In this document: one piece after another, positions 1-64,000 of the stretch
How positions within the stretch are numbered: the first letter of the stretch is position 1
How the letters are laid out: the number at the start of each line of letters is the position of its first letter
IMG/VR virus record: IMGVR_UViG_3300021961_000080
Span: 1 to 64,000 of that record
Reading direction: 5' to 3' (one strand)
Origin: a virus
DNA length: 64,000 nucleotides
Program-made: the position numbers and the translations under genes
Notes under the pieces: generated by a model
Told to the model about the DNA's origin: nothing
Seen by the model: only the letters and a program-made list of their open reading frames with translations
The model's database searches: none

Positions 1-255
1 AAATAGAAAAGATGAAAGTATTGATATATATAGCTTTTATCATTTTTTTACCTCTTTGTTTATATTGCTCATAATTACCCCGTGTGTATTTTTTTTGCTT
101 TACTGTTGAGATTGTTGTTTTTTTTTATTGCTGACTTTGTTTGATTTCTTTGTTTTTCTCTCCTCCCTATAAAGCATCAACAGTATCTACAAAGTCTAGA
201 ACCTAGACAGGGTAAGGATTTTGATTGTAGATAAGCTTATCTACAATCAATCACA
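1..255. repeat. Palindromic intergenic element, copy A (left arm cut by window edge)
   Basis: AT-rich noncoding DNA related to the elements at 45305-45555 and 56331-56573. It shares the left-arm motif TTGATATATATAGC (near 22) and a right arm with CTACAAAGTCTAGAACC. It ends in a perfect 26-bp palindrome at about 222-247, with arms GATTGTAGATAAG and CTTATCTACAATC. In the complete copies the two ends are imperfect inverted repeats of each other over roughly 95 bp. A mobile MITE-like element or a protein-binding structural site are both possible. Confidence 0.7.
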
Positions 256-430
256 AAAAGAACAGATTAGTGATGAAACACTTTTATTGCTGACTTTGCT
301 GTATATCTTCTCTTTTCTTTCTTTTCCTCTATAAAGCATCGACAATATATACAAAGCCTGAAACCTATATCTAGCAAGAGTTTCCGTTGTCGATAACCTT
401 ATTTACAATCTATCTACAAACTACAATCGC
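256..430. repeat. Palindromic intergenic element, copy B (right half only)
   Basis: A second, more diverged right half follows copy A directly. It shares TTTTATTGCTGACTTTG with copy A, then CTATAAAGCATCGAC, CAAAGCCTGAAACC and the terminal ATTTACAATCTATCTACAA. The left arm is missing, so it looks like a tandem duplication or a deletion derivative. Confidence 0.6.
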
Positions 431-467
431 TCTGTAGTATTTGTAATATATGTAATACAGATAGACA

Positions 468-497
468 AAAAAATACCGCTCCCTCGTAGGGCGGTAA
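468..497 (-). terminator. Rho-independent terminator, leftward
   Basis: Read on the minus strand, a GC-rich hairpin with outer stem ACCGC/GCGGT is followed at once by ATTTTTTT. GC-rich sequence in such AT-rich surroundings is conspicuous. It lies only about 45 nt downstream of the start expected from the promoter at 520-549. Confidence 0.6.
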
Positions 498-519
498 TCC
501 ACAGTGAATCTTCTTAAAA

Positions 520-549
520 ATTCTCTCACAGTCTTAATAGAATTGTCAA
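520..549 (-). promoter_or_regulatory. Putative leftward promoter with shared TTGACAATTC box
   Basis: Minus strand TTGACA (549-544) followed by ATTC matches the -35 region seen before several minus-strand operons in this window. The best -10 is GAGAAT after 18 bp, which is weak. It would drive only a very short RNA before the terminator at 468-497, or transcription out of the window if the terminator is leaky. Confidence 0.4.
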
Positions 550-595
550 GGCAAAAAAATAACCGCGCTCCCGGGTGCGGTATAAAAGAGCGCGG
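548..595 (-). terminator. Rho-independent terminator, leftward
   Basis: On the minus strand, stem CCGCGCTC pairs with GAGCGCGG and is followed by TTATTTTTTT. An inner CCGGG element may add structure. It sits between the + strand fibre operon and the leftward promoter at 520-549, so it would stop antisense transcription leaving the fibre operon. Confidence 0.6.
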
Positions 596-677
596 CGACT
601 TAAATATGTTTTCCTTTTAAGTATATCTCAAAAAAGAAAATTTAATATACAATACAATAAACAGTACAATCTCGTTA

Positions 678-1136
678 ATGTCTCAAAAAGTCCTTACAGG
701 TAATCTCTATTTAATAGGGCAGTCGTATCCTACGATTGTTAGCGAAACTGTTATTGAGATTAAGCAGGGAACGACTTGGGATGAGGAGTTTTTTATTCAA
801 GGGGATATTACAGGGTGGAACATTAACTTTTATGTAGCCAAACAATCAGGTGAGGCTAGAATAGCTACTGGTCGGATCGAGGGGTTACAGTTTGGAAATT
901 TTACGGTAGAGGGAACTGAATATGAAAATTACACTTATTTTAAGTTGATTATCGATAGTAATATTACCGCTGAAATGGACATTACCCCAATTGCGATTAA
1001 AGAAATATCTCAACCAAAGGCTGGTAGGGATTACTGGCAAGCTGACTTAGAAGCTTCTAAAACAATTGCTGGTAAATTGATAGTTCAACCTTTAGCTTTT
1101 GACCTAACTCCTGTAGTAGTGAGAGGACAAGTCTAA
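678..1136 (+). CDS. Small putative tail or baseplate-associated protein
   Basis: 152 aa, no recognised family. It is beta-rich (alternating hydrophobic pattern, repeated T-W-E/D motifs), without signal peptide or membrane segment. It is the first gene of a tightly packed + strand operon whose later members are fibre-like, so a structural role at the tail tip or in fibre attachment is inferred from position. Its stop codon shares a base with the start of the next gene (TAATG). No strong ribosome-binding site lies before the ATG. Confidence 0.6.
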   Translation: MSQKVLTGNLYLIGQSYPTIVSETVIEIKQGTTWDEEFFIQGDITGWNINFYVAKQSGEARIATGRIEGLQFGNFTVEGTEYENYTYFKLIIDSNITAEMDITPIAIKEISQPKAGRDYWQADLEASKTIAGKLIVQPLAFDLTPVVVRGQV

Positions 1137-1606
1137 TGGCAGTCATTATTCAATCTTCTGGTGCGATAGCGGAGATAACAGGTAGTTCTCAAAAGATAAT
1201 TCTTTCAGCTACTTTAGGGAATGCTGGATGGTCTCCTGTTCTTTCTTTGATTTCCGACGGCAATCGTCGGGTACTGCAAATATCTGATTGGGTAGGCGGT
1301 TCTGGTTCGCCACCAGCTATTGGAGGATATATCGGGAATAATGGCATAGTTTTATTGATTACTGATGCAATTAATATTCGTGGCGAAAAAGGTGAGCAGG
1401 GAGAGCCAAGTCCGTCCTATCTCCACGCTCAATCTACTGCTTCTAATACTTGGTTAATTAACCATAATTTAAATGCTTATCCTCAAATTCAATTATTTAG
1501 CTTAGGTTGGGTTAAAATTTATGCCGATGAACAGCATCTATCTTTAAATACTACCCAAGTATCTTTTTCGTATCCTACTACAGGATACGCGATTCTTTCT
1601 TTATAG
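1136..1606 (+). CDS. Tail fibre-like protein with short collagen-like stretch
   Basis: 156 aa. Near residues 82-90 there is a short collagen-like G-x-y run (RGEKGEQGEP), a common trimer-nucleating element of phage fibres. The C-terminal half contains TWLINHNLNAYPQIQ, resembling the T-W-x-(I/V)-x-H-N-L motif common near the C-termini of phage tail fibre and spike proteins. Start overlaps the previous stop, implying coupled translation. A fibre or fibre-tip role is likely. Confidence 0.65.
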   Translation: MAVIIQSSGAIAEITGSSQKIILSATLGNAGWSPVLSLISDGNRRVLQISDWVGGSGSPPAIGGYIGNNGIVLLITDAINIRGEKGEQGEPSPSYLHAQSTASNTWLINHNLNAYPQIQLFSLGWVKIYADEQHLSLNTTQVSFSYPTTGYAILSL

Positions 1607-1615
1607 AGGTAAAAT

Positions 1616-2410
1616 ATGCCTAGATTTGATAATAATCTTACTTTTGCTACTAATGCTACGGCAAAAGTCCCCAATCCACAGAGTGGAAGCGACGCTGTAA
1701 ATCTTCAATTTATAGAAGATTATTTTACTGGATTAAATGAAAAGACGGCAGTTTTAGCTTCATCCTCTGGTAATATTAATTTAGCCGCTCCGGGATCGAC
1801 TATTGGGGGAATAACGATGCCCCTTAATGGTCGTTTTTTAGCACCTAATCAAACAAATAACACCCAAAACGGGATTTACATTTGGAACGGGGCTTCTGTA
1901 CCGGCAACGCGAAGTTCTGATGCAAATACTTCTGCTGAGTTGAATAATGCTACTGTTTATGTTCCCGATTCTACGGGAACAACTATCGGTGCGACTTATC
2001 GACAAATTACTCGAAATCCAGTAATAGGAACCGATCCAATTATCTGGACTGTTTACGGAAATTCTGTCCCCGACGCAACAACAACTACTCCAGGAAGAGT
2101 AACTTTAGCAACCTCGACAAATATTAATAACAATACCGATACAAGTAAAGTTGTTACAGTTGAGGCTTTGCTAGGCTCAAATGTAATTAAACGACAAGCT
2201 AAAGCAGTAATCGGAAATGGCACTGATAGCACTTTTCCAATTTCTCATACTTTGAATACTTTTGACGTTGATGTTAAAGTGCGTAGAACTGCTGGTGATC
2301 GGGCTGACGTTTATCCGGATATTACTCGTCCGACTACTGGATCGATTACGGTCGCTTTTTCTTATGTGCCGTCTGTAGGGGAATTTACTGTTTTATTGGA
2401 GGCTTATTAA
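1616..2410 (+). CDS. Tail fibre protein
   Basis: 264 aa, preceded by an AGAGG site. The N-terminal part (residues 1-145) has the repetitive N/S/T-rich composition of fibre proteins. It contains NGIYIWNG and a series resembling domains found in many phage fibres (FLAPNQT, NGIYI, ATRSSDAN). The C-terminal 75 residues (from about 190) include STFPISHTLNTFDVDVKV, close to a common fibre C-terminal module with T-F-x-I-x-H-x-L-x-T-x-D-V-x-V. Probably part of the host-receptor-binding apparatus. Confidence 0.7.
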   Translation: MPRFDNNLTFATNATAKVPNPQSGSDAVNLQFIEDYFTGLNEKTAVLASSSGNINLAAPGSTIGGITMPLNGRFLAPNQTNNTQNGIYIWNGASVPATRSSDANTSAELNNATVYVPDSTGTTIGATYRQITRNPVIGTDPIIWTVYGNSVPDATTTTPGRVTLATSTNINNNTDTSKVVTVEALLGSNVIKRQAKAVIGNGTDSTFPISHTLNTFDVDVKVRRTAGDRADVYPDITRPTTGSITVAFSYVPSVGEFTVLLEAY

Positions 2411-2411
2411 T

Positions 2412-2831
2412 GTGCCAGAGAACGCAGGTTTAATTACAAAAGCGCGTGATCTTGTCGATGCTAACTACGTTGCTACTAGACAACAGTTTCAAGGAATTAT
2501 TTATGAGGATGTGAATACAGGTTCTCCTAACGAGAATCTGTTAGTTTATCCTCGTAATTATACTCTACAAGCTATTTCTGTTCAAAATAATCGAGTTGGC
2601 TCGTCAGGGTCGGGAGTAATTTCTATCCTGTTTGGTTCTGGTGCTAGTTTTGTTGCGGTTCCAGGTTTGTCTTCTCGGACTGTTACTACTACTAATACAG
2701 TGTATAATGTTACTGGTAGTGGTCAATTGGTAACCACGTCTCAGCAGTTACAGGTACAGTTTGTTTCTGTAACTAGCGGACCGATAAATGTCGCGATTTA
2801 TTTCTATTTTAGTGAGCAGTTTGTATTATGA
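2412..2831 (+). CDS. Small beta-rich fibre-operon protein
   Basis: 139 aa, GTG start one base after the preceding stop. Residues 1-38 look like a short helical adaptor, and the rest is S/T/V/G-rich beta sequence typical of phage adhesins. No catalytic motif or known domain is recognised. It probably forms part of the receptor-binding complex. The stop overlaps the next start. Confidence 0.55.
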   Translation: MPENAGLITKARDLVDANYVATRQQFQGIIYEDVNTGSPNENLLVYPRNYTLQAISVQNNRVGSSGSGVISILFGSGASFVAVPGLSSRTVTTTNTVYNVTGSGQLVTTSQQLQVQFVSVTSGPINVAIYFYFSEQFVL

Positions 2832-3220
2832 ATAGTTTAAAAGCTTTTAATCTGTTTAAAGAAAATCCTGAGTTATTTGCTCTCTACAGTGCTGGTATAG
2901 CCAATCAAGCGAGAGTAAATATGCACCAAATATCCACTGATCCAGGGTTTCAAGTTGCATTTGCAACTGTAATCCGATATTTAATTCTTGTCGAGTTGCA
3001 ATTTAACGAAACTTTTCGATCCCAATTGACAAGATTAGCTATGCAAGAAGCAACTACTGGTGAAAATCCAAGAATATTGCTTTCTTTTCTTCCTGATGGA
3101 AATTTGGCAGATGTTCCAGAAATTGACATAAAAACAGCTATTGTAAATCAATTTACCGATAACGGACCACTAAATCAATTACTGAACCGAAATGTTATTA
3201 AATTTAGTTTTAATTTATGA
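2828..3220 (+). CDS. Helical protein of fibre operon, unknown function
   Basis: 130 aa with an all-helical look, unlike its beta-rich neighbours. No family is recognised. The start overlaps the previous stop by four bases and its stop overlaps the next start, so translation is probably coupled. A chaperone for fibre assembly is conceivable because small helical chaperones often sit beside fibre genes, but nothing in the sequence proves it. Confidence 0.5.
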   Translation: MNSLKAFNLFKENPELFALYSAGIANQARVNMHQISTDPGFQVAFATVIRYLILVELQFNETFRSQLTRLAMQEATTGENPRILLSFLPDGNLADVPEIDIKTAIVNQFTDNGPLNQLLNRNVIKFSFNL

Positions 3221-3735
3221 TAATCTTAAGGAAAAAAGCTGCGCCAGCTTCACCTTCTTTAATTCCAGGTACAATCTTTCAGTTTGTAGGATTGACAATC
3301 AATGCTGGATCAGTTGCAAACGTAACAAATGGATCTGGCTTGACTCCTGCTATTCCTGCGTTAACGGGAGTACACGAAAATTATAGTAATACGAACGGAG
3401 TTCGAAGTGCCAATATAATAACTTCTCCTGTTAGTTTGCTATTTACTTTTCCCGCCGTTTACTGGGTAACTGGAATGAGTTTTTGGCAGGTTACAGGATT
3501 CAACAGCGATAATGGACTTCGTTCTGTTTTAATTCAGTCTTCTTTAGATAATTCGTCGTGGATTTCAGTACCCAACGGATCATTGCAGTTTCCCTTTGGA
3601 GGCGACATTCCTTCAAATCCGATTGTTATCTCTTGGCCTCCTGTTCAAGCAAGATTTATCCGATTTTTAGTAAACAGTGTTTGGGGTGGCACTAGAATCG
3701 CTCTTTCGGAAGTGCAATTTGCTGGATATTTATAG
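3217..3735 (+). CDS. F5/8 type C (discoidin)-like carbohydrate-binding protein
   Basis: 172 aa. The C-terminal about 100 residues carry the discoidin pattern: VTGMSFWQVTG, then SVLIQSSLDNSSWISV, and finally ARFIRFLVNS with LSEVQFAGYL at the very end. The family binds glycans or lipids, so this is a good candidate for surface recognition by the tail. Last gene of the operon. It converges on nrdB with a 6-bp overlap and no visible terminator between them. Confidence 0.7.
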   Translation: MIILRKKAAPASPSLIPGTIFQFVGLTINAGSVANVTNGSGLTPAIPALTGVHENYSNTNGVRSANIITSPVSLLFTFPAVYWVTGMSFWQVTGFNSDNGLRSVLIQSSLDNSSWISVPNGSLQFPFGGDIPSNPIVISWPPVQARFIRFLVNSVWGGTRIALSEVQFAGYL

Positions 3736-4791
3736 ATCATCCCATCCACTTAACCCAGAAGACATAATGTAGTTGGTAACAGTAGCTTCAAAAAAGTTTG
3801 ATTTAGTGTGACCTTCTCCTTGAGTATCAGAGAATTTTTCCAAGTGGGAATAGGGGGATTTTTTGTATTTGTCTTCTGTAAAAATTGGATTTAAACCAAT
3901 CGCCCTTAGTCGAATATTGGCTAAATATTTTGTGTATTGATCAGTGCTATCTTCTGTAATTCCTAATATTTGATTGCCGACAATATGATTAGTCCATTTA
4001 ATTTCTTGTTCAACTGCACAATAAAATAAATCTTCTATTTCTTTTTTGCTATAAGAGAAAACATTCATTGCTTCAATAATTAACTTTTGATATAATCGGA
4101 CGTGACTTAATTCGTCTCGATTGATCATCCTAAAAATATCGGCAGAACCAGGCATTAATTGTCGAGAAGCAAGATTATAAAAGAATATAAATCCATTATA
4201 AAAATACAAACTTTCTAGCAAATAATCAGCAAGAAGGGCAATAAAATAGCTTTTAGTAGTTTGTTTGTCGATGTATTCCTGGTAAAGATTAGCAATAAAT
4301 TCACAACGATCTTTAAGAATTTTATCGGTACGCCAAAAGTCATAAACTTGACTTCTCTGATCCGATGGAATGATAGTCTCAATTAAGTATTGGTAACTTT
4401 GATTGTGCATAGCCTCTTGAGAGATTTGTTCTGCCATACAAAGGCTAATCTCTGGGGCTGTGACGCAAGATTTTAGGTGGGGGATGTTACAGGTCTGGAC
4501 AGAATCAAGAAAAGTTAAATAAGACAAAATACCATCATAAGCACGTCTTTCGTCAAGGGTTAAGTTATTGTAGTTAGTCACATCTTGAGTGACATCTATT
4601 TTTTGCGGGATCCAGAAGTTTTCACGCATTTGTTGGTATAAACCTACCGCCCAACTATAACGAACGTCGTTTAATTGCATTAAGTTGGTAGTGTTACCAA
4701 ACCAGATAGATCGGGTTTCAGTTGTATCATTTCCTGATGGATTAAAGATCGGAGAAACAGGCATTTTGCCGTTAAGATTTGCTGATGTCAT
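3730..4791 (-). CDS. nrdB: Class I ribonucleotide reductase beta subunit
   Basis: 353 aa from the ATG at 4791, which is preceded by AAGG. An upstream in-frame start would add 18 residues and overlap the neighbouring gene. All metal ligands are present: D96 (TFLDSVQ), E126 and H129 (QEAMHNQSY), E193, E227 and H230 (RDELSH). Y133 sits four residues after the His, where the radical tyrosine of class Ia enzymes lies, so tyrosyl radical chemistry is predicted. It partners NrdA encoded upstream to make deoxynucleotides for phage replication. The C-terminal tail (SGWDDL) would dock on NrdA. Confidence 0.95.
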   Translation of the reverse strand: MTSANLNGKMPVSPIFNPSGNDTTETRSIWFGNTTNLMQLNDVRYSWAVGLYQQMRENFWIPQKIDVTQDVTNYNNLTLDERRAYDGILSYLTFLDSVQTCNIPHLKSCVTAPEISLCMAEQISQEAMHNQSYQYLIETIIPSDQRSQVYDFWRTDKILKDRCEFIANLYQEYIDKQTTKSYFIALLADYLLESLYFYNGFIFFYNLASRQLMPGSADIFRMINRDELSHVRLYQKLIIEAMNVFSYSKKEIEDLFYCAVEQEIKWTNHIVGNQILGITEDSTDQYTKYLANIRLRAIGLNPIFTEDKYKKSPYSHLEKFSDTQGEGHTKSNFFEATVTNYIMSSGLSGWDDL

Positions 4792-4808
4792 AGCCTTGAT
4801 TAAGTAGA

Positions 4809-5117
4809 TTATTTTGATACTGGTTTTGTTTTTAAAGGTTCCCATTCTCTACATTGTACACAGGAAATAGAAGGATTTACACTACATTTTAGATTGAAAT
4901 TTTTGTGAGTTTCAGGATTATAATATTTACAAGAACTAATTCGATTGCGTTCAGCTACTGAATAGTATTTGAATTGTTTAATTGTATAAATTAAATTAGT
5001 CTTAAATCTAAAAAACACTCTACACAAAACAACAGTGAAAATTAAAGCAATATAAAGTAAAAATATACTTAATGCAATAGTTGCTAAAAAGTTAATAATT
5101 ATTAACACAATATTCAT
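4809..5117 (-). CDS. DUF6464-like membrane protein
   Basis: 102 aa. A hydrophobic N-terminal helix (residues 3-34) anchors it in the membrane. The C-terminal part has the pattern C-x2-YN-x8-C-x2-NP-x3-C-x2-C (CKYYN, LKCSVNP, SCVQC), matching the DUF6464 family that I know mainly from cyanobacteria. Function unknown; the four cysteines could bind a metal. Located between nrdA and nrdB in the same operon. Confidence 0.65.
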   Translation of the reverse strand: MNIVLIIINFLATIALSIFLLYIALIFTVVLCRVFFRFKTNLIYTIKQFKYYSVAERNRISSCKYYNPETHKNFNLKCSVNPSISCVQCREWEPLKTKPVSK

Positions 5118-5122
5118 AATGA

Positions 5123-5275
5123 TTATTTTCGAGTATTGATAAAATTTTTAAGACCTTCAATGAATCCAAGAGAAAAACTGATTGTATAAAACATAATAAA
5201 AAAAACAATTAGTACAAGTATTGTAAATATTACAATAGCCGCAATAGATAGAATGACAGTAGAAATAATATTCAT
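5123..5275 (-). CDS. Small single-span membrane protein
   Basis: 50 aa, ATG at 5275, two bases from the nrdA stop. Residues 5-36 are almost entirely I/V/L/F/A/T, one long transmembrane helix, followed by a short amphipathic tail (GFIEGLKNFINTRK). Shares the start MNI and overall plan with the neighbouring DUF6464-like protein. Function unknown. Confidence 0.6.
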   Translation of the reverse strand: MNIISTVILSIAAIVIFTILVLIVFFIMFYTISFSLGFIEGLKNFINTRK

Positions 5276-5277
5276 GG

Positions 5278-7545
5278 TTAATTAGCGCAACTAGAGCAGT
5301 TATCTTTAAAGTTATCTTTTTGAACAGTTCGTACATAATAAACCGCTTTACAGCCTGATTCCCACGCTAAGATTAAAGTCTCATAAATTTCTTTAGCTGT
5401 TAATGCGCGGTTTGGTTCATCAGGAAAATAAACACCTTGATTAAGGTTAAACAGTAATTCCATAGAAATCCCTGTATCAATCCATTTTTGCATTTCGGCA
5501 ATTGCTTGAACGACAATCTTTTGGTCAAGATTTTGATTTTCTTGATAATACCAAAAAGATTCTTTAATAAAAGGAGGGCAATTAGGGATCGCACCTTTTG
5601 AGTTCTTTTCTGTAAATACCCGCTTAAAAACAGGTAAAACACTGGCAGTACAACCCTGAATTAAAGATGATGTGGTATTGGGGGCTATAGCAGTAATATG
5701 AGAGTTTCTAATGCCGTAGCGTTGCACATTAGCGGCTAATCGATGCCAATGATAATAAGTACCTCCATCACAGAGGAACTTAAACCATTCTAACGGTTTA
5801 GCTCCTAGTAATTTACCTTGACTCCATTCACTACCAGAAAAAGCTTGATAAGCACCGCGTTCTTTAGCCAATCTCATCGAAGCGTGAGTACAATAATAGC
5901 TAATTCTTTCAAATAAATCACTGATAGATTTGTCTTTATGAGATACTTTATAAGATAATTTTCGTTTAGCTAACCAGTCAGCTAAACCCATAACCCCAAC
6001 TCCAATAGTCCGATAACGGTCATTGTGTTCTTTGGCTTCACCAATTGGGGGACAAGTGAGGTCAATAGTATTATCGAGCATCCTGACAGCAAGGTAACAC
6101 ATTTCCGCTAAATTAGCACCAGTTTCAATATTGGCAAGATTAAGACTAACTAAATTACAGCAATGGGCGGTTTTACCTGGCGTGACATTTGAAAAACTCT
6201 CACAGCATAAATTAACACCGGGGATATAGCCATCGTGTTTATTAGGATTATCTCGGTTAATGGTATCTTTAAAGGCAAGATAGGGCATACCCGTCTCAAT
6301 TTGAGAGCGCATAACATCCTTGAATAACTCCCTAGCGTTAACTTTTTTGTAGAGAGTTATTTTTATCCCTAGACTATCTTCGATTAATTTGTAGGCAGTT
6401 TCAAACTTATCTCCCCATAATTCTGCTAATTCTATACCTAATTCCGTCCGAACTTGATAGGGATCGACTAATGTCCACTCGGCTTTATCTACTACCCGAC
6501 GCATAAATTCATCGGGAATAACCAATTGAGGGAAAACATCATAGGCTTTTCTTCTTTGATCACCATTTTCTGTCTGCATTTCCAGAAATTCTGGCACGTC
6601 TAAATGCCAGATGTCAACCCCAACAGTGACAGCCCCAGCGCGTCTCCCCCCTTGATTTACTGCGATAGCTGTATCGTTGAGTAATTTAATCCACGGAATA
6701 ATCCCACCAGAAGCGTTAGCTTTTCCCATAACCGAGCTACCAGTGGCACGGATTCTACTTACATTCACCCCGACACCACCGCCATTTTTAGAGATACGAG
6801 CAGTATTAGTAATCTCGCTAAAAATACTCTCTAGATTGTCTTGCGTTGCCACGATAAAGCAGCTACTCAAAGAACCGTTAGGGGTTCTTAAATTACCTAA
6901 AATTGGGGTAGCAAGAGAGATTTTTCTTTGAGCTATAGCTAAATAAATTTGAAGCGCAATTCTTAATCTATTTTCTGATTTTTCTTCTACACTGGCAAGC
7001 AATAAAGCGCAAGTCAAAAAAGCCTCTTGAGGTAATTCACAATCAAGTAAGTACCTTTCTGATAACATGATCGCACCAGCGTAGTCAAAATCTTTATCGT
7101 ATTCTGGGTATATCCACTCTCCTGCAATCTCTAGGTCTTTTTCATCATAAATTTCAGTAATTTTTGAATCATAAACACCTCTCTCCACTTGCCATTGGAC
7201 ATATTTAGCGTAGTCAGTCCCTTCAAACCTTTTAAAAACTGTACGGGATAAATACCCACCAAATTCTCTTTTGATTCTAGTATCTTTCCACAGTCCCCAG
7301 ATATGAAGTCTTCCAGCTACATACTTCCAGTCGGTTTCCTCTACACAGAACAATTGTGTAGCTACATTGATTAAATTTTCTTGAATTTCCCTAGTGGTAA
7401 TCCCATCTCGTAATCGAGAAGTTAATCCTGATTCTAATGCAAGAGGATTGACTTCTAACCCTTCACACGCCCATTCTACTACTCGCCGAATTTTGGTGAT
7501 GTCTAAAGAACAAGTTTCACCACTTCTTTGAATTACGTTAATCAT
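5278..7545 (-). CDS. nrdA: Class I ribonucleotide reductase alpha subunit
   Basis: 755 aa, full length. Residues 1-90 form an ATP-cone allosteric domain. The catalytic loop is N445-L-C447-C-E449 (thiyl radical Cys447 with Asn and Glu). The redox partner cysteines lie in SSCFIVAT and HCCNLVSLNL, the radical-transfer tyrosine pair in AVYYVRT, and the C-terminal CSSC pair accepts electrons from thioredoxin-like donors. PNTTSSLIQGCTASVLP is the substrate phosphate-binding segment. It forms an operon with nrdB and the thymidylate synthase gene, giving the phage its own dNTP supply. Confidence 0.97.
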   Translation of the reverse strand: MINVIQRSGETCSLDITKIRRVVEWACEGLEVNPLALESGLTSRLRDGITTREIQENLINVATQLFCVEETDWKYVAGRLHIWGLWKDTRIKREFGGYLSRTVFKRFEGTDYAKYVQWQVERGVYDSKITEIYDEKDLEIAGEWIYPEYDKDFDYAGAIMLSERYLLDCELPQEAFLTCALLLASVEEKSENRLRIALQIYLAIAQRKISLATPILGNLRTPNGSLSSCFIVATQDNLESIFSEITNTARISKNGGGVGVNVSRIRATGSSVMGKANASGGIIPWIKLLNDTAIAVNQGGRRAGAVTVGVDIWHLDVPEFLEMQTENGDQRRKAYDVFPQLVIPDEFMRRVVDKAEWTLVDPYQVRTELGIELAELWGDKFETAYKLIEDSLGIKITLYKKVNARELFKDVMRSQIETGMPYLAFKDTINRDNPNKHDGYIPGVNLCCESFSNVTPGKTAHCCNLVSLNLANIETGANLAEMCYLAVRMLDNTIDLTCPPIGEAKEHNDRYRTIGVGVMGLADWLAKRKLSYKVSHKDKSISDLFERISYYCTHASMRLAKERGAYQAFSGSEWSQGKLLGAKPLEWFKFLCDGGTYYHWHRLAANVQRYGIRNSHITAIAPNTTSSLIQGCTASVLPVFKRVFTEKNSKGAIPNCPPFIKESFWYYQENQNLDQKIVVQAIAEMQKWIDTGISMELLFNLNQGVYFPDEPNRALTAKEIYETLILAWESGCKAVYYVRTVQKDNFKDNCSSCAN

Positions 7546-7612
7546 TTATTTACTCCTGGTTTTTATTTTTTTTAAAGAGGGTAAGACTTTTTTATGCCTT
7601 TTGTTGTATCTC

Positions 7613-7873
7613 CTACTCAAAATCTGGCCAGCATCCAGATTTCTCCCATTTTCCATCTGATCGAACTGTCCAATTTTCTGTTAAATTTGAACAAAGATTT
7701 GTTTTGGGATTATTGCCATTCTTTACACTTCCTTTCCATCTTTTAACAGTAGATAAACTAACTTCATAAAGCCTTGCAAATTCCTGATCGGTGAAAATTC
7801 TGCCAACAAAAACTATTTTAGGAATAGTATAGTTTCGATACCATTTAGTATTTTCGTAATCACCTAAAAACAT
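7613..7873 (-). CDS. Small HTH-type protein, paralogue 1 of 3
   Basis: 86 aa, AGGAG before the ATG. Residues 24-50 contain IFTDQEFARLYEVSLSTVKRWK, a helix-turn-helix of MerR/AlpA type with the RRWK-like recognition helix. The C-terminal part has NLCSNLTENWTVRSDGKWEK, a segment shared with the paralogues at 7878-8183 and 8507-8869. Probably DNA-binding; target unknown. Confidence 0.6.
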   Translation of the reverse strand: MFLGDYENTKWYRNYTIPKIVFVGRIFTDQEFARLYEVSLSTVKRWKGSVKNGNNPKTNLCSNLTENWTVRSDGKWEKSGCWPDFE

Positions 7874-7877
7874 TTAT

Positions 7878-8183
7878 CTACTCCTGATTTTTGATTTTAT
7901 TTGAAAGCTCTATAGGGTTTGGTAACGACATTTCTATTCTACCAAAAATTCCTTTGTATTCTGTCTTTTCCCATTTACCATCTTTTCTAATTGTCCAGTT
8001 GTGAGGTAAAGTTGAACAGAGTTTTGTGTTTGGTTGACGACAAGCTTTTATATCTTTTTTCCATCTGCGAATAGTAGTTAAGCTAACGTCGTAAATTTCG
8101 GCAATCTCTTTATCATTAAAAGTTTCACCAGCTTGGATTAAAGCAGGGGTAATATGTGATCGCTTAAAAGATTTTGTCAGCAT
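7878..8183 (-). CDS. Small HTH-type protein, paralogue 2 of 3
   Basis: 101 aa, well-placed AGGAG before the ATG. Residues 15-45 (TFNDKEIAEIYDVSLTTIRRWKK) form the helix-turn-helix, followed by the shared KLCSTLPHNWTIRKDGKWEK block. The combination of an N-terminal HTH and a conserved W-x-I-x-x-D-x-K-W-E motif defines this three-member family. Four bases separate it from the downstream paralogue. Confidence 0.6.
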   Translation of the reverse strand: MLTKSFKRSHITPALIQAGETFNDKEIAEIYDVSLTTIRRWKKDIKACRQPNTKLCSTLPHNWTIRKDGKWEKTEYKGIFGRIEMSLPNPIELSNKIKNQE

Positions 8184-8229
8184 TTTATCTATCTCCTTTA
8201 GTCATACCTTGATACCATTTATTGCTGTA

Positions 8230-8478
8230 CTACTCTAACAACCCTAGCATTCCTTCAATATTAGGACGGTCGTTTTCTTCTGATTTTTCGTAAGCCGCTT
8301 TTATAGCTTTATCAATCCAATCATTAATTTGATCATGCCTAATTTCTTCATAATCGGTTTTATCATCAATTTCGTTTTCACTCTTAATTCCTATATTTGA
8401 ATAAAGTAATAAGAAATTGTATAAATCAATTTCGTTGACCGATTATATTAACTTTTTAAGAACTTGTTTAGCGTCCAT
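8230..8478 (-). pseudogene. Small gene interrupted by an in-frame TAA at codon 12
   Basis: From the ATG at 8478 (preceded by GGAG) the frame reads MDAKQVLKKLI, then TAA at 8445-8443, then stays open for another 70 codons (SVNEIDLYNFLLLYSNIG to NIEGMLGLLE) to TAG at 8232-8230. The downstream part is a plausible acidic helical protein with no internal ATG until its last few residues. Most simply it is a recent nonsense mutation; readthrough is possible. The start resembles that of the gene at 52399-52911 (MDANEL). Confidence 0.55.
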
Positions 8479-8506
8479 TGTTATTTCTCCTTTTTTGTAC
8501 TAGCTT

Positions 8507-8869
8507 TTATCGCCACCACAATCTATGAACGATAGTAGTTATATCATCAGTCACAACTTTTACTATAGCCCCTTTCCATGAAGAGTTTTTATTTGGGTTA
8601 TATTCTGTTCTTTCCCACATTTTGTTATCCTTAATCTTCCAAATTTTAGGCAAAGAATAACTGCAACAGAGGTTTGTATTTGGTTCCCATTCGTTTCCTA
8701 TGTATTTTCGCCACTTACGGGCAGTAGTTAAATTAATTTCATAAAGGTTTGCAATTTCTCCATCGGTAAAAGTTTCGCCAGACTCAATTAAATTAGGGAT
8801 AATGTATGACTTAGCAAAAAACCTTTGATCATCATTTAATACATTAAGGGTTACTAAATTTGTCGGCAT
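8507..8869 (-). CDS. Small HTH-type protein, paralogue 3 of 3
   Basis: 120 aa from the ATG at 8869, chosen because AGGA lies 8 bases upstream; a longer TTG start would overlap the preceding gene. Carries TFTDGEIANLYEINLTTARKWRK (HTH) and NLCCSYSLPKIWKIKDNKMWER, aligning with the two paralogues downstream. The C-terminal tail of about 35 residues is unique. Probable DNA-binding protein of unknown target. Confidence 0.6.
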   Translation of the reverse strand: MPTNLVTLNVLNDDQRFFAKSYIIPNLIESGETFTDGEIANLYEINLTTARKWRKYIGNEWEPNTNLCCSYSLPKIWKIKDNKMWERTEYNPNKNSSWKGAIVKVVTDDITTIVHRLWWR

Positions 8870-8904
8870 TTTATCTGTCCTAAGTGTAACTTGTTTTGAA
8901 ATAA

Positions 8905-9303
8905 TTACATTTTCATTGGTTGCCAATTAATTGATATTTTTAGTTTATCATAAGTTCCAGCTTTTATAAAGCCACACTCTTCTAAATATTCTATTAAAGA
9001 TTTAATTCGTTTTCTAGGAAAGCCTAAAATATCAGCTAATTGAGTAATATTAGTCATTGTAAATTTGCCGTTATTTTTTTCTTTGATTGACTTTGCAGTA
9101 GATATAATAGCTTGTCCTTTTATAGCCAAGTAAGCTTTTAAGTTGCCATGATATCGTTGACCTTTTGCTGTTTTTAAAGAGTTAATTATAGCAGTCTCAT
9201 TGCCGTCAAAACACAAGTTGCAAGGATTAACATAGCAAGGGCATTTATACAGATAAGTACCGTCGGGAAAAGATTGTTCCTTTGGAATGATTTGTGTTGA
9301 CAT
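8905..9303 (-). CDS. Cys-containing winged-helix-like protein
   Basis: 132 aa. The N-terminal 40 residues hold four cysteines (CPCYVNPCNLC), possibly a zinc knuckle. Residues 75-120 (FTMTNITQLADILGFPRKRIKSLIEYLEECGFIKAG) have the shape of a winged-helix DNA-binding domain. Directly downstream of the thymidylate synthase gene with no gap, hence cotranscribed. Specific function not recognised. Confidence 0.55.
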   Translation of the reverse strand: MSTQIIPKEQSFPDGTYLYKCPCYVNPCNLCFDGNETAIINSLKTAKGQRYHGNLKAYLAIKGQAIISTAKSIKEKNNGKFTMTNITQLADILGFPRKRIKSLIEYLEECGFIKAGTYDKLKISINWQPMKM

Positions 9304-10845
9304 TTATTTATCCTGAGTGTAATTTGTTTTTTGTTGAGATGCTCGTTCAATTTCTCTAGCTAAATAGCCGATATGAAGGGATTGAATACTAGGGCAATCA
9401 GTAACTATTTGACGGATTAGCTTTAAAGGATTCTTGCCTTCCCATTTTCCCACAAATTCACCATTAGGGGTTAGCTGACCAACTGTGATATTGTTCCCAT
9501 CCGTTTCTACTAAAAAGTTACCAGTAGGGTCACTGTAAGATTGAATCTCTTTATTAATAATTGATTGATATTGATTATTAATTAGCTGTTCTACGTTTTC
9601 CCAACAGTCATCGTAAATATGGGCTGATTGACTAATAGTAATCAGTGGACCCATTGTTAAATCGTAGTCGGACTGACTAGCAATTCCATCTCTGATATGA
9701 TGCTGTAAAGCCCGCAATCCCATTGCGTTAGCTGGCCAAGCGGAAAACATATCATTACTCCTAAAGGTAGCTGTCAGTGACAATTCATTATCTACTACTC
9801 TTACCCAAATATGATTAAGGCAAGGTGAACCGCCGTGATTATGGTCTGAATCACCCTTTTTTCTTTCTCCTCGCACGATTGTATTATAATCGTTGTTACG
9901 CCAACTGTTATGTTCGGCAAGTATTTGATAGTTTCCACTTCCACTATCCCATAAAGACATAACGGCACTAGCTGAGTCAATTTCTTTGACTAATTTATTG
10001 ATAACTGCTTTAATTTGATCTTGACCAAACCAAGAACGCAATCGTTGACCATAGGTATATTTAACCCCTTCTCGATAATCAGCATCATCAAGTATTTGTG
10101 GAATATAGTTCTTTAGATACTCTTTATCTAAAGGTAAGTAATTGGGTTCGGGAAAGTAAAAGTCTTCTGGTTCATCGGTAACTATCGCCATTAAGTCGAT
10201 TAATTCTTGCCATTTACCATCATACCCAGTCGGTCTGATAGTGCCAGTGGTTTTGATTCTTTGCAGTATTTTTATCCAAGTTTCAGCAATAGTTTTACCT
10301 TCAATCCGATGACCATAGAGCGGACCAGGTTTTACCTCTGATGTGGGTTCATTGTAGGGAAAGACCATTGGTTCTGCCCACGGTTTCACTTTAGAGTATT
10401 GATTTAAGCTCTTTATCTCTACTATCCAATCAAGATTTGAGACTACATTAATTGAAGACCGTGATTGATTTAAAACTTCCAAAGGAATATCTATATCAAT
10501 ATACCCTTTTACCAAAGAGTCAATTATCCAGCACGGTTTCCCTACATCGTTTTTTCCTTTATAAACTCCATTTTCAAAGAAATCTTTTAGGCATTGAACA
10601 CTACCAGAATTTTTGTCTTCACGGGTTGAATTTATTACAACAAGATAACGAACGTGGGGATTAGCTAACAAATTACGGACTAAAAAGTTAATTCCCCTTG
10701 ATGCGCTATAAAGATTACCAATCACGGCATAATCAGAGGGATCAAGTTTTGAAGCTACCGACTTAGCGGGAGTCCATCCTGTACAGATAGCTATATGGCC
10801 TGTTCCGATGATTAATTGATTAGGTTTGTAGATTGCGTTAAACAT
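9304..10845 (-). CDS. Thymidylate synthase, divergent cyanobacterial/archaeal (DUF4346-containing) type
   Basis: 513 aa, preceded by AAAGGAAAGG. The C-terminal half contains the thymidylate synthase core: PCLNHI with predicted nucleophile C342, then RSNDMFSAWPANAMG (counterpart of the R-S-x-D substrate-binding motif) and SAHIYDDCW. It is about twice the usual ThyA length because of an N-terminal region and a C-terminal DUF4346-like segment (TGNFLVETD to YLAREIERA). I know this form from archaea and cyanobacteria. It would make dTMP from dUMP beside the ribonucleotide reductase genes. Confidence 0.85.
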   Translation of the reverse strand: MFNAIYKPNQLIIGTGHIAICTGWTPAKSVASKLDPSDYAVIGNLYSASRGINFLVRNLLANPHVRYLVVINSTREDKNSGSVQCLKDFFENGVYKGKNDVGKPCWIIDSLVKGYIDIDIPLEVLNQSRSSINVVSNLDWIVEIKSLNQYSKVKPWAEPMVFPYNEPTSEVKPGPLYGHRIEGKTIAETWIKILQRIKTTGTIRPTGYDGKWQELIDLMAIVTDEPEDFYFPEPNYLPLDKEYLKNYIPQILDDADYREGVKYTYGQRLRSWFGQDQIKAVINKLVKEIDSASAVMSLWDSGSGNYQILAEHNSWRNNDYNTIVRGERKKGDSDHNHGGSPCLNHIWVRVVDNELSLTATFRSNDMFSAWPANAMGLRALQHHIRDGIASQSDYDLTMGPLITISQSAHIYDDCWENVEQLINNQYQSIINKEIQSYSDPTGNFLVETDGNNITVGQLTPNGEFVGKWEGKNPLKLIRQIVTDCPSIQSLHIGYLAREIERASQQKTNYTQDK

Positions 10846-10981
10846 TAGCCTTTCCTTTTTCTTTGAGATTTGGTTGTTTCCAAGTTTCTATTTCTTTGAG
10901 AAATGAATCGGACTTAGGTTTCCAGTTCTCTATTTTTTCTAGAAGCAAGTCCAGTTTTGCATTAATTTCTTCAAGAGTCAT
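10838..10981 (-). CDS. Short coiled-coil protein
   Basis: 47 aa, ATG at 10981. Sequence is a charged heptad-like helix (LEEINAKLDLLLEKIENW). Its stop lies inside the start region of the thymidylate synthase gene, so the two are translationally coupled. Unknown function. Confidence 0.5.
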   Translation of the reverse strand: MTLEEINAKLDLLLEKIENWKPKSDSFLKEIETWKQPNLKEKGKANV

Positions 10982-11120
10982 AATTGATTTTACCTCTACT
11001 TTGTTCAACAGATTCTATTTCTGTTAATGTTTTTTTGATTGATTCTTTTTCGTTGGTAAGCAATTCTCTTACTTCTTGAAAAAGAATTGATATTCTTTTG
11101 TCAATTTCTACAGTATTCAT
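10971..11120 (-). CDS. Short coiled-coil protein
   Basis: 49 aa, ATG at 11120. Charged amphipathic helix (ISILFQEVRELLTNEKESIKKTLTEI) similar in style to the next gene downstream. It overlaps that gene's start by 11 bases. Unknown function; overlapping short frames with proper starts suggest both are expressed. Confidence 0.45.
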   Translation of the reverse strand: MNTVEIDKRISILFQEVRELLTNEKESIKKTLTEIESVEQSRGKINYDS

Positions 11121-11189
11121 GGAGAATTTCTTTGTGCTAATTTTTACTATCTGGCATCAATCTAATAACCAATAACTGACATTGCGGCA

Positions 11190-11393
11190 CTACTCTGTTT
11201 TTGGGAAAGGATTATCACCTAATCCCCACTGGTGTTTAAGAAGAGCGTTGTACATATTTTCCCTGACTATCATTTGTTCATAAAGCTTGATCAGAAAATC
11301 CTGCGCTTGTTCGTGACTCATTTCTTGTACCTGAATACGAAAAGAACGAATACTAAACTGCTGTTCTAATGAAAGTTTGGTAGGTTGAGACAT
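11190..11393 (-). CDS. Small helical protein, unknown
   Basis: 67 aa from the ATG at 11393, which has TAGGAG six bases upstream. A longer frame would overlap the previous gene. Helical composition with MSHEQAQDFLIKLYEQMIVRENMYNALLKHQWG. No family recognised. Follows two other small genes in the leader part of the nucleotide-metabolism operon. Confidence 0.5.
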   Translation of the reverse strand: MSQPTKLSLEQQFSIRSFRIQVQEMSHEQAQDFLIKLYEQMIVRENMYNALLKHQWGLGDNPFPKTE

Positions 11394-11406
11394 AATTGCT
11401 CCTAAG

Positions 11407-11598
11407 TTAAAATTCAGACTCTTCCTTCTGGGGTTCATATCTATTATCAAAGTCTTCCAATGTTTGTTTTAAGCAATGATAAAAGCCGTTAAATTCGTCA
11501 AAGGGTTCCCAATCTTCTTTGTGCTTTTCCAGAAGCTTTCTTGCTAACTCTGGTTCGATGGGAACGTAAATGTAATCTTCTAGTGATTTATCTTGCAT
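11407..11598 (-). CDS. Small acidic protein, unknown
   Basis: 63 aa, strongly acidic (many E and D), with no cysteine cluster or membrane segment. Lies between a ribbon-helix-helix-like gene and another small gene in the same orientation. Phage early operons often carry such small acidic proteins, some of which inhibit host enzymes, but no specific role can be read from this one. Confidence 0.5.
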   Translation of the reverse strand: MQDKSLEDYIYVPIEPELARKLLEKHKEDWEPFDEFNGFYHCLKQTLEDFDNRYEPQKEESEF

Positions 11599-11609
11599 AG
11601 CATCTCTTT

Positions 11610-11801
11610 TTAGATAATTATCTGCTTTTGATCGCCGCCTTTCTGGAGTATTAACTGACTATCTTCTTTGGCATATAAAGCCATAAGTTTTAATCCTTTG
11701 CAAATGACTTCAGACTCTGTTAAGCCTAGCTGTTTGGCTATTTCTTCAAGGTGTTCTGAGTCTTTTTTACATAAGTTGATTTCCCATTTGTGAATACCCA
11801 T
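11610..11801 (-). CDS. Ribbon-helix-helix-like small protein
   Basis: 63 aa. It begins with a short beta strand (KWEINL), followed by SEHLEEIAKQLGLTESEVICKGLKLM, the helix-turn-helix pattern of CopG/Arc-type proteins. The C-terminus is polar. It is near the 5' end of the nucleotide-metabolism operon, so autoregulation is possible. Sequence evidence is moderate. Confidence 0.5.
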   Translation of the reverse strand: MGIHKWEINLCKKDSEHLEEIAKQLGLTESEVICKGLKLMALYAKEDSQLILQKGGDQKQIII

Positions 11802-11804
11802 GAT

Positions 11805-11900
11805 TTAATTTTTTCCTAAATAAAACCAGTAAAACCATAGAATCACTATCGCAATATTTAACATAAAAAATGTTAAATACATCAACAATTGTTTTGACAT
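11805..11900 (-). CDS. Very short membrane peptide
   Basis: 31 aa from the ATG at 11900, almost wholly one hydrophobic helix (LLMYLTFFMLNIAIVILWFYW). It is the first frame after the promoter at 11933-11961. Too short for homology; the uninterrupted membrane helix and position argue that it may be translated. Confidence 0.35.
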   Translation of the reverse strand: MSKQLLMYLTFFMLNIAIVILWFYWFYLGKN

Positions 11901-11932
11901 ATTTTTTGTTTCTATAAATTTACCATAACTAA

Positions 11933-11961
11933 ACTATACGGCTTCTTACTTGAATTGTCAA
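11933..11961 (-). promoter_or_regulatory. Leftward promoter of the nucleotide-metabolism operon
   Basis: Minus strand TTGACA (11961-11956), 17-bp spacer, TATAGT (11938-11933). It has the extended TTGACAATTC box shared with other operons here. It would start transcription near 11926 and serve the genes from 11900 down towards nrdA/nrdB. Confidence 0.75.
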
Positions 11962-12006
11962 GATAATTTTGATACACTAAGATTAGATAAATTTATATTA
12001 GTACAA

Positions 12007-12441
12007 ATGTTCGACACTGCTATTGGAGTTGCTGGGAAATTTTTAGAAAATCCCATAATTAAGGCTAATGCCTCCCTATCTTTTTCCGTGGCTACAGGTT
12101 CGACTGTAACTACGGATAGCGTAGGTAATCCGATTATAAGCCCTACAGCGATGGAATCCGTAGTAATTGCCTGTTGGTTACATCAAACAAAACCTTCTGT
12201 GGCAGAAGTGCAAGAGGGTAGCTATCTCGATTGTGAATACTTTGAAGGAAGATTGGTAAAGCCTAGAGACTACCCTTTTCCAATTAGAACTACAGGGGAA
12301 CTGCAAGTAACAATTAATGGCAGAATCGGTCTTGTTAGGCAGTTAAATGTATTTGAATCGCCGACAAGTCAACAGTTAGGAATTGCCGCAAAATTAGGAC
12401 GTAGGATTAAACTTTATGCAAGGTTTGAGCAAGGTAGTTAA
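12007..12441 (+). CDS. Putative head-tail or minor structural protein (isolated + strand gene)
   Basis: 144 aa from the ATG at 12007; a TTG at 11950 would place the first 19 codons on top of the leftward promoter. Beta-rich with SSLSFSVATGSTVTTDSVGNP-like segments and DYPFPIRTTGELQVTINGRIGLV, reminiscent of small head-closure or tail-terminator proteins. It is the only + strand gene among head genes and its stop overlaps the convergent small gene. No Shine-Dalgarno sequence is obvious. Confidence 0.45.
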   Translation: MFDTAIGVAGKFLENPIIKANASLSFSVATGSTVTTDSVGNPIISPTAMESVVIACWLHQTKPSVAEVQEGSYLDCEYFEGRLVKPRDYPFPIRTTGELQVTINGRIGLVRQLNVFESPTSQQLGIAAKLGRRIKLYARFEQGS

Positions 12442-12599
12442 CTTTCAGAACCTTTTAGATAACCGAGGTATCCAGAGACAATTGCTGTAATAACATTGCC
12501 GTAAGTATCGCTAGTTTCAGGAGTAAAGAAAGAATGAATCAAGCAGGCAAAGACAATTAAAACACAGACAATAGATGGGTCTAATTTAAGGTGTGGCAT
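12438..12599 (-). CDS. Small membrane protein of head operon
   Basis: 53 aa, ATG at 12599 inside the end of the rusA gene. Residues 8-22 (SIVCVLIVFACLIHS) form a hydrophobic helix and residues 30-45 a second, weaker one. The end overlaps the stop of the convergent + strand gene by four bases. It resembles small phage membrane proteins of the holin or accessory type, without decisive evidence. Confidence 0.45.
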   Translation of the reverse strand: MPHLKLDPSIVCVLIVFACLIHSFFTPETSDTYGNVITAIVSGYLGYLKGSES

Positions 12600-12999
12600 T
12601 ATCGTTATCATCATCCTCTATAAAAATTTTCTTTATAATCGGTTTATCACTAATTGTTAACTTTAATTCGTCTTTATGCCATTTTGTAAAGATTGGATCG
12701 TATCCATAAATATATTTTAAGCTGTCCCCGACAATAATCCCTGCTTTTTTTAAACCATCATTGACGTATTTTGCACTACCACAAATATTATCAGGGTCAC
12801 GTCCAAAATTTTTAATTCGCCATTCGTAAAGTAGCCATACTTTATCAGGAAACCGTGGAATTTCTTGTTCTATGATAAGTTTTTGTATGTCAAAATCCCA
12901 TTGTTTTTTAGTAGTCGCACTTTTAAATTTGTTTGCACGAGCCAACCTTATCTGTTCATTGAGAGTCGGGGGAAGTGGACAGATGAAAACGGCTTTCAT
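12586..12999 (-). CDS. rusA: RusA-family Holliday junction resolvase
   Basis: 137 aa. Catalytic acidic residues are D68, D70 (GRDPDN) and D92 (IIVGDSLKY), with K77 in the intervening SAKYVNDGLKKAG, matching the D-x-D, K and D pattern of RusA dimers. The N-terminus MKAVFICPLPPTLNE is the usual RusA substrate-binding opening. It resolves four-way junctions formed during phage recombination or before packaging, which fits its place in the head module. It overlaps the upstream gene by four bases. Confidence 0.85.
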   Translation of the reverse strand: MKAVFICPLPPTLNEQIRLARANKFKSATTKKQWDFDIQKLIIEQEIPRFPDKVWLLYEWRIKNFGRDPDNICGSAKYVNDGLKKAGIIVGDSLKYIYGYDPIFTKWHKDELKLTISDKPIIKKIFIEDDDNDNATP

Positions 13000-13667
13000 A
13001 AGCTTATTGGGCGATACTTCTTAAATACCATTAACAAATCGTCGGGAATTGTACCAAGCTGACCAGTTCCATAGTTAATTTTTGCCTCTTCAAAAGGTAA
13101 TTCTACAGACGAAACACCTTTAAAAGAACCTGTATTACACACCCAATCTAAAATACGACCAAAAGCCGCTTTTATTTCTCTTGTTTGTCGGTTATCTTGA
13201 GAGAAGTCAATACCGCTAGAATATTCCACGTCAGCCTCGGAAAACTCAGGATATGGCTCACGATTATAGCCATGATAACCCCAATATCCCCACGATCTAC
13301 TGATTGCAGTAGATAAATGGATCTGACCATCAATATCGATTATATAATCGTTAGAACCTAGAGTTTGCCAACTGTCAGGAGCGATAGCCCGATTAAATCC
13401 GTCGGTAATATTGCCTAATCTAGCTTTAATTATCGGAGCGGGGTTGCTGACAAGTGGAGTATTTATACTGACATAAGTTAATCTAAAATTTTGGAATTTT
13501 AGATTAACTCTTAGCTTTTCCCGGTGACGGGTAATCTCTAAAGGTCGATCCGCTCCTCTATCGCCTTCGATAATTGATTGGACAAAGTAAATCGCACCAG
13601 TGACGGCATCTTCTGGTAAAGATACCGATGGTGCGAATAGTAGGAGGTCATCAAGGCTAAAAATCAT
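12996..13667 (-). CDS. Putative head-tail connector protein
   Basis: 223 aa, directly downstream of the capsid genes and overlapping the next by four bases. Mixed alpha/beta, with no membrane segment. It starts MIFSLDDLLLFAPSVSL and contains aromatic-rich WGYWGYHGYNREPYPEF. Position after the major capsid gene suggests a head completion or adaptor protein. No confident family assignment can be made from sequence alone. Confidence 0.5.
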   Translation of the reverse strand: MIFSLDDLLLFAPSVSLPEDAVTGAIYFVQSIIEGDRGADRPLEITRHREKLRVNLKFQNFRLTYVSINTPLVSNPAPIIKARLGNITDGFNRAIAPDSWQTLGSNDYIIDIDGQIHLSTAISRSWGYWGYHGYNREPYPEFSEADVEYSSGIDFSQDNRQTREIKAAFGRILDWVCNTGSFKGVSSVELPFEEAKINYGTGQLGTIPDDLLMVFKKYRPISL

Positions 13668-13879
13668 TAGTTTGATTTACTCAATAGAGGGCATGAGTTG
13701 TCATGAACCGGACAAAATGGACGATGATCGAGATCAGTTCTGAGTTGACCTTTACACCGGTTACAGACTGGATAGCCCAATGCTTTTAGATTGTTATAAG
13801 TGACTTCATTGGTTCCATTTGTTGGGGGAATGTTTTTAACAGTTGGAGTTTCTTCGATGGTGGGTTCTTTGCTTGCCAT
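13667..13879 (-). CDS. Small zinc-ribbon-like protein
   Basis: 70 aa. After a disordered T/P/E-rich N-terminal third, the C-terminal half has VCNRCKGQLRT, then FCPVHDNSCPLL. These cysteines with the histidine are spaced like a zinc ribbon. It sits between the major capsid gene and the connector candidate; some phages encode small decoration or head-tail proteins here. Confidence 0.5.
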   Translation of the reverse strand: MASKEPTIEETPTVKNIPPTNGTNEVTYNNLKALGYPVCNRCKGQLRTDLDHRPFCPVHDNSCPLLSKSN

Positions 13880-13899
13880 AATTGTTAGAAAGATAGGGT

Positions 13900-15798
13900 T
13901 TATACGGCCACGTCTAGGGTTCTTAATTCAGCTACTCGCAACTGTTGAGAAGCTTCACCAGTACCTACGGGGTCAACGTCTAAGGTTTTATATCCGAGCC
14001 ACGCTAACCAAGTTGCGCGAATCCGACGATCAAATTGAGTGACATTATCAAAAGTGATTTGAAACGGCATCCCTACTCCAACACCTAACGCACCGGCTCC
14101 AATTAAATAACCAGTACGGGTAGTTTTAGCACCTAAAGAACCGCCTAATGTTTCGCTTTGAACACCGGGTTGGCCAGCCGCTCCGACACCGACGCTATTG
14201 CCAGTTTCAAAGATATGGAATTTTTCGACTAATCCTAAATACGAGCTAACCCTTCCAGTATCCCCAGGGGGAATATAAGACGGATTGAGGATATTTAGTA
14301 AAGCGTCAAGATCACGAGTCGTATTTGCTTGCCAATCGTCATCGTAACTCTCTTTTAATTGCAGAATTTGAGTCGAATTTAGGAATAACAGATACGTCTG
14401 GTCAGGATACATTTGGAACCTGTTATCGTGGGCATATTGGTACAATCGCCGCAAGAATCCTTTGGTAAAAGTTCCATCATCTCCTGTTGCTGATAGTCCA
14501 GTGGGGGAGGTAACAAGACTGCCTTTTTTGTTATATAAATGCAGTGACGTGCTATCAAGCATAGTTTTGATCATGGTATTATCAAAACTTGCATAGTCGT
14601 AATACAGCGTATTCTGCATCCAATCAAGCATTCCCATCGCACTAAAATATTCAGTGAAAGTTGGGATAGAAACAGGTCGGATTGCAGTAGAAGCTCCTAC
14701 TTTACCGCGTCCATATTCAAAGATTTCTGCCGATACGCTAGACGCACTATTATTATCTGATTCAGAAGTCAGATCAGCATACTCACCCTTTCCTGATAGT
14801 TGATAGTCGCTTACCGACGGGGAACTGGTTAAATAATTCAGTCTAGGAATACGAATAACAGTTCCATTACGAGCCGTAAAGTCTAAGGCATAATTAGGAA
14901 TCTGCCAAAATGCAAACCCAGGGATTTGGGTTGTACGGAGAATTGCTGACAAAGTGTCAAGAAAAAACGGGGGCAGATCCGCCGCAGTCGTTGGGCTATT
15001 TTTTGAAACTTGACCGCCCATTACAGGGGCCGAACGAGTCCCTCTAAACCAGCCTTGTTTGCGTCCCCAATCATCTAAAGAGTTGACAATCTGTTGTCGG
15101 TTATTTTTGACATGGCGATCTAATCGTACTTTATCGTACAGGTTTACTGTTTGATTACCGCCCATTACAGGAGCCGAATAGATTACACCAGAATTTTTCT
15201 GAATGTCCTCGATTAGCTCAAAGGTTTCGTCAAGCGCACCTGTAATTTTATCGGCATCATGGGCGACGGTTTTATTGAAGTTAGGCAACTGCATTTTTTC
15301 TGGTGTTTGGCTACCGTGAAGCTTTCCTAAGTCAGTAAAGTTGTTAATCGTCTTTTCCGACTCAGTGACTTTAGTTTCTAGTTGAGCGATTTTCTTGTGG
15401 GATTCTTGGATAGCTTCCGTGGCAGAATTGAGAGAAGCTTCTAGGGTAGCTTTCGTAGCCTCGAATTGTTGCTTTTGGGCTTCTAATGCCGATTGTTTTT
15501 CCAATTCCATCGCTTGCTTTACCGATTCAACGGTTGCCGTCACGGTATTTTGTACAAGCTCTTGAAGCATTTTGGGGTCAAAAGCTGGCGCGGGAGCAGT
15601 AGCGGTAACAGGAGTAGGTTCGGGGTCAGAATTTTTAACTGGTACACCACCACCATCAGAAGACTTTAAATCACCTCGAAAAGCCGCTTTTTTAGTCAAG
15701 GTAAAGACTTCCTCTTGAGAAGGAGCATCACTTCCTTCTGCTGAATCTTTAATAACTACGGGAGTAACCCGCTTAATTTCTTTTAGGGTACTTTTCAT
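13900..15798 (-). CDS. Major capsid protein with N-terminal scaffold-like region
   Basis: 632 aa. Residues 1-75 are polar and proline-rich, and residues 80-165 form a long coiled coil (VTATVESVKQAMELEKQ onward, ending ETKVTESEKTI) like the delta or scaffold domain of HK97-fold capsids. From about 195 the mature capsid follows, with SAPVMGG occurring twice (near 210 and 262) and a typical beta-rich tail. The protease gene lies directly upstream, so the coiled coil is probably removed on maturation. It is long for this family because the scaffold is fused. Confidence 0.8.
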   Translation of the reverse strand: MKSTLKEIKRVTPVVIKDSAEGSDAPSQEEVFTLTKKAAFRGDLKSSDGGGVPVKNSDPEPTPVTATAPAPAFDPKMLQELVQNTVTATVESVKQAMELEKQSALEAQKQQFEATKATLEASLNSATEAIQESHKKIAQLETKVTESEKTINNFTDLGKLHGSQTPEKMQLPNFNKTVAHDADKITGALDETFELIEDIQKNSGVIYSAPVMGGNQTVNLYDKVRLDRHVKNNRQQIVNSLDDWGRKQGWFRGTRSAPVMGGQVSKNSPTTAADLPPFFLDTLSAILRTTQIPGFAFWQIPNYALDFTARNGTVIRIPRLNYLTSSPSVSDYQLSGKGEYADLTSESDNNSASSVSAEIFEYGRGKVGASTAIRPVSIPTFTEYFSAMGMLDWMQNTLYYDYASFDNTMIKTMLDSTSLHLYNKKGSLVTSPTGLSATGDDGTFTKGFLRRLYQYAHDNRFQMYPDQTYLLFLNSTQILQLKESYDDDWQANTTRDLDALLNILNPSYIPPGDTGRVSSYLGLVEKFHIFETGNSVGVGAAGQPGVQSETLGGSLGAKTTRTGYLIGAGALGVGVGMPFQITFDNVTQFDRRIRATWLAWLGYKTLDVDPVGTGEASQQLRVAELRTLDVAV

Positions 15799-15853
15799 TA
15801 CTGATTACTGATCACTAACTATTAAATACAATTGTAGTACAGAACTTTCTGTT

Positions 15854-16573
15854 TTAGTTAAAAACAAAAGTATTAAGACGGGAATCTACTAATCTCGCCT
15901 GACGACAATTGCCACTGGTAACGAAACTGCATTCGATGGAGTCCATCTTTCCGGATCGGCGATAGTAAGGGGTTAGGATTTCTTCATCTACTAATCCAGC
16001 CATATAAGGGGGATAGTGAGGGCATTTAGGATCGCTGTAGGGAATATCACAGATAGGGCAAATCGACTCACCATAGAAAAACCCGCCCATTGAAACATCG
16101 GCTTTCCGTCCATAGGAAATCTCAGAAATAATCGGGTGAGTCGCTTCTACAAAACCAAAAACCAAGACTTGATGATAACCGTCTTTTTGAATTATTCGAT
16201 AATCTTCGCTTGGATTAGGGGATTTTTCGAGGATTCTTGCTATCCCCTCTTTACTTACGCGGGGCAAAGAATAAATTAAGGAATCATAAATCATGCCAAA
16301 AGTTTTGGTCTGATCGTCCCATTCATGATCGATCATCAAAGCGCATCCGGGATAACTAGCCACCATAGTTTCTAGGGCATTTTTATCCCAGACTTGCAAA
16401 GAACTGTGAATTAAGTTATTTGAGGCAATTAAAGCGAATCGCATTAACTCCGATGGTTCCCACGGATCGAGTCCGTAAGGTTTAAATTGGTTGATTAATT
16501 GCATCTCGTCATCGGTGGGGTGACGAGTCTCTAGTAATTGCTCTAATTCAGCGCGGGTTAATTTTAGTTCCAT
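15854..16573 (-). CDS. S78-like prohead maturation protease
   Basis: 239 aa. Motifs resembling the S78 family appear in order: ALMIDHEWDDQTKTFGMI (catalytic His in DHE), then KADVSMGGFF (candidate nucleophile Ser, cf. G-x-S-(I/M)-G), and SIECSFVTSGNCRQA (cf. the E-x-S-x-V block). An unusual insert between the last two carries ICPICD and CPHYP, probably a zinc site. It is expected to cleave the scaffold part of the capsid protein encoded directly downstream. No strong ribosome-binding site precedes the ATG. Confidence 0.65.
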   Translation of the reverse strand: MELKLTRAELEQLLETRHPTDDEMQLINQFKPYGLDPWEPSELMRFALIASNNLIHSSLQVWDKNALETMVASYPGCALMIDHEWDDQTKTFGMIYDSLIYSLPRVSKEGIARILEKSPNPSEDYRIIQKDGYHQVLVFGFVEATHPIISEISYGRKADVSMGGFFYGESICPICDIPYSDPKCPHYPPYMAGLVDEEILTPYYRRSGKMDSIECSFVTSGNCRQARLVDSRLNTFVFN

Positions 16574-16614
16574 AGCGATAAAAAATACTTATACAAACAA
16601 TTCTATCTAAAGAC

Positions 16615-16643
16615 TTGACGTTTATAGTTGGTTGATGTATATT
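16615..16643 (+). promoter_or_regulatory. Rightward promoter of intergenic small RNA
   Basis: TTGACG at 16615-16620, a 17-bp spacer and TATATT at 16638-16643 on the + strand, the opposite of all neighbouring genes. Predicted start is near 16650. The next feature downstream is a canonical terminator at 16731-16762, so the pair outlines a short independent transcript. Confidence 0.65.
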
Positions 16644-16649
16644 AATAGA

Positions 16650-16762
16650 GTGTGTACAGTCTCCATCCAAACCTATAAATAACCAATTTCAATATAAAAT
16701 TTTCGTCTCTGAAGGAAGTGTAAAGTATCTAGCGTGGAAGTGGCCTCCACGCTTTTTTATTT
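16650..16762 (+). ncRNA. Putative phage small RNA (about 110 nt) with own promoter and terminator
   Basis: Defined by the + strand promoter at 16615-16643 and a rho-independent terminator at its 3' end: stem AGCGTGG (16731-16737), loop, CCACGCT (16747-16753), then TTTTTTATTTT. The interval contains no convincing reading frame. It is antisense to nothing except the last bases of the MuF-like gene. It might be a regulatory RNA or a packaging-type structural RNA; the sequence does not decide. Confidence 0.55.
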
Positions 16763-17401
16763 TGTCCATCCAAAATTTAACGAGAGCATATTCTGGCTAG
16801 GGCGTGTCCTGGAATTAGAAAAAACAAAATAACAACCACAATTAGCCCGACAAGTGCATTTTTCAGTCGGTCGGGGGAGTGTTCCAATTGGCTGCCAACC
16901 GGCACTCTCATAAAAAAGACACTCTTGGCAAGATTCTCTTTTGGTAATTATTCTCTTTTCCCACTTGTTGATTAGAGCGTGACCTCTCCTATTCCCCTCT
17001 TCAAAAGCTTCCCTAGACTTAGCAACATACATCTTAGAGCGGTTTATTATTTGGGCTTCTGATTGAGTACCCAAAATAATATCGCGGGAAAATTTTCTTA
17101 ATCGTGCGTATTGCGTCCTAAGCATCTGACCGATTCTACCGTAGTCAGAAGCGTTCATATCGGGTTTACCAATCCGATAAAGTTGAATAGTTAGGTCTTT
17201 AATCTCAAAAGACATCTTTTCTTCCCACTCGCTGACAGTTATTTTTTTCTGCAAAAGGTCACGGGTAAGTTTATCTGTTTTTTGGATACGGGCATTAATA
17301 GTTTGTTGGGAGATTTGTCTAACTTTTTCGGTAGAGACAAATCTACCTGTTCTATTATCTCGATAGCGTCGAGTTGCAGGATTAAAGGAAAAATCATTCA
17401 T
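16757..17401 (-). CDS. MuF-like minor head (head morphogenesis) protein
   Basis: 214 aa. Position after portal and before protease, an N-terminal helical region rich in K/R/Q, and a C-terminal Cys block (CQECLFYESAGWQPIGTLPRP, then CTCRANCGC) match phage head morphogenesis proteins of the SPP1 gp7/MuF group. In that group the C-terminus often has C-x2-C, a G-W and a second Cys cluster. Proteins of this group enter the prohead with the portal and may affect early DNA entry. ATG overlaps the upstream small gene. Confidence 0.65.
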   Translation of the reverse strand: MNDFSFNPATRRYRDNRTGRFVSTEKVRQISQQTINARIQKTDKLTRDLLQKKITVSEWEEKMSFEIKDLTIQLYRIGKPDMNASDYGRIGQMLRTQYARLRKFSRDIILGTQSEAQIINRSKMYVAKSREAFEEGNRRGHALINKWEKRIITKRESCQECLFYESAGWQPIGTLPRPTEKCTCRANCGCYFVFSNSRTRPSQNMLSLNFGWTK

Positions 17402-17564
17402 AATTTATTTCTGGTTCTAATAGATTCTTAAATTCATCATCCGGAGGTTTCTTTTTCCAGTCGTCAATAGCTTTTTGAATGTCATCGGCTGTTACTTCGG
17501 CTCTTTCTAGTAATCGAGCAACTGGTTGTAGGTTTTTATCTTCTGGGTTGAATTTATCTGTCAT
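17394..17564 (-). CDS. Small acidic protein of head module
   Basis: 56 aa, ATG at 17564, two bases after the stop of the upstream gene. Its own stop overlaps the start of the MuF-like gene. Sequence MTDKFNPEDKNLQPVARLLE continues with EVTADDIQKAIDDWKKKPPD; the TADDI-x2-A-I-D-W pattern resembles short phage head proteins linked to portal assembly. Overlaps on both sides support real translation. Confidence 0.55.
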   Translation of the reverse strand: MTDKFNPEDKNLQPVARLLERAEVTADDIQKAIDDWKKKPPDDEFKNLLEPEINYE

Positions 17565-17566
17565 GG

Positions 17567-17776
17567 TTATTTGTCTCCCAGTCCGTCATAAACTAATTCT
17601 TGGGTGTTTTCTGATTTATTAAGTTTAGCCTTTAGATCACGGTTTTTAACTTCTAACATTTTCACCTTTAACTTTAATTTTTCATGATCAAACATCAGGT
17701 TGTCGTAAGAATCGATTAATTCAGCGTATTCGGCTCTCAAATCTTCGATGATAGCGTCAAAATTGTTGTTATTCAT
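17567..17776 (-). CDS. Small coiled-coil protein
   Basis: 69 aa, almost entirely heptad-patterned helix (IIEDLRAEYAELIDSYDNL, then KLKLKVKMLEVKNRDLKAKL). It forms the start of a coupled trio with the two genes downstream. A structural or chaperone role in capsid assembly is plausible from position. No homologue recognised. Confidence 0.5.
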   Translation of the reverse strand: MNNNNFDAIIEDLRAEYAELIDSYDNLMFDHEKLKLKVKMLEVKNRDLKAKLNKSENTQELVYDGLGDK

Positions 17777-17834
17777 GATTCTTTTATTTTTAATTTTAAC
17801 ATATTGTCGTTAACTATAATTTCTTCTGTCATGG

Positions 17835-18767
17835 TTAGAATAAGGCTAATTGTAATGGAAAATTATCTAGTGGTTCTTCTGGTTCCTCTATCGGTTCATC
17901 TGGAATATGTTCTATGGGTTGGTCTAATCTGTTACAAGCTATTCGATAATATTCTAGTTCTTTCTCGATACAGATATAATTTCTACCCAATTCTTTGCAA
18001 GCTAAGGCAGTAGTACCAGAACCACAAAAAGGGTCGAGGACTGTCCCACCGGGAGGAGTTAACATCTCTACTAACCGTTTCATTACTTCTATTGGCTTTT
18101 CTGTGGGATGATTGTAGATACCCTTTCCTGCTCGTCCTGGCTGCCGATAAGGCGGCAAAAAAGACCATACATTTGTAAAATTAACATCTCTAACCGCATA
18201 TTCGCCTCTGTTATATTCCATCTTTTTAAATTTTCTTGTTACGTTAAACCTTAACCTTTGAGTATCGCCAAATTCTGTTGGTTCTCCAAATGAACCAGTT
18301 TCTATTTTTTTAATTAGTGCAGCAAAGTATCTTTTATAAGATTCTATGCTATGTGTATCAAACATGATACCTGGTATTTTAACATCTGAATAACGACCAG
18401 TCACTTTATTCGCTTTGTGATGCTTACTTGTTCTATATAGTATTATCGACTCATGGCTTTTAGAAAGATTGCTAGGATGAGTTGAGACAGTAACTCTTTT
18501 TACCCATGAGATATGTTCGTAATAATGCAGCTTCTCATTATTAGCCAAATTAATCCAATTAACCATCGTTGGCATTTGTCCAAAAAAGCAATAAAAGCCA
18601 TTAGTAACTCGTTTTACTTCTCTGGTAAATAATGGAATATCAATTGCAGAATCCCATTCAGCCAATCCAATGCCATAAGGCGGATCAGTTATCACAGCAT
18701 CTATTGAACCATCAGGAATATCTTTTAAAACATCAAAACAATCGCCGTGAATAATTTGATTAATCAT
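17835..18767 (-). CDS. Beta-class DNA methyltransferase (N6-adenine or N4-cytosine)
   Basis: 310 aa. The catalytic motif D28-P-P-Y31 comes first and the AdoMet-binding motif DPFCGSGTTALA lies near residue 244, the order of the beta class. The SHESIILYRTSK segment and the HPTEKPIEVMKRLV block are also typical. No restriction endonuclease gene is adjacent, so it is an orphan enzyme, likely protecting phage DNA or marking it for packaging. It overlaps the portal gene by 8 bases, an unusual site for a methyltransferase. Confidence 0.9.
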   Translation of the reverse strand: MINQIIHGDCFDVLKDIPDGSIDAVITDPPYGIGLAEWDSAIDIPLFTREVKRVTNGFYCFFGQMPTMVNWINLANNEKLHYYEHISWVKRVTVSTHPSNLSKSHESIILYRTSKHHKANKVTGRYSDVKIPGIMFDTHSIESYKRYFAALIKKIETGSFGEPTEFGDTQRLRFNVTRKFKKMEYNRGEYAVRDVNFTNVWSFLPPYRQPGRAGKGIYNHPTEKPIEVMKRLVEMLTPPGGTVLDPFCGSGTTALACKELGRNYICIEKELEYYRIACNRLDQPIEHIPDEPIEEPEEPLDNFPLQLALF

Positions 18768-20034
18768 TTTGATTTATATTTAATTTTTTAACAGGTTGTT
18801 TATTGGTTTCTTCATCAGTTAAATCAGAACCAGTATCCTCAACTTCGCCCCCTGACATACCATCGATAGACTCACTCCATTCTGGCCACAATATCCGATA
18901 TTTATTCCTAGCATTTTCAGCATAAAAGTCTAAACCTTTTCTAAGAATAATTTCCGTATCGATGACCTGCTTAATCGCACCGCTAAGAAGCTGACACCAT
19001 CCGTATCTCATCCTAGAATACCGACGGTCAGGCGAGCGGGATAACTCTTTAGTTCCCCCTTTTGACTCTAACCCCGGAAAGAAATAGGTAGGGAATCCGG
19101 GGATAATTAGCTTATACCGGCATTGTAAAAGAGTTTCAATTAACCCTGTTAAATCAGAGTTAAAATTAGCCATTTTGCGAATATCTTGACCGGGAAACTT
19201 GAGAACATGATCGGTTATAATACCACTTTTCCTACGGATTCCTAAGTCTCGTTCGTAACTCTCAGACTGTTCTTTAGATACCCCCGGCATGATATGAAGG
19301 GTCGGGGAAACTCCCAAGTCATTAGATGCCCTAATTAAATTATCAAAAGCTTGTTTAACATCAGCCCACGCATCTAAGGACGCTAACCAAAGAGAGCGAC
19401 CATAAAGGAAATCAGGTTCATGGCGAATATGACAGATTTTATAGGGTTCAAAAAAATAATCAGGGTCAGAATCTGAAACGTATTTTCTTTGCTCAAAACC
19501 AATTAATTCCCCTTGATCAGTTTCTTTTCTAAAGATCTCAAAGGTAGGTAGATAAAGAGTCTTTGTTACACAAAAGTCTTTGGATTTGTTAGCAGATAAA
19601 CCCTCTCTTTCAATACCTAACTCTAGGAAACATTCCCCTTTTCCTAATGCCCATCTTAAAGCTTTTTTAAGCCTATCCCCACCAATCACATAGGTTGAAA
19701 AATTTTGTTTTCTTAATCTAATATCCTCAGCAATAGCAAACACTTCTGGGTTAATAGGAGTGTCTTCATCGTCTAGGGTTTTGGCTACCATCCATCCTTG
19801 ATCATCCCCATCATCAGAAGCAAAGGTATCAGAAGCGGCCATATCTAAGGCGTGAATGACCTCATAACACCACTGATTAAGTTCGATTAATTCTCTCGAT
19901 ATTCTCGGATCACGGATAGGATTTTCCGTAATCTCCAAATCATACCGACGCGATACCGACACGATCCCTGGTGAGGAGAGGGAACGCTGAGAACCTCTTA
20001 ATGTTTGGTCATCCTTTTTCTTCTTTTTTGCCAT
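18760..20034 (-). CDS. Portal protein
   Basis: 424 aa, slightly short for the family. Typical features are a lysine-rich start, a conserved core with ELNQWCYEVIHALDMAASDTF, ALGKGECFLELG near residue 132, and PFKICHIRH-like EPYKICHIRHEPDFLYGRSLW near 196. A long helical stem follows. The C-terminal 60 residues are acidic and disordered. It forms the dodecameric DNA entry ring. First gene of the head operon; no promoter of the shared type is visible immediately upstream of its start. Confidence 0.8.
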   Translation of the reverse strand: MAKKKKKDDQTLRGSQRSLSSPGIVSVSRRYDLEITENPIRDPRISRELIELNQWCYEVIHALDMAASDTFASDDGDDQGWMVAKTLDDEDTPINPEVFAIAEDIRLRKQNFSTYVIGGDRLKKALRWALGKGECFLELGIEREGLSANKSKDFCVTKTLYLPTFEIFRKETDQGELIGFEQRKYVSDSDPDYFFEPYKICHIRHEPDFLYGRSLWLASLDAWADVKQAFDNLIRASNDLGVSPTLHIMPGVSKEQSESYERDLGIRRKSGIITDHVLKFPGQDIRKMANFNSDLTGLIETLLQCRYKLIIPGFPTYFFPGLESKGGTKELSRSPDRRYSRMRYGWCQLLSGAIKQVIDTEIILRKGLDFYAENARNKYRILWPEWSESIDGMSGGEVEDTGSDLTDEETNKQPVKKLNINQND

Positions 20035-20067
20035 TGGAACTGCCGTGTACTACTTCTATGATATAAG

Positions 20068-20099
20068 AAAAAAAGACCATTTTGTTAATGGTCTTTTTT
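20068..20099 (-). terminator. Bidirectional-looking rho-independent terminator
   Basis: AAAAAGACCATT and AATGGTCTTTTTT form a hairpin with A and T tracts on both flanks. It lies just downstream of the small gene at 20119-20394 on the minus strand, insulating the lysis and tail genes from the portal operon. Confidence 0.7.
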
Positions 20100-20118
20100 A
20101 AATCACCCAAGGAGAAAT

Positions 20119-20394
20119 CTAAATATTAAAAAATCTATCGAATGTTCCGTCGCTCCGCAAAACCCTTCTTTCGTCAATATCATCACTGGAAAAAAATAAA
20201 TCGGTAATTATTGCTTGCATTAAGACATTAGCTGCTTTATTGGATATTGTAATTCCCACTCTTGAGGTCGCATCCACTACATAATTATCCCCTACGGGAC
20301 AATGAGTAATTGTAACAATCTTGTAACAGTCGATAAACTCTGGATAACTATCTACGGTTTCTAAAATCAACGGACGAAATTCTCTTGTATTCAT
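20119..20394 (-). CDS. Small protein of unknown function
   Basis: 91 aa, own promoter at 20417-20445. Contains VTITHCPVGDNYVVDATSRVGI and ISNKAANVLMQAIITDLFF; mixed alpha/beta. No family recognised. Isolated between the portal gene and the endolysin gene, flanked by a promoter and a terminator, so it is an independent single-gene unit. Confidence 0.55.
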   Translation of the reverse strand: MNTREFRPLILETVDSYPEFIDCYKIVTITHCPVGDNYVVDATSRVGITISNKAANVLMQAIITDLFFSSDDIDERRVLRSDGTFDRFFNI

Positions 20395-20416
20395 GATAAC
20401 CTCTTAACCTAACTAA

Positions 20417-20445
20417 ATATTACAGATTACTTTTTGAATTGTCAA
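20417..20445 (-). promoter_or_regulatory. Leftward promoter
   Basis: Minus strand TTGACA (20445-20440), 17-bp spacer, TAATAT (20422-20417). It shows the shared TTGACAATTC extension. Expected start is near 20410, giving a short leader before the ATG at 20394. Confidence 0.75.
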
Positions 20446-20449
20446 GATT

Positions 20450-21208
20450 TTAGATAAATCTTAAAGCCCTCTCGTAATACCGTTTTCTTTCAGCTAGTCC
20501 ATTTGTACCACCGTTGACGCGGCGGGTAACTTGTTCAACGGTTGCCCCACGGTCGCATAATTCATTCATTTTGTTATTTTGCCACCAAAACCCAGAAGGT
20601 AAAAACAAATATCTTTCGCTGACATATCGCCACCCTTCCATAACACGCTGATCGCCTATGTAGTTAGCAAATGCCTGATAATTAGCTCTGCCAGTCATTT
20701 GCAAGGCATCTACACCTCTAAACTTTCTCCCATCACCAGGACGGGTATTTCCTAAGTCTCTACGCTCTTCATAATTTGAGCCGTCATGAATTTCTACCAT
20801 AAACCTTAAGCCTGCTGATTCATGGGCTATTTGACTTAAAAAGTGCCTTACTCTTGGTAGCGTGATAATATCAAATCTCTTAAGGCATTCATCTAATTTT
20901 TGGAACTGAAAATCAGTAATTTTATCGTTAAGCCTATCAAACACAGCCTCAACTTGATCCTTGCGAACCACAGTAGGATTAAGGTCGTCAAAGTGACTAA
21001 CAAATGCGTACCAGTTAAATCTACCCTCAATCGGTGGTTTTATTTCTATTAAATAGTGATTTTTTTCTCTTCTAATGATTTGATTATAAATTACCTTTTG
21101 ACCAGATTTAATTGGAACTGATCTAAAGTCTTGGGGAAGACTTTCAGAACTAGAGTCGATTAGGTGAGACTTTAAGATAGTGTTGCGATTTGCTGTTAGG
21201 GATTTCAT
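20450..21208 (-). CDS. GH19-type endolysin
   Basis: 252 aa. Residues 1-100 form an accessory region that may bind the wall. From about 110 the glycoside hydrolase family 19 fold is recognisable: FLSQIAHESAGLRF (catalytic Glu, near residue 130), GRKFRGVDALQMTGRANYQAF, and the C-terminal VNGGTNGLAERKRYYERAL. The enzyme cleaves peptidoglycan or related glycans at lysis. Upstream lies a holin candidate in the same orientation, together a likely lysis cassette. Confidence 0.85.
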   Translation of the reverse strand: MKSLTANRNTILKSHLIDSSSESLPQDFRSVPIKSGQKVIYNQIIRREKNHYLIEIKPPIEGRFNWYAFVSHFDDLNPTVVRKDQVEAVFDRLNDKITDFQFQKLDECLKRFDIITLPRVRHFLSQIAHESAGLRFMVEIHDGSNYEERRDLGNTRPGDGRKFRGVDALQMTGRANYQAFANYIGDQRVMEGWRYVSERYLFLPSGFWWQNNKMNELCDRGATVEQVTRRVNGGTNGLAERKRYYERALRFI

Positions 21209-21239
21209 AGTAGTTTAGCTAGTAAAGTTGACAATTCTA

Positions 21240-21647
21240 TTAAGGTTTATGTTCAAGTATTCCAATTCGTCTGTCAAATTCTTCCTGTTTCCTGCGAATT
21301 GTTTCTATTTGATCAAAAATAGATGAGAAAGTTTCTTGTTTGGCTTTAATTAGGCTCATCTCTTTGTCGAGTTGAGATGTTAATGTGGTCAGTTTTTCTA
21401 TTCCTGTTGATAGTTTTTCGACCATTTTCTCTAGTTTCTGTTCAAAAGATTCCATCTTCCTTGATATCTTCTCAAGGGTTTCGTGATCAAGTTCTTTAGC
21501 CTGTGATCTGGTATTTTTTGAAAGCACACTAAGTAATGCTATTGCAATAGCCAAAACAGTGCCGATGTCATTAAGACTTATTTTTAGACCATAATTCCCA
21601 GCATAAGGGGGATGGCTTTGGTTGTTAGCAACAGAAATATAATACAT
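21240..21647 (-). CDS. Putative holin or membrane-anchored coiled-coil lysis protein
   Basis: 135 aa. One transmembrane helix (residues 24-45, ISLNDIGTVLAIAIALLSVL) is followed by a long coiled coil to the C-terminus (SRKMESFEQKLEKMVEKL and on). This one-span plus coiled-coil plan occurs in phage lysis-module proteins next to endolysin genes. It could be a holin, or a protein tying the envelope to another partner. Its start region is duplicated in tandem. Confidence 0.55.
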   Translation of the reverse strand: MYYISVANNQSHPPYAGNYGLKISLNDIGTVLAIAIALLSVLSKNTRSQAKELDHETLEKISRKMESFEQKLEKMVEKLSTGIEKLTTLTSQLDKEMSLIKAKQETFSSIFDQIETIRRKQEEFDRRIGILEHKP

Positions 21648-21703
21648 AGTAAAAGGGGATGTATTTGGTTGGTAACAGAAATATAATACATAGTAAAAGG
21701 GGA
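21630..21703. repeat. Direct repeat duplicating a start-codon region
   Basis: The 30-bp sequence beginning AACAGAAATATAATACATAG and continuing TAAAAGGGGA occurs at 21630-21659 and again at 21674-21703, 44 bp apart. The first copy holds the start of the holin candidate (ATGTATTATATTTCTGTT on the minus strand). The second copy holds the same start in another frame. Confidence 0.85.
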
Positions 21704-21756
21704 GTATAAAACCATTCTAGTCTTTTTTCTTTACTAGATAAAATATTTAAAAAAAG

Positions 21757-24702
21757 TTAACCTTGTCTTGGAGGTGCAAGATAAAAATCATTACCTTTCA
21801 TAAAGTTTCCAAAGCTAGGGATACCTCCAAAGTTTTGAACGTTATCCCAATCGTTTCTACAGGCATTATAGGTACGCTCACAACCAGCAGTTAAAATTAC
21901 CTTGTCATGGGCGGCGATAGAGTCAGCCGCACCAGTAAATAACTCAATTCTAGTCCTTTGACCAGATTGCTGAATAGTTTGGTAGATTGCATAAGTAGCT
22001 GATTTATTTTTCCCATCGATAAAGGTACACTTCCCCCATCTAAGGTTAGCAAAATTATCGCCGTAAACGTCAAAAACACGACGATCACCGACGCTGGCAA
22101 CGTAAGTGGTATAAGTTGGGGGGATTTTTCGACAACCAGTTCCATCGCCGTTATCTTGCCCAAAAAACCATCGACAAGATGGGGATGTTTTTTCGTCTCT
22201 AGACTGTCTAAGCTTAATGCTCCCTTCTGTGAGATTTTCGAGAGTATAAGCCTCCTCGCTTTTTGATGTAATTTCTCCTATATATCCGACCTGTACCTGT
22301 TCGTCAGGAAGACTAAGAAGTGAGTTAGGAAGATTACGCCAATTGACTACGGCTGTGATAATTTTTGCCTCTTGAAATCGGTCTGAGAAGATTAAATTTT
22401 CTGTAATATTGTCGCTAAAAGCTCCCCGCATTTCTTCATTATCTGCCTCAATTCCTAGCTTTCTTTCTAGGGCTGTGGGGTCAAGGGCATGATGTGATTT
22501 AAATACTATCCCATCGATTATTAAATCACGGGAAAAGTTGGTATATCCTAATTTTTGCCCGTCCGTAAGTTCAATTAAAATACATCGACAAAGGGTTAGA
22601 ACGGGACTTGAGAGATTACCATTTGTCCCATTGTCTATTACTATTCCCTCGCTAAATCTTCTAATCTGTAATTCTCCAAGAGAATAAATTTTTAGAGATG
22701 TTTGGTTCTGATAGCTTAAACTTTGAGAGTTAAACCTAGATACAATTGATGAATTGTTAACTAAATCTGGGTAGCGAAAGGTAGCACCCGAACCTTTAGC
22801 ACACAGCCATAAACAAATTAAATATTCAATATCTTTTTGATCAAGGGTCTTTCTTTGTTGTAAAGAGTTTATATCAGCAGGCGCATTTCTCCTAGAGTAT
22901 CTTTTTCTTTCTCCAGAAGATAAAGTGATTATATTGGTTTCAAATTGAGGGCTAATAGTAGATTGCTTGGTTAGATTAAGTGCAAAATCGTGGTTAATTG
23001 TAGCGTTAAAAATATCAGGCGGGATAATATCTGGTTCAATTCTTGATTCACGCAAAATAAGGTTTGGGACTGAAAAAAGACCGTTAATATTGGTCGGATT
23101 TCCGTTGACAGTTTTAACAATTGGTTGATAATCTAACTTATCCTCTTCAAAGTGGCAAAGGGTTTTAAATGTTCCTTCCCAAGTTAGTGTTCCAGGGTTA
23201 GGAGGTGTTTCAAACACTACTCTATCGGGAGTCACGCAATAACCAGATAGTAATGTATTACCTTGATAGATTTTAGGGTTAAAAGGGTATTCATGAAGAG
23301 CAAATTTATATCTCTGGTTAAAATATCGAGTGGTCGTAATATCTGGTACTGGTAAATTTGGTTGCCCTCCCCATGTGTGTACCCACCACGCTTCATAGAT
23401 ATGCCTTCTGCCATTATCACCTATTGGAGTGAGTAAAGTGTGTCTAATCCAATCGTATTGTCCATTGCCAGATTTAATACCAACGACAATAGCATAATGG
23501 CTTATAGGTAATAAAAATATTGGATTAGGAGCGTTAAAAACAATATTATTAGTACCTGATGGAATATTGCTGGGAATAATAAAATCTGTTACTTTGTCCC
23601 AATGATAGTTATTATAACTTACCTCGTTATTTCCAAAAGGGAAAGATCCCCTGTACAAACTAACTACTAATTCAGAAGAAGGAACAACTTGAGTTAACCT
23701 AAGAGTAATTGAACCAAGCCAATATCCATCAACCTTTCTTAGACTAGGATTCTCGAAATTATCTGTAGGAACTTCAAAATAAGCCGCTCTCCATCGATCA
23801 ACTGTTATATCGTCATAACCACTAGATTCGCTGATTGGACGTACAGTATCAACAAATGTCCTTGAGTTATAAGGTGGTTCGGGATAGAGGATTGGTCGAT
23901 AATATTCATTTCCCCCGCAAGAATATTTTTTAGTTAATAGAAACTCTGTTCTTATTCCGTCAGCACTGGGATAAAGAACACCTTGAGTTGATACGCCGTT
24001 CTCAAGTATTTTAGGATTTTTTGTAGCTTCAAAATCGGATAAGTCTCGATAGAGGAGACCTCCTTTTGCCCCTTTAACGGCTTCATGAAAGTCTAAGAGA
24101 TTGTTTAGATCATCAGATTTTAAAGCAGTACGGGAAAGATTAAAAATACGAATGGGGTCAGCCCATTCTATAATTCTTTGTTCTGCTGTCCCAGTGTTGT
24201 CATATTCAAAGTTAGAAAATTGAATTTCTGTCTGATAGTCTCGATCAGGAACTATCGGGAAATTAGGAGTATTTAAAGGGTAAGGGCTTAATGGAAAATA
24301 AATAGGATTAATAATAGGAGCGACTTCTATAATTTCAACATTGTAAGCTAATTTTGTAGATTCAGGAGGAGAACTTAATGGAGAATAACTAGGGCAAGTT
24401 CTTTTTAAATTTACTCCACTAGGAAAAACAAACTCTCCATTAAATACAAACTTACTGGTTACGGTGTCTCTAATATACTGAGATTCTGCTATTGGATAAA
24501 TATCGACTTGTTGTCCATATTTAGTCTCAATCTTCCATATCTGATCAAATTGGTTTATCCCCCCAGTGATTGTTAAAAAGGGATTTTTATCCCAAGAAAT
24601 GGGGGTGACGGTTCTCCAAAATATAGGATTATCTTGAGTCCCATCTAAGCTTTTTTCTCTAGCGGTTCCAAAAACGTGATAATAAATATTGTGCTGGTTC
24701 AT
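21757..24702 (-). CDS. Fused tail-tip protein (DUF2460-like plus DUF2163/BR0599-like)
   Basis: 981 aa. Residues 170-220 contain WADPIRIFNLSRTALKS with DLNNLLDFHEAVKGAKGG, like DUF2460 distal tail proteins. Residues 300-460 form a beta-sandwich insert resembling the fibre protein encoded upstream. Residues 565-660 repeat a DUF2460-type pattern ending GSGATFRYPDL. The C-terminal part matches DUF2163 and ends with the BR0599-type motif C-x4-C-x5-N-x3-NFGG near 950-975. In the Rhodobacter gene transfer agent these are two separate genes. It lies at the tip of the tail. Confidence 0.7.
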   Translation of the reverse strand: MNQHNIYYHVFGTAREKSLDGTQDNPIFWRTVTPISWDKNPFLTITGGINQFDQIWKIETKYGQQVDIYPIAESQYIRDTVTSKFVFNGEFVFPSGVNLKRTCPSYSPLSSPPESTKLAYNVEIIEVAPIINPIYFPLSPYPLNTPNFPIVPDRDYQTEIQFSNFEYDNTGTAEQRIIEWADPIRIFNLSRTALKSDDLNNLLDFHEAVKGAKGGLLYRDLSDFEATKNPKILENGVSTQGVLYPSADGIRTEFLLTKKYSCGGNEYYRPILYPEPPYNSRTFVDTVRPISESSGYDDITVDRWRAAYFEVPTDNFENPSLRKVDGYWLGSITLRLTQVVPSSELVVSLYRGSFPFGNNEVSYNNYHWDKVTDFIIPSNIPSGTNNIVFNAPNPIFLLPISHYAIVVGIKSGNGQYDWIRHTLLTPIGDNGRRHIYEAWWVHTWGGQPNLPVPDITTTRYFNQRYKFALHEYPFNPKIYQGNTLLSGYCVTPDRVVFETPPNPGTLTWEGTFKTLCHFEEDKLDYQPIVKTVNGNPTNINGLFSVPNLILRESRIEPDIIPPDIFNATINHDFALNLTKQSTISPQFETNIITLSSGERKRYSRRNAPADINSLQQRKTLDQKDIEYLICLWLCAKGSGATFRYPDLVNNSSIVSRFNSQSLSYQNQTSLKIYSLGELQIRRFSEGIVIDNGTNGNLSSPVLTLCRCILIELTDGQKLGYTNFSRDLIIDGIVFKSHHALDPTALERKLGIEADNEEMRGAFSDNITENLIFSDRFQEAKIITAVVNWRNLPNSLLSLPDEQVQVGYIGEITSKSEEAYTLENLTEGSIKLRQSRDEKTSPSCRWFFGQDNGDGTGCRKIPPTYTTYVASVGDRRVFDVYGDNFANLRWGKCTFIDGKNKSATYAIYQTIQQSGQRTRIELFTGAADSIAAHDKVILTAGCERTYNACRNDWDNVQNFGGIPSFGNFMKGNDFYLAPPRQG

Positions 24703-24753
24703 AGATTTAGGGTAATTCTATAATGAAAATGTGATACTTAGAAAATTTAAATA

Positions 24754-25296
24754 TCAATAACTTTGTCCGTTGATGCTAAATTGAAAAGGACCAGACCCAG
24801 AAAAAACACCCCAAATATTTGAAGCCCCTTGATCATTGCTAAAAATAGCCTGATCACCGATCAACCAACCAGTCAACCCTGTTTCTACAGTAGAATCAGT
24901 CTTAGCCCAAAAATATCTTCCACTACCAATTGAAACCCCAGCAACTAACCAGTAAGTAGTATTAGCGGTTAATAGTTGCGGACTGGTAAGCGTAAACTCG
25001 TAATTGTTAGTGCCACCAATAGAAGGAACATTGAAATTCATTATCTCAGTGTTTGGGCTTCCACTGCCACTATAGAGTTTAACAAACAAAGAACCCGAAG
25101 TGAATTGACCAAACCGAAGAGTGACCGAGCTAATAACATGAACATTACTGGCATTGCCAGTTTGAAAACTTGAACTCACCCATTGATCGTTTTTTACCTC
25201 GAATCCCGCACTAGCTGGAGTTATTGGGGGTCGGTTGCTAACAAGATTTATTACCTGATTAGGGATTGGCATCGGATCAATAGTCAATGGCAACAT
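24754..25296 (-). CDS. Fibre-associated beta-sandwich (choice-of-anchor R-like) protein
   Basis: 180 aa. Residues 30-175 carry SVTLRFGQFTSGSLFVKLYSG, TTYWLVAGVSIGSGRYFWAKT, TGLTGWLIGDQA and PFQFSINGQSY, the pattern of the choice-of-anchor R domain seen in bacterial surface proteins. A similar stretch is embedded in the adjacent 981-residue tail-tip protein. Probably a host-recognition decoration. Its start overlaps the stop of the upstream fibre by one base. Confidence 0.6.
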   Translation of the reverse strand: MLPLTIDPMPIPNQVINLVSNRPPITPASAGFEVKNDQWVSSSFQTGNASNVHVISSVTLRFGQFTSGSLFVKLYSGSGSPNTEIMNFNVPSIGGTNNYEFTLTSPQLLTANTTYWLVAGVSIGSGRYFWAKTDSTVETGLTGWLIGDQAIFSNDQGASNIWGVFSGSGPFQFSINGQSY

Positions 25297-26930
25297 TAGG
25301 GATTCTCCGTGTAATCTATCCGAAAACTGATATTAATTAGTCCTGTGATCGAACTAAAGCTAATTCTTAATCTTCCGCCCGCACTAAGAATATTATTAGC
25401 AGTGGCTAATTGATCAGCTAATACCGTAGTGGTACAATTCAAACTATTGAGTCCCGATATATTAGTCGTATCATTTTGAATAGAAATTACGGCACTCCCA
25501 CTACTCAGGGAGTTGATTAGTCCAGAAACTTTATTGATTGTTACTCCTACGGGAAAAGGAGGTAAAGTCAATGTTTTCGGAAAAGATGCTCCTTCAAGCC
25601 TTGGATCATTCGCAATAAGTGCAAAAATAGTAATCGGCCAAGAATCTTCGCTGCTTCCCCCGCCACCAGTTGGTAAATTCTTGATAGCAGAAGCATCTAA
25701 TCGATCACCGCCAGTCAAGGTGGCGAGAGAATCTCTGATTTGAGAAGCTGATAAAACAGGTAAATTAGTTAGTTGACTTCCATCTACTGCGGGTAATTTA
25801 GCGGTATTGTCCAGTCGAATTAGATTGTTAGCTTCGACTCCAATGGGTATTTCAGTGATAGTTCCATTGCCATTGGTGGGCTTACCTAATGCAATATTCC
25901 CGCTATTTGTCTGTTGTAGCTTGGAATAAGTGACAGATTGATTGTCGATAGTCCAAGTCGTACCAGAGTTAGAAACAGTAATATCACCCTTATCACCATC
26001 TGTAACCCCAGTTCCCCCACCCCCAGTAGGTAAATTAGTTAGTTGGCTCCCGTCTATTGCCGGTAGTTTAGCGGCACTATCTAACCTGACAATACTATTG
26101 GCAGTCGTACCAGTTTCTACTGTCCAAGTTGTACCAGAGTTACTAACGGCTACATCACCTTTATCACCATCAGTAACACCAGTAATATTAAGATCATTAA
26201 GCTGTTTTTGAAGTTTACCAAAACCCTGTAAAACGTTGTCAGTAGTGGTTATTGCGCCACCAGTAGTTGTTGACAGTCCAGTTAATACAGTTGTTAAAAC
26301 ATTTGCGGACGGATTGATATTATTAATCTGATTTTGAATCTTACCTAACGAAATTAGCAGCGTATCAGTAGCAGTTATCGCACCTCCAGTAGATGTACTT
26401 AAAGCTGTCAATGGAGTTGATAAAACTTTTGAGAAGAACCCAAAAAACCCTTTAACTCCTGATTCTTTTCCATAGAAAGTATCGTTATTAGGATTCCCTG
26501 CGATTTCATCAGCTTTGGCTACTATTCCCGCAGCACTTCCCCCGTATTCAGCAACAAGCATATCCCCCGCGCCTGTTACTGTCTGCCAGTTTGTACCATT
26601 AAAAAATAAATTATCACCAGAAACAAGGGAGACTTTTATCCCTAGAAAAGGTAGCCAAAATCCCCAATCGCCATTAGGCTGCCCATTTAGCCCAATCAAA
26701 GGAAAGGCTATTTGATTAGTCTTTCCTTCCCATGCTCCGGTGGCTCCCGTGGGAACAATATAATAGCTATCTGGTGTTAATCCAGAAGTTGGGGGAGTTG
26801 TCACGATTCGACTAATTACTGGCACGGAAGCCACCGATGTTAATCGAATCAGTTCGTTTACAAGCTGTTCTTTATACTCCTGAGATGGGTTAAGCATAAA
26901 GCCGTTATTGCCTAATATTTTCCCAGTCAT
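25296..26930 (-). CDS. Tail fibre protein with internal repeats
   Basis: 544 aa from the ATG at 26930 (GAGGAG upstream). It contains repeated blocks: GVTDGDKGD(I/V)(A/T)VSNSGTTWT occurs twice, DGSQLTNLP twice and LSTTTGGAITTTDN-type segments twice, as in many phage fibres. The C-terminal third (from about 430) is a separate beta-rich module with a G-x-S pattern. The gene overlaps the end of the helicase gene by 26 bases, linking DNA metabolism and tail genes in one transcript. Confidence 0.75.
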   Translation of the reverse strand: MTGKILGNNGFMLNPSQEYKEQLVNELIRLTSVASVPVISRIVTTPPTSGLTPDSYYIVPTGATGAWEGKTNQIAFPLIGLNGQPNGDWGFWLPFLGIKVSLVSGDNLFFNGTNWQTVTGAGDMLVAEYGGSAAGIVAKADEIAGNPNNDTFYGKESGVKGFFGFFSKVLSTPLTALSTSTGGAITATDTLLISLGKIQNQINNINPSANVLTTVLTGLSTTTGGAITTTDNVLQGFGKLQKQLNDLNITGVTDGDKGDVAVSNSGTTWTVETGTTANSIVRLDSAAKLPAIDGSQLTNLPTGGGGTGVTDGDKGDITVSNSGTTWTIDNQSVTYSKLQQTNSGNIALGKPTNGNGTITEIPIGVEANNLIRLDNTAKLPAVDGSQLTNLPVLSASQIRDSLATLTGGDRLDASAIKNLPTGGGGSSEDSWPITIFALIANDPRLEGASFPKTLTLPPFPVGVTINKVSGLINSLSSGSAVISIQNDTTNISGLNSLNCTTTVLADQLATANNILSAGGRLRISFSSITGLINISFRIDYTENP

Positions 26931-28728
26931 CTCCAAACTCCTCTATCATCTTGGCTTTTACCCAGTTATTATTTTCAATTTTACAAAGACTTTTCAAGTA
27001 AGTTTCATAACGATTTAAGTCTTCTTTATTATAGTCTTTTTTGAAAATTGCGTGAAGTCTCCACGACTTAGGCGGCATCCAGTCCTTGCTTAATTTAGGA
27101 TTTTTGAATGTTTTGATCATCCATCCCCGGACACTGTCAATATGCTCACCTTTTTTATAAGCTTCTTTGAGAGCGTATTTATAGGCTAGGTATAATTCTC
27201 TATCTCTATCGTGAATTATGATTTCTAATCTTTCGTTGGCTATTTGTTTCTTTTCTTTTGTTGGAAATTCGTAACCACAGTGAGGGCAAATACGAGCGGA
27301 AGCATAAGTGATTTTACCGCAATTTTCGCACTCTTTAATCGGAGCCTGTCCTTTTTGAGTATCGGAAGATGTAGAAAGCTTGGGATAGTCCACATCTTCG
27401 ATAAATCCGTGTTCCGTCACGTTCCCCGCTTGATCTAATACCAAACAGTCAATTTTATCTAGCCAGCTACAGAGTCTTTGACCCCGACCAGTCATTTGAA
27501 TATAAAGAGTCCGGCTTTTAGTCGGTCTGGCATGGATAATACAAGAAATTGCAGGTAAGTTAAATCCGATCCCGCAAGTGTTAATATTTACAATTCCCCG
27601 CAATCTTAATTCAGCTACTTTTCTGAATATTTCTCTTCTTTCCTGTTCTGGTGTTTCAGCCGTGATAATAGCCGTGGGAACACCCCTTTTATTAAATTCT
27701 GTACAGAGGCTTTTTGCGTGTTCTACACCCGCAGCGAAGCAAACAAATTGTCTCCCTTGACCGAGCCTACGATACTCGGAAACCGTTGATTTTACCGCTT
27801 CTAGGCAACGAATTTCTAGCTGACTAACATCAAAATCACCGCCATTGATTTTTACTCCTTTAGTATTGATTTTATTTTTAGTACCAAAATAAACACAACC
27901 AACAAGCGCACCCTGTTCAATCATTTCTTTGGGAGTAGGACCAGTTACCTGAACCTCAAAAATATCTCCTAACTCCTCTCTTTTTGACAAACGCCACGGA
28001 GTTGCTGTTAGACCAATTACGAGACGATTATCTACTGGTAGGGTTTTTCCCGAAAAAAGATGCTGTTGCTTACGAATCACTTCCCATGCTGAGTTTATCT
28101 CTTGTAAAGTTTCCTTTGATTCAGCGTGAATTAGGCTAAGATGTTTGTATTTTTCCTTAGCTTCATCAAAAGTGATTTTGTAGGGTTCTAAGTCTTCTCT
28201 TTCTACGGCAATCCCTAATACTGCTAATTCATCACGAATATCTTTAATTGAGGTTGTTTGTTTACCATTTTTAAGATTTGGGAAGTTATCTTTAAACCAC
28301 TGACAATAAGCTGATAAATGCACTTCATCAGCTAGTATTACTTCGGGATTGAACCAACTCAAGTCGCGCCCTCTAGACAAGGTTTGCGTTGTTGCAATTT
28401 GAACTAACTGACTTCTATCTTCTTTATAACCACCAGCAATTACTCCGGCAGTTAATCCAAATTTTGCTAATGTTTCTAGAGTCTGTTCTATGAGTACCGT
28501 AAAGGGTACTACAATTAAAGTCCGTCGCTGTCTTTTTACTGCGGCATCATAGATTATTTGACAGAAAAATACTGTTTTTCCCCATCCGCAAGGGGCAACT
28601 ACTAAGGCTCTTTTATGGATTTTTAGAGCATCATACAGTTCTCTTTTAAGAGCTTTTTGGTCGTCTCTTAATTGAATTTGTGGTTTAGTCGGTACGAAAA
28701 GTGTTTGTGTTTGTAGTGTTAGTGTCAT
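26905..28728 (-). CDS. SF2 DEAD/DEAH-like helicase with C-terminal zinc ribbon
   Basis: 607 aa. Walker A PCGWGKT near residues 46-52, Walker B ILADEVHLS near 130, motif III GLTATPWR, and motif VI QMTGRGQRL. A zinc ribbon follows near 465-485 (CENCGKITYA, ICPHCGYEF). An insert of about 50 residues between motifs II and III is unusual. The architecture is that of type III restriction or UvsW-like DNA helicases; no nuclease domain is present, so a role in replication, recombination or repair is expected. It precedes fibre genes in the operon. Confidence 0.85.
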   Translation of the reverse strand: MTLTLQTQTLFVPTKPQIQLRDDQKALKRELYDALKIHKRALVVAPCGWGKTVFFCQIIYDAAVKRQRRTLIVVPFTVLIEQTLETLAKFGLTAGVIAGGYKEDRSQLVQIATTQTLSRGRDLSWFNPEVILADEVHLSAYCQWFKDNFPNLKNGKQTTSIKDIRDELAVLGIAVEREDLEPYKITFDEAKEKYKHLSLIHAESKETLQEINSAWEVIRKQQHLFSGKTLPVDNRLVIGLTATPWRLSKREELGDIFEVQVTGPTPKEMIEQGALVGCVYFGTKNKINTKGVKINGGDFDVSQLEIRCLEAVKSTVSEYRRLGQGRQFVCFAAGVEHAKSLCTEFNKRGVPTAIITAETPEQERREIFRKVAELRLRGIVNINTCGIGFNLPAISCIIHARPTKSRTLYIQMTGRGQRLCSWLDKIDCLVLDQAGNVTEHGFIEDVDYPKLSTSSDTQKGQAPIKECENCGKITYASARICPHCGYEFPTKEKKQIANERLEIIIHDRDRELYLAYKYALKEAYKKGEHIDSVRGWMIKTFKNPKLSKDWMPPKSWRLHAIFKKDYNKEDLNRYETYLKSLCKIENNNWVKAKMIEEFGDDWENIRQ

Positions 28729-28742
28729 GTTTTTATTTGAGA

Positions 28743-29201
28743 TTATATTTTGGTTTCAATGAAATCTATAGTCACTCGCAATTGACTATCTTTTTTAGCT
28801 TTCCTAGACGAGTCTATTTTGGGCTGCATCTCATTTTCAATAAAATCTGAGATAGGTTTCATTATTTTTTTTGCTTCTGCGAGTAAAGTATCTAAGTTTT
28901 TACCGTCTCCTTGTATTTTTTTTCTGTTTGATTTTATCTCAACCCAACTAAAGCAAGGAATCCGATCAGGTTCTAAAGCGAAACATTCTACTGTAACTAT
29001 TAATTTTTTAGAATATTTATTTTGAAACTCAATCCACATCTTGCATTCATATTGCCCTAGACATTGACAAAACATACGCAGTGTTCCTTGTAGATAGGAG
29101 AATCCGTCTTCTGTTTTTATTTGCCATTCCGAGCAATTAGACTGACTAAAAGTTTCTTTACAGAAAACTTCAATTTGTTTTAATGCTTCTGTTTTGTTCA
29201 T
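28743..29201 (-). CDS. Array paralogue A1, unknown function
   Basis: 152 aa. Family features: helix with IEVFC near residues 10-14, S-E-W-Q segment near 23, a beta-rich middle, and a C-terminal helix ending in ISDFIENEMQ. Member of the tandem family at 28743-33970, here at its downstream end and relatively diverged. The helix-beta-helix plan with an aromatic-rich first third is common to all members. No signal peptide or membrane segment. Confidence 0.6.
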   Translation of the reverse strand: MNKTEALKQIEVFCKETFSQSNCSEWQIKTEDGFSYLQGTLRMFCQCLGQYECKMWIEFQNKYSKKLIVTVECFALEPDRIPCFSWVEIKSNRKKIQGDGKNLDTLLAEAKKIMKPISDFIENEMQPKIDSSRKAKKDSQLRVTIDFIETKI

Positions 29202-29205
29202 TGTT

Positions 29206-29688
29206 TTAACAGGTAATCGTTTTGATGAAATTTGATATAGCCTCTACTATTTCGTCTGTTTTATCACAGATAAAATCAATCTCATTTTGTTTATCAGGGT
29301 TCTCAACGTCACTGTAAAGTGATTCATGGTAACTAAACCCTATATATTTATATATTTCTTTTATTTGCCCTGTTCTTAAGTCAAATATTCTACTTTTCAC
29401 TTTGACTGCTGGTAAATCATCAGAATCTCGGTAATGACACATGACTTTAATATGGGCTATTGTTTGCTTGTCTAAAAGAACCTTAGCATTACCTATTAAG
29501 TGAATTTGTTCATCAAATTTTAATTGCCATTCCGACCAAAGAAGGCTTTTAAACGCCCAACTGTTCCAGTCGGAATTGTTGTTATATTCTTTGTAACAAA
29601 AAGCCGCAATCTTTTGTAGTATTCTTGCTTTTCTCGAGCGCTCCATAGCTTCTAGTTTTTTAAAAAACTCTTCTGCTGTTATTGTCAT
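29206..29688 (-). CDS. Array paralogue A2, unknown function
   Basis: 160 aa. Starts with a longer charged helix (EEFFKKLEAMERSRKARILQK), then the family motif IAAFCYKEY and WNSWAFKS, and ends EIVEAISNFIKTI. More diverged than the central members. The upstream gene overlaps it by four bases (ATGA), so translation is coupled. Confidence 0.55.
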   Translation of the reverse strand: MTITAEEFFKKLEAMERSRKARILQKIAAFCYKEYNNNSDWNSWAFKSLLWSEWQLKFDEQIHLIGNAKVLLDKQTIAHIKVMCHYRDSDDLPAVKVKSRIFDLRTGQIKEIYKYIGFSYHESLYSDVENPDKQNEIDFICDKTDEIVEAISNFIKTITC

Positions 29689-30062
29689 AGTGTCACCTCG
29701 GTTTGTATTTCATTTTTGATAAACTGAAAAATATCAATCATAATCTGTGTTCCTTTTTTACGCCATAGATTTAATTCTTCATGTTTAGCGGTTCCACTTT
29801 TCTTGAATGAGATTTTACTGTTTTTTCTGTCATTTATCCATACAAGAAAACTTCCTTCCCAATCTAAATTAGAAATAGTAGATCGACCTTCTATATAATT
29901 TCTAAAATCATTAGTAAACTTTATATCTATCCATATAGACTTAGGGCGATACCCGTAAATCATGTCTTGAGTTCTGCTTAAAGACGTAAATGACCACTTT
30001 AGCTCTGGGTAAGTTTTTTGGCAGAAATTGAATATTTTTGTGGTTACTTCTGTTATATTCAT
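29685..30062 (-). CDS. Array paralogue A3, nearly identical ends to A6
   Basis: 125 aa. N-terminal TYPELKWSFTSLSRTQDMI and the C-terminal 70 residues (DFRNYIEGRST onward) are almost identical to the member at 30852-31277, while the part between differs in length and sequence. It shares the ATGA junction and the noncoded motif GTGACACTATGA with its neighbours. Suggests recent duplication followed by change or recombination in the middle. Confidence 0.6.
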   Translation of the reverse strand: MNITEVTTKIFNFCQKTYPELKWSFTSLSRTQDMIYGYRPKSIWIDIKFTNDFRNYIEGRSTISNLDWEGSFLVWINDRKNSKISFKKSGTAKHEELNLWRKKGTQIMIDIFQFIKNEIQTEVTL

Positions 30063-30439
30063 AGTGTCACCTGAGATTGTATTTCAATTTCGATAAAGTC
30101 AAAAATGCTTGACAGTATTTCTTTGGCTTTTACAAATAAATCTGTTGACGTATCAAATTCTTTTTTTGATTTAAAAGAAAATTGAGTTCCTGTTCTGTCT
30201 AACCAAATCTTGAAAGAACCAGTCCATATTTCTGTACTAGAAATAAATGCACTTATATCTCCTAATACAACGTGACTTTCTAATCGCGTCCCGATAATCT
30301 CTATGCCTATATCAATTCCAGTTGTTTCACCCCAAATACGGGAAGTTAAATCTGTGTAATTTATCTGTTCCCAATTTATTTCTGAGTAACGGTCTTTGCA
30401 AAAATTGAATATTTTTTGAGTTGTTTCTGTTATATTCAT
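30059..30439 (-). CDS. Array paralogue A4, unknown function
   Basis: 126 aa. Opens MNITETTQKIFNFCKDRYSEINWEQ, with the family pattern I-F-x-F-C-x4-Y-x3-W, and ends with DFIEIEIQSQVTL. Middle differs from A3 and A5. Four-base overlaps at both ends, with the shared GTGACACTATGA junction. Confidence 0.6.
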   Translation of the reverse strand: MNITETTQKIFNFCKDRYSEINWEQINYTDLTSRIWGETTGIDIGIEIIGTRLESHVVLGDISAFISSTEIWTGSFKIWLDRTGTQFSFKSKKEFDTSTDLFVKAKEILSSIFDFIEIEIQSQVTL

Positions 30440-30855
30440 AGTGTCACCTCGGATTGTATTTCATGTTCAATAAATGAAAGAATGTCAATCATAATCTGTG
30501 TCCCTTTTTCACACCATAAGTTTAGTTCTTCATGCTGACATATTCCATCTCCTTTAAACAAAATTTCATTATTTTTTTCTTGGTTTACCCATGCCGTAAA
30601 AACTCCTTCCCATGCTAAACGATCTATAGTGCAATAACCTTTTATTAAGCCAACTTGCAAATTACTCGGATCGTGACTAATAATGTCTATGTATATTTTT
30701 ATAGTAAGTATTCCTAGTCTAGTAAAAAAAGCTTTACATCCATAAATACACGGTTCCCCATTTCGTCCAGTCCAACTATCATCATCCCATCTTAAATCGG
30801 GATGATTTTTCTGACAAAAATCTAATATTTTTGTGGTTACTTCTGTTATGTTCAT
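30436..30855 (-). CDS. Array paralogue A5, unknown function
   Basis: 139 aa. Starts MNITEVTTKILDFCQKNHP and ends HEELNLWCEKGTQIMIDIL-SFIEHEIQSEVTL, the latter almost shared with A3 and A6. The central part (residues 28-75) is unique, with cysteines and a GRNGEPCIYG loop. Illustrates the conserved-ends, variable-middle pattern of this array. Confidence 0.6.
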   Translation of the reverse strand: MNITEVTTKILDFCQKNHPDLRWDDDSWTGRNGEPCIYGCKAFFTRLGILTIKIYIDIISHDPSNLQVGLIKGYCTIDRLAWEGVFTAWVNQEKNNEILFKGDGICQHEELNLWCEKGTQIMIDILSFIEHEIQSEVTL

Positions 30856-31277
30856 AGTGTCACCTCGGTTTGTATTTCATTTTTGATAAACTCAAAAATA
30901 TCAATCATAATCTGTGTCCCTTTTTCACACCATAGATTTAACTCTTCGTGTTTAGCGGTTCCACTTTTCTTGAATGAGATTTGACTGTTTTTTCTGTCAT
31001 TTATCCATACAAGAAAACTTCCTTCCCAATCTAAATTAGAAATAGTAGATCGACCTTCTATATAATTTCTAAAATCGCTAGGTGAACCGTCACTGCTATA
31101 AGAGTTGTTACTATTGACCCTTATATCTATTTGTATTCCATTTATAGAATTAAGAATAGGGCGATACCCGTAAATCATGTCTTGAGTTCTGTCTAAAGAC
31201 GTAAATGACCACTTTAGCTCTGGGTAAGTTTTTTGGCAGAAACCTAATATTTTTTGGGCTGTTTCTTGTTTGTTCAT
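30852..31277 (-). CDS. Array paralogue A6, nearly identical ends to A3
   Basis: 141 aa from the ATG at 31277; a TTG start further out would overlap the next gene. N-terminal MNKQETAQKILGFCQKTYP and the C-terminal 75 residues match A3 closely. A longer S/N-rich loop (residues 45-65, INGIQIDIRVNSNNSYSSDG) replaces the short loop of A3. Unknown function. Confidence 0.6.
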   Translation of the reverse strand: MNKQETAQKILGFCQKTYPELKWSFTSLDRTQDMIYGYRPILNSINGIQIDIRVNSNNSYSSDGSPSDFRNYIEGRSTISNLDWEGSFLVWINDRKNSQISFKKSGTAKHEELNLWCEKGTQIMIDIFEFIKNEIQTEVTL

Positions 31278-31281
31278 AATT

Positions 31282-31761
31282 TTAACTTTTAACCTCAACT
31301 ATTTTGCAAAACCTTAAAATAGTCTCCATTATCTTTATTGCCTCTGGAACCAAAATATTGAACTCTTCTTTGTTTCCGCTTGGATAAAGATTATATCTTG
31401 AGTTGCAGTCTGGTGTTTCGTTATAACCGTATATCCAACTTAAGGCAACCAAAGACCCGCCTAACGTACCTTCTATTGTGATTTTTTCAAGGCATTTGTC
31501 TACTAATTGATATTCAGTCGAAATTTCTCGACATTCAATCAAAACTTCATACTTTTTACATTTTATTAACTTACCATAAGTTTTGTAAAGATAATCCTCT
31601 TTAATTATCAAAGTTCCTATTAAACGAATACATTTATCGTCTGCAACTGTATCCCATTCTGAGATGTCCACTGTATCGTATTCGGAGATGGTCATCTGCT
31701 CAAAAGTTTTTTTAAAGAAATCTCTGATTTCTTTAAGTGACTTTTCTTTTAATACTTCCAT
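31282..31761 (-). CDS. Array paralogue A7, diverged
   Basis: 159 aa. Begins MEVLKEKSLKEIRDFFKKTF, keeping the amphipathic first helix but with FF in place of FC. A beta-rich centre follows, and it ends ILVPEAIKIMETILRFCKIVE. A fragment homologous to its C-terminus lies at 32109-32207, showing past duplication. No known domain. Confidence 0.55.
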   Translation of the reverse strand: MEVLKEKSLKEIRDFFKKTFEQMTISEYDTVDISEWDTVADDKCIRLIGTLIIKEDYLYKTYGKLIKCKKYEVLIECREISTEYQLVDKCLEKITIEGTLGGSLVALSWIYGYNETPDCNSRYNLYPSGNKEEFNILVPEAIKIMETILRFCKIVEVKS

Positions 31762-31771
31762 TGTTTTTACC

Positions 31772-32104
31772 TCAAATACAAATAACTAGATCACCGACAC
31801 AAACATTGATAAATTTCTCACAATCGTATCGAGAATTATTACAAGCTTGAATAATAGAAGTATTTTCCTCAATAGAAATAACCATCCCTGATCCCTTATA
31901 AAGGATACGATGACCAATAAAGTCTCTAGTTATTGGGTCGTATATTGGGTTGTTTGTAATTGAATAAACCAGATGAGAGTCATTTATTCTCATACGATTT
32001 AATTCGCCACGGTTTATTACTACTTTAAAATCATCGATAACTTCAATTACCTTAGCTGGATACGTTCCTTTAGTCGGAAGTCCTAGCTCCTCGTCTGTTG
32101 TCAT
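31772..32104 (-). CDS. Small beta-barrel-like protein inside the paralogue array
   Basis: 110 aa, not a member of the surrounding family. Sequence is beta-rich with TYPAKVIEVIDDFKVVINRG, then YDPITRDFIGHRILYKGSG and MVISIEENTSII, suggesting a small SH3- or OB-like barrel. No catalytic residues stand out. It may be an insertion in the array or a functional partner. Confidence 0.5.
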   Translation of the reverse strand: MTTDEELGLPTKGTYPAKVIEVIDDFKVVINRGELNRMRINDSHLVYSITNNPIYDPITRDFIGHRILYKGSGMVISIEENTSIIQACNNSRYDCEKFINVCVGDLVICI

Positions 32105-32108
32105 TGTT

Positions 32109-32207
32109 TTAAGTGCCTGTAGCCTCAGTTGTTTTAATAAAGCCTAAAATAGTCTCCATTATCTTTGTCGCTTCTGGAATTAAGATATTTAAGATTTCGT
32201 TGTCCCC
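32109..32207 (-). pseudogene. Remnant of an array paralogue (C-terminal fragment)
   Basis: An open stretch of 32 codons reads DNEILNILIPEATKIMETIL-GFIKTTE, clearly homologous to the C-terminus of A7 (NILVPEAIKIMETILRF). No start codon or N-terminal part is present. It marks a deletion of a former family member. Confidence 0.65.
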
Positions 32208-32255
32208 CTCACTTTTTGGCTCTTTTTTAATCTGTTACTCCTATTGGGTGAAATT

Positions 32256-32278
32256 ACTAGACAGATATTTTGTCTAGT
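32256..32278. repeat. Intergenic hairpin repeat, copy 1
   Basis: Inverted repeat ACTAGACA...TGTCTAGT with a 7-nt loop, in front of a paralogue array boundary. The same hairpin with nearly the same flanks (GGTGAA(A/C)TTACTAG) recurs at 33542-33564, and a degenerate form lies near 33980. Confidence 0.7.
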
Positions 32279-32285
32279 AGTGTTT

Positions 32286-32648
32286 TCATTCTTGAATCTC
32301 ATCAAGAATGAAAGTGAAGATGTCTAGCATTACTTTTCGGGTTTCTCTGTATTTGTTGTCAAAATAATCGCATTTTGACTTTCTAATATAATCAAAGAAT
32401 ATTTTATTTTCATAAGAACGGTTATTGTCTCTATCGTCAGGGTTTATCCATAATTCAAATGTGCCTACATAATACGCTTCACATAAAACACGCTTAAGCA
32501 AGCCATCCAGAAAAACCTCTATTATTAATTCATCAGGAAAAAGTGGACACTGAATTATATTATTTTCAGGGTCAAGATTCCATCTTAAATTTGGATAACT
32601 TCTGTGACAGAATTCCAATATTTTCTCTGTTATTTGTTTTATGTCCAT
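32286..32648 (-). CDS. Array paralogue B1, unknown function
   Basis: 120 aa. Opens MDIKQITEKILEFCHRSYPNLRWN, with family motif FC-x2-(S/Y)YP-x-L-x-W, and ends VMLDIFTFILDEIQE. Contains PLFPDELIIEVFLDG in the middle. Belongs to the second sub-cluster of four (32286-33970) whose C-termini all read I(F/L)xFIxxEIQE. Confidence 0.6.
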   Translation of the reverse strand: MDIKQITEKILEFCHRSYPNLRWNLDPENNIIQCPLFPDELIIEVFLDGLLKRVLCEAYYVGTFELWINPDDRDNNRSYENKIFFDYIRKSKCDYFDNKYRETRKVMLDIFTFILDEIQE

Positions 32649-32663
32649 TGGTGTTGCTCCTAT

Positions 32664-33071
32664 TTATTCTTGAATTTCGTTAGCAATAAAATTGAAAATA
32701 CCTAGCATCACTTCTCGATATTTTTTGTACAAGTCCCAGTCTTTTTTATCCCACTCTTTTGTTATTGGGAGACTACGAAAATCTATTTTTTTGTCACAAT
32801 TTAGATGAATACCAAACATCCCCAACCAACCTACATTAACTAGGTCAAAGTGTCCGATTATATAATCATCGGTAGTTTCTTCTTTATAAGAAGAAACATC
32901 ATTTCTTTTGTCTGAGCAAATTTTTAGAGTTACTTTAAACAGAGAATCTACTCCACAAATTACAGTTTTATTTGTACATTCACTATTTAATTTATCTACA
33001 TTCCACTCTAAATCTGGGTATTGATTTAAGCAATAACCTGATATTTTGTAAGCTATTAGTTGTATCTCCAT
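32664..33071 (-). CDS. Array paralogue B2, unknown function
   Basis: 135 aa, ATG at 33071 (a GTG lies one codon further out). N-terminal IQLIAYKISGYCLNQYPDLEWN and C-terminal VMLGIFNFIANEIQE follow the family. The centre (VICGVDSLFKVTLKICSD) aligns with B3, showing these two are closer relatives. Confidence 0.6.
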   Translation of the reverse strand: MEIQLIAYKISGYCLNQYPDLEWNVDKLNSECTNKTVICGVDSLFKVTLKICSDKRNDVSSYKEETTDDYIIGHFDLVNVGWLGMFGIHLNCDKKIDFRSLPITKEWDKKDWDLYKKYREVMLGIFNFIANEIQE

Positions 33072-33086
33072 CACTGTTACTCCTGT

Positions 33087-33515
33087 CTATTCTTGAATTT
33101 CATCTTCAATAAAATTAAAGATTTCTCTCACCATTTTTCTGGCTTTTTTTACTAAAAGCCAGCTATCATCATTCCAATCGTCATGAGTAGCAAGCATAAG
33201 CTCTAATTCGCTGTCTTTGTTATGGTTTAACTTAACCTCAAAACTACCCGACCAGAAAAGTAGAGATTTTTCTTCTGATTGAGGTATTAGAAGCGACCCC
33301 AATATATAATCGTAAGTAGCTTCTTTTTCGTAAAACTCTTGTTTTTCATCTGAGCAAATTTCTAGCTCTAATTTAAATAAAGAGCAAGAGCCAAGAATAA
33401 GTGCGACAACGTTATAGTTATTTTTATGGCTGTCAAAATAGTTACAGTTCCAGCCTAAATCTGAATAACTTTGGCAGAAATTAAATAATTTTTCTGTCAC
33501 TTGTTTTGTATCCAT
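33087..33515 (-). CDS. Array paralogue B3, unknown function
   Basis: 142 aa. VTEKLFNFCQSYSDLGWN at the start, ALILGSCSLFKLELEICSD in the middle (cf. B2), FWSGSFEVKLNHN, and the C-terminus MVREIFNFIEDEIQE. Soluble, acidic. Same operon and orientation as the rest of the array. Confidence 0.6.
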   Translation of the reverse strand: MDTKQVTEKLFNFCQSYSDLGWNCNYFDSHKNNYNVVALILGSCSLFKLELEICSDEKQEFYEKEATYDYILGSLLIPQSEEKSLLFWSGSFEVKLNHNKDSELELMLATHDDWNDDSWLLVKKARKMVREIFNFIEDEIQE

Positions 33516-33541
33516 TGATTTTACTCCTATTAGGTGAACTT

Positions 33542-33564
33542 ACTAGACAGATATTCTGTCTAGT
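33542..33564. repeat. Intergenic hairpin repeat, copy 2
   Basis: ACTAGACAG and CTGTCTAGT pair around the loop ATATT. Same element and flanks as at 32256-32278, again between an array gene and the ribosome-binding site of its upstream neighbour. Could mark recombination joints or be an RNA-processing site. Confidence 0.7.
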
Positions 33565-33571
33565 ATTGTTT

Positions 33572-33970
33572 TTACTCTTGAATCTCATTAAGGATGAAAT
33601 TGAAAATGTCTAGCATTACTTTTCGGCATTGACTAGCTAATTTCCAATGTTCTGCACTCCATAGTTCATGTTTATAATAGGCAAGATTCTCAAAAACTAT
33701 ATAGTCTTCATACCGATAGCTCATGTCTTCGATGGGAGGATTTATCCAAATTTTAAACTTTCCTATTTGGTTATCTTGCCACTCAACACACTTGAGTTGT
33801 CCGTCTAATCCCGACCAAATACCGTATTTAATCTTTATGCTGTCATCAGAAAAAGTTAAGCATTGAATGATTTTATAGTCATTATCTGTAAAATCAAAAT
33901 TCCAGTCTAAATCTGGGTATTTTTCTTCACAGAAATTTAGTATCTTTTCTGCTATTTGTTGTGTGTCCAT
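33572..33970 (-). CDS. Array paralogue B4, unknown function
   Basis: 132 aa. First gene (5'-most) of the array. IAEKILNFCEEKYPDLDWNFD, then KIIQCLTFSDDSIKIKYGI (cf. B1), KFKIWINPP, and the terminal VMLDIFNFILNEIQE. The conserved FC...YPDL.W start and EIQE end are clearest here. Confidence 0.6.
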   Translation of the reverse strand: MDTQQIAEKILNFCEEKYPDLDWNFDFTDNDYKIIQCLTFSDDSIKIKYGIWSGLDGQLKCVEWQDNQIGKFKIWINPPIEDMSYRYEDYIVFENLAYYKHELWSAEHWKLASQCRKVMLDIFNFILNEIQE

Positions 33971-33995
33971 TCGTTAGTCCTGTTGGGTGAAATTA

Positions 33996-34148
33996 CTAGG
34001 AAATACCTACTGTTTCTTCTACTACGATACTGTGATGACCGTTGCGACTTAGAGCTTCTAAATAAGAAGCTAATCGACTCGCGTGCATAGATGTTTTAAT
34101 CTTGCAAGGCTTGTTTTTTCCATCTATTGTTCTAATTGTGTATCGCAT
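33996..34148 (-). CDS. Small basic protein, unknown
   Basis: 50 aa from the ATG at 34148. Sequence MRYTIRTIDGKNKPCKIKTS, then MHASRLASYLEALSRNGH, looks like a compact beta-helix domain. Neat packing between neighbouring genes (3 bases to the next gene's stop) supports translation. Confidence 0.5.
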   Translation of the reverse strand: MRYTIRTIDGKNKPCKIKTSMHASRLASYLEALSRNGHHSIVVEETVGIS

Positions 34149-34151
34149 CTG

Positions 34152-34310
34152 CTATCTCCAATTTTTTGAATTTTGCCTGCAATAATCTAAATGCGCCTTA
34201 AGTCTTTTGGCAGACTTTTGTTCATCTGTTCCTCTAATAAGTCCTTTGTTCTTATCAATGTCATCCTGACTTGATAATTTAGCCCATGCTTTCTTTTTTT
34301 CTTCTGTCAT
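34152..34310 (-). CDS. Small charged protein, unknown
   Basis: 52 aa from the ATG at 34310, two bases after the stop of the upstream gene. Highly charged (MTEEKKKAWAKLSSQDDIDK). Continues the chain of very small cotranscribed genes 33996-34501. Confidence 0.5.
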   Translation of the reverse strand: MTEEKKKAWAKLSSQDDIDKNKGLIRGTDEQKSAKRLKAHLDYCRQNSKNWR

Positions 34311-34312
34311 AA

Positions 34313-34501
34313 TTACACCTTTACTGTTTCAAGTCCACGCTGTTCTAAGATTTTATTATACTCTTTGATTTTCGAGTATAAAACCTCTCGTTTTTGTTGT
34401 GCGGTTTCCCCAGATTCTTGCTTAGAACTTCGATATTGTCCCGCGTAAAAATTAGCGTAATAACTAATTTTAGCAGTGTCTATATTTGCAACAAGCTTCA
34501 T
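34313..34501 (-). CDS. Small protein, unknown
   Basis: 62 aa, GGAG upstream of the ATG. Contains KISYYANFYAGQYRSSKQESG and a C-terminal amphipathic helix. No family recognised. Located upstream of the array genes in the same direction. Confidence 0.5.
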   Translation of the reverse strand: MKLVANIDTAKISYYANFYAGQYRSSKQESGETAQQKREVLYSKIKEYNKILEQRGLETVKV

Positions 34502-34581
34502 AATTTTCTCCTTAATTCATTGTTGTTTTTAACTAATAACTGATAACTAAATCCAATTAATTTTTCCACCTTGCCCGAACA

Positions 34582-34824
34582 TCATATGTATAAAGCATAC
34601 ATATAAATTGGGTCAGGATTATCTGGTGGTTCATACATTTGATCGTAGGCAGCCTCAATGTCAGAATCTTCAATGTCACCATTAATTAAATGGTCAATCA
34701 AAATAGCAGCCATGTTTTCAGCTTCTTCTTTGGTTAATTGAAGGCCTAAGTCACTCCAATGATCAGTTGCATACTCAAGAATGTATTTAACTAATTCATC
34801 GACTTTATCTTGCAATTTACTCAC
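34582..34824 (-). CDS. Small acidic helical protein, unknown
   Basis: 80 aa with a GTG start behind a perfect GGAGG. Contains LQLTKEEAENMAAILIDHLINGDIEDSDIEAAYDQM, two or three amphipathic helices. It has its own strong promoter at 34851-34879 and so begins the transcript that runs into the paralogue array. Confidence 0.55.
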   Translation of the reverse strand: MSKLQDKVDELVKYILEYATDHWSDLGLQLTKEEAENMAAILIDHLINGDIEDSDIEAAYDQMYEPPDNPDPIYMYALYI

Positions 34825-34850
34825 GATTTCCTCCTTGATTCATTACTTAA

Positions 34851-34879
34851 ATCTTACATTATTCTACTAGAATTGTCAA
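34851..34879 (-). promoter_or_regulatory. Leftward promoter upstream of the paralogue array
   Basis: Minus strand TTGACA (34879-34874), 17-bp spacer, TAAGAT (34856-34851), with the shared TTGACAATTCTAGTAG extension. Expected start is near 34844. Confidence 0.8.
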
Positions 34880-35079
34880 GAAATTTCTTGAAAATCTTCT
34901 TTTCTAAAACAGTAAAATTGTTCTCCTTTTGTGAGGTGATCGATTGATTCAAAATGGTAGTAGATTCCTATGGCAGTCTTAATAATTCCCAGTGGTTTGC
35001 ACTGAGGAAAAATACGACCATAGGAATTGACACGATAAACTTTTTCAGGGTATCGAGAGGGAATATATTGTCCAATCAT
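34876..35079 (-). CDS. Small protein starting directly after the tRNA-like RNA
   Basis: 67 aa from the ATG at 35079, one base after the end of the tRNA-like RNA; a longer frame into that RNA is an artefact of its sequence. Starts MIGQYIPSRYPEKVYRV; beta-rich, resembling a small SH3-like domain. No ribosome-binding site can exist between RNA and start, so translation might depend on processing of the RNA. Confidence 0.5.
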   Translation of the reverse strand: MIGQYIPSRYPEKVYRVNSYGRIFPQCKPLGIIKTAIGIYYHFESIDHLTKGEQFYCFRKEDFQEIS

Positions 35080-35080
35080 A

Positions 35081-35282
35081 GGTACTAGAGACGGGAATTG
35101 AACCCGCAAAACTTAATTAAATCTACTCCTGACGAAACGCCCTTCCCTTACTCAATCTTTGCCAAGTTCGGTGGATTCGCAAATTTCAGTTTTGAAACAA
35201 AAAATAAAGGTATTTTTTGTATTAAGTCCCTTTTCGGTTGAAGGCTCCGTTTCACAGCCTTTAGCTACCAAGCTACTCTAGC
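35081..35282 (-). ncRNA. tRNA-like noncoding RNA, about 202 nt, own promoter
   Basis: Reading leftward from 35282: 5' GCTAGAG pairs with 3' CTCTAGT (7 bp, first pair G-U), followed by A-CC. Bases TA at positions 8-9 and a reduced D-arm (GCT-TGGT-AGC) come next. Then an anticodon-like stem AAGGCT/AGCCTT with a 9-nt loop, an insert of about 120 nt with several hairpins (one 10-bp stem at 35197-35220), and a canonical T-arm GCGGG-TTCAATT-CCCGT. It has no tmRNA tag or recognisable group I intron. The promoter at 35289-35317 places +1 exactly at 35282. Confidence 0.6.
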
Positions 35283-35288
35283 ACTTCA

Positions 35289-35317
35289 ATCCTATCAGAG
35301 GCTTCTGAAATTGTCAA
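35289..35317 (-). promoter_or_regulatory. Promoter of the tRNA-like RNA
   Basis: Minus strand TTGACA (35317-35312), exactly 17 bp, TAGGAT (35294-35289). Start site expected seven bases on, at 35282, the first base of the acceptor stem. Lies in the gap directly after the primase-helicase stop codon. Confidence 0.75.
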
Positions 35318-35322
35318 TCCTA

Positions 35323-38208
35323 TCAGGTACTTATATCCTGTAGATAACAGTTAGAAAATGGAATTGTAAAAGCGATCACAGACCCATTTAAGATAGTTTC
35401 TACCCTCAAAAGCCATTGATTGTCAAAAGTCACTTCGATAACTTTTCCGACTGCTCTTGGTGGGATAGTTCGCTCTCCTATCTCTATAGATGCACCCGTT
35501 CGCACTAATACCCTTTCTTTTTCAAGATCAGGAAGACTATCAATGTGTACACCATCAGCCGAGAACTCATCGACTGGCTCCGATTCAACTTCTACTATCT
35601 CAGGGTTAGAGATCGGTTCATTTTTTGGAGTAGGAGTGGGAATCTGGACAATTTCCTCTTTTATTTCTGATTGATATTCCAGAGATTCGGGTTCTTCTAT
35701 CTCAAAAGCTTCTAATTCTTTTGGCTCTTGATAGCGCAGTATCATGCCCCTTGATTTGACCTCTAATCGTCCATAGCCAGCTTGTTCTAACTGAGTAAGT
35801 AGGGTGCGGGCAATAGAGGTGTTTACTTTTTCCCCGTTAATTTTACGCCCGCCGAATTTTTGGGCAACTTCCCGGGGTTTAATCTGTCCTGCGCTTTTGA
35901 CAATCTCCCATATCTCGGATAAGATTCCCTGTACCGGATTCTCATCCTGAGAAGTAACCCCTTGAATTGTCAAGAATTGACTGATATAGAAGTCAGTCAT
36001 CTTAGCAGCTTTTTTAGCTGTTTGTACTGGTATTTTATAGAGGTCGGTATTATCTGGATCAAATATCCAGTTCAATAGATGGATTGCCAGAGTAAGCCTT
36101 AAGAAAGTCTTCATCTGTTTCCCTATATAAGAAGCAAATGATGGATTAATCGCCCGATACTTTTTGATAAGCATCTCGTAATGATACTTAATACCGAAGG
36201 CATAATCCTCTCCAGTTTCGGTAAACCAACAATTATAAGGATCGACGATTCCATCTTCATCAGCTTCTAGATTAATCCCGCTGATTTGATTGATAATATT
36301 TTGGATGCACTCTTGAATCGAGTTAGGGTCTTCTGGCGGTCTCCCACGTTGAGGATCGAGGGGTTCATGCAATAGGAAAAGAAACCGAGAAACCAATCCA
36401 TCTACATCATTAGATAGGTCTAAGTATTTTTGTACTTTCTGTATCTGTATCCCACCTAATATATTGATAGTTTGCCCATTCAGGAAATAGCGATTTTCCT
36501 CTTTTACCCTATCAAAAGTATTTTGTACTGGATCATTCCAAGATGATAATAATCGTTGCCGGTCATTACCTTTACCGCCCGACCGGTATTGATTTAAGCC
36601 TTCAAATAATCCCGTTAACTCATCCGCTACCCACACCCCACCTTGCCAACGAGGTTGAGTGGACATCGTTTTCAGGACACCATCGAAAGTTCCTTCGTCA
36701 TAAAACCAGCGACGGGATTGACAGTTTTCTTTTTCGTAAAGACTAGGATTTACTTCAGCGTTTTCTTTGTGTATGCTACGCTCTTCGCGGGTCATTTCTG
36801 CCCATTCTGCTTTTAATTCTTTTAGCCTAGCTTGCTTTTTAGAGAGCCTTTCTAACTCATCTAAGTCCTTTCTTTTTAATACCTTGTAAATTTCTTTTTG
36901 AGTAGTAGTTTTCCCACTACTTACACCACCAGCATCAGCACAATAAAAAATCGGGTATTCTTTCCAGCACTCCCTTTCCCTTGCAGTAGTTCGGAGGTTA
37001 ACTGCAAATCGACTACCTAAGATAGCCCCTAATATTGGCCATAGGGAGTGTAGCAATCGGATTGGGGGCTGGTTAAGTGTTCTGGCGCGGGATATGATTG
37101 CCTCAGCTAAAGGTTGGGGTAATATTTGAAAAAGATCAATCTCTTTTTTCTGATAATGCTTACCCCTTAAAAAACCCTCTAATCCTGTTTTAATAGCGTC
37201 CCCTTCCGCTATTTCTGTTTTACGAATTTCGATTAAATGCCGTATTTCTGTTGGCTTTTTACCAGTGGCTTTTGCCCATAAATCGACTTTTTCTTGCCAT
37301 TGGGTTCTAGTGATTTCCTCTTGTCCAATACAGCCGTCAATGGCTGTTATTAAGTCTTGGAAAGTCATAGTTTCTGTTACTGTGACTTCCTTCTCTTTTT
37401 TCTCCTTTACTTCTTTTGGTTTGTCAACTATCGAGGCTAATAGTTCTTTAAGATCAATTTTCTTTTCCTCAATCCAGTTGATGATATCTACCCCCTGAGA
37501 ATCTGGCAAGTGATTCCATATAAGAGAGTCTGGATAGGCATAAAGCCATTTTGCTTCTGGGAAATCTTGATAAATTTTCTGGCAGTGAGCTACTCCCCCT
37601 TTGTCACGGTCCGGGCATAAAACTAATTTTGCTCCCTTTAAAGCTTCTGTGTGAGACGGTTGCCATTTCTTTGATCCGCCTATATTGCAAGTGGCAACTA
37701 ATCCAAAAGATTCAAGCTTTTCTACTTTAGTCTCACCCTCGACTATATAAATCGGAGTTCCTTCCTTGATAGCCTTTTCTAGGCGATCTGCGTGGTAAAG
37801 AGGTATATTTTTGTACTCAATATCACCTATGCCCCACTTCCAGTTTTTACCATTATCTGTAGAGTGCTGTTGTTTTATATCCTTTTTCCAAATACCATCT
37901 TCTTTGTAATCCTTCCGGTACACACGGACTCTCACCCCATTGGCAAGAGGGGGATAAAGGAAGTATTGGGTTTTTTCTTCTTTATAGGCAGAAAATTTGA
38001 CTTCTTTTTTAAGATAGTAGAGCGGTGTACCCTCACTATCTACTTTGCTCGATTTTTCCCATCCTGGTGCGGGGTCATAGTTTCGTTTGCAGACTGAGAT
38101 GGTATTGCCGTCATCGGCTACATACATATAGCACCAATCGGGCTTGCCACAGTGGGGGCAAGGATTGTTTTTGTCGATCTTGACACGGTTAGAGTTTTGT
38201 GTTACCAT
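35323..38208 (-). CDS. Primase-helicase-like replication protein (zinc finger, TOPRIM, DUF3987-like)
   Basis: 961 aa. Zinc finger CPHCGKPDWC near residues 17-26; TOPRIM-like domain about 150-230 with IYIVEGETKVEKL and VLCPDRDKGG; DUF3987-like ATPase from about 360 with Walker A GGVSSGKTTTQ near 425 and WVADELTGLFEGL as Walker B region. Residues 860-900 are a proline/glutamate linker, and a small beta-domain closes the protein. Such proteins serve plasmid and phage replication initiation. It has its own upstream promoter and a long leader. Confidence 0.8.
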   Translation of the reverse strand: MVTQNSNRVKIDKNNPCPHCGKPDWCYMYVADDGNTISVCKRNYDPAPGWEKSSKVDSEGTPLYYLKKEVKFSAYKEEKTQYFLYPPLANGVRVRVYRKDYKEDGIWKKDIKQQHSTDNGKNWKWGIGDIEYKNIPLYHADRLEKAIKEGTPIYIVEGETKVEKLESFGLVATCNIGGSKKWQPSHTEALKGAKLVLCPDRDKGGVAHCQKIYQDFPEAKWLYAYPDSLIWNHLPDSQGVDIINWIEEKKIDLKELLASIVDKPKEVKEKKEKEVTVTETMTFQDLITAIDGCIGQEEITRTQWQEKVDLWAKATGKKPTEIRHLIEIRKTEIAEGDAIKTGLEGFLRGKHYQKKEIDLFQILPQPLAEAIISRARTLNQPPIRLLHSLWPILGAILGSRFAVNLRTTARERECWKEYPIFYCADAGGVSSGKTTTQKEIYKVLKRKDLDELERLSKKQARLKELKAEWAEMTREERSIHKENAEVNPSLYEKENCQSRRWFYDEGTFDGVLKTMSTQPRWQGGVWVADELTGLFEGLNQYRSGGKGNDRQRLLSSWNDPVQNTFDRVKEENRYFLNGQTINILGGIQIQKVQKYLDLSNDVDGLVSRFLFLLHEPLDPQRGRPPEDPNSIQECIQNIINQISGINLEADEDGIVDPYNCWFTETGEDYAFGIKYHYEMLIKKYRAINPSFASYIGKQMKTFLRLTLAIHLLNWIFDPDNTDLYKIPVQTAKKAAKMTDFYISQFLTIQGVTSQDENPVQGILSEIWEIVKSAGQIKPREVAQKFGGRKINGEKVNTSIARTLLTQLEQAGYGRLEVKSRGMILRYQEPKELEAFEIEEPESLEYQSEIKEEIVQIPTPTPKNEPISNPEIVEVESEPVDEFSADGVHIDSLPDLEKERVLVRTGASIEIGERTIPPRAVGKVIEVTFDNQWLLRVETILNGSVIAFTIPFSNCYLQDIST

Positions 38209-38239
38209 AGCTTTATATGAAAAGTGTTTTGTTTACACG

Positions 38240-38264
38240 ACCCGCCTCCAAGCGGGTTTTTTAT
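38240..38264 (+). terminator. Rightward rho-independent terminator
   Basis: CCCGC-CTCCAA-GCGGG followed by TTTTTTATT on the + strand, inside the leader of the leftward primase-helicase gene. No + strand gene lies upstream, so it may stop antisense RNA. Confidence 0.6.
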
Positions 38265-38305
38265 TGGGTAGATGGAGTGGTAGGGAACAAATCAAAGTAT
38301 TTACT

Positions 38306-38334
38306 ATCCTAGCAGAATTTTCTTGATCGGTAAA
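38306..38334 (-). promoter_or_regulatory. Putative promoter of the primase-helicase gene
   Basis: Minus strand TTTACC (38334-38329), 17-bp spacer, TAGGAT (38311-38306). Start near 38299 gives a leader of about 90 nt containing the hairpin at 38240-38264. Confidence 0.45.
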
Positions 38335-38347
38335 TACTACACTTGCA

Positions 38348-38596
38348 CTACACCTGCAAATCCTTGCTACGCTTAGGTTTTAGGCTATGCAAAGAGTTGT
38401 AAAACGCGGCTTCCCCCTCTTTCCTTGCATTGAGTTCGGTATCAACGGGAATGATAAGGTAGGATTTTAGTGCAATTTCGATCACCTCTGGAGTTTTCAA
38501 ACCTAAAATCTCGGCTCTTTGGCACATCTCAGCCCATAACTCTTTTTTTACTCGGACTGACACAACTTTTATAGGGGCATCTTGATTAACAGACAT
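38348..38596 (-). CDS. Ribbon-helix-helix DNA-binding protein
   Basis: 82 aa. Residues 9-45 read VKVVSVRVKKELWAEMC-like strand then QRAEILGLKTPEVIEIALKSYL, the beta-alpha-alpha plan of CopG/Arc repressors. The C-terminal tail is basic (PKRSKD). Divergent to the HTH gene at 38732, across a control region with palindrome and 11-bp repeats. Likely an autorepressor or a switch partner. Confidence 0.65.
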   Translation of the reverse strand: MSVNQDAPIKVVSVRVKKELWAEMCQRAEILGLKTPEVIEIALKSYLIIPVDTELNARKEGEAAFYNSLHSLKPKRSKDLQV

Positions 38597-38611
38597 AGAT
38601 TAAGCTATGAA

Positions 38612-38633
38612 ATACAGAATTTTCTGTATTATA
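38612..38633 (-). promoter_or_regulatory. Extended -10 promoter overlapped by an 18-bp palindromic operator
   Basis: On the minus strand TGG-TATAAT (38633-38628 is the -10) drives the ribbon-helix-helix gene. The next bases form a palindrome, ATACAGAA-TT-TTCTGTAT at 38612-38629, just where transcription would start. This is a classic repressor position. Confidence 0.6.
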
Positions 38634-38656
38634 CCACAAAAGTTGAGTTTGGCTAT

Positions 38657-38689
38657 AAGTTTTTTGTAAGTTTTTTGTAAGTTTTTTGT
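38657..38689. repeat. Three 11-bp direct repeats, operator-like
   Basis: Three exact tandem copies of AAGTTTTTTGT (CTTACAAAAAA on the other strand), about one helical turn each. They overlap the -35 of the rightward promoter at 38675-38704. The same 11-mer occurs twice at 45257-45278. Confidence 0.75.
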
Positions 38690-38704
38690 AAGGTAGTGTA
38701 AGAT
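38675..38704 (+). promoter_or_regulatory. Rightward promoter of the HTH repressor gene
   Basis: TTGTAA (38675-38680), 18-bp spacer, TAAGAT (38699-38704). The inverted repeat GATAAG-GGTAT-CTTATC follows at 38702-38718. Position fits the start at 38732 with a short leader. Confidence 0.5.
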
Positions 38705-38731
38705 AAGGGTATCTTATCAAAATATGATTTT

Positions 38732-39337
38732 ATGGCTACACCACGGTTTAATAGTGACGGGACACCTCGCAAGCGAGTCAAGGCTTCGGCTCTGACAGAA
38801 AAAGGTATAGTGCGAATGGCTGGCACTATCAAGGGAAAGCGGCTAAGCTTGGGCATGACTCAAGCTGAGTTTACCGAGTGGATATTGAAAGAAGGTAAGC
38901 GGTTGGGCTTGCCTGGCACAGAATTTTCTAATGGCGCAATTCAGAACTGGGAGCTAAAAAATATCGCTAGTTGCCCTGATCTAGGGAATATGCGGCTGTT
39001 GGCTGCTGTATTTGGGCTTGATACGGATTCTTTTGTGAACTATCTTAATGGTGATTGGCCGACAATTCAGGATTTTCTCAAAGACCCAATCAATCAAAAA
39101 AAGGATTGTGTTAAGAATCCTAATCTAATCCCGGAACTTTTTCAGGAAGCTGATACTCAGGTCAAGGCAAAACTTGTAATCAAAGAAGTCGAGTCTCTTT
39201 ATTCAAAACTGGATGAGTTACAAAAAATGATTAAAGAGATCGATCTAGAGGATGTAAAGTCTTTTCTGTGTTCCGCCCCAAAGGAATTACAGAAAGAAGT
39301 TTACCAATATTTACAGGAGAAACTAATCGGAGCGTAA
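38732..39337 (+). CDS. HTH transcriptional regulator (repressor-like)
   Basis: 201 aa. Residues 28-95 form an XRE-like helix-turn-helix with an atypical insert: IKGKRLSLGMTQAEFTEWIL, then FSNGAIQNWELKN and LRLLAAVFGL-like sequence (GNMRLLAAVFGLDTDSFV). The C-terminal half is helical and may dimerise. Only + strand gene in this part, divergent from the ribbon-helix-helix gene, with a strong terminator after it. A CI-like master regulator is a reasonable reading. Confidence 0.65.
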   Translation: MATPRFNSDGTPRKRVKASALTEKGIVRMAGTIKGKRLSLGMTQAEFTEWILKEGKRLGLPGTEFSNGAIQNWELKNIASCPDLGNMRLLAAVFGLDTDSFVNYLNGDWPTIQDFLKDPINQKKDCVKNPNLIPELFQEADTQVKAKLVIKEVESLYSKLDELQKMIKEIDLEDVKSFLCSAPKELQKEVYQYLQEKLIGA

Positions 39338-39340
39338 CAG

Positions 39341-39370
39341 AAAAAACAGAGGGTTAACCCTCTGTTTTTT
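39341..39370. terminator. Bidirectional terminator
   Basis: Perfect palindrome AAAAAACAGAGGG-TTAA-CCCTCTGTTTTTT between the convergent genes at 38732-39337 (+) and 39380-39742 (-). Confidence 0.85.
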
Positions 39371-39379
39371 CTTTGAAAT

Positions 39380-39742
39380 TCATTCAAACATATCATTTGT
39401 TGCTTGATATGTCCTAACTGGAGTAAATCCTTCTTTATCTTTTCGGTTAATTCCGTAGGCACTCAAGTACGGACCACAAAGGGGAACAACTTCTAGATGT
39501 CTGTAATAATTCTCTAAGTTCCATCGGCTACCATCAGAAAATTCGTAAACTGTATATCCGTAAACTATTTCAATTTTTTCTACACTCCCAAGTATCCTTT
39601 TAGTGTGTTTATTTCTAAAAATCTTTTTTTCTGCCCGTTGTTTTTCTTTTTCTATTTTTTCTGGACTCAGATGTACGGGGTCAGGACAAGGCCACTCTAT
39701 CTCACGGGCGGGACAATCTAAAGCCACAAAATTTAAAAACAT
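39380..39742 (-). CDS. Unknown protein
   Basis: 120 aa, AGGAG upstream. N-terminal cysteines (LDCPAREIEWPCPDP) may bind metal. A basic helix (residues 30-45) and a beta-rich C-terminal domain follow (GYTVYEFSDGSRWNLENYYRHLE). Last gene of the long leftward operon that begins at 45182. No family recognised. Confidence 0.5.
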   Translation of the reverse strand: MFLNFVALDCPAREIEWPCPDPVHLSPEKIEKEKQRAEKKIFRNKHTKRILGSVEKIEIVYGYTVYEFSDGSRWNLENYYRHLEVVPLCGPYLSAYGINRKDKEGFTPVRTYQATNDMFE

Positions 39743-39779
39743 AATGAGTTACTCCTAATTCATTTGATTTTTTGACTAA

Positions 39780-40070
39780 TTACTGATCACTTACTTCTGA
39801 TAACTGACGACTTACTTCTGCTATCTGATAACTAAGAATTTGCATATCAAATGTCTTGCACTCTATCTCAATTAATAAAACTTTAATCGTTTCTAATGCA
39901 CATCTTGCTTCTACACAGTCTAAAGACGCTAATTTATCGAGCATCTGTTTATAGAGGATAGCTTTTTCCTTTTTATTGAAGCCACTAGCATCTTCTAACT
40001 CTAATAATCTTTCGATCATTTCTTGAAGCTGAGAAGAGGCTGGCTCATTTAAGATCAGTGGTTCTGTCAT
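39780..40070 (-). CDS. Small helical protein, paralogue of the next gene
   Basis: 96 aa, wholly helical. ILYKQMLDKLASLDCVEARCALETIKVLL aligns with the protein encoded at 40126-40356 (FFNQMLEELLTI... ALNTIKALL). The pair is a small duplicated family, the fourth seen in this window. Function unknown. Confidence 0.5.
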   Translation of the reverse strand: MTEPLILNEPASSQLQEMIERLLELEDASGFNKKEKAILYKQMLDKLASLDCVEARCALETIKVLLIEIECKTFDMQILSYQIAEVSRQLSEVSDQ

Positions 40071-40125
40071 TACCTTACTCCTAATTGTTTTGATTTTTGA
40101 CTGATAACTGATAGCTGATTCTAGA

Positions 40126-40356
40126 CTAATCTAACTTAGATAACAAAGCTTTAATTGTATTTAATGCAATGCCTTCTGGTGTATATCTTGGTACAGATGA
40201 TATAGTCAATAGCTCTTCAAGCATCTGATTAAAAAATTCTAATCGTTCCTTTTTATCGGAGAAAGGAAAAACTAAATCACCAACTGTATCTGTTAGTTTT
40301 TTGGCCATCAACGAAATTTGAGGATCGCGTGCGTAATAGTCAATTTTTTGGCTCAT
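40126..40356 (-). CDS. Small helical protein, paralogue of the previous gene
   Basis: 76 aa. Helical, with the shared pattern QML-x2-L near residue 47 and ALNTIKALLSKLD at the end. Lies between the ParB-like gene and its paralogue, all in one direction, each preceded by similar CTGATAACTGA-type intergenic repeats. Confidence 0.5.
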   Translation of the reverse strand: MSQKIDYYARDPQISLMAKKLTDTVGDLVFPFSDKKERLEFFNQMLEELLTISSVPRYTPEGIALNTIKALLSKLD

Positions 40357-40408
40357 TGTTTTTCTCTAATTTATTTAATAATTTTTTACTGATAACTGAC
40401 AACTAATT

Positions 40409-41470
40409 TTAACTCAATCTTTCTACAAAATCAATGACTTTTCCCCATAACTCTTTAGGGAAATCTACGGTCATTGTATTATCGCTTGTTTGCCTTGCGT
40501 TCCCCTCGTTTACTAGAGTGATTAGCAGACCCTTAGCCTCTTTAGCTTTGGGAGGAAGTTTAATTGGTTTTGGCTCTAATTCGTCGCTGGGTTTTACACT
40601 TCCATCAGAGTCTAGAAAACTTGGATTCTTAGACTCTATAAAGTTGGCTGTTATCGATTGAACCAATTCTCCAGTGGCTTTTATTCCTTTTTCTTCTGCT
40701 ATAGCTACAGTCTCCAAAAGGACATTTTCTTTCTCTGAAAGTGTTAGTTCATTTTTCCTCACAAGGTTGTGTAAAGTCGTTTCGGATACCTTACCTTCGA
40801 TTGCTTTTAATGTCGAAGCAGACATCGAAGAAATCTCTAGAGTTCGATCATATTCTGATTGTTTCCATCCTGTTTTTTTGCAAAACTGTTGACGGGATTC
40901 GTCTTCGGTGAAACCTTCTAATCTGTCCTCGTGTAAATGTCTTTTAATCAATTTCGCCTTGTCATACACCGATAGTTTTTCGCTGTCAGTGCCGTAACTT
41001 AGCATTTGATACTCTAAGTCCCGGACGGTCAGACCTGCTACTAGAGGCTTAATAATCGCCGAAACATTAGGAACAATAATCCCTCGAGAGGCTAAAAGTA
41101 ACCAAGCTAATACCCTTCGATGCCCGTCCATAGGAAACAATCTATCACCGTCCGCAATTAAGTGCAAGGGTTGATGGATTACTCCTGATGCTAGTATCCT
41201 GTCAGCTAATTCTTGAATCAAATCCAAATCGTAGGCGATACGGGTATTCCATCCGTTTTCGCCAGAAATAGACTCAATTAGGTCTTGACTAAAGGTTAAG
41301 GGAGTTTCGTTAGGTAGGACGTGCATTTTGCGGTCGTCATACAGTCCTATCCTCGGACCGATGAAGTCACGATTGGCTAACCTGAAAGAAATTAGTCGAG
41401 GATCAACTACGATTAATTCTCCCCGTGCAGAGCCGTAAGCTCTGATTTTGTCTCTTGAATTTGTACTCAT
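40409..41470 (-). CDS. ParB/Srx-fold protein
   Basis: 353 aa. Residues 70-150 carry the ParB-like core: LQELADRI-type helix, VIHQPLHLIADGDRLFPMDGHRRVLAWL, with DGHRR matching the G-x-RR nucleotide-binding signature. Residues 165-215 form a helix-turn-helix (EDESRQQFCKKTGWKQSEYDRTLEI). The N-terminal 65 residues are an extra beta-rich part. It may act in partition, transcription control or as a nuclease; no ParA gene is next to it. Confidence 0.7.
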   Translation of the reverse strand: MSTNSRDKIRAYGSARGELIVVDPRLISFRLANRDFIGPRIGLYDDRKMHVLPNETPLTFSQDLIESISGENGWNTRIAYDLDLIQELADRILASGVIHQPLHLIADGDRLFPMDGHRRVLAWLLLASRGIIVPNVSAIIKPLVAGLTVRDLEYQMLSYGTDSEKLSVYDKAKLIKRHLHEDRLEGFTEDESRQQFCKKTGWKQSEYDRTLEISSMSASTLKAIEGKVSETTLHNLVRKNELTLSEKENVLLETVAIAEEKGIKATGELVQSITANFIESKNPSFLDSDGSVKPSDELEPKPIKLPPKAKEAKGLLITLVNEGNARQTSDNTMTVDFPKELWGKVIDFVERLS

Positions 41471-41475
41471 GTGTT

Positions 41476-41895
41476 TTACTCCTTAGATGTGTTTGGTTTG
41501 TAAGGCCAACTGTGATATGTTCCGTATATTTCTTTGTAGTCACCCTCGACTACAAAGTTAGAGGCTATTGCTATAGAAAGCATAAACAAGTTAGCATCTG
41601 TCTTTAATTGTTTAGGAATAAAAACATCTGTCTTGCAAAAAGCAAGAAATAACCACACCCAAAATGTTATTTTCTTTGTAATAGATTGATTCCAATCGTA
41701 ATTATCAAGAAGAAGACAATCCATTATATTGCCTTTGATTGCGGATTTATAAAACAGTTCTAAATAGTCTAATTTAGGATTCTGCTTCACTTCTAATACT
41801 AAAGCGTCAACGTATTGTTTAGCTTCGATAGGCAGTCTATCGTATTGTTTCCGAACTAGCATTGCGCGTCGAATGTCCATTTGTTGAATGTCCAT
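41476..41895 (-). CDS. Paralogue family C, member 1
   Basis: 139 aa, AGGAG upstream. Family C pattern: LP-x-EAK-x-YVD-x-L near residue 20, a hydrophobic stretch KITFWVWLFLAFCKTDVFIPKQL near 80, and SIAIASNFVVEGDYKE near the end. The hydrophobic helix suggests a membrane-associated or buried core. Unknown function. Confidence 0.55.
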   Translation of the reverse strand: MDIQQMDIRRAMLVRKQYDRLPIEAKQYVDALVLEVKQNPKLDYLELFYKSAIKGNIMDCLLLDNYDWNQSITKKITFWVWLFLAFCKTDVFIPKQLKTDANLFMLSIAIASNFVVEGDYKEIYGTYHSWPYKPNTSKE

Positions 41896-41937
41896 TGGGT
41901 TACTCCTGTTTTAGATTATTTTTAGTTGTTTCTTGCT

Positions 41938-42336
41938 TTATTCGTAGTCCCAATCATAGGGAGGTTCGTTGACATAACCTTCTTCTACAAAATAACTAGC
42001 TATAACAAGAGATTGCAGAAGAAGACAATAGTTTTCTTTGAGAATTCTAGGTATTACTACACCTGTTAGTAACGAATACAGAAACAGGAATATCCTAGTT
42101 TTTAAGTACCAAAAACACCCTCCTTCTCTGAAAAGATCAGCGTCAATAAATGCGCCGCTCAAAAGTACATCTATGCCACCTGTTTCGATTGCGCCATCAT
42201 AAAATCCTTTTAACACTGTTGATACAAAGGGCTTTTTCGATGCTCTGGTTGCTAAGCGATTGACGTAATGCTTGGCTTCTTTTGGTAACTCATCGTAACT
42301 TAAATCGATTAGTATTCGATAGGTTTGAGTGTTCAT
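41938..42336 (-). CDS. Paralogue family C, member 2
   Basis: 132 aa. LPKEAKHYVNRLATRASKK at the start, LKTRIFLFLYSLLTGVVIPRIL in the centre, SLVIASYFVEEGY at the end. Shares all three blocks with member 1 and with members 3 and 4. Confidence 0.55.
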   Translation of the reverse strand: MNTQTYRILIDLSYDELPKEAKHYVNRLATRASKKPFVSTVLKGFYDGAIETGGIDVLLSGAFIDADLFREGGCFWYLKTRIFLFLYSLLTGVVIPRILKENYCLLLQSLVIASYFVEEGYVNEPPYDWDYE

Positions 42337-42347
42337 TGTTTTACTCC

Positions 42348-42740
42348 TTAGTTGTTGTCGGTTATTTCTTTATACCAGCTTTTTTCTACTAGAAAAATCG
42401 ACGCTAGTGTTAAAGCTTTTCTGAAAAGATGTGGATATTTCTTGAGAGGAGAAGGAATAGTAATTCCTGTACATATAGGCATAACAATAGTTACGACCCA
42501 AAACTTAAACCGATTAATAAAAGAAAGATTCCATTTATCATCGGATAAATACGGATAGATGTATCCTTTTTGTATATCCCCTTCCCACCACCAGATTAAT
42601 ATCTCATTAGTTACTTGACTGGTTTCAGATGCTTTTAACAAATCATCGATCCATTTTTTTGAGTCAAAAGATGATTCGAGGTATTTATTTTTAACTATAA
42701 GCTTAAGTAGTCGATTTTTGAATTGCGGGTTGATGTTCAT
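42348..42740 (-). CDS. Paralogue family C, member 3
   Basis: 130 aa. SKKWIDDLLKASETSQVTNE, IWWWEGDIQKG, INRFKFWVVTIVMPICTGITIPSPL and ALTLASIFLVEKSWY. The F-W-x4-(F/V)-x-P-x-(C/Y)-TG-(I/V)-x-IP block is closest to member 4. Confidence 0.55.
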   Translation of the reverse strand: MNINPQFKNRLLKLIVKNKYLESSFDSKKWIDDLLKASETSQVTNEILIWWWEGDIQKGYIYPYLSDDKWNLSFINRFKFWVVTIVMPICTGITIPSPLKKYPHLFRKALTLASIFLVEKSWYKEITDNN

Positions 42741-42795
42741 CGGTTTACTCCTTGATTGTGTTAATTATTGCTGACAACTGATAGCCAAAATCAAA

Positions 42796-43020
42796 CTATT
42801 GAAATTTATCAACTGCCCCCCTTTTTTTTATTATTTCATCTGTTTTATCCATCATTATTGATGTAAAAAGGTCAAGAGCATCTTGGTTACTTTGCGCTAA
42901 TGCCATTAACTCTTCTGGGTTAGATTTCATGAAAATATCTAAATTAGTAGCCATGATAGATAAAGCTTCAATTTTTCGCTTTAAACTCCAATCTTTCGTT
43001 AATTTTTCTTCATGTGTCAC
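42796..43020 (-). CDS. Small helical protein, unknown
   Basis: 74 aa. Charged helices (LKRKIEALSIMATNLDIFMKS, then PEELMALAQSNQDALDLF). Not a member of family C though nested among its genes. Unknown function. Confidence 0.45.
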   Translation of the reverse strand: MTHEEKLTKDWSLKRKIEALSIMATNLDIFMKSNPEELMALAQSNQDALDLFTSIMMDKTDEIIKKRGAVDKFQ

Positions 43021-43083
43021 TGTTTTACTCCCTAATTGTGTTAATTCTTACTGATAACTAATAACTGATAACTAATCAGACTT

Positions 43084-43740
43084 CTAAATACGCCAATCGC
43101 TTTCGACTAAACGCGTTGAAGCTAACAGTAACGCCCTTTTAAAAAGAACGAAATCTTTCCTGATTGATTGTGGTATAGAGATTCCCGTATAAATAGGAAT
43201 AAAAGTCGTGAGTCCCCAAAATTTAAGAGCGTCAATGAAAGAAAGGTTAATGCCTTCTATTTGCCCGCTCCCTTGCCAGTACCACCACTCTAAAAGCTGT
43301 TTAACTCTTGGATTAGTAGATGATTCTAGAATATTAACCCATTTTTTTGCGTCGTCAGACAAGTTGTCGTAGGTATTCTTTGAATCATACTCAAAAGATT
43401 TACTTATTTCCAAATCATTCCAATCAAAACCCCACTTTTTAACACAGACCGTGAGGACTGGAAAAGAGGTAACTTTTCCTTTAATCCAGATATAATGTTT
43501 GCCTGGTTTTAATGAGTCTATCAAGGTGATTTTTTCGAGAATAAACAAGTATGTTAAATCAAGCTTGATGGTTTCCCATGTAAATTTACACAGGATTTTA
43601 AAGTTCAAAGTTTGATCGGAATTTACATTGCTAACCTGTCCATACAAACAAATAGAATCATTACTTTTAACTAAGGCTTGTTGCACTTGATCAGCAGTCA
43701 GTTCTGTCCACCAACCACGGCTTAAAAGATTCATGTTCAA
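43084..43740 (-). CDS. Paralogue family C, member 4, with extra N-terminal domain
   Basis: 218 aa. Residues 1-115 form a beta-rich, OB-like domain absent from the other members (SICLYGQVSNVNSDQTLNF, HYIWIKGKVTSF). Residues 125-218 are the family C part: LSDDAKKWVNILESS, LEWWYWQGS, IDALKFWGLTTFIPIYTGIS and LLLASTRLVESDW. The fusion suggests that family C proteins work with a nucleic-acid-binding or scaffold module. Confidence 0.55.
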   Translation of the reverse strand: MNMNLLSRGWWTELTADQVQQALVKSNDSICLYGQVSNVNSDQTLNFKILCKFTWETIKLDLTYLFILEKITLIDSLKPGKHYIWIKGKVTSFPVLTVCVKKWGFDWNDLEISKSFEYDSKNTYDNLSDDAKKWVNILESSTNPRVKQLLEWWYWQGSGQIEGINLSFIDALKFWGLTTFIPIYTGISIPQSIRKDFVLFKRALLLASTRLVESDWRI

Positions 43741-43825
43741 TACTCCTTGATTTCTATTTTTAGATTTTTCAGTTCTTCGAGCTTTTTTTCAGTTTGTTTA
43801 ATTGCTTTAAGTCTTTTTTCTTCAC

Positions 43826-43860
43826 TGACAACTGACAACTGACAACTGGCAACTGGCAAC
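43826..43860. repeat. Heptanucleotide tandem repeat
   Basis: Five units of TG(A/G)CAAC. Related CTGATAACTGA-type strings lie at intergenic ends near 39.78, 40.1, 40.39, 42.77 and 43.05 kb. Such short repeats are common between genes in cyanobacterial genomes. Confidence 0.75.
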
Positions 43861-43866
43861 TAACTA

Positions 43867-44877
43867 TTAAAAATCTTCAGTAACAGGTTCGCTACCACCA
43901 TAATCAATATCTTCACTGCTAACTTCTATTGGCTTTTGTCTCGCGTCTATAGCTTTTTTTAGGAGGTCAGCTAGTTCTTTTGCAGTGGTTGCTTTTTGTG
44001 CTATTTCTTCAGCTTCTGATTGAGGTAAGTTTTGAGAAACAGCCCAAGCAATACCAGCTTGTTTGCGATCTTCTGGTAGCGATGGTGAAGGGTTAAGCAT
44101 TTTTGCGTTTCCCATCGACGCAGGAGTTAGAGTTTTTACAGGTTCTACATTTCCTGTAAATTGCTGAAAAGCTTTTGTTTCAATGATTTCTAGAACTTGA
44201 GATGCTCTGCTAGGGTGAACACGAATCGACAAAAGGCTAAAAGTTTTTCGTTTTCGTGTGCCGTCTGGTAAAGGATAAGATAATTCTCTTAAGCCGCGTT
44301 CTAATAAAAAGGGAATACCAATCAAACTACCAGCAGAAGTTTCAATCGCTAACAGTTGTTCTGTCAATCCGATAATATCCCATTTTGAGTGAGTCTCAAC
44401 TTCAAAATAACCTAATTCGCCTAGCTTGGGTAAAACAATCTGCAATCGCCCAACTTGCTTGCATTTACACCCTGAATAACTTCCGTCAGGGTTTTGTTGT
44501 CGTTTGCATGGGATGGGATTAGTAGCAATCATTTTGCCAGCTTGCTGATAAATCACTTGCTTTTCTTCGTCACACCGAATCATCAACCCAGAAGTTTTTA
44601 AATCTTTATCACTCCACTGCTCCATCCAACAAGGAAATACTTGATCTGTATAAGGAAAAGGTAACAAGCAATCTAATTGCTTAGGCTCTTTCCCGTAAAT
44701 AGCGGTAAATTTTTCGCTGATTCCCTGAATATCAGAATCAATTCGGAAGTATTCTAAATCATCTCCGCTTATTAGAGTGCCAGGTTTTTTAGGGTTTTCT
44801 TTTTTTTCTCCCCCTTTGCGAATTTTTCCTAATAGAGGAAATCGGGCTTGTCTTGTCGTTAGAGATTTGATAGGCAT
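43867..44877 (-). CDS. Recombination directionality factor-like / phage metal-binding protein
   Basis: 336 aa. Start MPIKSLTTRQARFPLLGKIRKG with PGTLISGDDLEYFRID matches a phage and plasmid family annotated as recombination directionality factor-like or hydrolase/metal-binding. A cysteine cluster (IPCKRQ, SGCKCKQVG) lies near residues 125-145. The C-terminal 90 residues are a flexible linker and helix. No integrase is in the window, so control of excision is unproven. Confidence 0.5.
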   Translation of the reverse strand: MPIKSLTTRQARFPLLGKIRKGGEKKENPKKPGTLISGDDLEYFRIDSDIQGISEKFTAIYGKEPKQLDCLLPFPYTDQVFPCWMEQWSDKDLKTSGLMIRCDEEKQVIYQQAGKMIATNPIPCKRQQNPDGSYSGCKCKQVGRLQIVLPKLGELGYFEVETHSKWDIIGLTEQLLAIETSAGSLIGIPFLLERGLRELSYPLPDGTRKRKTFSLLSIRVHPSRASQVLEIIETKAFQQFTGNVEPVKTLTPASMGNAKMLNPSPSLPEDRKQAGIAWAVSQNLPQSEAEEIAQKATTAKELADLLKKAIDARQKPIEVSSEDIDYGGSEPVTEDF

Positions 44878-44888
44878 TGTTTTTACTC

Positions 44889-45182
44889 CTAAAATGGAAG
44901 GTTTCTATGTAGTTCAGAATAGATAGATGATGGAAGCTCGTCTATTTCTTTGCCAGCAAAATATTTGACCACACTTGGGCAAGTAACATCATGAGACTCG
45001 GTTACTTCTCGAAGCTTTGACATAACCACTTGCTGTGCTTGAGATACAAGAAGCTCGTAGCAAGCGTCAGGGTCTTCGCCGTCTTCTGGCTTGCCATGAA
45101 TATTTATACTTACATTCACGGACTCAAAGTTACCGAGGTTGACTTTTTGACTATATTCTACTGAGATATGGGTAATAAGCAT
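44889..45182 (-). CDS. Conserved phage protein, unknown
   Basis: 97 aa from the ATG at 45182. A purine-rich GAGAGGAG abuts the ATG, so spacing is poor, but the next alternative start is a distant TTG. ISVEYSQKVNLGNFESVNVSI is a motif shared by a family of small phage proteins of unknown role. The rest is helical. First gene after the strong promoter at 45211-45239. Confidence 0.55.
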   Translation of the reverse strand: MLITHISVEYSQKVNLGNFESVNVSINIHGKPEDGEDPDACYELLVSQAQQVVMSKLREVTESHDVTCPSVVKYFAGKEIDELPSSIYSELHRNLPF

Positions 45183-45210
45183 CTCTCCTCTCTTAAACTT
45201 GATTAATACA

Positions 45211-45239
45211 ATCTTATAGTAAATTACTAGAATTGTCAA
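45211..45239 (-). promoter_or_regulatory. Leftward promoter of the 39.4-45.2 kb operon
   Basis: Minus strand TTGACA (45239-45234), 17-bp spacer, TAAGAT (45216-45211). The extension TTGACAATTCTAGTA is shared with the promoter at 34851-34879 base for base. Confidence 0.8.
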
Positions 45240-45256
45240 GATTTTTAAGAAAAAAA

Positions 45257-45278
45257 CTTACAAAAAACTTACAAAAAA
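45257..45278. repeat. Two 11-bp direct repeats, operator-like
   Basis: Two tandem copies of CTTACAAAAAA, the same 11-mer as the three repeats at 38657-38689. They lie about 18 bp upstream of the leftward -35 box, a position for repression or activation. Confidence 0.7.
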
Positions 45279-45304
45279 TAATAGTACAAAAGAACTAAGT
45301 TATT

Positions 45305-45555
45305 ATTGTAATTAGATTGTAGATAAGGTGATCTACATTAGAATCCTTGATATATATAGGTTTCAGGCTTTGTAGATACTGTTATTGCTATCCCCCGATA
45401 TTATTTTTTCTTGCCTCTCTTATTGTCCAGTCCGTTTATCATTCCTTTCTTTTTATTTTTCCTCTATGATCCGTCAACGCCATCAACAAAGCCTGAAACC
45501 CAGTCCTTGCAAGGATTTCGATTGTCGATAAGGTTATTGACAATCTATCTACAAT
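45305..45555. repeat. Palindromic intergenic element, complete copy C (251 bp)
   Basis: The ends are imperfect inverted repeats of about 95 bp: ATTGTA...AGATTGTAGATAAGG at the left, and its counterpart ending CTATCTACAAT at the right. Inner arms are GGTTTCAGGCTTTG and CAAAGCCTGAAACC (perfect 14-bp match). The centre is T-rich with ATCCCCCGATATTATTTTTT, shared exactly with copy D. It fills the space between divergent promoters. Confidence 0.8.
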
Positions 45556-45609
45556 GACAACGAGTAAATATACTTAGTACAAACGTTCAGAAATTATTCT
45601 CCTATATAG

Positions 45610-45638
45610 TTGATATTCATGGGAGAATGATCTAAGAT
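45610..45638 (+). promoter_or_regulatory. Rightward promoter
   Basis: TTGATA (45610-45615), 17-bp spacer, TAAGAT (45633-45638). ATTCTCC (45597) and GGAGAAT (45622) form an inverted repeat around the -35, a possible operator. It drives the gene at 45672. Confidence 0.6.
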
Positions 45639-45671
45639 AGGATCGAGTAAACAAAACACACACTGCAAATT

Positions 45672-46100
45672 ATGACTAATCTGCAATTTAAACTAGCTCA
45701 GCTAAATAAAACTAAGCTTTTCTGCAAAGACCTTTATCCAGGTGATTGGTGGATTAATACAAGCCATGAACGGGAATCTTTTGGCGTTCAGATATTAATC
45801 GGAAATGTTAAAGATCATGATCATTCTTTTCAAGTATTTATCGATAGCGATTTTAATGTTAGCATTGAAGGCTCTTTACTATATCACGGGTGTGATGCTT
45901 GGGTTGAAATTAGTTCAAACGAACAAGAAATAGGATTTGAGATAGAGACTATCATCGAAGATGATAACTATTTAGAAAAACTACGAAAAGATTTAACCAA
46001 CTTGATTCCTAAAATTAATGAAATGGTAGATGTCATTTCAGAATTTACCGAACAATTCAGCAGGAAAAATTTAGATGAAAAAAGTACCTGTTATTCCTGA
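45672..46100 (+). CDS. Distant relative of the tandem array family
   Basis: 142 aa. KLFCKDLYPGDWWIN near residues 16-29 mirrors the FC...YP...W start of the array proteins at 28743-33970, and the end has a long helix (LIPKINEMVDVISEFTEQF) in the same place. The acidic centre differs. It is on the + strand with its own promoter, thus a relocated and separately regulated family member. Confidence 0.55.
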   Translation: MTNLQFKLAQLNKTKLFCKDLYPGDWWINTSHERESFGVQILIGNVKDHDHSFQVFIDSDFNVSIEGSLLYHGCDAWVEISSNEQEIGFEIETIIEDDNYLEKLRKDLTNLIPKINEMVDVISEFTEQFSRKNLDEKSTCYS

Positions 46101-46287
46101 AATTTACGAGCAAAATTATCCAACTAAGATTTTTTATTTTACAGGCGAGTGGTCATGCCAGCCAAAATACTCATCTCGCCGTGTAGCACGCCGTAATAAT
46201 CCTAGTGTGTGGCTACCAATTTTTAAAGCAGATGATGGTCAGATAATTTGTCTTGCTTGGCTACAGTCGGAAGTTGATCCTAATTAA
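46075..46287 (+). CDS. Small protein, unknown
   Basis: 70 aa, overlapping the previous gene by 26 bases. A short basic stretch (SSRRVARRNN) sits between two beta-like segments ending with QIICLAWLQSEVD. Unknown function. Confidence 0.45.
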   Translation: MKKVPVIPEIYEQNYPTKIFYFTGEWSCQPKYSSRRVARRNNPSVWLPIFKADDGQIICLAWLQSEVDPN

Positions 46288-46306
46288 ATACTCCAAAAAT
46301 AAAAAG

Positions 46307-46429
46307 ATGCTAGAACTTCCAGCAATCGATCAAACAACAGTTGCCAGCGACTTTTTAAAAGGCACTACACCCTTTTTGCAAAAAATAAGCCTTGATTTCG
46401 TATTATGGATCGAGCTAAAATTGATTTAG
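46307..46429 (+). CDS. Short frame made from a duplicated gene end
   Basis: 40 aa (MLELPAIDQTTVASDFLKG and on). The part TVASDFLKGT copies the C-terminus of the + strand protein encoded at 46484-46771 (IVASDSLKGT). On the minus strand the same DNA encodes a copy of the end of the tail hub (VPFKKSLATVV). Whether it is translated is uncertain. Confidence 0.3.
   Translation: MLELPAIDQTTVASDFLKGTTPFLQKISLDFVLWIELKLI
46331..46368. repeat. Direct repeat flanking the 46.4-46.7 kb cargo (partner at 46730-46767)
   Basis: Begins CAAACAACAG and ends CTTTTTAAAAGGCACTAC; matches 46730-46767 at most positions. Both copies encode the last residues of the hub protein on the minus strand. The intervening 360 bp carry a small + strand gene. 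Confidence 0.7.
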
Positions 46430-46483
46430 TTTTTGAAGGTATTTAATGAATAAGCCTGTTTATTGTTTAAGCAAAGGATAGTT

Positions 46484-46771
46484 ATGTTCACAGAAAAACT
46501 TGCAGAATATGCACATGAAGCTTGGTCAGGGTGGATGAGATATCTCTTCTCAGTATCCACAGTAAACAGTGACGGTTCGGTGACAATACCCGCGTCGCTG
46601 GTAAAGCGATGGACTAGGCAGATGAACACACCTTACCAGATGCTCTCAGGTAGCGAACAGCGTAGTGATATTGTGGAAGCAGAAAAAATGCTTGAAATTA
46701 TGTCAGGCGATAATGGTCTTGATTCCACTCAAACAATCGTTGCCAGTGACTCTTTAAAAGGTACTGGATAG
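46484..46771 (+). CDS. Conserved phage protein, unknown
   Basis: 95 aa from the ATG at 46484, with AAAGGA upstream. LAEYAHEAWSGWMRYLFS and the following IPASLVKRWTRQMNTPYQMLS, EQRSDIVEAEKML form a pattern I recognise from small proteins of many phages; function is not established. Its 3' end overlaps the convergent hub gene by 43 bases. Confidence 0.55.
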   Translation: MFTEKLAEYAHEAWSGWMRYLFSVSTVNSDGSVTIPASLVKRWTRQMNTPYQMLSGSEQRSDIVEAEKMLEIMSGDNGLDSTQTIVASDSLKGTG

Positions 46772-48999
46772 CTTGAGTTTTGAAAAACCCGTACCGTGTA
46801 AGCCGATTGGATTGACCCCCAATCGACTATTTGTTGCGCTTCTGTGTAAACTATGCTTCGCGATGCCGTAATTACCCATTCCCGTTTTACCGTGGCTCCG
46901 TCGTAAATTCTCACTGTGTAGCTGTCTAGTTCCCCCCCTGCATAGGGAACATCAACGTAGTCAGTCCATCGCCCGTTCAACCGCGTCCGGCGATACCAAC
47001 TGATAATTACATCATTTCCGCTTTTTTGCCCTCTCACGGACGCGGAAAAAGGTTTTAATCCCTCTAATCTGATTGTGTAGGGTATTGGCTCTCCTATCTC
47101 TGGTTCTGATAATCCCGTGGGAACCACCTTAAACCGTGCCTGCTGATTAATATTGTAAAGCTCGATTGGGAGACGGATTAGATAGTCGGTGAGCAGTACA
47201 AATCTTTCGCCTACGGTATGTTTATCGATATAAAACTCAGTCCCCTTTACACCACGAATCATATAAGAAATGTCAAAAGTCAGGGGATTGCTTGAAACAA
47301 TAGTGGCATTTTTAAAAGCGATAATTTCACCAGTGGAAAACCATCCTAATTGTTTGCCAGATAGAAAGTTTTCTAAGGTAACAGGTTCTAATTCTCCTGA
47401 ATCCATTCTTATCCTGATCAAATTAGTCGTATCGATAAAATGCGGGGATGAATTGTTAAATTTTGAAGAAAAGCTTAATACAGTACCTATCGTACTTTTT
47501 CCGAAAACACTTGTAGCTAAACTATAACTTAATCCATTATTATCAGAATAAAATAAGCCTCCAGTTCTAAAATCAGAGTTACCGTCAATCGCCAAGTAAA
47601 GTCCTATGTCAGTATCTCTGTTTTCAACTATTGGTATCTCAAAAGGAATAGCGGTTGCCTGACCATAAGATCGTGGAGATTCTGTAGATGTGAATGGATT
47701 ATTTACGATTACTGTGGGGATAAAACTACTGGTAGGTTCCCCACCACTTGTATATCCTTGATAGCGAGTAGCTTCGATTTCTATTAAATAATTAGAGCCG
47801 CGTACTTTTTTAGTAATTTGTAGAATTTCTCTATGAATATTTTGATCACTATCTGTATAGATTAAATCCCCTACTTTTAAACTATCCCACGCTGGTAGTA
47901 AAAACATTTTTGAATAGGTTTTTGATTGGATTCTACTCAAGAAAAGGATTCTTGATGCTGTAGTGATAAATAGATTATCTGTAGAAATTAATCGAGTGTT
48001 TATACTTAATTCGTTTGTGTGGATTGCACTAGGGTCAATCGCGGTAACAGATACGTCATTATAATCGTTTAAAACATTTTTCCCTGATACTACAACTGCG
48101 CTAGGAATCTCCCGAAAATGAAGTAATTTTTTCTCGTCAATATCAATCGGCTTTTCTCCGAATTTTTTAGCACCTAATGAATTGCGAGGCACAAAAGTTA
48201 AGCTAGAAGATTCTTGCCTTTTAAAAACTATTTTATCTTTTGGTTCTCTAGCTACAATAAAAAAGGTTCGCATAATTTCTTCTATTTGATCAGCGAAAGT
48301 TGTCCCATCAAATAGTAAATCAAAACCTTCTACTGTTTGGTCACCAATATCACTAATATCAATTTTACTATCTTCTATTTTTGCTATTTTACAGATAGTT
48401 TTTATAATATCTTTTACCTTTGGATTTTCTCCACTTTCTCCGATTACCTCAACGTCAACGCGGGGAAATCCACTACCTTCAAATTCAGCGATAGGGTAGT
48501 TATCGAATGCTAAATAAGAGTATCCTGTAAATGCAGGTACAGGATTAGATTCTTTTCCTTGAACAACTGATGATGGAGTTGTTTGGTTGCCAGTATAAAT
48601 TGTGCAATGCTCAATAAATTTTGCGCTTTTTTCCCCTGAATCCTGCCCATAAACCAAAGTATTGTTTAACCATACGCGCCGCACGGAACCAATCTCGCGC
48701 CCTATTAAAAAAGCGCAAGTCATAAAATAGCTAAACTCCTCGGTAGTTTGCCCACCACCACCCTTTCCCCCTTGTCGTCTTCTAGTCTTTACTTCTTTCA
48801 GTGGTAAAGCCCAAAACATGGTTAAGCTATCTTTTCGTACCTTGCCAAAAGGATAGGATAGGCTAGTGCCATATTCAGCAGTAGGGACACCAGTATCCTC
48901 AATTTTTCCTTTTTGTTGAGTAGGCGGTTTAGGGGCAAATAAGGATAGTAATAGATTAGATGCGAGTCCGATTGCTACGGGTACGAGAAAATTAGCCAC
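46729..48999 (-). CDS. Tail hub / tail tip protein (GTA gp15-like)
   Basis: 756 aa. Begins with a hydrophobic segment (FLVPVAIGLASNLLLSLF) and KPP-x2-QQKGKIED. EEFSYFMTCAFLIGREIGSVRRVWLNN, then SYLAFDNYPIAEFEGSGFPRVDVEV, are hallmark blocks of the gene transfer agent and siphovirus hub family. The C-terminal half holds fibronectin-like beta domains. It caps the tail tube and carries the fibres. Separated by 8 kb from the peptidase and tape measure genes that normally adjoin it. Confidence 0.8.
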   Translation of the reverse strand: MANFLVPVAIGLASNLLLSLFAPKPPTQQKGKIEDTGVPTAEYGTSLSYPFGKVRKDSLTMFWALPLKEVKTRRRQGGKGGGGQTTEEFSYFMTCAFLIGREIGSVRRVWLNNTLVYGQDSGEKSAKFIEHCTIYTGNQTTPSSVVQGKESNPVPAFTGYSYLAFDNYPIAEFEGSGFPRVDVEVIGESGENPKVKDIIKTICKIAKIEDSKIDISDIGDQTVEGFDLLFDGTTFADQIEEIMRTFFIVAREPKDKIVFKRQESSSLTFVPRNSLGAKKFGEKPIDIDEKKLLHFREIPSAVVVSGKNVLNDYNDVSVTAIDPSAIHTNELSINTRLISTDNLFITTASRILFLSRIQSKTYSKMFLLPAWDSLKVGDLIYTDSDQNIHREILQITKKVRGSNYLIEIEATRYQGYTSGGEPTSSFIPTVIVNNPFTSTESPRSYGQATAIPFEIPIVENRDTDIGLYLAIDGNSDFRTGGLFYSDNNGLSYSLATSVFGKSTIGTVLSFSSKFNNSSPHFIDTTNLIRIRMDSGELEPVTLENFLSGKQLGWFSTGEIIAFKNATIVSSNPLTFDISYMIRGVKGTEFYIDKHTVGERFVLLTDYLIRLPIELYNINQQARFKVVPTGLSEPEIGEPIPYTIRLEGLKPFSASVRGQKSGNDVIISWYRRTRLNGRWTDYVDVPYAGGELDSYTVRIYDGATVKREWVITASRSIVYTEAQQIVDWGSIQSAYTVRVFQNSSYPVPFKESLATIV

Positions 49000-49033
49000 G
49001 GGTTAGATAAAGTGAGTATTTTCTCTATTCTAA

Positions 49034-49106
49034 TAGGTTGAGCAGGAATCGAACCTACCTAAGACGAATTATGAGTTCGTTGCCTTAACCGCTCGGCCAT
49101 CAACCC
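49034..49106 (-). tRNA. tRNA with CAU anticodon (Met or Ile2)
   Basis: Acceptor GGGTTGA/TCAACCT (one G-U), D-arm GCC-GAGCGGTTAA-GGC, anticodon arm ACGAA-CTCATAA-TTCGT, and T-arm GTAGG-TTCGATT-CCTGC. CCA is not encoded. The anticodon could be read as elongator Met or, if modified, Ile(AUA); the AUA-rich codon use of an AT-rich phage would favour the latter. Confidence 0.85.
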
Positions 49107-49111
49107 TTAAC

Positions 49112-49285
49112 CTATTTAGGGAAAAACAAAGCAGGAGAGATATTAAAAAAATCGGCTAATTTTTGAATATGAACAGCCGTTAACTCTTGTTGTCTATTAA
49201 AAATATCATCTAAAGTTGACTGATTTTCAAAAATAGATAATAAATCTTGCTTCTGCAAGTTCTTTAGTTCTAACAAAAATTTCAA
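49112..49285 (-). pseudogene. HigA-like antitoxin, C-terminal half (frame-shifted from 49282-49521)
   Basis: 57 codons from a TTG at 49285 overlapping the preceding stop (TATTGA). The sequence KFLLELKNLQKQDLLSIFEN, then IFNRQQELTAVHIQKLADFF and NISPALFF is the helix-turn-helix half of HigA-type (COG5499) antitoxins. It lies in the -1 frame relative to the first half, so the gene is broken or needs frameshifting or restart. Confidence 0.6.
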
Positions 49286-49521
49286 TAGTCAATTCCATAA
49301 ATATCAGGTATTACCTCGTGTGTTTCTTCGTATTCATAAATTAAAGCTCCTAAAACACTTAAATATTCCCTTTCTTCTATTGTTAATTGGATTTTATCTA
49401 ATCTAATTTTATCTAAAAAAGAACTAATAACTTTTTCCGTGTTTTCTAATTCTTTCTTATTATGAATAGGACGAGGTGGGTATTGCTTTAATAATTCTAA
49501 GTATTTATCTGTATCAAACAT
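49282..49521 (-). CDS. HigA-like antitoxin, N-terminal half
   Basis: 79 aa. DTDKYLELLKQYPPRPIHNK, then LTIEEREYLSVLGALIYEYEETH is the N-terminal half of COG5499-type antitoxins, which normally runs straight into an HTH domain. Here a stop follows at DIYGIDY, and the HTH half continues in another frame. No HigB toxin gene is adjacent. Sits between two tRNA genes. Confidence 0.6.
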   Translation of the reverse strand: MFDTDKYLELLKQYPPRPIHNKKELENTEKVISSFLDKIRLDKIQLTIEEREYLSVLGALIYEYEETHEVIPDIYGIDY

Positions 49522-49594
49522 AGTGTGACCTTGATTCCTGTAACTTTTTATTATAGGTCAAGTCTTTGATTTTGTCAATATGTTTTATTTTAGT

Positions 49595-49677
49595 GGGTTG
49601 GGCTGGATTTGCACCAGCGTGGAATTAAATCTACAGATTTACAGTCTGTCACCTTCGGCTACTCGGTCACCAACCCT
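49595..49677 (-). tRNA. tRNA-Tyr (GTA)
   Basis: Acceptor GGGTTGG/CCAACCC (7 perfect pairs), anticodon arm ACAGA-CTGTAAA-TCTGT with anticodon GTA, long class II variable arm, T-stem GCTGG/CCAGC with an unusual T-loop TGCAAAT. CCA is not encoded; discriminator A. Confidence 0.92.
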
Positions 49678-49717
49678 TACCTAAATTTATCTTACTATAA
49701 TTTTTAATGTTTGTCAA

Positions 49718-50245
49718 TCATATTGGTTTTTGATTTTCTTGATTCTTTTGAGATTCTTGTAAATTAAGAAGTTGAAGGATTGCTTCTCCTGCGTCTTTAC
49801 GCGCCATGCTACAAGTCCAGAGTCTTTGTTCATTGCGCTTGATAATGATAATTTCTGTATCAGAAACTGAACAAATTAAATCATTTTTCTGTTTTATCAG
49901 TTGATTAAGAGATTCTATTCGTTGCTTTTGTTCCAATTCAGAAACGGGTTGAGGTTTTTCTCCGTACTCTTGTGTAGAGAAAACAACAGCTAACATAAAA
50001 CTTTTTGTTTCTTTAAACTGAAACCGAATAATCTGCCAACTAAATTCACCATCAGGCTCTAATTCTCGATTCCAAATATTTAGAAAGGTTTGTAAATAAC
50101 TTTCTAATCCTTTTTGAGTTTGACAGTCTTTATTAATATCACTAAGAAGTCCTTGATTTTGCTGAGGATAGTTTTCAGCAGGTTCTTCTGACTCACAGTG
50201 GTAAATAGGGGAAGAGTAACAAGAATTAAATGGAACTATAAACAT
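49718..50245 (-). CDS. Unknown protein with N-terminus shared by its neighbour
   Basis: 175 aa from the ATG at 50245; a longer start would overlap the preceding gene. MFIVPFNSCYSSPIYHCESEEP closely resembles the first 25 residues encoded at 50253-50498, in DNA too, so the start module was duplicated. The rest has a globular part (SWQIIRFQFKETKSFMLAVVF) and a Q/N-rich tail. Unknown function. Confidence 0.5.
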   Translation of the reverse strand: MFIVPFNSCYSSPIYHCESEEPAENYPQQNQGLLSDINKDCQTQKGLESYLQTFLNIWNRELEPDGEFSWQIIRFQFKETKSFMLAVVFSTQEYGEKPQPVSELEQKQRIESLNQLIKQKNDLICSVSDTEIIIIKRNEQRLWTCSMARKDAGEAILQLLNLQESQKNQENQKPI

Positions 50246-50252
50246 AATTGGT

Positions 50253-50498
50253 TTATTCTTTGTAAAAATTAAGATCATACCAAAAGTAATCTTTCCAAAA
50301 ATTTATCAATTTTATATTTTTTTCAGTTATTAATTTTCGCCAAAGACGAAAATTCTTGAAAAAATTATACCATCCATGAGGAACATCTTCTTTAATAGTT
50401 TCCCAAATGATAGGTAAATAGCTTTTGATAAGTTCTACTGACTCACTGTTTTGAATAGAGTAAGAGTAGCAAGAATTGAACAGTTTTACACAAAACAT
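50253..50498 (-). CDS. Paralogue family D, member 1
   Basis: 81 aa. Starts with the duplicated MFCVKLFNSCYS module, followed by the family D block KSYLPIIWETIKEDVPHGW-YNFFKNFRLWRKLITE. Family D members also lie at 50518-50862 and 51987-52274. Function unknown. Confidence 0.5.
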   Translation of the reverse strand: MFCVKLFNSCYSYSIQNSESVELIKSYLPIIWETIKEDVPHGWYNFFKNFRLWRKLITEKNIKLINFWKDYFWYDLNFYKE

Positions 50499-50517
50499 AT
50501 TGTGACTCCGATTAATT

Positions 50518-50862
50518 TTACATATGAAGTTCTAATGTTTGTTCATCGCCAAGATACCATTCTTTATCACTAAGAAACCAGAAAAACATTTCTTTACAAG
50601 AATTAGTACGGTCTTTCTCAGATATTAATTCCTGCCATAAACGAAAAGCGTCAAAAAATTGCTCCCATCCATAAGGAACATCTTCTTTAAGATTAGTCCA
50701 GATAATAGGTAAATAGCTTTCAATAGGCTTATAAAGCCTATTACAAACATAAACATAAAAACCAAAAGACAAGGTATAAACCAGCCCTTTAGTGATTAAC
50801 ATAAATCCCCACGCAGAAATTAAGAGTAAAATCAAGATTAAGGTTATCGGTTTTATTTTCAT
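50518..50862 (-). CDS. Paralogue family D, member 2, membrane-anchored
   Basis: 114 aa. N-terminal transmembrane helix (ITLILILLLISAWGFMLI), possibly a second (LVYTLSFGFYVYVC), then the family D block IESYLPIIWTNLKEDVPYGWEQFF and DAFRLWQELIS. The helix suggests that family D proteins act at the membrane in this case. Confidence 0.55.
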   Translation of the reverse strand: MKIKPITLILILLLISAWGFMLITKGLVYTLSFGFYVYVCNRLYKPIESYLPIIWTNLKEDVPYGWEQFFDAFRLWQELISEKDRTNSCKEMFFWFLSDKEWYLGDEQTLELHM

Positions 50863-50963
50863 CTACTTATTTTACATTTAATTGTCAAAAGCGAATCCTA
50901 TTTTTAGACTTCATTTTACTTTAACCTTTCTAAATGTTCTATATTATTTTACCACAATTAAAG

Positions 50964-51155
50964 TTATCTGTCTATAGCTTTAATAAGAAAATAAATTAAA
51001 TTTATCTTTTCTGCCGTCAGTGTTCTGAGTGTCATTAAGATTTCTATTAATTTATCCTTAAGTTCTTTTTTAGTGGGTTCTGTGTCAGTTGGTTCATAGA
51101 TGAAAGTTTTAGCACTTCTATCCTGTTCTATTCTAATCAAAGTGTATTTTTCCAT
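50964..51155 (-). CDS. Small protein, unknown
   Basis: 63 aa. Beta start (EKYTLIRIEQDRSAKTFIYEP) and a C-terminal helix (LKDKLIEILMTLRTLTAEKINLIYFL). Four bases from the upstream gene. No family recognised. Confidence 0.45.
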   Translation of the reverse strand: MEKYTLIRIEQDRSAKTFIYEPTDTEPTKKELKDKLIEILMTLRTLTAEKINLIYFLIKAIDR

Positions 51156-51158
51156 TGT

Positions 51159-51491
51159 TTATAATTCAATTTCATTATCACCGGCAAGAAATAGTGATAT
51201 ATCGAAATGATATTCACTGTCACCATTTTGAGGAACTACTATTCCCCCAAATTCTAAAAGTTTATTGTCAAGGAATTTTTTCGATTGTTTTAAAGAAATG
51301 TAATTTTCTATGGCAAATTCTTTGGCACTAATCGGCTTTTTGTACCGATATTTAAAGTCTGTGTCAAGTTTTTTGTTTTTTGTGTCAGCCCATGAAAAAT
51401 AGTCTATTGTTACTCCTATAAACAGACCAAGTAATAAAGTTGGTACTCCGATAAAAAGCAAAGCGAAAATTTGATAAATTTCATTGTTCAT
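51159..51491 (-). CDS. Membrane-anchored small protein, unknown
   Basis: 110 aa. One transmembrane helix at residues 7-30 (IFALLFIGVPTLLLGLFIGV), then a soluble part with ISAKEFAIENYISLKQSKKFLDNKL, which resembles a winged-helix-like helix pair, and an acidic tail. Unknown function. Confidence 0.5.
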   Translation of the reverse strand: MNNEIYQIFALLFIGVPTLLLGLFIGVTIDYFSWADTKNKKLDTDFKYRYKKPISAKEFAIENYISLKQSKKFLDNKLLEFGGIVVPQNGDSEYHFDISLFLAGDNEIEL

Positions 51492-51517
51492 TGTGTGCCT
51501 TCCTTTTGGATGTAGGT

Positions 51518-51973
51518 TTATCTTAGTATATCTAACCCTTGTTTTCTAATTCTTTGAGCGAGGTCTTTATTAAATATCCTTGATTCTTTAATCACAGTAA
51601 TCTGATTACTTGGCCAATATTCTAGTAGAAAATCAAAGACCTCAATAGAAGTTGTGCGTATTCTAGCTTCTTTGCTATACCCTTCTAATAATCGGTAAAA
51701 AAGGAACAGTCCACTAAGCAGGTCTTTTTCGATTACCCAAAATGTTAATTTAATCAATGTACTGTTAACTTGCCAGTGTTTTAGTAATTGACATAGTTTT
51801 GTTTCCTCTAGTTGCCAATAAGTAAAAAAATCTAAAACATTAGATATTACTGGGCAGTCGCTTCTACCTATGAAATCAGATACTAAGGCATCGATTGCCT
51901 CTAGAGACTGACACATCCCGATAGAAGCAATCGATAACCCCTCTAGTTTATATCCTGAGATAATTTGTAACAT
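51518..51973 (-). CDS. Helical protein, possible distant family C member
   Basis: 151 aa. Contains FFTYWQLEETKLCQLLKHWQ, then IKLTFWVIEKDLLSGLFLFYRLLEGY, loosely like the F-W...TG core of family C, and a basic C-terminus. The similarity is weak and may be compositional. Confidence 0.45.
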   Translation of the reverse strand: MLQIISGYKLEGLSIASIGMCQSLEAIDALVSDFIGRSDCPVISNVLDFFTYWQLEETKLCQLLKHWQVNSTLIKLTFWVIEKDLLSGLFLFYRLLEGYSKEARIRTTSIEVFDFLLEYWPSNQITVIKESRIFNKDLAQRIRKQGLDILR

Positions 51974-51986
51974 GGTTTTGTTTTGT

Positions 51987-52274
51987 TTATTCTTTATAGT
52001 TGTTGATAGTTTCCCAGAAATGAATTTTTGTTGTTGATTTATTGTTTTTAAGTATTAGCTTTCGCCAGCAGTAAAAGCTTTCAAAAAAAATATCCCATCC
52101 ATGAGGAACGTCAACAAAAATATTATCTAAAATGATAGGTAAATACCTTTCAACAAGATTGCGTATTGTCAAGATTAAAGAGCGTGGTTTTATTCCCATT
52201 TCTTTTAGTTCTGTTTTGGTCAGTTTCTTTTTTAAGAATTGATTGATCTTTTTATCTAGTTGTGTTTGATTCAT
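51987..52274 (-). CDS. Paralogue family D, member 3
   Basis: 95 aa. A charged helical N-terminus (LDKKINQFLKKKLTKTELKE) replaces the module of member 1. Then VERYLPIILDNIFVDVPHGWD and IFFESFYCWRKLIL form the family D block. Ends NNYKE, like member 1 (NFYKE). Unknown function. Confidence 0.5.
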   Translation of the reverse strand: MNQTQLDKKINQFLKKKLTKTELKEMGIKPRSLILTIRNLVERYLPIILDNIFVDVPHGWDIFFESFYCWRKLILKNNKSTTKIHFWETINNYKE

Positions 52275-52335
52275 TGTTTTTTGGAGTTACTATTTAGTTT
52301 AATCTTAATAGGGTTTAAGTTTAATTGTTTTTATT

Positions 52336-52366
52336 AAAAACCGTAAGGCTAAACCCTACGGTTTTT
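52336..52366. terminator. Bidirectional-looking terminator
   Basis: AAAAACCGTA and TACGGTTTTT pair around GGCTAAACCC-type loop, directly downstream of the gene at 52399-52911 on the minus strand. Confidence 0.8.
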
Positions 52367-52398
52367 AATCTGTCACTGTAAAGACTTAATAAATTGGT

Positions 52399-52911
52399 TT
52401 AACCGCCAATCCCCACGGGTTGAGGTACAGGCTGAGGTTTACTTAAGTCTCTAACTACCAGGGGATTTTCTACTAAATAAATAGCGTGTTTTAGTTTAGC
52501 CGATGCTAATTGTGCAGATTCTAAGCATCTGCGTTGAGTTTCTGTTAGTTCATTTTTGTTGATATGTGTAGTTAATTTGTCTCCATATCGAATTAATAAC
52601 CGTTTAGTCTGTTGTTCTCTTTCCCGTAAATAATCGACTGCTGATTGTCCATAGAGTAATTCAATTCCGTAGTCACTTTGTTTGCAAACTACTTTCTCGT
52701 TACGCTCTTTTTGAAAATAGTTTTCTATCCAATTCATCCGATTATGTAGCTTAGGACCATAAGAAGCATTCGATGGACTGCATCCTACCCAGTGAGACTG
52801 CTGTAATACTTCAAAAGGAATGATTTGACCTCTTTGGATATTTTCTATGTCTTGAATTCTTTTTTGCCGATTTTGTTTTTTCAGTTCTGCAATTAGTTCG
52901 TTAGCGTCCAT
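52399..52911 (-). CDS. Unknown protein downstream of the pentamer array
   Basis: 170 aa from the ATG at 52911. Helical, charged (MDANELIAELKKQNRQKRIQ), middle with HWVGCSPSNASYGPKLHN, and a proline-rich end (KPQPVPQPVGIGG). No family recognised. The DNA directly upstream is the pentamer array, so any promoter must lie within or beyond it. Confidence 0.5.
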   Translation of the reverse strand: MDANELIAELKKQNRQKRIQDIENIQRGQIIPFEVLQQSHWVGCSPSNASYGPKLHNRMNWIENYFQKERNEKVVCKQSDYGIELLYGQSAVDYLREREQQTKRLLIRYGDKLTTHINKNELTETQRRCLESAQLASAKLKHAIYLVENPLVVRDLSKPQPVPQPVGIGG

Positions 52912-52945
52912 TGTTTTCTCTTGATAATAAAGAACCCCTACCCTA

Positions 52946-53681
52946 ACCATGCCACAATACCCTACCAAGCCTTACCAAACCATACCATGCCAAACCAGAC
53001 CTAACCTTACCAAGCCACAATACCTTACCCCGCTAAACCAAACCATGCCAAGCCTTAATACCCTGCCTGACCCCACCAAACCTTACCACACCAAACCTCA
53101 CCGGACTTCACCTCACCACGCCAGACCGAACCTAACCTTACCCCACCTTACCGAACCTCGCCATACTCCACCACGCCGTACCATGCCTCAATACCCTACC
53201 TTACCTCACCCTACCAAACCGAACCTCACCTGACCCCACCAAGCCTCGCCAAGCCCCACCAAACCTCAATACCCCACCTCACCTTACCCCGCTAAACCAA
53301 GCCATGCCAAACCTTAATACCCTACCATGCCTTACCTGACCACACCGGACTCTACCACACCAGACCACACCGGACCTCACCACACCGGACCAAACCCTAC
53401 CTCAATGCCCTACCAAACCTCACCCCACCTTACCTCAATACCCTACCTTGCCCGACCTAACCTGACCTTACCCCACCGAACCTTACCAAACCAGACCCCA
53501 CCTGACTTGACCTTGCATTACCCGACCTTACCTCACCTCGCCTAACCATACCTCAATACCCTGCCACACCTCACCCTACCTTACCTCACCATGCCAGACC
53601 AAACCACAATACCCTACCATACCCGTCCTAACCTAACCTCACCTGACCTTAGCGTACCGTACCATGCCTTACCTCAATACC
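52946..53681. repeat. Degenerate pentanucleotide array (R-C-C-N-N)n with 8-nt phase-setting units
   Basis: About 735 bp of (A/G)CC followed by two variable bases. Eleven marker units with AATAC (once AATGC) lie at 52956, 53019, 53057, 53190, 53268, 53316, 53404, 53437, 53555, 53608 and 53676. All ten intervals (63, 38, 133, 78, 48, 88, 33, 118, 53, 68) leave remainder 3 on division by 5. So each block is one octamer plus whole pentamers with no other net length change. Open + strand frames here only reflect the repeat. Confidence 0.9.
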
Positions 53682-53714
53682 ACAGATTAAGGGGCATTAA
53701 AGCCCCTTGATTAA

Positions 53715-54389
53715 TTAAGCAGCTATATCATAGAAGCCAAGCATATTGAATTGTAGGACTTTAAACTTACCAAATTTAACACGAAAGTCACCAATCCCAA
53801 TACGACGACCAGCATCGACAATGAAGTTTTTTACTGAGTCAACGTCGATCAATGAAGTATCAATCAAGAGAGACGCAGCACCGACATAACCGCTAGGGAT
53901 TCTTACTCGGTTTCTCATGATTTTAGAAGTACCAATCCGAACGGATCGACAATCAACGAATCTGCCATAGGGGTCTTCCCACATTTCAGAAGCGTCTTTT
54001 GTACCTTCGTAATCTAAGATTATTAACTCATCATCTACCTGAGTAACAGATTGACTAACTTGTTTGCCCATTTTAGAAGCTTTAGCGGCCTCTTGAATAG
54101 ACCTGATTAAATACTCTGTAGGGACGGCGGGATTGCCGTATCCTTCAAAAACAAAGTCTTCCCCTTGTAAGTAGCATCGCCCTTCTGTTGCCCAAACACC
54201 AGAATTTAACCAATCAGCTTTTTCCATCGAAGCTAATACATATTCAGTTTTAGCTTTTCCTCTTCGATTCTTAATTGGTTCAATTGTTTTATTTACTTGA
54301 TTTTTGGGATTCATACCAGCAGACGAATGCAAAAGCAGGTCTGTTGTTCCTTGTATCTGAACTTCGATAATTTTTAGATTGCTAGTCAT
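53715..54389 (-). CDS. Conserved phage protein of unknown function
   Basis: 224 aa. IQGTTDLLLHSSAGMNPKN near residue 12, the KTEYVLASMEK region, YGNPAVPTEYLIRSIQEAAKASKMGK near 83, and the C-terminal AGRRIGIGDFRVKFGKFKV match a widespread phage protein of about 200 residues that starts with G-x-(T/S)-x-LL-H. The glycine-rich end and opening motif recall Cas7/RAMP-like folds, but that is only a resemblance. Has its own promoter. Confidence 0.55.
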   Translation of the reverse strand: MTSNLKIIEVQIQGTTDLLLHSSAGMNPKNQVNKTIEPIKNRRGKAKTEYVLASMEKADWLNSGVWATEGRCYLQGEDFVFEGYGNPAVPTEYLIRSIQEAAKASKMGKQVSQSVTQVDDELIILDYEGTKDASEMWEDPYGRFVDCRSVRIGTSKIMRNRVRIPSGYVGAASLLIDTSLIDVDSVKNFIVDAGRRIGIGDFRVKFGKFKVLQFNMLGFYDIAA

Positions 54390-54443
54390 GTGGAAAATCT
54401 TCCTGAAATTGTAAGTATAGGTAACTTACGTTAACTATACTTA

Positions 54444-54473
54444 AATATACCATAAGCTTTATAGAAATGTCAA
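54444..54473 (-). promoter_or_regulatory. Leftward promoter
   Basis: Minus strand TTGACA (54473-54468), 18-bp spacer, TATATT (54449-54444). TTGACATTTCTA and GCTTATGGTA are shared with the promoter at 55167-55196. Confidence 0.7.
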
Positions 54474-54531
54474 GTAAGAAGTCTAAAGATTTTGCTTTAA
54501 CAGTCCTATCGCCACAGGGCTTCCCTGATAT

Positions 54532-54798
54532 TTAATCATCTCCCCAGTCTGGGTAGTATTGCAAATAGACAGCTTGTCGCTCGGTAGCCTGCTTTTCAAG
54601 TTTTTCAATTTTTTCATCGTCAAAACCATGCTCCCAAATTAGAGAATCAAGAAACTGGTCTTCTTTCTCTATAAACAATTCCTTCTTAACCATGAAATCT
54701 TGGCAACCATAAGACATCCCTCCGCTTTTCCCTATAAAAATAAGCGCATTGTCTTCAACGGTCGCCAAAAGCTCTTTTAATTGTTTTGCAGTAATCAT
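54532..54798 (-). CDS. Small acidic protein, unknown
   Basis: 88 aa from the ATG at 54798, chosen for its CAGGAG. MITAKQLKELLATVEDNALIFI opens as a helix-strand unit, and the C-terminus is acidic (YYPDWGDD). Follows the gene at 54821-55135 by 22 bases. Confidence 0.5.
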   Translation of the reverse strand: MITAKQLKELLATVEDNALIFIGKSGGMSYGCQDFMVKKELFIEKEDQFLDSLIWEHGFDDEKIEKLEKQATERQAVYLQYYPDWGDD

Positions 54799-54820
54799 TT
54801 TGCGTCTCCTGAATGAAAAA

Positions 54821-55135
54821 CTAATTCTTATCAATAAAAAGAGGAAACCCTATAGCTTCCCAGCATTCTAATAGTCTCGGTACGTCAACAGTCTGAACCG
54901 TATAATTTGATCCTGTATTAGCAATGAGAAATTTTTGAAAAATTTCTGGGGCGATATAAACGCTAAGGCTGGGAACATCGGCATGATTTGAAAACAAATT
55001 ACCAGACTTTTCGGCTAATTCAGAGGTAATCCCAACTGAAATATCGGTTATCAGCAATTCTTGATAAACTGAATCGCTTTCATTAGGAAAAACCCATGCA
55101 ATAAATCTAACAATATAATCAGGTTTTGCATTCAT
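54821..55135 (-). CDS. Unknown protein
   Basis: 104 aa. Mixed alpha/beta (YIVRFIAWVFPNESDS, ELLITDISVGITSELAEKSG). No family recognised. First gene behind the promoter at 55167-55196. Confidence 0.5.
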   Translation of the reverse strand: MNAKPDYIVRFIAWVFPNESDSVYQELLITDISVGITSELAEKSGNLFSNHADVPSLSVYIAPEIFQKFLIANTGSNYTVQTVDVPRLLECWEAIGFPLFIDKN

Positions 55136-55166
55136 AAATATTTAAAGTAGTGCTAAACTATACTTA

Positions 55167-55196
55167 AATCTACCATAAGCCTACTAGAAATGTCAA
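55167..55196 (-). promoter_or_regulatory. Leftward promoter, overlapping a divergent start codon
   Basis: Minus strand TTGACA (55196-55191), 18-bp spacer, TAGATT (55172-55167). The -35 box covers codons 1-3 of the + strand gene at 55190, so the gene could control this promoter in cis. Confidence 0.6.
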
Positions 55197-55330
55197 ATAA
55201 AAATTATTATCCTCTTAATGTCCGTACCTCGTTACCTGAATCTGAAAGACTAAAAAAATACTGTAATTCCCAAAAGCGGTCAATAACCGAGGTCGTCCGG
55301 GAATTAATTAGAAGTTTACCTGATGACTAA
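55190..55330 (+). CDS. Minimal ribbon-helix-helix protein
   Basis: 46 aa. NVRTSLPESERLKKYCNSQ, then RSITEVVRELIRSLP is the strand-helix-helix of CopG/Arc proteins at minimum length. The start lies inside the -35 box of the divergent promoter, and a bidirectional terminator follows. No Shine-Dalgarno sequence. An autoregulatory role is likely. Confidence 0.55.
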   Translation: MSNKNYYPLNVRTSLPESERLKKYCNSQKRSITEVVRELIRSLPDD

Positions 55331-55359
55331 TACTTAAGGATGTTATCGGGATAGCCAAT

Positions 55360-55395
55360 ATTAAAAGTGCCAGTCTGTGAACTGGCACTTTTAAT
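55360..55395. terminator. Bidirectional terminator
   Basis: Perfect 15-bp stem ATTAAAAGTGCCAGT/ACTGGCACTTTTAAT with a 6-nt loop between the convergent genes at 55190-55330 and 55396-56142. Confidence 0.9.
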
Positions 55396-56142
55396 TTATT
55401 CTCCGATTAATAGTTGACGGTTTCTAGCCTTAGAAAAAAGTTGCTTAACTTCCTTAAGGTTTTCGGTAGGGATGTAGGACGCTTGATTAACCCTTAACCC
55501 CTGACACACTAAATGAGAGTGTCCATTTTTTTCTAGCCAACGCTCTAACTCTTTTCCAGACTTGAATCCTAGTTCTTTCCCTAACTCAGCAGTAGAGCGA
55601 CCCTCAAAACTGACATTCCGTCCGTTTTTACAGATAATTGTTTCAGTGACTTTTTCAACCTTCTCTATGACAATATCTGGACGGCCATCCAACAAGGCTA
55701 AAACCTCAGCACCATGAATTAGTCGAATTGCGTCACGCCGATCCATGTAGTAGGTTTTAGCCTTTGTGAGTTCTAACTCAAGTTCTAATTCCCGAATACG
55801 CCCACTTTGAGCGGGGATTACTTCTTTGATGATTTGTTTTGCCTTTTCAAACCCATCAACCAGCTTTTCCTTGCAGTCTAAGACTTGTTCCGTATTACGA
55901 GAAAAAGTCATTAATAAGGTAGCTTGGTATTCGTTTAAGTAACAGTAAGAAACTTCATAAGTCCCTCCCTGTGGACGTTTCACCACGTCGATTTCAAATC
56001 GCACTGGTTCTTTTCGCTCTAAACGGTCAAGATGTTTCTTGATTGTCTTAAGTAAAGTTGCGTGTTCAATCCCCAACTCATCAGCAATCAAACGAGAATC
56101 GACGACAAGACAATCATTCTGTGATACTATTTCAATAGCCAT
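55396..56142 (-). CDS. Rha-family phage regulatory protein
   Basis: 248 aa. Residues 10-105 are the Rha domain: VVDSRLIADELGIEHATLLKTIKKHL, then YCYLNEYQATLLMTFSRNT and LVDGFEKAK. Residues 170-230 hold a second DNA-binding-like part (STAELGKELGFKSGKELERWL). Rha proteins act in lysogeny control or interfere with superinfecting phages. A GC-rich hairpin lies in its leader. Confidence 0.8.
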   Translation of the reverse strand: MAIEIVSQNDCLVVDSRLIADELGIEHATLLKTIKKHLDRLERKEPVRFEIDVVKRPQGGTYEVSYCYLNEYQATLLMTFSRNTEQVLDCKEKLVDGFEKAKQIIKEVIPAQSGRIRELELELELTKAKTYYMDRRDAIRLIHGAEVLALLDGRPDIVIEKVEKVTETIICKNGRNVSFEGRSTAELGKELGFKSGKELERWLEKNGHSHLVCQGLRVNQASYIPTENLKEVKQLFSKARNRQLLIGE

Positions 56143-56173
56143 ATTGGCCTCCTATTCAGGTAATGTGGTTAGT

Positions 56174-56192
56174 CCCCCGTTAGTACCGGGGG
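56174..56192. promoter_or_regulatory. GC-rich hairpin in the leader of the Rha-like gene
   Basis: CCCCCG-TTAGTAC-CGGGGG, 32 bases upstream of the start codon on the minus strand, in otherwise AT-rich DNA. A candidate operator or RNA-level control element. Confidence 0.5.
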
Positions 56193-56330
56193 CATTACTA
56201 CAATTGTACCATCTCACATAGTTGCTTGACGATTCTAGTCAGTAAGAAGAAATAGTCAGGGAGAGAGGATTAAGATAATCCCCTCTCTTTTTTAGTGTCC
56301 TGTACTGGTAGCCATTGTTAGATTGTAAAT

Positions 56331-56573
56331 AGATTGTAGATATTGCTATTAACAATAAAACCCTTGATATATATAGCTTCTAGACTTTGTAGATACTGTT
56401 GACACTATCCCCCGATATTATTTTTTATGCTCTTATTGTTGAGACTGTCTCCTCTCTTTACTCTATTTTCTTTTTTTCCTGTATAGAGCATCAACGGCAT
56501 CTACAAAGTCTGAAATCTAGACAGGGTAAAGGTTTCGATTGTAGATAGGGTTATCTACAATCTATCTACAATC
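56331..56573. repeat. Palindromic intergenic element, complete copy D (243 bp)
   Basis: Left end GATTGTAAATAGATTGTAGAT matches, with one change in the first 20 bases, the reverse complement of the right end. Inner arms carry CTAGACTTTGTAGAT and ATCTACAAAGTCTG. Centre ATCCCCCGATATTATTTTTT is identical to copy C. Lies in a 780-bp gap between two leftward genes. Confidence 0.8.
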
Positions 56574-56595
56574 CAACTTCCCGCGGTATTGCCTC

Positions 56596-56906
56596 TTAGT
56601 TGCGAGGAAAAAACTCTGGACATCTGTTTTCAAGGGCATTCATCATAACTTTCCTTGTTGAGAGCCTTACTGCTTCGTCATGCAAAATATCCGTTATTTC
56701 CGATCCTACACCGGGACCTATATACATTCTTCTTTCATTTTGATAAACAGCATCCTTAATCGCTCCCATAGTTTCCCCTAGTGTCCATCCAGATTTAAGA
56801 TAGTCACAGGTTCTTTTCTCAAGTATCTCTTGAGTCTGTTGTCAAGAGACAGTGCCACGGTAGGCATCATTCCTAAAAGCAATAAGCTTAAAGCAATCTT
56901 TCTCAT
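56596..56906 (-). pseudogene. Frameshifted small secreted protein gene
   Basis: ATG at 56906 gives a good signal peptide, MRKIALSLLLLGMMPTVALS. After about codon 20 the reading continues in another frame as QQTQEILEKRTCDYLKSGWT to CPEFFPRN, ending at TAA 56598-56596. The total length (311 nt) is one base short of a full frame. Two cysteines in the mature part could form a disulphide. A single-base deletion, a sequencing error or programmed shift could explain it. Confidence 0.55.
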
Positions 56907-56924
56907 CGAGGTTGTGGTAATTTT

Positions 56925-57359
56925 CTAAGATTTTACCACTCCCGAAACAGGTACTCGATAAACCAGTACAGGTGGGTACTCATGGATATAGGTTTTAATC
57001 ACGCCATTTATTGAGTCGGCGTGAATATATTCCCCGTCGCCCAAATAGATGCCCACATGACCATTTATGCCTGATTTGCGAAAGACTAAAACATCTCCCT
57101 TGTCTAGACTACCTTCTACTCTTATCAGAATACTCTCAATAAATCTCACTAAGAAGTTGTTCCTAGGAATGCGTTCGTAGTTTTCGATGATGAAATCGTA
57201 GGGTAAGAATCCGACTTTAATCCCCACGCCAGCGATAAATCCTACGCAATCGGTTCCAATACCTTTGAGGGATTGACCATGAAACCAGGGAGTACCAAGC
57301 CACTCGATAGCCTCGGTAACAATTTGATTAGCTAAAGAATCGTTTTTTAGTTCGTTCAT
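56925..57359 (-). CDS. NlpC/P60 cell-wall peptidase of tail tip (GTA gp14-like)
   Basis: 144 aa. Catalytic Cys38 in GTDCVGF, His101 in INGHVGIYL and H113 in YIHADS. AIEWLGTPWFHGQSLKGIG is the standard beginning of the family domain. No signal peptide: it is delivered with the tail, cleaving peptidoglycan cross-links during DNA entry. It starts inside the end of the tape measure gene (32-base overlap), the usual neighbour order. Confidence 0.9.
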   Translation of the reverse strand: MNELKNDSLANQIVTEAIEWLGTPWFHGQSLKGIGTDCVGFIAGVGIKVGFLPYDFIIENYERIPRNNFLVRFIESILIRVEGSLDKGDVLVFRKSGINGHVGIYLGDGEYIHADSINGVIKTYIHEYPPVLVYRVPVSGVVKS

Positions 57360-60300
57360 TTTGTGCGTTTTCCCGTTCTTTCAATTGATTTAAACTATAA
57401 CCCATATCATTTCGTGATTCTACAGTAACGTTGTTAGTGTTATTGATTACTAAAGATTGATTAGAACTATTGTTATTTGAGGTTGTGGAATAGTTAGGTT
57501 TACCTCCGACAAATCCCCCGTTAGCATAATTTTTAATAGGAGCGTTATTTCTGTATTCTAGATAGGCTTCTGTCTCTTTAGGGTTAAGAACTAACTCATC
57601 TTCATTGGCTACGATTAAGCGAGGTTTTCGACCGCCACTCATCGCTCGTTCGCGTTGGAAAGCTGAAATGATGTTTTTCTCTATCGGAGCGTTAGCTTTA
57701 CCTACTTTTCCACCATCACTAAAAAGGCTAAATCCTGTACCTAGAGAAAAGGCAGAAGCCGGAGTAGAAGCAAAACCAGATGGGGCTATACTACCAAGTA
57801 AACCAATCGAACCAAGTCCGCCTAGTCCTCCACTAAAAACTCCTGTTATTCCGCTAAGTAGCCCATTAAATAAGCCACCGCCGCCACCTCCCCCAAAGAT
57901 AGAAGAAAAGATGTTACCTACTGGTTTAAAAATACTGTTTAGGGCATTAGCAAAGAAGTTACCTACTGGCCCGATGATTGCATTAAATACCGATTCAAAT
58001 GCCTGAGTAATTGGTTTAGTGAATCCATCGATAGCAGAAGTTAAAGCATCGATAGCAGGCTTGGTAATACCCTCAACAAATTTTGTCATGATATTTAATC
58101 CAAGACTACTGAAAGCTGATCCTATTCCTTTTCCTTCTCTAATATCAGAGAAAAAGCTTTCAGCCGCGTTACGATTTGGAGATGTGTCTAATGCTACTCG
58201 CTCTAATCTTAATTCTGCAAGTTTTTCCCATTCCGAGCGGATATTAGCTACATATTCAGCGTATTCTGGTAATCCTTCATAAACTTGAAGATAATCTTCT
58301 AGTTCTTCTTTTTCTTTTTGTAGGCTAATACGTTCGGCAAGGATAGCAGAATCGTCAAATAATCCAGAACCAGATTGAAATTCTAGTCGCATTCTTTGGA
58401 TAGTTAAATCATTTAACCGGTCGCGAATACTTCTGACTGTATCTCTGGTTCTTCTGAATGATGCTTCCAAGGTAGCCGCTCCCTGATTTCTACCTAATTG
58501 TTCAATTGCTTGATCGAGGATCGCTACCTGTTCTTTAGCCAATTCAGCGTTTTTAGCTAAAACCTCAATACTATCTGTCATTTCTTTGACAAATTCAGGG
58601 GGAAGGGCTATACCTTCTCTTTGGAATTCCCCTAAGATTTCTTTTATTGCGTCGCTGTATTTTTGTTGGGCATCGGCATTTAAAAGCAAAGTCCGTCGCT
58701 GGTCTTCTAGTGATTCAATCTGAGAGCGATATTGTCGAGAGACTTCTGTGGCACTCTTATTAATTTCCTCTTGTACTGTCAGATACCCTTTAGAATTGAT
58801 AGTCAAGTCAGCGACATTTTCAGAAGCATCTCTTAAGGTCCGTTCTAATGTACGGGCATCCTCTTCTTGTTGTCGTCTAAATCTGATTGATCTGTCAAGA
58901 GCATTGTTTAGATTTTGTTGCTCTTCTAATCGTCTTAAAAACTCCTGACTGTTTCGTTCGGCTATTTCAGCATTGCGAATTTGATCAGCCGCCGTGCCAA
59001 GATTAGCCGTAGGGAGATTAGGAACGGGGGGTAAATTAGGATTCTGGAAGTTAATCGGATTATCTTTAAGAACTGGCGGTAAATCGGCATCCCAGAAATC
59101 ATCTTGATTTTGATTAGGTAAAGTCGGTAATTGGGCTATGGACGGGGGAGATGGTAGCTCTTGAGCTATAGATGGGGGACTGCTAAATTCTGGGCCACCT
59201 TGACCGCCGCGACTTGTTTGTTTGCCGTCAAGATCGACAAACATTGAATTAGCCCCTGATTGAACTACCCAGTTAGCGATTTTTGCAATTTGATTGGGAT
59301 CGGTAAAAACAAGGCATCCCGCACTGCCAAGCTGTAAATCGTCTAAATGGAATCCGATTTGTGATCTCCCAGTAGAGAACTTTGGTTCGGCTCCTATCCA
59401 CGCAGGACCAACAGTTCCTAGCGGAATTTGGCTAGGTTTATAATTTGCAAGCTGTCCAGAATTAAATTGTCGAAGATAACGAGATGCGTGGTTAGCGTCA
59501 ACAGACCAATTGCCGTCAGGCAGTGGAGTTTCACTGCCACGAATATTGGTTCTATTAGTTCCAATTGCAGACTGCGTTGATGGTCTTCCTGTTACTCCTC
59601 CGATTACTGTATCTACTACTTTTCCGTCTTTGATTAAATCAAATTGAAGTATCTCTAGTCCTTCTGGTGTTCTCTGTCCAGATTTTCTTACTAGGATATT
59701 TGATCCTTTTTGTAGATTTTGCGGTAATTGTAATGCACTGGGGACAACTGGACTTTGAGAAGGGACATTAGCGCCTTGACCGCCTTGATTCCTTCTGATT
59801 TGTTGAACACGGTTTAATGCCCCGCTATTAGCAGGATTGTCGTTATATTGCAGTGCTTCTAGTTCAGATTGAGTACGGGGAGCATTTGGTTGATATTTTC
59901 GTAAAGACTGTTCATAAACTTTTAACAGGTCTTCCATCCGTTTCATGCCTTGCCCTGGGTAATTAGCCCCTGGGAAAGATGCCCATTCTTTGCGGGTTGC
60001 GTTAATTGCCCCACGAATATCCCCTTTAAGAAGCTCGTCTAAACCACCTCTCATTAAAATACGGCTTAAGGCTACTAAATCTTGAGAGACGGGAGAGAAG
60101 TCTTTTAACCCTAATTTTGATTTTTCTTCATCCCATGTAAAATCCATAATCTGGTATCTTCCAGATGCAGAGGAACTGGTTGATCCAAACGGGATTCTTT
60201 GACGTGGATGATCCGCAAAAGAACTAAATTGTCCATGTCCAAAAAGGGTGTTATATCCCTTATTTGGCATATTAGCAGTACCTTCTGCATAAGCAATAGT

Positions 60301-63300
60301 ATCAAGGAAAGCCTTAACATAAGGATTGTCTAAATGTTGAGATAATTCTTGTCCGCGGCGTGTTAACCCATTAGGAATTGAAGGTGACTGTAACGGTGGC
60401 GGCGGCAAAAACCCTCCCCCATCCCAAACAGGAGCAGGGATAAAATTACCAGGAGCCGGTAATATTAAACCTTCCTTAGCTTTTCTGATTGCCTCGGCAG
60501 TTTCTTCTATACTTTTTACCAAGTCTTCCCCAGAAGTCTTGATATTTGGGGGAATAGCTACTAACTCAGAATTGATTAATTTAATCGGTTCTGGGAGTGT
60601 ATTGAGATTTGCGACAATATCCTTGATTGATTGGGGAATAAAGCCTAATTCTTTATTGGTTTGTCGGATTAAGTCAGCTAAGGTGCGATTAAGATTTTCT
60701 TGGGTTCGTTTAATATCCTCAATCGTTCTTAGTCGGTTTCTTTCAGCTTCTTGCTGTTGCTCTTGTAGGTTGCGAATATTTCTTAAGGTAGAGATATAGG
60801 AAGTTTCTATCTCTTCGGTTCGGGACTGGAAAGTACGACCGCGACTAGCAAGGTCAGCTTGTCCCTGTACAAATTCTAGGAAAATGTCACCTAACTCTTT
60901 ACCAGCGTCACTTGTACCGGGTATCAATAACCGGTTTTTGACTTGCTGTACCCTGATTCTATCGGTTGTATCCAGTAGCTGATTTTGGGTATTTAAAAGG
61001 TTCTTGTCGAGTTCCCTGACTAAATCACTGTAACTTTCAGATAGGGAACGATTCTCTTTAAATGCTGATAGTTGAGCGTCTTCGACTTGTCTTCTGTAGT
61101 CCTCAATCTGCCGGTTGAAGTCAACTATTTGACGGTCAAGGTTGCGGTAATAGTCTTGTAGCGAGGTTTGTTGCTGTAATAGGTTAGCGCGGGCTTGTTC
61201 TAGGGCTAATTCCGCTGCAACGATTTGTGATTTAATTTCTATTGGATTACCAGTGTTGTCTGCTAATTGCTGATAAAGTAATCCAATGGCTTGAATCCTT
61301 TCCTCTACATCTATTTCAGCATTTCTTAAAGAAGCATTAACACCACCAAACGGATTAGCACGAATTACGTCAATACGTTTTCTTGCAATTTCAGAATCTA
61401 CTCTTAATTTAGTTTCTGACTGATGCTTTCTTAGTCTATCTTGAGTAGCGTCATATTCAGACTTAGCAAGAGATAATCTAGCTGATGCTAGTTCTTTCTC
61501 CGCTTCAAATGTAGCTTTTCTCGTTTCCTCAATCGCATCTACCTGCTCTTGAGTTCGCCCTGATTCTGGAACGCTTAAATATTGTTCTAGGGTTTGCTGT
61601 TGTTTTGTTAGGTTTGCCTCAAATTGTTTAATTCGTTCTTTTTGAGTTTGAATTTCAATATTTCTGGTTTGTTCTCCAATTTGCACTGGATTTAAGTTAG
61701 AACGATAAACTGCTGTTTGATCATTTAAAGATTTATTTTCAATACGTCGCATTGTTTTTTCGTATTGAACTTCAAAATCTCTTATTGCATCAGTCGCTTT
61801 TTGCCATGCTGATTCTAACGGAGTTAGTATGTCATAAAAACCAGCTTCTTCTAAAGATTTTCTGGTTTCTTCGACTATTTTTTGATTGCCTTCTACAATT
61901 GCCCTTAAAGCCTTTTTAGCTCCTTCTGGTAAATCCTGTTTATCAATCGCTTCGATACGACTGTTTAATCCTTTTCTTAATGACTCAAAATCAGTCATAA
62001 ATTCGTCTAAAGGCTTAATCTTTTCTTTTCTAAGATCATTAAGTCTTTTAATTTCTTTGTCTATTTCTCTGATTCTAACTTTACTTTCAGATGTATTTGT
62101 TAACCCTGCGGTTGTTCTTTCTTTTTGCAGTCTTTGTATAGAAGCATCAATTATTTTAGCCTCATTAGCAAAGGGGTTAAGTAAGTTGATCGATTTACCT
62201 ACAGTTTCAGGCATTAACGACTGACCAGTTAATGCTTTTGATATTTCTTGATTAACTCTTTTTAGGTCTCTAGCACTATTTAAAAGCTGACTTTGCGCAA
62301 GTGTAAATTCACCATAGTAGTCATTAAAATATTTTTCTAAGCCAGGTGATAATGCTCCTGCTTCTAATCTGGTAGCTTTAGCAATGCGATTTTTTTCTAT
62401 GTCTTTTGGAGAAGGTGGCCGAAATCCAAATATTTCATTAGGTAGTCCCAGTGGACTACGCCCGTCTTTTATAGCATCATCACTTTTGTAACTAGAACTT
62501 TCGTCTCCTAGTATAGCCATTAAGTTTAGTTCTAGCCCTTTTGAGGGAAGTTCATCTCCTCGCTTAACTTTTACTTCTAATGTAGGAGCTTCTAACTTAT
62601 TTAATAATTTTTGAATATTGTTAATGCTTGCACCTATTTTTTGTTCTGATTCGTTTAAACTGGCCTGTAAAGGATTTGTAAAATCACTTCTAGCAAAAGC
62701 CATAAATCCTAGAGCAACAAAAGCCTTAAGAGCGATATTAAGAGCAACTAAAGCCCCTTTAGCCATGGCACTACTAGCGAATAAAGTATCAAATACTCCC
62801 CCTAAACTTTTAGCATTAGTAGCCGCTGTCCATATCGCCCCACTCATTCCTTTAAAAGTTAACCATAGTTTACTCAGTAAAGGTACTAAGAACATTTGCC
62901 CTAATACAATAAGCTGTTCAAACATAAAAGTTAAAGCAGTTAGCTCAAAAACACCGCTAGGAATAGATTTAAAAAGATTACCTAATGTATTTCCGATTGA
63001 TTGTATTGGATTGACTGCTTTTTCCCAGTTGTAACCAAAAAAGCCTTTTCCTGATGCACCGTAAGAAATATTCTCTAAACTACCAATAGAAGCGGCGATT
63101 ATGTTTGTAGTTCCTTTCGCCATGTTTGTAAACAGGTCGTTTTCAGTATTAAAAACGTCATCGATTACATCGGCTAAAATACCAGACATAAATGGGGTTA
63201 AAGTAATTAAGCCTGTTTTCCACGCGCCCATTATAAACCCTTGTATATTACTAACAACAGGTGCTATTTTAGGCATTGCTAAAATGGTTGACAGCCCAAT

Positions 63301-64000
63301 GCCAACTTGCGCTACTACGCCAATCGTAAATGCTCCTGCGAGTTGTGAGATAATTCGGAAGTTATCACTAAAAGCCGTAACAATGCCCGATGCTAGATTG
63401 GTAATCCCAGCAAACATACCTCCAAAAATATCAGTAAAATTCCGATCTAATTTAAATAAAGCTGTCTCCATCGAAGCAAGCGCACTGGTAAAATCACTTG
63501 TACCTTTTTCTGCTGCAGACCCGAATTCTTGTTCTAGAATTTTTGTGACTTTTGGTAAAACTTCATCGGATAAAAGCGAGCCTTTTGCCACTAATTGACC
63601 CAGTTCTGCTTGGCTAACCCCTAGTGCTTTAGCAAACACTGACATAGTTGGTGGAAATTTCTCGCCCAGCTGCTGCCTGAGCTCTTCCATTGAGACCTTA
63701 TTTTTTGCAACCAGCTGGGTATAGGCGTTGAGAACTAAACTAGCATCAAAGGTATTTAATCGCAAGGCTTTAATTGACGCTGTGATAGCAGAAAAAAGCT
63801 CTTTAGTTGCTTCACCTTCTAGTTTTGTTCCCTTTGTTGCTACTGCTAATTGAGTATACCCTTCTGACAAAGACTGCAAGGAAACTCGATATTTTTCTGC
63901 TAATCCTAACAGATACTTGTATTCAGCGTCAGATTTAAGCGGATCGCCTGTAACAGCGTTCAATCTAGCATTAAAGTTTTCTACTCCCTGTATTCTCTGA
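57328..64000 (-). CDS. Tape measure protein with GH104 and transpeptidase-like domains (5' end outside window)
   Basis: Open from the window edge, with over 2,220 codons seen. Numbering from 63963: residues 1-190 are the tape-measure signature (YTQLAVATKG, LRQQLGEKFPPTM), 190-430 hydrophobic helices, 560-1160 long coiled coil. Residues 1210-1355 are a lambda endolysin-like GH104 domain (AFLDTIAYAEGT, GRYQIMDFTW, EWASFPGANYPGQG). Residues 1420-1585 are a transpeptidase-like domain with IGFHLDD and GSAGCLVF (candidate His and Cys). Coiled coil (1650-1950) and a glycine-rich end follow. It sets tail length and opens the wall at infection. Confidence 0.88.
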   Translation of the reverse strand, partial: QRIQGVENFNARLNAVTGDPLKSDAEYKYLLGLAEKYRVSLQSLSEGYTQLAVATKGTKLEGEATKELFSAITASIKALRLNTFDASLVLNAYTQLVAKNKVSMEELRQQLGEKFPPTMSVFAKALGVSQAELGQLVAKGSLLSDEVLPKVTKILEQEFGSAAEKGTSDFTSALASMETALFKLDRNFTDIFGGMFAGITNLASGIVTAFSDNFRIISQLAGAFTIGVVAQVGIGLSTILAMPKIAPVVSNIQGFIMGAWKTGLITLTPFMSGILADVIDDVFNTENDLFTNMAKGTTNIIAASIGSLENISYGASGKGFFGYNWEKAVNPIQSIGNTLGNLFKSIPSGVFELTALTFMFEQLIVLGQMFLVPLLSKLWLTFKGMSGAIWTAATNAKSLGGVFDTLFASSAMAKGALVALNIALKAFVALGFMAFARSDFTNPLQASLNESEQKIGASINNIQKLLNKLEAPTLEVKVKRGDELPSKGLELNLMAILGDESSSYKSDDAIKDGRSPLGLPNEIFGFRPPSPKDIEKNRIAKATRLEAGALSPGLEKYFNDYYGEFTLAQSQLLNSARDLKRVNQEISKALTGQSLMPETVGKSINLLNPFANEAKIIDASIQRLQKERTTAGLTNTSESKVRIREIDKEIKRLNDLRKEKIKPLDEFMTDFESLRKGLNSRIEAIDKQDLPEGAKKALRAIVEGNQKIVEETRKSLEEAGFYDILTPLESAWQKATDAIRDFEVQYEKTMRRIENKSLNDQTAVYRSNLNPVQIGEQTRNIEIQTQKERIKQFEANLTKQQQTLEQYLSVPESGRTQEQVDAIEETRKATFEAEKELASARLSLAKSEYDATQDRLRKHQSETKLRVDSEIARKRIDVIRANPFGGVNASLRNAEIDVEERIQAIGLLYQQLADNTGNPIEIKSQIVAAELALEQARANLLQQQTSLQDYYRNLDRQIVDFNRQIEDYRRQVEDAQLSAFKENRSLSESYSDLVRELDKNLLNTQNQLLDTTDRIRVQQVKNRLLIPGTSDAGKELGDIFLEFVQGQADLASRGRTFQSRTEEIETSYISTLRNIRNLQEQQQEAERNRLRTIEDIKRTQENLNRTLADLIRQTNKELGFIPQSIKDIVANLNTLPEPIKLINSELVAIPPNIKTSGEDLVKSIEETAEAIRKAKEGLILPAPGNFIPAPVWDGGGFLPPPPLQSPSIPNGLTRRGQELSQHLDNPYVKAFLDTIAYAEGTANMPNKGYNTLFGHGQFSSFADHPRQRIPFGSTSSSASGRYQIMDFTWDEEKSKLGLKDFSPVSQDLVALSRILMRGGLDELLKGDIRGAINATRKEWASFPGANYPGQGMKRMEDLLKVYEQSLRKYQPNAPRTQSELEALQYNDNPANSGALNRVQQIRRNQGGQGANVPSQSPVVPSALQLPQNLQKGSNILVRKSGQRTPEGLEILQFDLIKDGKVVDTVIGGVTGRPSTQSAIGTNRTNIRGSETPLPDGNWSVDANHASRYLRQFNSGQLANYKPSQIPLGTVGPAWIGAEPKFSTGRSQIGFHLDDLQLGSAGCLVFTDPNQIAKIANWVVQSGANSMFVDLDGKQTSRGGQGGPEFSSPPSIAQELPSPPSIAQLPTLPNQNQDDFWDADLPPVLKDNPINFQNPNLPPVPNLPTANLGTAADQIRNAEIAERNSQEFLRRLEEQQNLNNALDRSIRFRRQQEEDARTLERTLRDASENVADLTINSKGYLTVQEEINKSATEVSRQYRSQIESLEDQRRTLLLNADAQQKYSDAIKEILGEFQREGIALPPEFVKEMTDSIEVLAKNAELAKEQVAILDQAIEQLGRNQGAATLEASFRRTRDTVRSIRDRLNDLTIQRMRLEFQSGSGLFDDSAILAERISLQKEKEELEDYLQVYEGLPEYAEYVANIRSEWEKLAELRLERVALDTSPNRNAAESFFSDIREGKGIGSAFSSLGLNIMTKFVEGITKPAIDALTSAIDGFTKPITQAFESVFNAIIGPVGNFFANALNSIFKPVGNIFSSIFGGGGGGGLFNGLLSGITGVFSGGLGGLGSIGLLGSIAPSGFASTPASAFSLGTGFSLFSDGGKVGKANAPIEKNIISAFQRERAMSGGRKPRLIVANEDELVLNPKETEAYLEYRNNAPIKNYANGGFVGGKPNYSTTSNNNSSNQSLVINNTNNVTVESRNDMGYSLNQLKERENAQNERTKKRFFS

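Follow-up and report, generated by a model that had tools for sequence, protein, structure and literature searches.

Viral anti-CRISPR and anti-defence clusters, such as the paralogue-rich families of archaeal rudiviruses, are composed of small, virus-specific proteins whose clustered genes are variable and exchanged between viruses, and unrelated families are often found side by side in them. The immunity genes arrayed in bacterial toxin systems encode small alpha/beta binding proteins. The phage locus considered here resembles the anti-CRISPR and anti-defence clusters in that its members are small, virus-specific, clustered, variable and horizontally exchanged, but differs from them in that all members belong to a single family, whose many classes keep a fixed order. 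It differs from the toxin-immunity arrays in its phage context, with no toxin partner nearby (the neighbours are primase, helicase and small ORFs). Three consecutive members of the family, of classes A, H and B, can be recognised as the hypothetical proteins 148L-150L of the Microcystis phage MaMV-CH02, with counterparts in MaMV-CH01, -DL01, -DL02 and -DH01; unlike the array described below, that group has three genes and lies elsewhere in the genome, next to a series of tiny ORFs. Two uncharacterised viral proteins in UniProt/BFVD are also of this family, namely A0A510E8K8 (120 aa; Foldseek E 6.7e-9, 44% identity to the class E member) and A0A510E8I6 (126 aa; E 6.2e-5, 26% identity to the same member). 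No description of the array was found in the part of the journal literature that was covered, and the genes appear to define a previously undescribed family of small proteins.

The window analysed is a stretch of 64,000 nucleotides of viral DNA (positions 1 to 64,000 of IMG/VR record IMGVR_UViG_3300021961_000080). An initial annotation had proposed a tandem array of one family at 28743-33970, and eleven ORFs of 120-160 aa are indeed found there, all on the minus strand (Table 1). An iterative profile search joined all eleven (73-123 bits, E 1e-20 to 1e-35), as did hhalign, in which members gave E values of 6e-21 or better and other ORFs of the window (90-350 aa) gave 0.02 or worse. The shared opening motif holds in most members, while the shared ending is looser than proposed in those beginning at 31282, 29206 and 28743. 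The genes are co-directional and closely packed, with 4-base ATGA overlaps, and the array lies between a primase and a helicase gene, together with small uncharacterised ORFs. Several of the small ORFs in 33996..34824 accompany the array into MaMV-like phages (L018 and L011; 83% DNA identity over 616 bp).

Table 1. Features of the array and related elements in the window
Feature	Position	Strand	Evidence or remark
Promoter-like TTGACA-17-TAAGAT ahead of small ORFs and array	34851..34879	-	consensus match only
Small ORFs upstream of array (within 33996..34824)	33996-34148, 34152-34310, 34313-34501, 34582-34824	-	
Class E member (132 aa)	33572..33970	-	profile match 122 bits; AF2 pLDDT 69
Palindrome CTAGACAGATATTCTGTCTAG between classes E and D	33543..33563	.	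hairpin z -3.3
Class D member (142 aa)	33087..33515	-	profile match 123 bits
Class L member (136 aa; GTG start, or second-codon ATG)	32664..33074	-	profile match 103 bits
Class A member (120 aa)	32286..32648	-	profile match 119 bits; class also in MaMV phages L008/L009
Second palindrome copy, between class A and class I remnant	32257..32277	.	sequence and hairpin analysis
Decayed twelfth member, class I 3' end	32109..32207	-	frame open to about 32226; start codon absent
110-aa ORF within array, non-member	31772..32104	-	hhalign: no match to family
Class B member (159 aa)	31282..31761	-	profile match 102 bits; MaMV-CH02 has a gene 80% identical
Class J copy 1 (141 aa from ATG 31277, the better start)	30852..31277	-	profile match 122 bits
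Class N member (139 aa)	30436..30855	-	profile match 99 bits; ATGA overlaps with neighbours
Class M member (126 aa)	30059..30439	-	profile match 74 bits
Class J copy 2 (125 aa)	29685..30062	-	profile match 106 bits; AF2 pLDDT 90, pTM 0.85
Class G member (160 aa)	29206..29688	-	profile match 84 bits
Class C member (152 aa)	28743..29201	-	profile match 112 bits
Distant member outside array (142 aa)	45672..46100	+	hhalign E 8e-7 with orthologues, 2e-5 alone

In a set of some 70 viral contigs and records, the family sorts into 16 classes, with identities of about 15-45% between classes. Only class J is present twice in the array of the window, and its second copy is a mosaic that combines copy 1 with a 5' end like that of class N; apart from a central indel, the DNA of the two copies is 91% identical. 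The proposed remnant is real, in that its reading frame corresponds to the C-terminal end of complete class I genes, which are present in L051, L012, L049 and others (88% DNA identity to L012:2600-2703). The non-member ORF next to it gave no match in family searches, and most arrays carry it at the same place. The membership proposed for the distant gene at 45672-46100 is backed by profile-profile alignment with a profile that excluded it, the next-best unrelated ORF of the window reaching only 0.02 by hhalign; orthologues occur in L095 and L096, and the relationship is weak by HMMER alone (0.012 for the orthologues). The promoter ascribed to this gene fared less well: it matches the consensus and no more (TTGATA-17-TAAGAT, 45610-45638), and the surrounding region has 9 such matches against 8.0 expected by chance.

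The family had been said to lack any known domain, and searches of Pfam, PHROG, NCBIfam, PADLOC and PDB sequences (the last with the family profile) gave no significant match. A few restriction-enzyme matches in PADLOC (best 0.0012), scattered over between one and four of the 72 members, were taken as chance. Degenerate scans of cellular genomes and a search of plasmids found no relative. AF2 models predict a helix, a sheet of six antiparallel strands and a long helix, the best model, a confident one, being that of class J copy 2 (pLDDT 90). Comparison with the PDB by Foldseek and VIA gave no decisive relative, all matches falling below the level of kinship. The KA1, StART-like and Mam33-p32 folds likewise combine a helix, an antiparallel sheet and a C-terminal helix, but the family has no sequence match to them, and the structural scores (VIA Z at most 7.2, where values below 8 are not distinctive; Foldseek E at least 0.05) do not single them out. 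TipC2 was the top PDB match of the first model by Foldseek, with an E value of only 0.18; the TipC-type and CDI immunity folds gave Foldseek E values of 0.18 and 0.37, and VIA Z of 4.5-5.4 among unrelated ties. By Kyte-Doolittle analysis the predicted proteins look soluble, with a marginal hydrophobic stretch (1.74) in class D only. Many classes are acidic (pI 4.3-5.4), and classes C and J have a median pI of about 8, which rules out DNA mimicry as a trait of the family.

Thirty complete arrays share one location, flanked by the same primase gene and the same helicase gene; they hold 3-11 members in 22 combinations, and that of the window, with eleven, is the largest. The order of classes is nearly fixed, with 473 of 497 pairs concordant (95%) against a mean of 65% and a maximum of 70% after shuffling. 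Myoviruses like MaMV and LMM01 also carry the module, at two sites, and the same classes occur in the MaMV-like backbones L018, L011, L025, L012, L055, L056, L046 and L060, of which L060 and L046 have a single class each. The Mic1-like siphovirus L058 has one array gene, of class J, standing alone. LMM01 and Mic1 themselves are empty at the matching sites. These occurrences in isolation bear on the idea that the members build one hetero-oligomer, or a virion part of varying make-up. The close packing of the genes, which suggests coordinated expression, would fit such an assembly; nevertheless, one class suffices in L058, L060 and L046, and structural PHROG families gave no match (a lone tail-protein match, E 0.077, involved one member), making this the least probable of the explanations considered.

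The relationships within classes show that the genes have moved between phages. A tree of the members is interleaved with respect to phage type, requiring 23 changes of backbone, of which 14 are forced by well supported branches. Median synonymous divergence (dS) in seven classes is 0.12-0.31, compared to 0.64-0.89 in the flanking backbone genes. The low dS and the interleaved tree together show frequent exchange, among three phage backbones. Homogenisation at the gene ends is only partly supported by the sequences: over all pairs, pS shows a mild drop at the 5' end (0.53, against 0.69 in mid-gene) and none at the 3' end. The repeated gain and loss that the initial annotation read from the remnant is borne out by arrays of 3-11 members, truncated members and empty sites in relatives, but fresh amplification in place mostly is not, since the members are old, distinct classes of which each phage holds an exchanged subset in fixed order.

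One could also imagine a recombination hotspot at which duplication and unequal exchange accumulate genes that are nearly neutral, with variety that is unselected. Truncated members and remnants are common across the arrays, the J copies are mosaic, and palindromes lie at junctions, all of which would be expected of such a site. This explanation is nonetheless very unlikely given that dN/dS of 0.23-0.57 implies that the proteins are kept, that class order is conserved, and that single members placed in other backbones are intact. The corresponding dN/dS values in flanking genes are 0.05-0.12, and purifying selection on the array, though relaxed, persists. There was no sign of positive selection, every dN/dS value being below 1. 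Diversifying selection on the exposed face of the sheet was not supported, exposed helix positions being the more variable (0.202 vs 0.154). With dN/dS below 1 and within-class variation not concentrated on that face, no molecular signature of an arms race was found.

What the proteins do can be approached from their conservation and distribution. Conserved positions form chiefly the hydrophobic core and few of them are polar, which points to a binding rather than an enzymatic role. The locus has one trait of anti-defence loci, namely that of a variable accessory locus swapped between phages of one host; that the host of the window's lineage is Microcystis is inferred only from shared genes. 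Genes for antiviral defence are described as unusually abundant in Microcystis (PMC5852275). The explanation we favour, although its chances fall somewhat short of even, is that the arrays are a repertoire of soluble binding proteins shuffled horizontally between phages, in which each class is directed against a Microcystis factor of patchy distribution, most probably a component of defence. The array would be co-transcribed early or in mid-infection, adjoining the replication genes, and each class would bind and inhibit one particular host protein, the likeliest targets being components of Microcystis defence systems. If such defences are patchy among strains, phages would keep different subsets; when two phages infect one cell, homologous recombination at the conserved ends of the genes and in the stretches between them would produce new subsets. 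A more specific version seems rather doubtful: a combinatorial counter-defence kit on a new scaffold, with 16 or more stable classes that each match a single defence component of Microcystis; phages sharing a cell would take different subsets from this kit, in order, through recombination at fixed boundaries between genes.

The initial annotation had expected proteins that face variable targets, such as host defences or receptors. The presence/absence pattern is the one expected, but receptors are unlikely targets given the predicted solubility of the proteins and their location among replication genes. M. aeruginosa FACHB-524 is infected by MaMV-DH01 and the -CH and -DL phages, which have members, and by MaMV-DC, in which no match was found, so the array genes are not required in that strain and do not act as a simple host-range switch. 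Several results count against the defence reading: none of the libraries searched linked the family to known anti-defence or defence proteins, phages with and without members share FACHB-524, dN/dS lies below 1, and the exposed sheet face is not where within-class variation is concentrated.

Each class might instead bind a different housekeeping protein, of transcription, translation, photosynthesis or cell division, and so redirect the cell, with subsets following differences between host strains. Small soluble proteins encoded beside replication genes, with few conserved polar positions suggestive of an enzyme and confined to phages within the genomes and plasmids searched, would suit this role. 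Every strain has the same housekeeping targets, however, so that neither the variable make-up of the arrays (3-11 members, 22 combinations) nor the existence of phages without any member is easily explained, and we consider such takeover modulators unlikely. Exchange between unrelated phages of one host would also be expected if the members blocked co-resident competitors by superinfection exclusion or interference and spread among Microcystis phages as weapons. This is quite improbable, as most members in the window lack a clear membrane stretch typical of entry-block proteins and nothing points to a phage target.

If the defence reading is true, the genes of the island amount to an ordered set of ready probes for the many uncharacterised defence systems of Microcystis, a cyanobacterium that is a major cause of toxic blooms, and an entire repertoire of inhibitors sharing one scaffold can pass between phages. 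Function aside, this undescribed family comes with a natural experiment: closely related isolates either have or lack members at a given site, which opens its role to direct testing.

The promoter-like site upstream of the small ORFs and array came from a scan in which consensus matches in total were near chance (44 vs 38.3). A search of Rfam gave no match. The palindrome recurs in 25 intergenic copies over 23 loci. A role as terminator of the array is ruled out by its T-run, which lies on the opposite strand. Wherever the sequence extends into the next gene, the palindrome lies ahead of a gene of class D, A, L or O.

In the window, the interval from the primase to the helicase starts with small ORFs, followed by a run of eleven paralogues that includes one foreign 110-aa ORF; all lie on the minus strand. 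The tandem array proposed in the initial annotation was confirmed and extended by iterated profiles, which recovered all eleven members, and by hhalign, in which members scored E 6e-21 or better and other window ORFs of 90-350 aa 0.02 or worse, the proposed distant member excepted. By sequence, then, the eleven form one protein family. The distant member also stands (hhalign E 2e-5, or 8e-7 once its two orthologues are included); the promoter ascribed to it is no more than a consensus match. With 4-base ATGA overlaps at four junctions, 4-base gaps at two others and short gaps overall, the packing has the usual look of one transcript. The supposed remnant proved to be the end of a gene of class I, which is intact in three other contigs (L051, L012 and L049). 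The 110-aa ORF matches no families or phage records; it holds the same place between two array halves in most phages and moves with the array. A palindrome, CTAGACA...TGTCTAG, occurs twice in the array and in 25 copies over 23 loci, always in an intergenic stretch that precedes a gene of class D, A, L or O; candidate roles are operator, antisense terminator and recombination joint.

Coordinates of features in the window
Feature	Position	Strand	Match
Helicase	26905-28728
Array	28743-33970	minus
Class J copy 2	29685-30062	minus
Class N gene	30436-30855	minus
Class J copy 1	30852-31277	minus
110-aa ORF	31772-32104	minus
Class I remnant	32109-32207	minus
Palindrome copies	32257-32277, 33543-33563
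Class E gene	33572-33970	minus
Primase/helicase	35323-38208
ParB-like partition protein	40409-41470		PHROG 1033, E 9e-7
Distant member	45672-46100
Segment matching L055	54447-55430
Tape-measure-like protein	57328-63963

The record (67,154 bases) has large genes in the window for tape-measure and tail proteins, ribonucleotide reductase, thymidylate synthase, primase/helicase, helicase and a ParB-like protein; phage-like plasmids of Microcystis have been reported (PMC12510456). The 2211-aa tape-measure-like protein contains an endolysin/metallo-endopeptidase-like region. Patches of window DNA (85-93% identity) match Microcystis phages only, and no close isolate of the primase was found in the collection, so the lineage has no cultured member there; Microcystis is probably the host.

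Scans of IMG/VR found about 70 contigs with members, which fall into 16 classes (single-link clustering at 58% identity). Five isolates carry them (MaMV-CH01, -CH02, -DL01, -DL02 and -DH01), all annotated as hypothetical, with three members each in MaMV-CH02 and MaMV-DH01, the two isolates read. Nearly every array has at most one copy per class; apart from fragments, the exceptions are the window, where J is present twice, and L011, where A is. In thirty complete arrays, all with the same two flanking genes, the number of full-length members runs from 3 to 11, and 22 combinations occur. Class order agrees in 473 of 497 ordered pairs (95.2%; shuffling the arrays gave 65%, with a maximum of 70% over 500 shuffles). 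Each island thus takes its members from one shared, ordered list of classes, and the window has the longest selection seen.

Members also pass between unrelated backbones. In six MaMV/LMM01-like myoviruses (L018, L011, L025, L012, L055 and L056) the same classes, accompanied by the 110-aa ORF and by the small ORFs from upstream of the array, lie between genes matching MaMV-CH02 117R and 118L, a site at which Ma-LMM01 has only about 100 bp. A second MaMV site varies in content: the isolates have A-H-B there, L060 has J and L046 has A. The siphovirus Mic1 lacks a member between its positions 7821 and 7941; contig L058, which is 94% identical to it, has one J gene at this point. Coverage of the DNA outside member genes served as a check on backbone assignment; for the short contigs L010, L014 and L044 such DNA amounts to less than 1 kb. 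In a tree of 200 members, built by a quick method that leaves some class joins unsure, backbones interleave: the tree requires 23 backbone changes, and branches with good support force 14 of them. Measured from the window, synonymous divergence has medians of 0.12-0.31 in seven classes (A, B, E, J, L, M and N), while four genes of the backbone give 0.64-0.89 and the 110-aa ORF 0.37; with values of 0.47-0.82, classes C, D and G moved less. The window's two J genes share 91% DNA identity around a central indel, and the 5' start of copy 2 resembles the neighbouring class N gene, a mosaic that reads as direct traces of recombination. A candidate for another exchanged segment matches L055 (76-82% DNA) beside that contig's array.

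Class medians of dN/dS are 0.23-0.57, against 0.05-0.12 for the primase, helicase, ParB-like and 38732 genes: member proteins are kept but much more change is tolerated. Of two predicted structures, the one for a class E member had a pLDDT of 69; the later one, for class J copy 2 and based on 65 sequences, reached pLDDT 90.1 and pTM 0.85, with a helix (3-17), six strands (22-87) and a helix (95-122). Several strands alternate hydrophobic with variable polar positions, as would fit a sheet with one buried face. Most of the conserved positions (F13, C14, W23, I111, F114 and I115) look like core residues, and no catalytic set is apparent among them. Foldseek found no match in the PDB below E 0.05; the best VIA-align Z was 7.2 (KA1, StART-like and similar arrangements), a range unspecific by VIA-align's own note, and the only clear relatives by fold were two viral proteins, unnamed and from this same family. 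Neither positive selection nor a focus of within-class variation on the exposed sheet face was seen; variety thus lies mainly in which classes are present or absent rather than in fast change within a class.

The protein family is new, and the island is a hitherto undescribed form of accessory-gene repertoire in phages. The initial interpretation, variable targets such as host defences or receptors, is partly supported: a single scaffold with many classes, subsets in conserved order, exchange and purifying selection are observed, and the function proposed here has a little less than an even chance of being right. Members would be expressed jointly during takeover or replication, each would bind and inhibit a host protein, and subsets would be selected by what local hosts carry. 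Defence genes generally differ between strains. In Microcystis they are described as strikingly numerous and varied (PMC5852275), and members travel between unrelated phages of this common host, so defence components are the favoured targets. Against this, strain FACHB-524 is infected both by MaMV-DH01, with three members, and by MaMV-DC (PMC9927357, PMC12542629), in which four different members as query found no match; members are therefore not generally needed for this strain.

Adjoining the A-H-B members (L008:104-5568; about 144.0-149.5 kb in MaMV-CH02) is a second tandem array of about 25 tiny ORFs, without relatives among window ORFs. They encode 51-99 aa and match one another (MKIINxNNWAPRNK...FYYRL...DEDN), and the last ends in LILNEIQE, resembling the C-terminus of the array family.

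Follow-up and report, generated by a model that had tools for sequence, protein, structure and literature searches.

The pentanucleotide array at positions 52946 to 53681 of the window, the 64,000-nt stretch of viral DNA analysed here, is very probably the guide bank of a VIPR system carried by a cyanobacterial phage. VIPR, described only in 2026 in a preprint (PMC13142463), pairs a phage RAMP protein, Vipr, with vrRNAs of alternating GGY and NN units, which guide Vipr to double-stranded DNA and are read as NN-skip-NN; the preprint presents it as a CRISPR-related phage weapon against rivals and proposes it as the ancestor of CRISPR guide systems. We found no further literature on VIPR besides this preprint. 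Our assignment is based on the association of such arrays with a single gene family across many loci, the profile match of that family to a Vipr of the Protein Data Bank, its RAMP fold, the fit of the NN letters to codon positions, the guides whose targets could be decoded and the turnover of guides between sibling phages. VIPR itself has already been described, and what is new here is a cyanobacterial phage case with a decoded natural target. The locus offers an independent check of the one-base-skip code and extends VIPR to a cyanobacterial phage, whose array packs ten or more guide segments into about 730 nt.

The informative strand of the array is the minus strand, on which it reads (GGYNN)n as one continuous tract of ten segments and eleven markers. 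Parsing of 52946-53681 by script recovered 138 five-base units between the first and the last marker, with C at position 2 in 137 of 138 units, C at position 3 in 131 of 138, and A (112) or G (25) at position 1. The initial annotation, which had described (A/G)CC-N-N repeated about 140 times in a fixed 5-bp phase and interrupted by eleven AATAC or AATGC units that shift the phase by 3, is borne out on both counts: eleven AAT[A/G]C markers were parsed, and the ten distances given for them (63, 38, 133, 78, 48, 88, 33, 118, 53 and 68 bp) are exact, all being 3 modulo 5. The raw segments range from 5 to 25 units. The virus record of 67,154 bases contains 39 seven-unit RCCNN runs, overlaps counted, all within the array and on a single strand, and the backwards-read control pattern has no match in that record. 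The array holds no CRISPR-type direct repeats separating contiguous spacers, the seven neighbouring genes tested have no Cas domain, and no Rfam elements, the hammerhead included, were found in this array or in ten other array loci. Two plus-strand ORFs of 94 and 72 aa do lie inside the array, as would be expected of a repetitive protein-coding region, but the frames are broken by stop codons and neither content nor length is conserved in the sibling phage, so that a coding function has almost no probability.

The annotation had also advised searching relatives for the pattern and asking whether the variable dinucleotides are non-random, and it was this search, together with the dinucleotide test, that gave the solution. 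Nine RCCNN units in a row, sought across IMG/VR, turned up in at least 120 stretches; the NN values are diverse in nearly all of those listed, unlike those of a simple satellite. In a set of 121 array loci, the window included, all neighbouring ORFs were clustered, and one gene family (PHROG 4652) lies near the array in 87 of the 121 loci listed (88 by profile); the median distance is 53 bp, and the gene is almost always on the strand that reads GGY. A second, unnamed family of about 174 aa lies beside the array and shares the strand of array and vipr in 24-25 of the listed loci (e.g., L094, L015 and L095) and is a candidate vap, the accessory gene that is typical of VIPR though not universal (PMC13142463). 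A degenerate satellite, produced by slippage and mutation and devoid of function, would account for the local unit duplications seen within related arrays, but about 95-99% of units retain the CC, with NN close to saturation, the array sits beside one gene family in many phages, and one segment matches an integrase gene in 22 of 22 letters (below); we give this explanation practically no credence. For comparison, a plain GGTTG/GGTCT satellite in Paenibacillus sp. yr247 (L137, 2488-2637) mimics the array pattern and makes a useful negative control.

The array-adjacent gene of the window, vipr (53715..54389, minus strand), encodes a 224-aa RAMP protein, identified by profile, fold and homology matches, and the array lies directly downstream of it. 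PHROG 4652, with function not assigned, is the sole annotation of its product. A profile built from 65 array-neighbour proteins matches the Vipr of Escherichia phage SUSP1 (PDB 36pp) with E=5e-49 and no other PDB entry at E up to 1; the window Vipr alone matches 36pp with E=7e-10, the two proteins being about 25% identical. The AF2 model of the window Vipr has a pLDDT of 93.9, and all 50 of the 50 Foldseek matches listed for it are RAMP subunits of CRISPR complexes; as modelled, the protein folds like a RAMP of the Cas7/Csm3 type. A G-rich C-terminal motif is almost invariant (G194, G198, R203 and G207). PHROG 4652 matches SUSP1 (2e-98) and none of 14 control genomes, and a genome scan using the window Vipr as query gave no relative. 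It should be noted that phrog_4652 corresponds to Vipr, which tblastn places in 127 phage records, mainly of Escherichia and Salmonella phages, where it is annotated as a hypothetical protein. At the level of sequence, the locus is a Vipr-family RAMP gene followed on the same strand by adjoining tandem units in which GGY is conserved and NN is hypervariable.

Published VIPR targets lie in competing mobile elements, with the skipped base mostly at the wobble position (PMC13142463), and the guides decoded here conform to this pattern. Guide W3a (53498..53552, minus strand; 11 units) agrees in 22 of 22 NN letters, read with a 1-nt skip, with the integrase gene of L210, a contig from a related cyanophage, at a site encoding IYDDNRKNHQG, and equally (22/22) with the integrase gene of Planktothrix agardhii plasmid p1, though the codons there differ from those of L210 at the skipped bases. 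The match holds only when one base is skipped, the bases passed over being codon wobble positions; other skips yield 14-16 letters (14-15 for skips 0, 2 and 3 on L210), and the maximum among 300 unit-order shuffles was 18 letters, with 0/300 reaching 22. When up to three mismatches were allowed, W3a found only six places in 22 whole records, the exact ones being L210 and plasmid p1, and the backwards control had no match in the same records. As a sequence match, this target assignment is firm. Every segment of at least 8 units was tested against L210. In the sibling phage L129, guide S2 (12 units) has an 8-unit core with four matches in IMG/VR, of which the one in L210 can be extended to 22 of 24 letters. 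The sequence there codes for LKGIRDYALLMLL, part of a tyrosine integrase (Pfam PF00589), and S2 and W3a thereby match the same L210 gene. The evidence of the letters for the S2 assignment is strong. One guide of the window and one of its sibling thus spell sites in a mobile-element integrase gene, read with one base skipped at the wobble position. Contig L210 has a 96%-identical protein in common with L133, which is another contig of the L129 sibling type, and 67-86% identical proteins in common with the window; the window, L129 and L133 yielded no homolog of the integrase so targeted.

The 11 units after W3a, guide W3b (53443..53497, minus strand), have no match in the L210 integrase gene. 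They resemble the LFKSxNQYR motif of DUF3987 replication proteins of cyanobacterial plasmids in 16 of 18 letters (0/300 shuffles in a 3.3-kb locus), and the window phage's own DUF3987 gene (35323-38208) is a poor match; this resemblance is suggestive only. Segment W7 (53196..53265, minus strand) is the sole guide common with L129, its first ten NN being identical, and no target was found for it: its exact 10-unit core has no match in IMG/VR, the 8-unit version has 11 matches, none extending, and whole cyanobacterial plasmid records gave none with 3 mismatches. An 8-unit version of W6 has 52 matches in IMG/VR, many of them in frame as F-[IM]-F-F-G-K-D-G, and is too short to judge, and W1 has 2 matches there, neither extending. 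Targets were decoded for only two or three of the about 18 segments of the window and its sibling. Matches of the guides to their own or sibling genomes were not above those of shuffles.

The skip code was also examined without reference to targets. In 308 array runs, NN letters were compared with the dinucleotides at codon positions 1-2, 2-3 and 3-1 of genes on the same contig, on both strands. Positions 1-2 gave the best fit in 176 of the 308 runs, the others in 111 and 21, and swapping the letters within each NN changed these counts to 113, 121 and 74; in mixture log-likelihood, positions 1-2 lead the other two frames by 90 and 706. A fit to codon positions 1-2 is exactly what a skip at the wobble base predicts; the NN letters are non-random and information-bearing. 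Two further approaches were less informative: NN and Y conservation was compared between similar guides, where most similar pairs were chance, and local skip-rule scans over fetched loci were uninformative because some loci had been retrieved by the same pattern or were microsatellites.

Comparison with L129 reveals two siblings with 95%-identical flanking genes in which the guides have been replaced almost completely. The vipr genes are identical in 95.1% of bases, the spacers between vipr and array in 30 of 33 bases and the downstream genes in 95.5%, and the two arrays have the same outer edges. Nearly all guides nevertheless differ, W7 being the only whole guide in common, plus short fragments. 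The L129 array has 8 segments against 10 in the window and extends over 580 nt against 729 nt, with each of its segments 0 modulo 5. The view of the initial annotation that length changes are not tolerated thus holds inside each segment and fails between relatives, where array length varies freely by whole units and segments and the 5-nt pitch alone is constant. Its argument for selection on phase fares similarly: the phase appears functional, with protein binding unit by unit as the likely cause, but changes by whole units or whole guides are common among relatives. A fixed 5-bp phase is consistent with each unit of the RNA carrying a single protein subunit, and a pitch set by the protein would explain why it stays rigid while length is free to change. 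It is now a concrete, testable question by what means, in the absence of an acquisition enzyme, guides are exchanged.

The suggestion of a partition, packaging or recombination site is not upheld, as the evidence favours guide RNAs to which a RAMP protein binds. A site in DNA where proteins bind cooperatively at a 5-bp pitch, whether serving one of these functions or as origin iterons, would be in keeping with the rigid spacing and the single copy per genome. Such a site is nonetheless very improbable, since the NN letters carry decodable target sequence, siblings differ by guide replacement and arrays track the RAMP gene across unrelated phages; in addition, a 5-bp pitch is half a helical turn, which would be awkward for binding along one DNA face.

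Within the guide bank, the phase shifts are due to 8-nt markers reading GGTATTRN on the minus strand, mostly after a purine-purine unit. The first occupies 53674..53681 and the remaining ten start at 52954, 53017, 53055, 53188, 53266, 53314, 53402, 53435, 53553 and 53606; one, at 53404, is the AATGC variant and the other ten are AATAC. These units look like guide boundaries, because W3a, W7 and the near-duplicates W6 and W9 each begin directly after a marker and other phages carry other markers at the same position, many loci having GGCAGGC (a 4-nt unit), L115 GGCTAATG and L028 GGCGTTCAR. W3, however, appears to contain two 11-unit guides (W3a and W3b) adjoining without a marker between them, and a marker might act in processing, in capping or as a promoter. 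After the repeats there is only the short GGTATTRN marker, a structured 3' tail like that of SUSP1 being absent between guides. A scan of genomes for the marker matched only a Paenibacillus microsatellite. Recurring phase-shifting markers of their own, of 8, 9 or 4 nt, were observed in the unrelated phages L115, L028, L091 and L117. We offer tentatively, as a possibility with the odds against it, that in-line punctuated arrays (a short phage-specific marker of 4, 8 or 9 nt separating guides in a continuous GGYNN tract) form a distinct compact class of VIPR array, where guides come and go as complete modules next to the marker and the phage would thereby keep a heritable, rapidly changing record of its rivals with no known acquisition enzyme.

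The closest known system is the type II VIPR of SUSP1, with which the locus has in common a homologous RAMP protein, a flanking array with GGY/NN on the strand of the gene, the 1-nt skip and targets in rival mobile elements. In contrast, the four vrRNAs of SUSP1 are separate and all end in a structured 3' tail, in place of a continuous tract of ten segments with 8-nt markers, and the phage studied here has a probable cyanobacterial host and no recognised homolog of the vap gene. Array architectures do differ between VIPR types, the invariable 3' tail having been shown for the SUSP1 clade (PMC13142463); the staggered or overlapping arrays mentioned in the preprint (fig. S18) are likewise continuous GGY/NN tracts with several guides and may belong to the same class as this locus. 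Published vrRNAs have 9-16 repeats (PMC13142463); W3a has 11 units and S2 has 12, and the raw segments have 5-25. Class 1 CRISPR-Cas effectors (Cas7, Csm3) resemble the system in their RAMP fold and bank of changing guides, and in the published VIPR model the protein, like Cas7/Csm3, interrupts guide-target pairing periodically; the locus differs from class 1 systems in having no repeat and unique-spacer structure, no Cas domain among the seven neighbours tested, and a 5-nt pitch with two informative bases. By analogy with the published system, the array would be transcribed into vrRNAs, on which every 5-nt unit would bind one Vipr subunit and so fix the phase; GGY would be held by the protein and NN would pair with DNA, and the complex would repress genes of rival phages or plasmids. 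The role of GGTATTRN in marking where one guide ends and the next begins is suggested by our data only.

Several flanking elements may serve the locus. A promoter-like site, TTGACA-18-TATATT, its second hexamer preceded by TG (54444..54473, minus strand; 11/12 consensus matches), faces vipr and the array from upstream and is the only one found in 52850-54600; shuffles give 2.9 sites of any quality, and the site alone is therefore not functional evidence. A hairpin, AAGGGGC-loop-GCCCCTT (53686..53711, minus strand), lies between vipr and the array. The downstream 170-aa gene (52399..52911, minus strand) is a candidate accessory gene, conserved in the siblings and with no relatives found beyond them; its predicted structure has a pLDDT of 52, and no relation between it and known vap genes could be recognised. 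A cyanobacterium is the most likely host, because the only relatives of the portal protein are in two Cylindrospermopsis phages and the best plasmid matches of the DUF3987 protein are cyanobacterial.

Some minor observations concern the surrounding sequence. A palindrome, AAGTATAG...CTATACTT at 54415-54450, between the promoter-like site and vipr, is a possible operator. A possible start of the downstream ORF is an ATG in the last array unit (ATGGTTARGGTAGGGGTTC, window 52885-52960), in frame in both siblings, and the array end and gene start may therefore overlap. A few kb from the array (49034-49676) the phage carries two tRNA genes, one for Met(CAT) and one for Tyr(GTA), and there are several short tandem repeats in 38656-45278, 7-21 bp in size, among them ACTGACA and ACTGATAACT.
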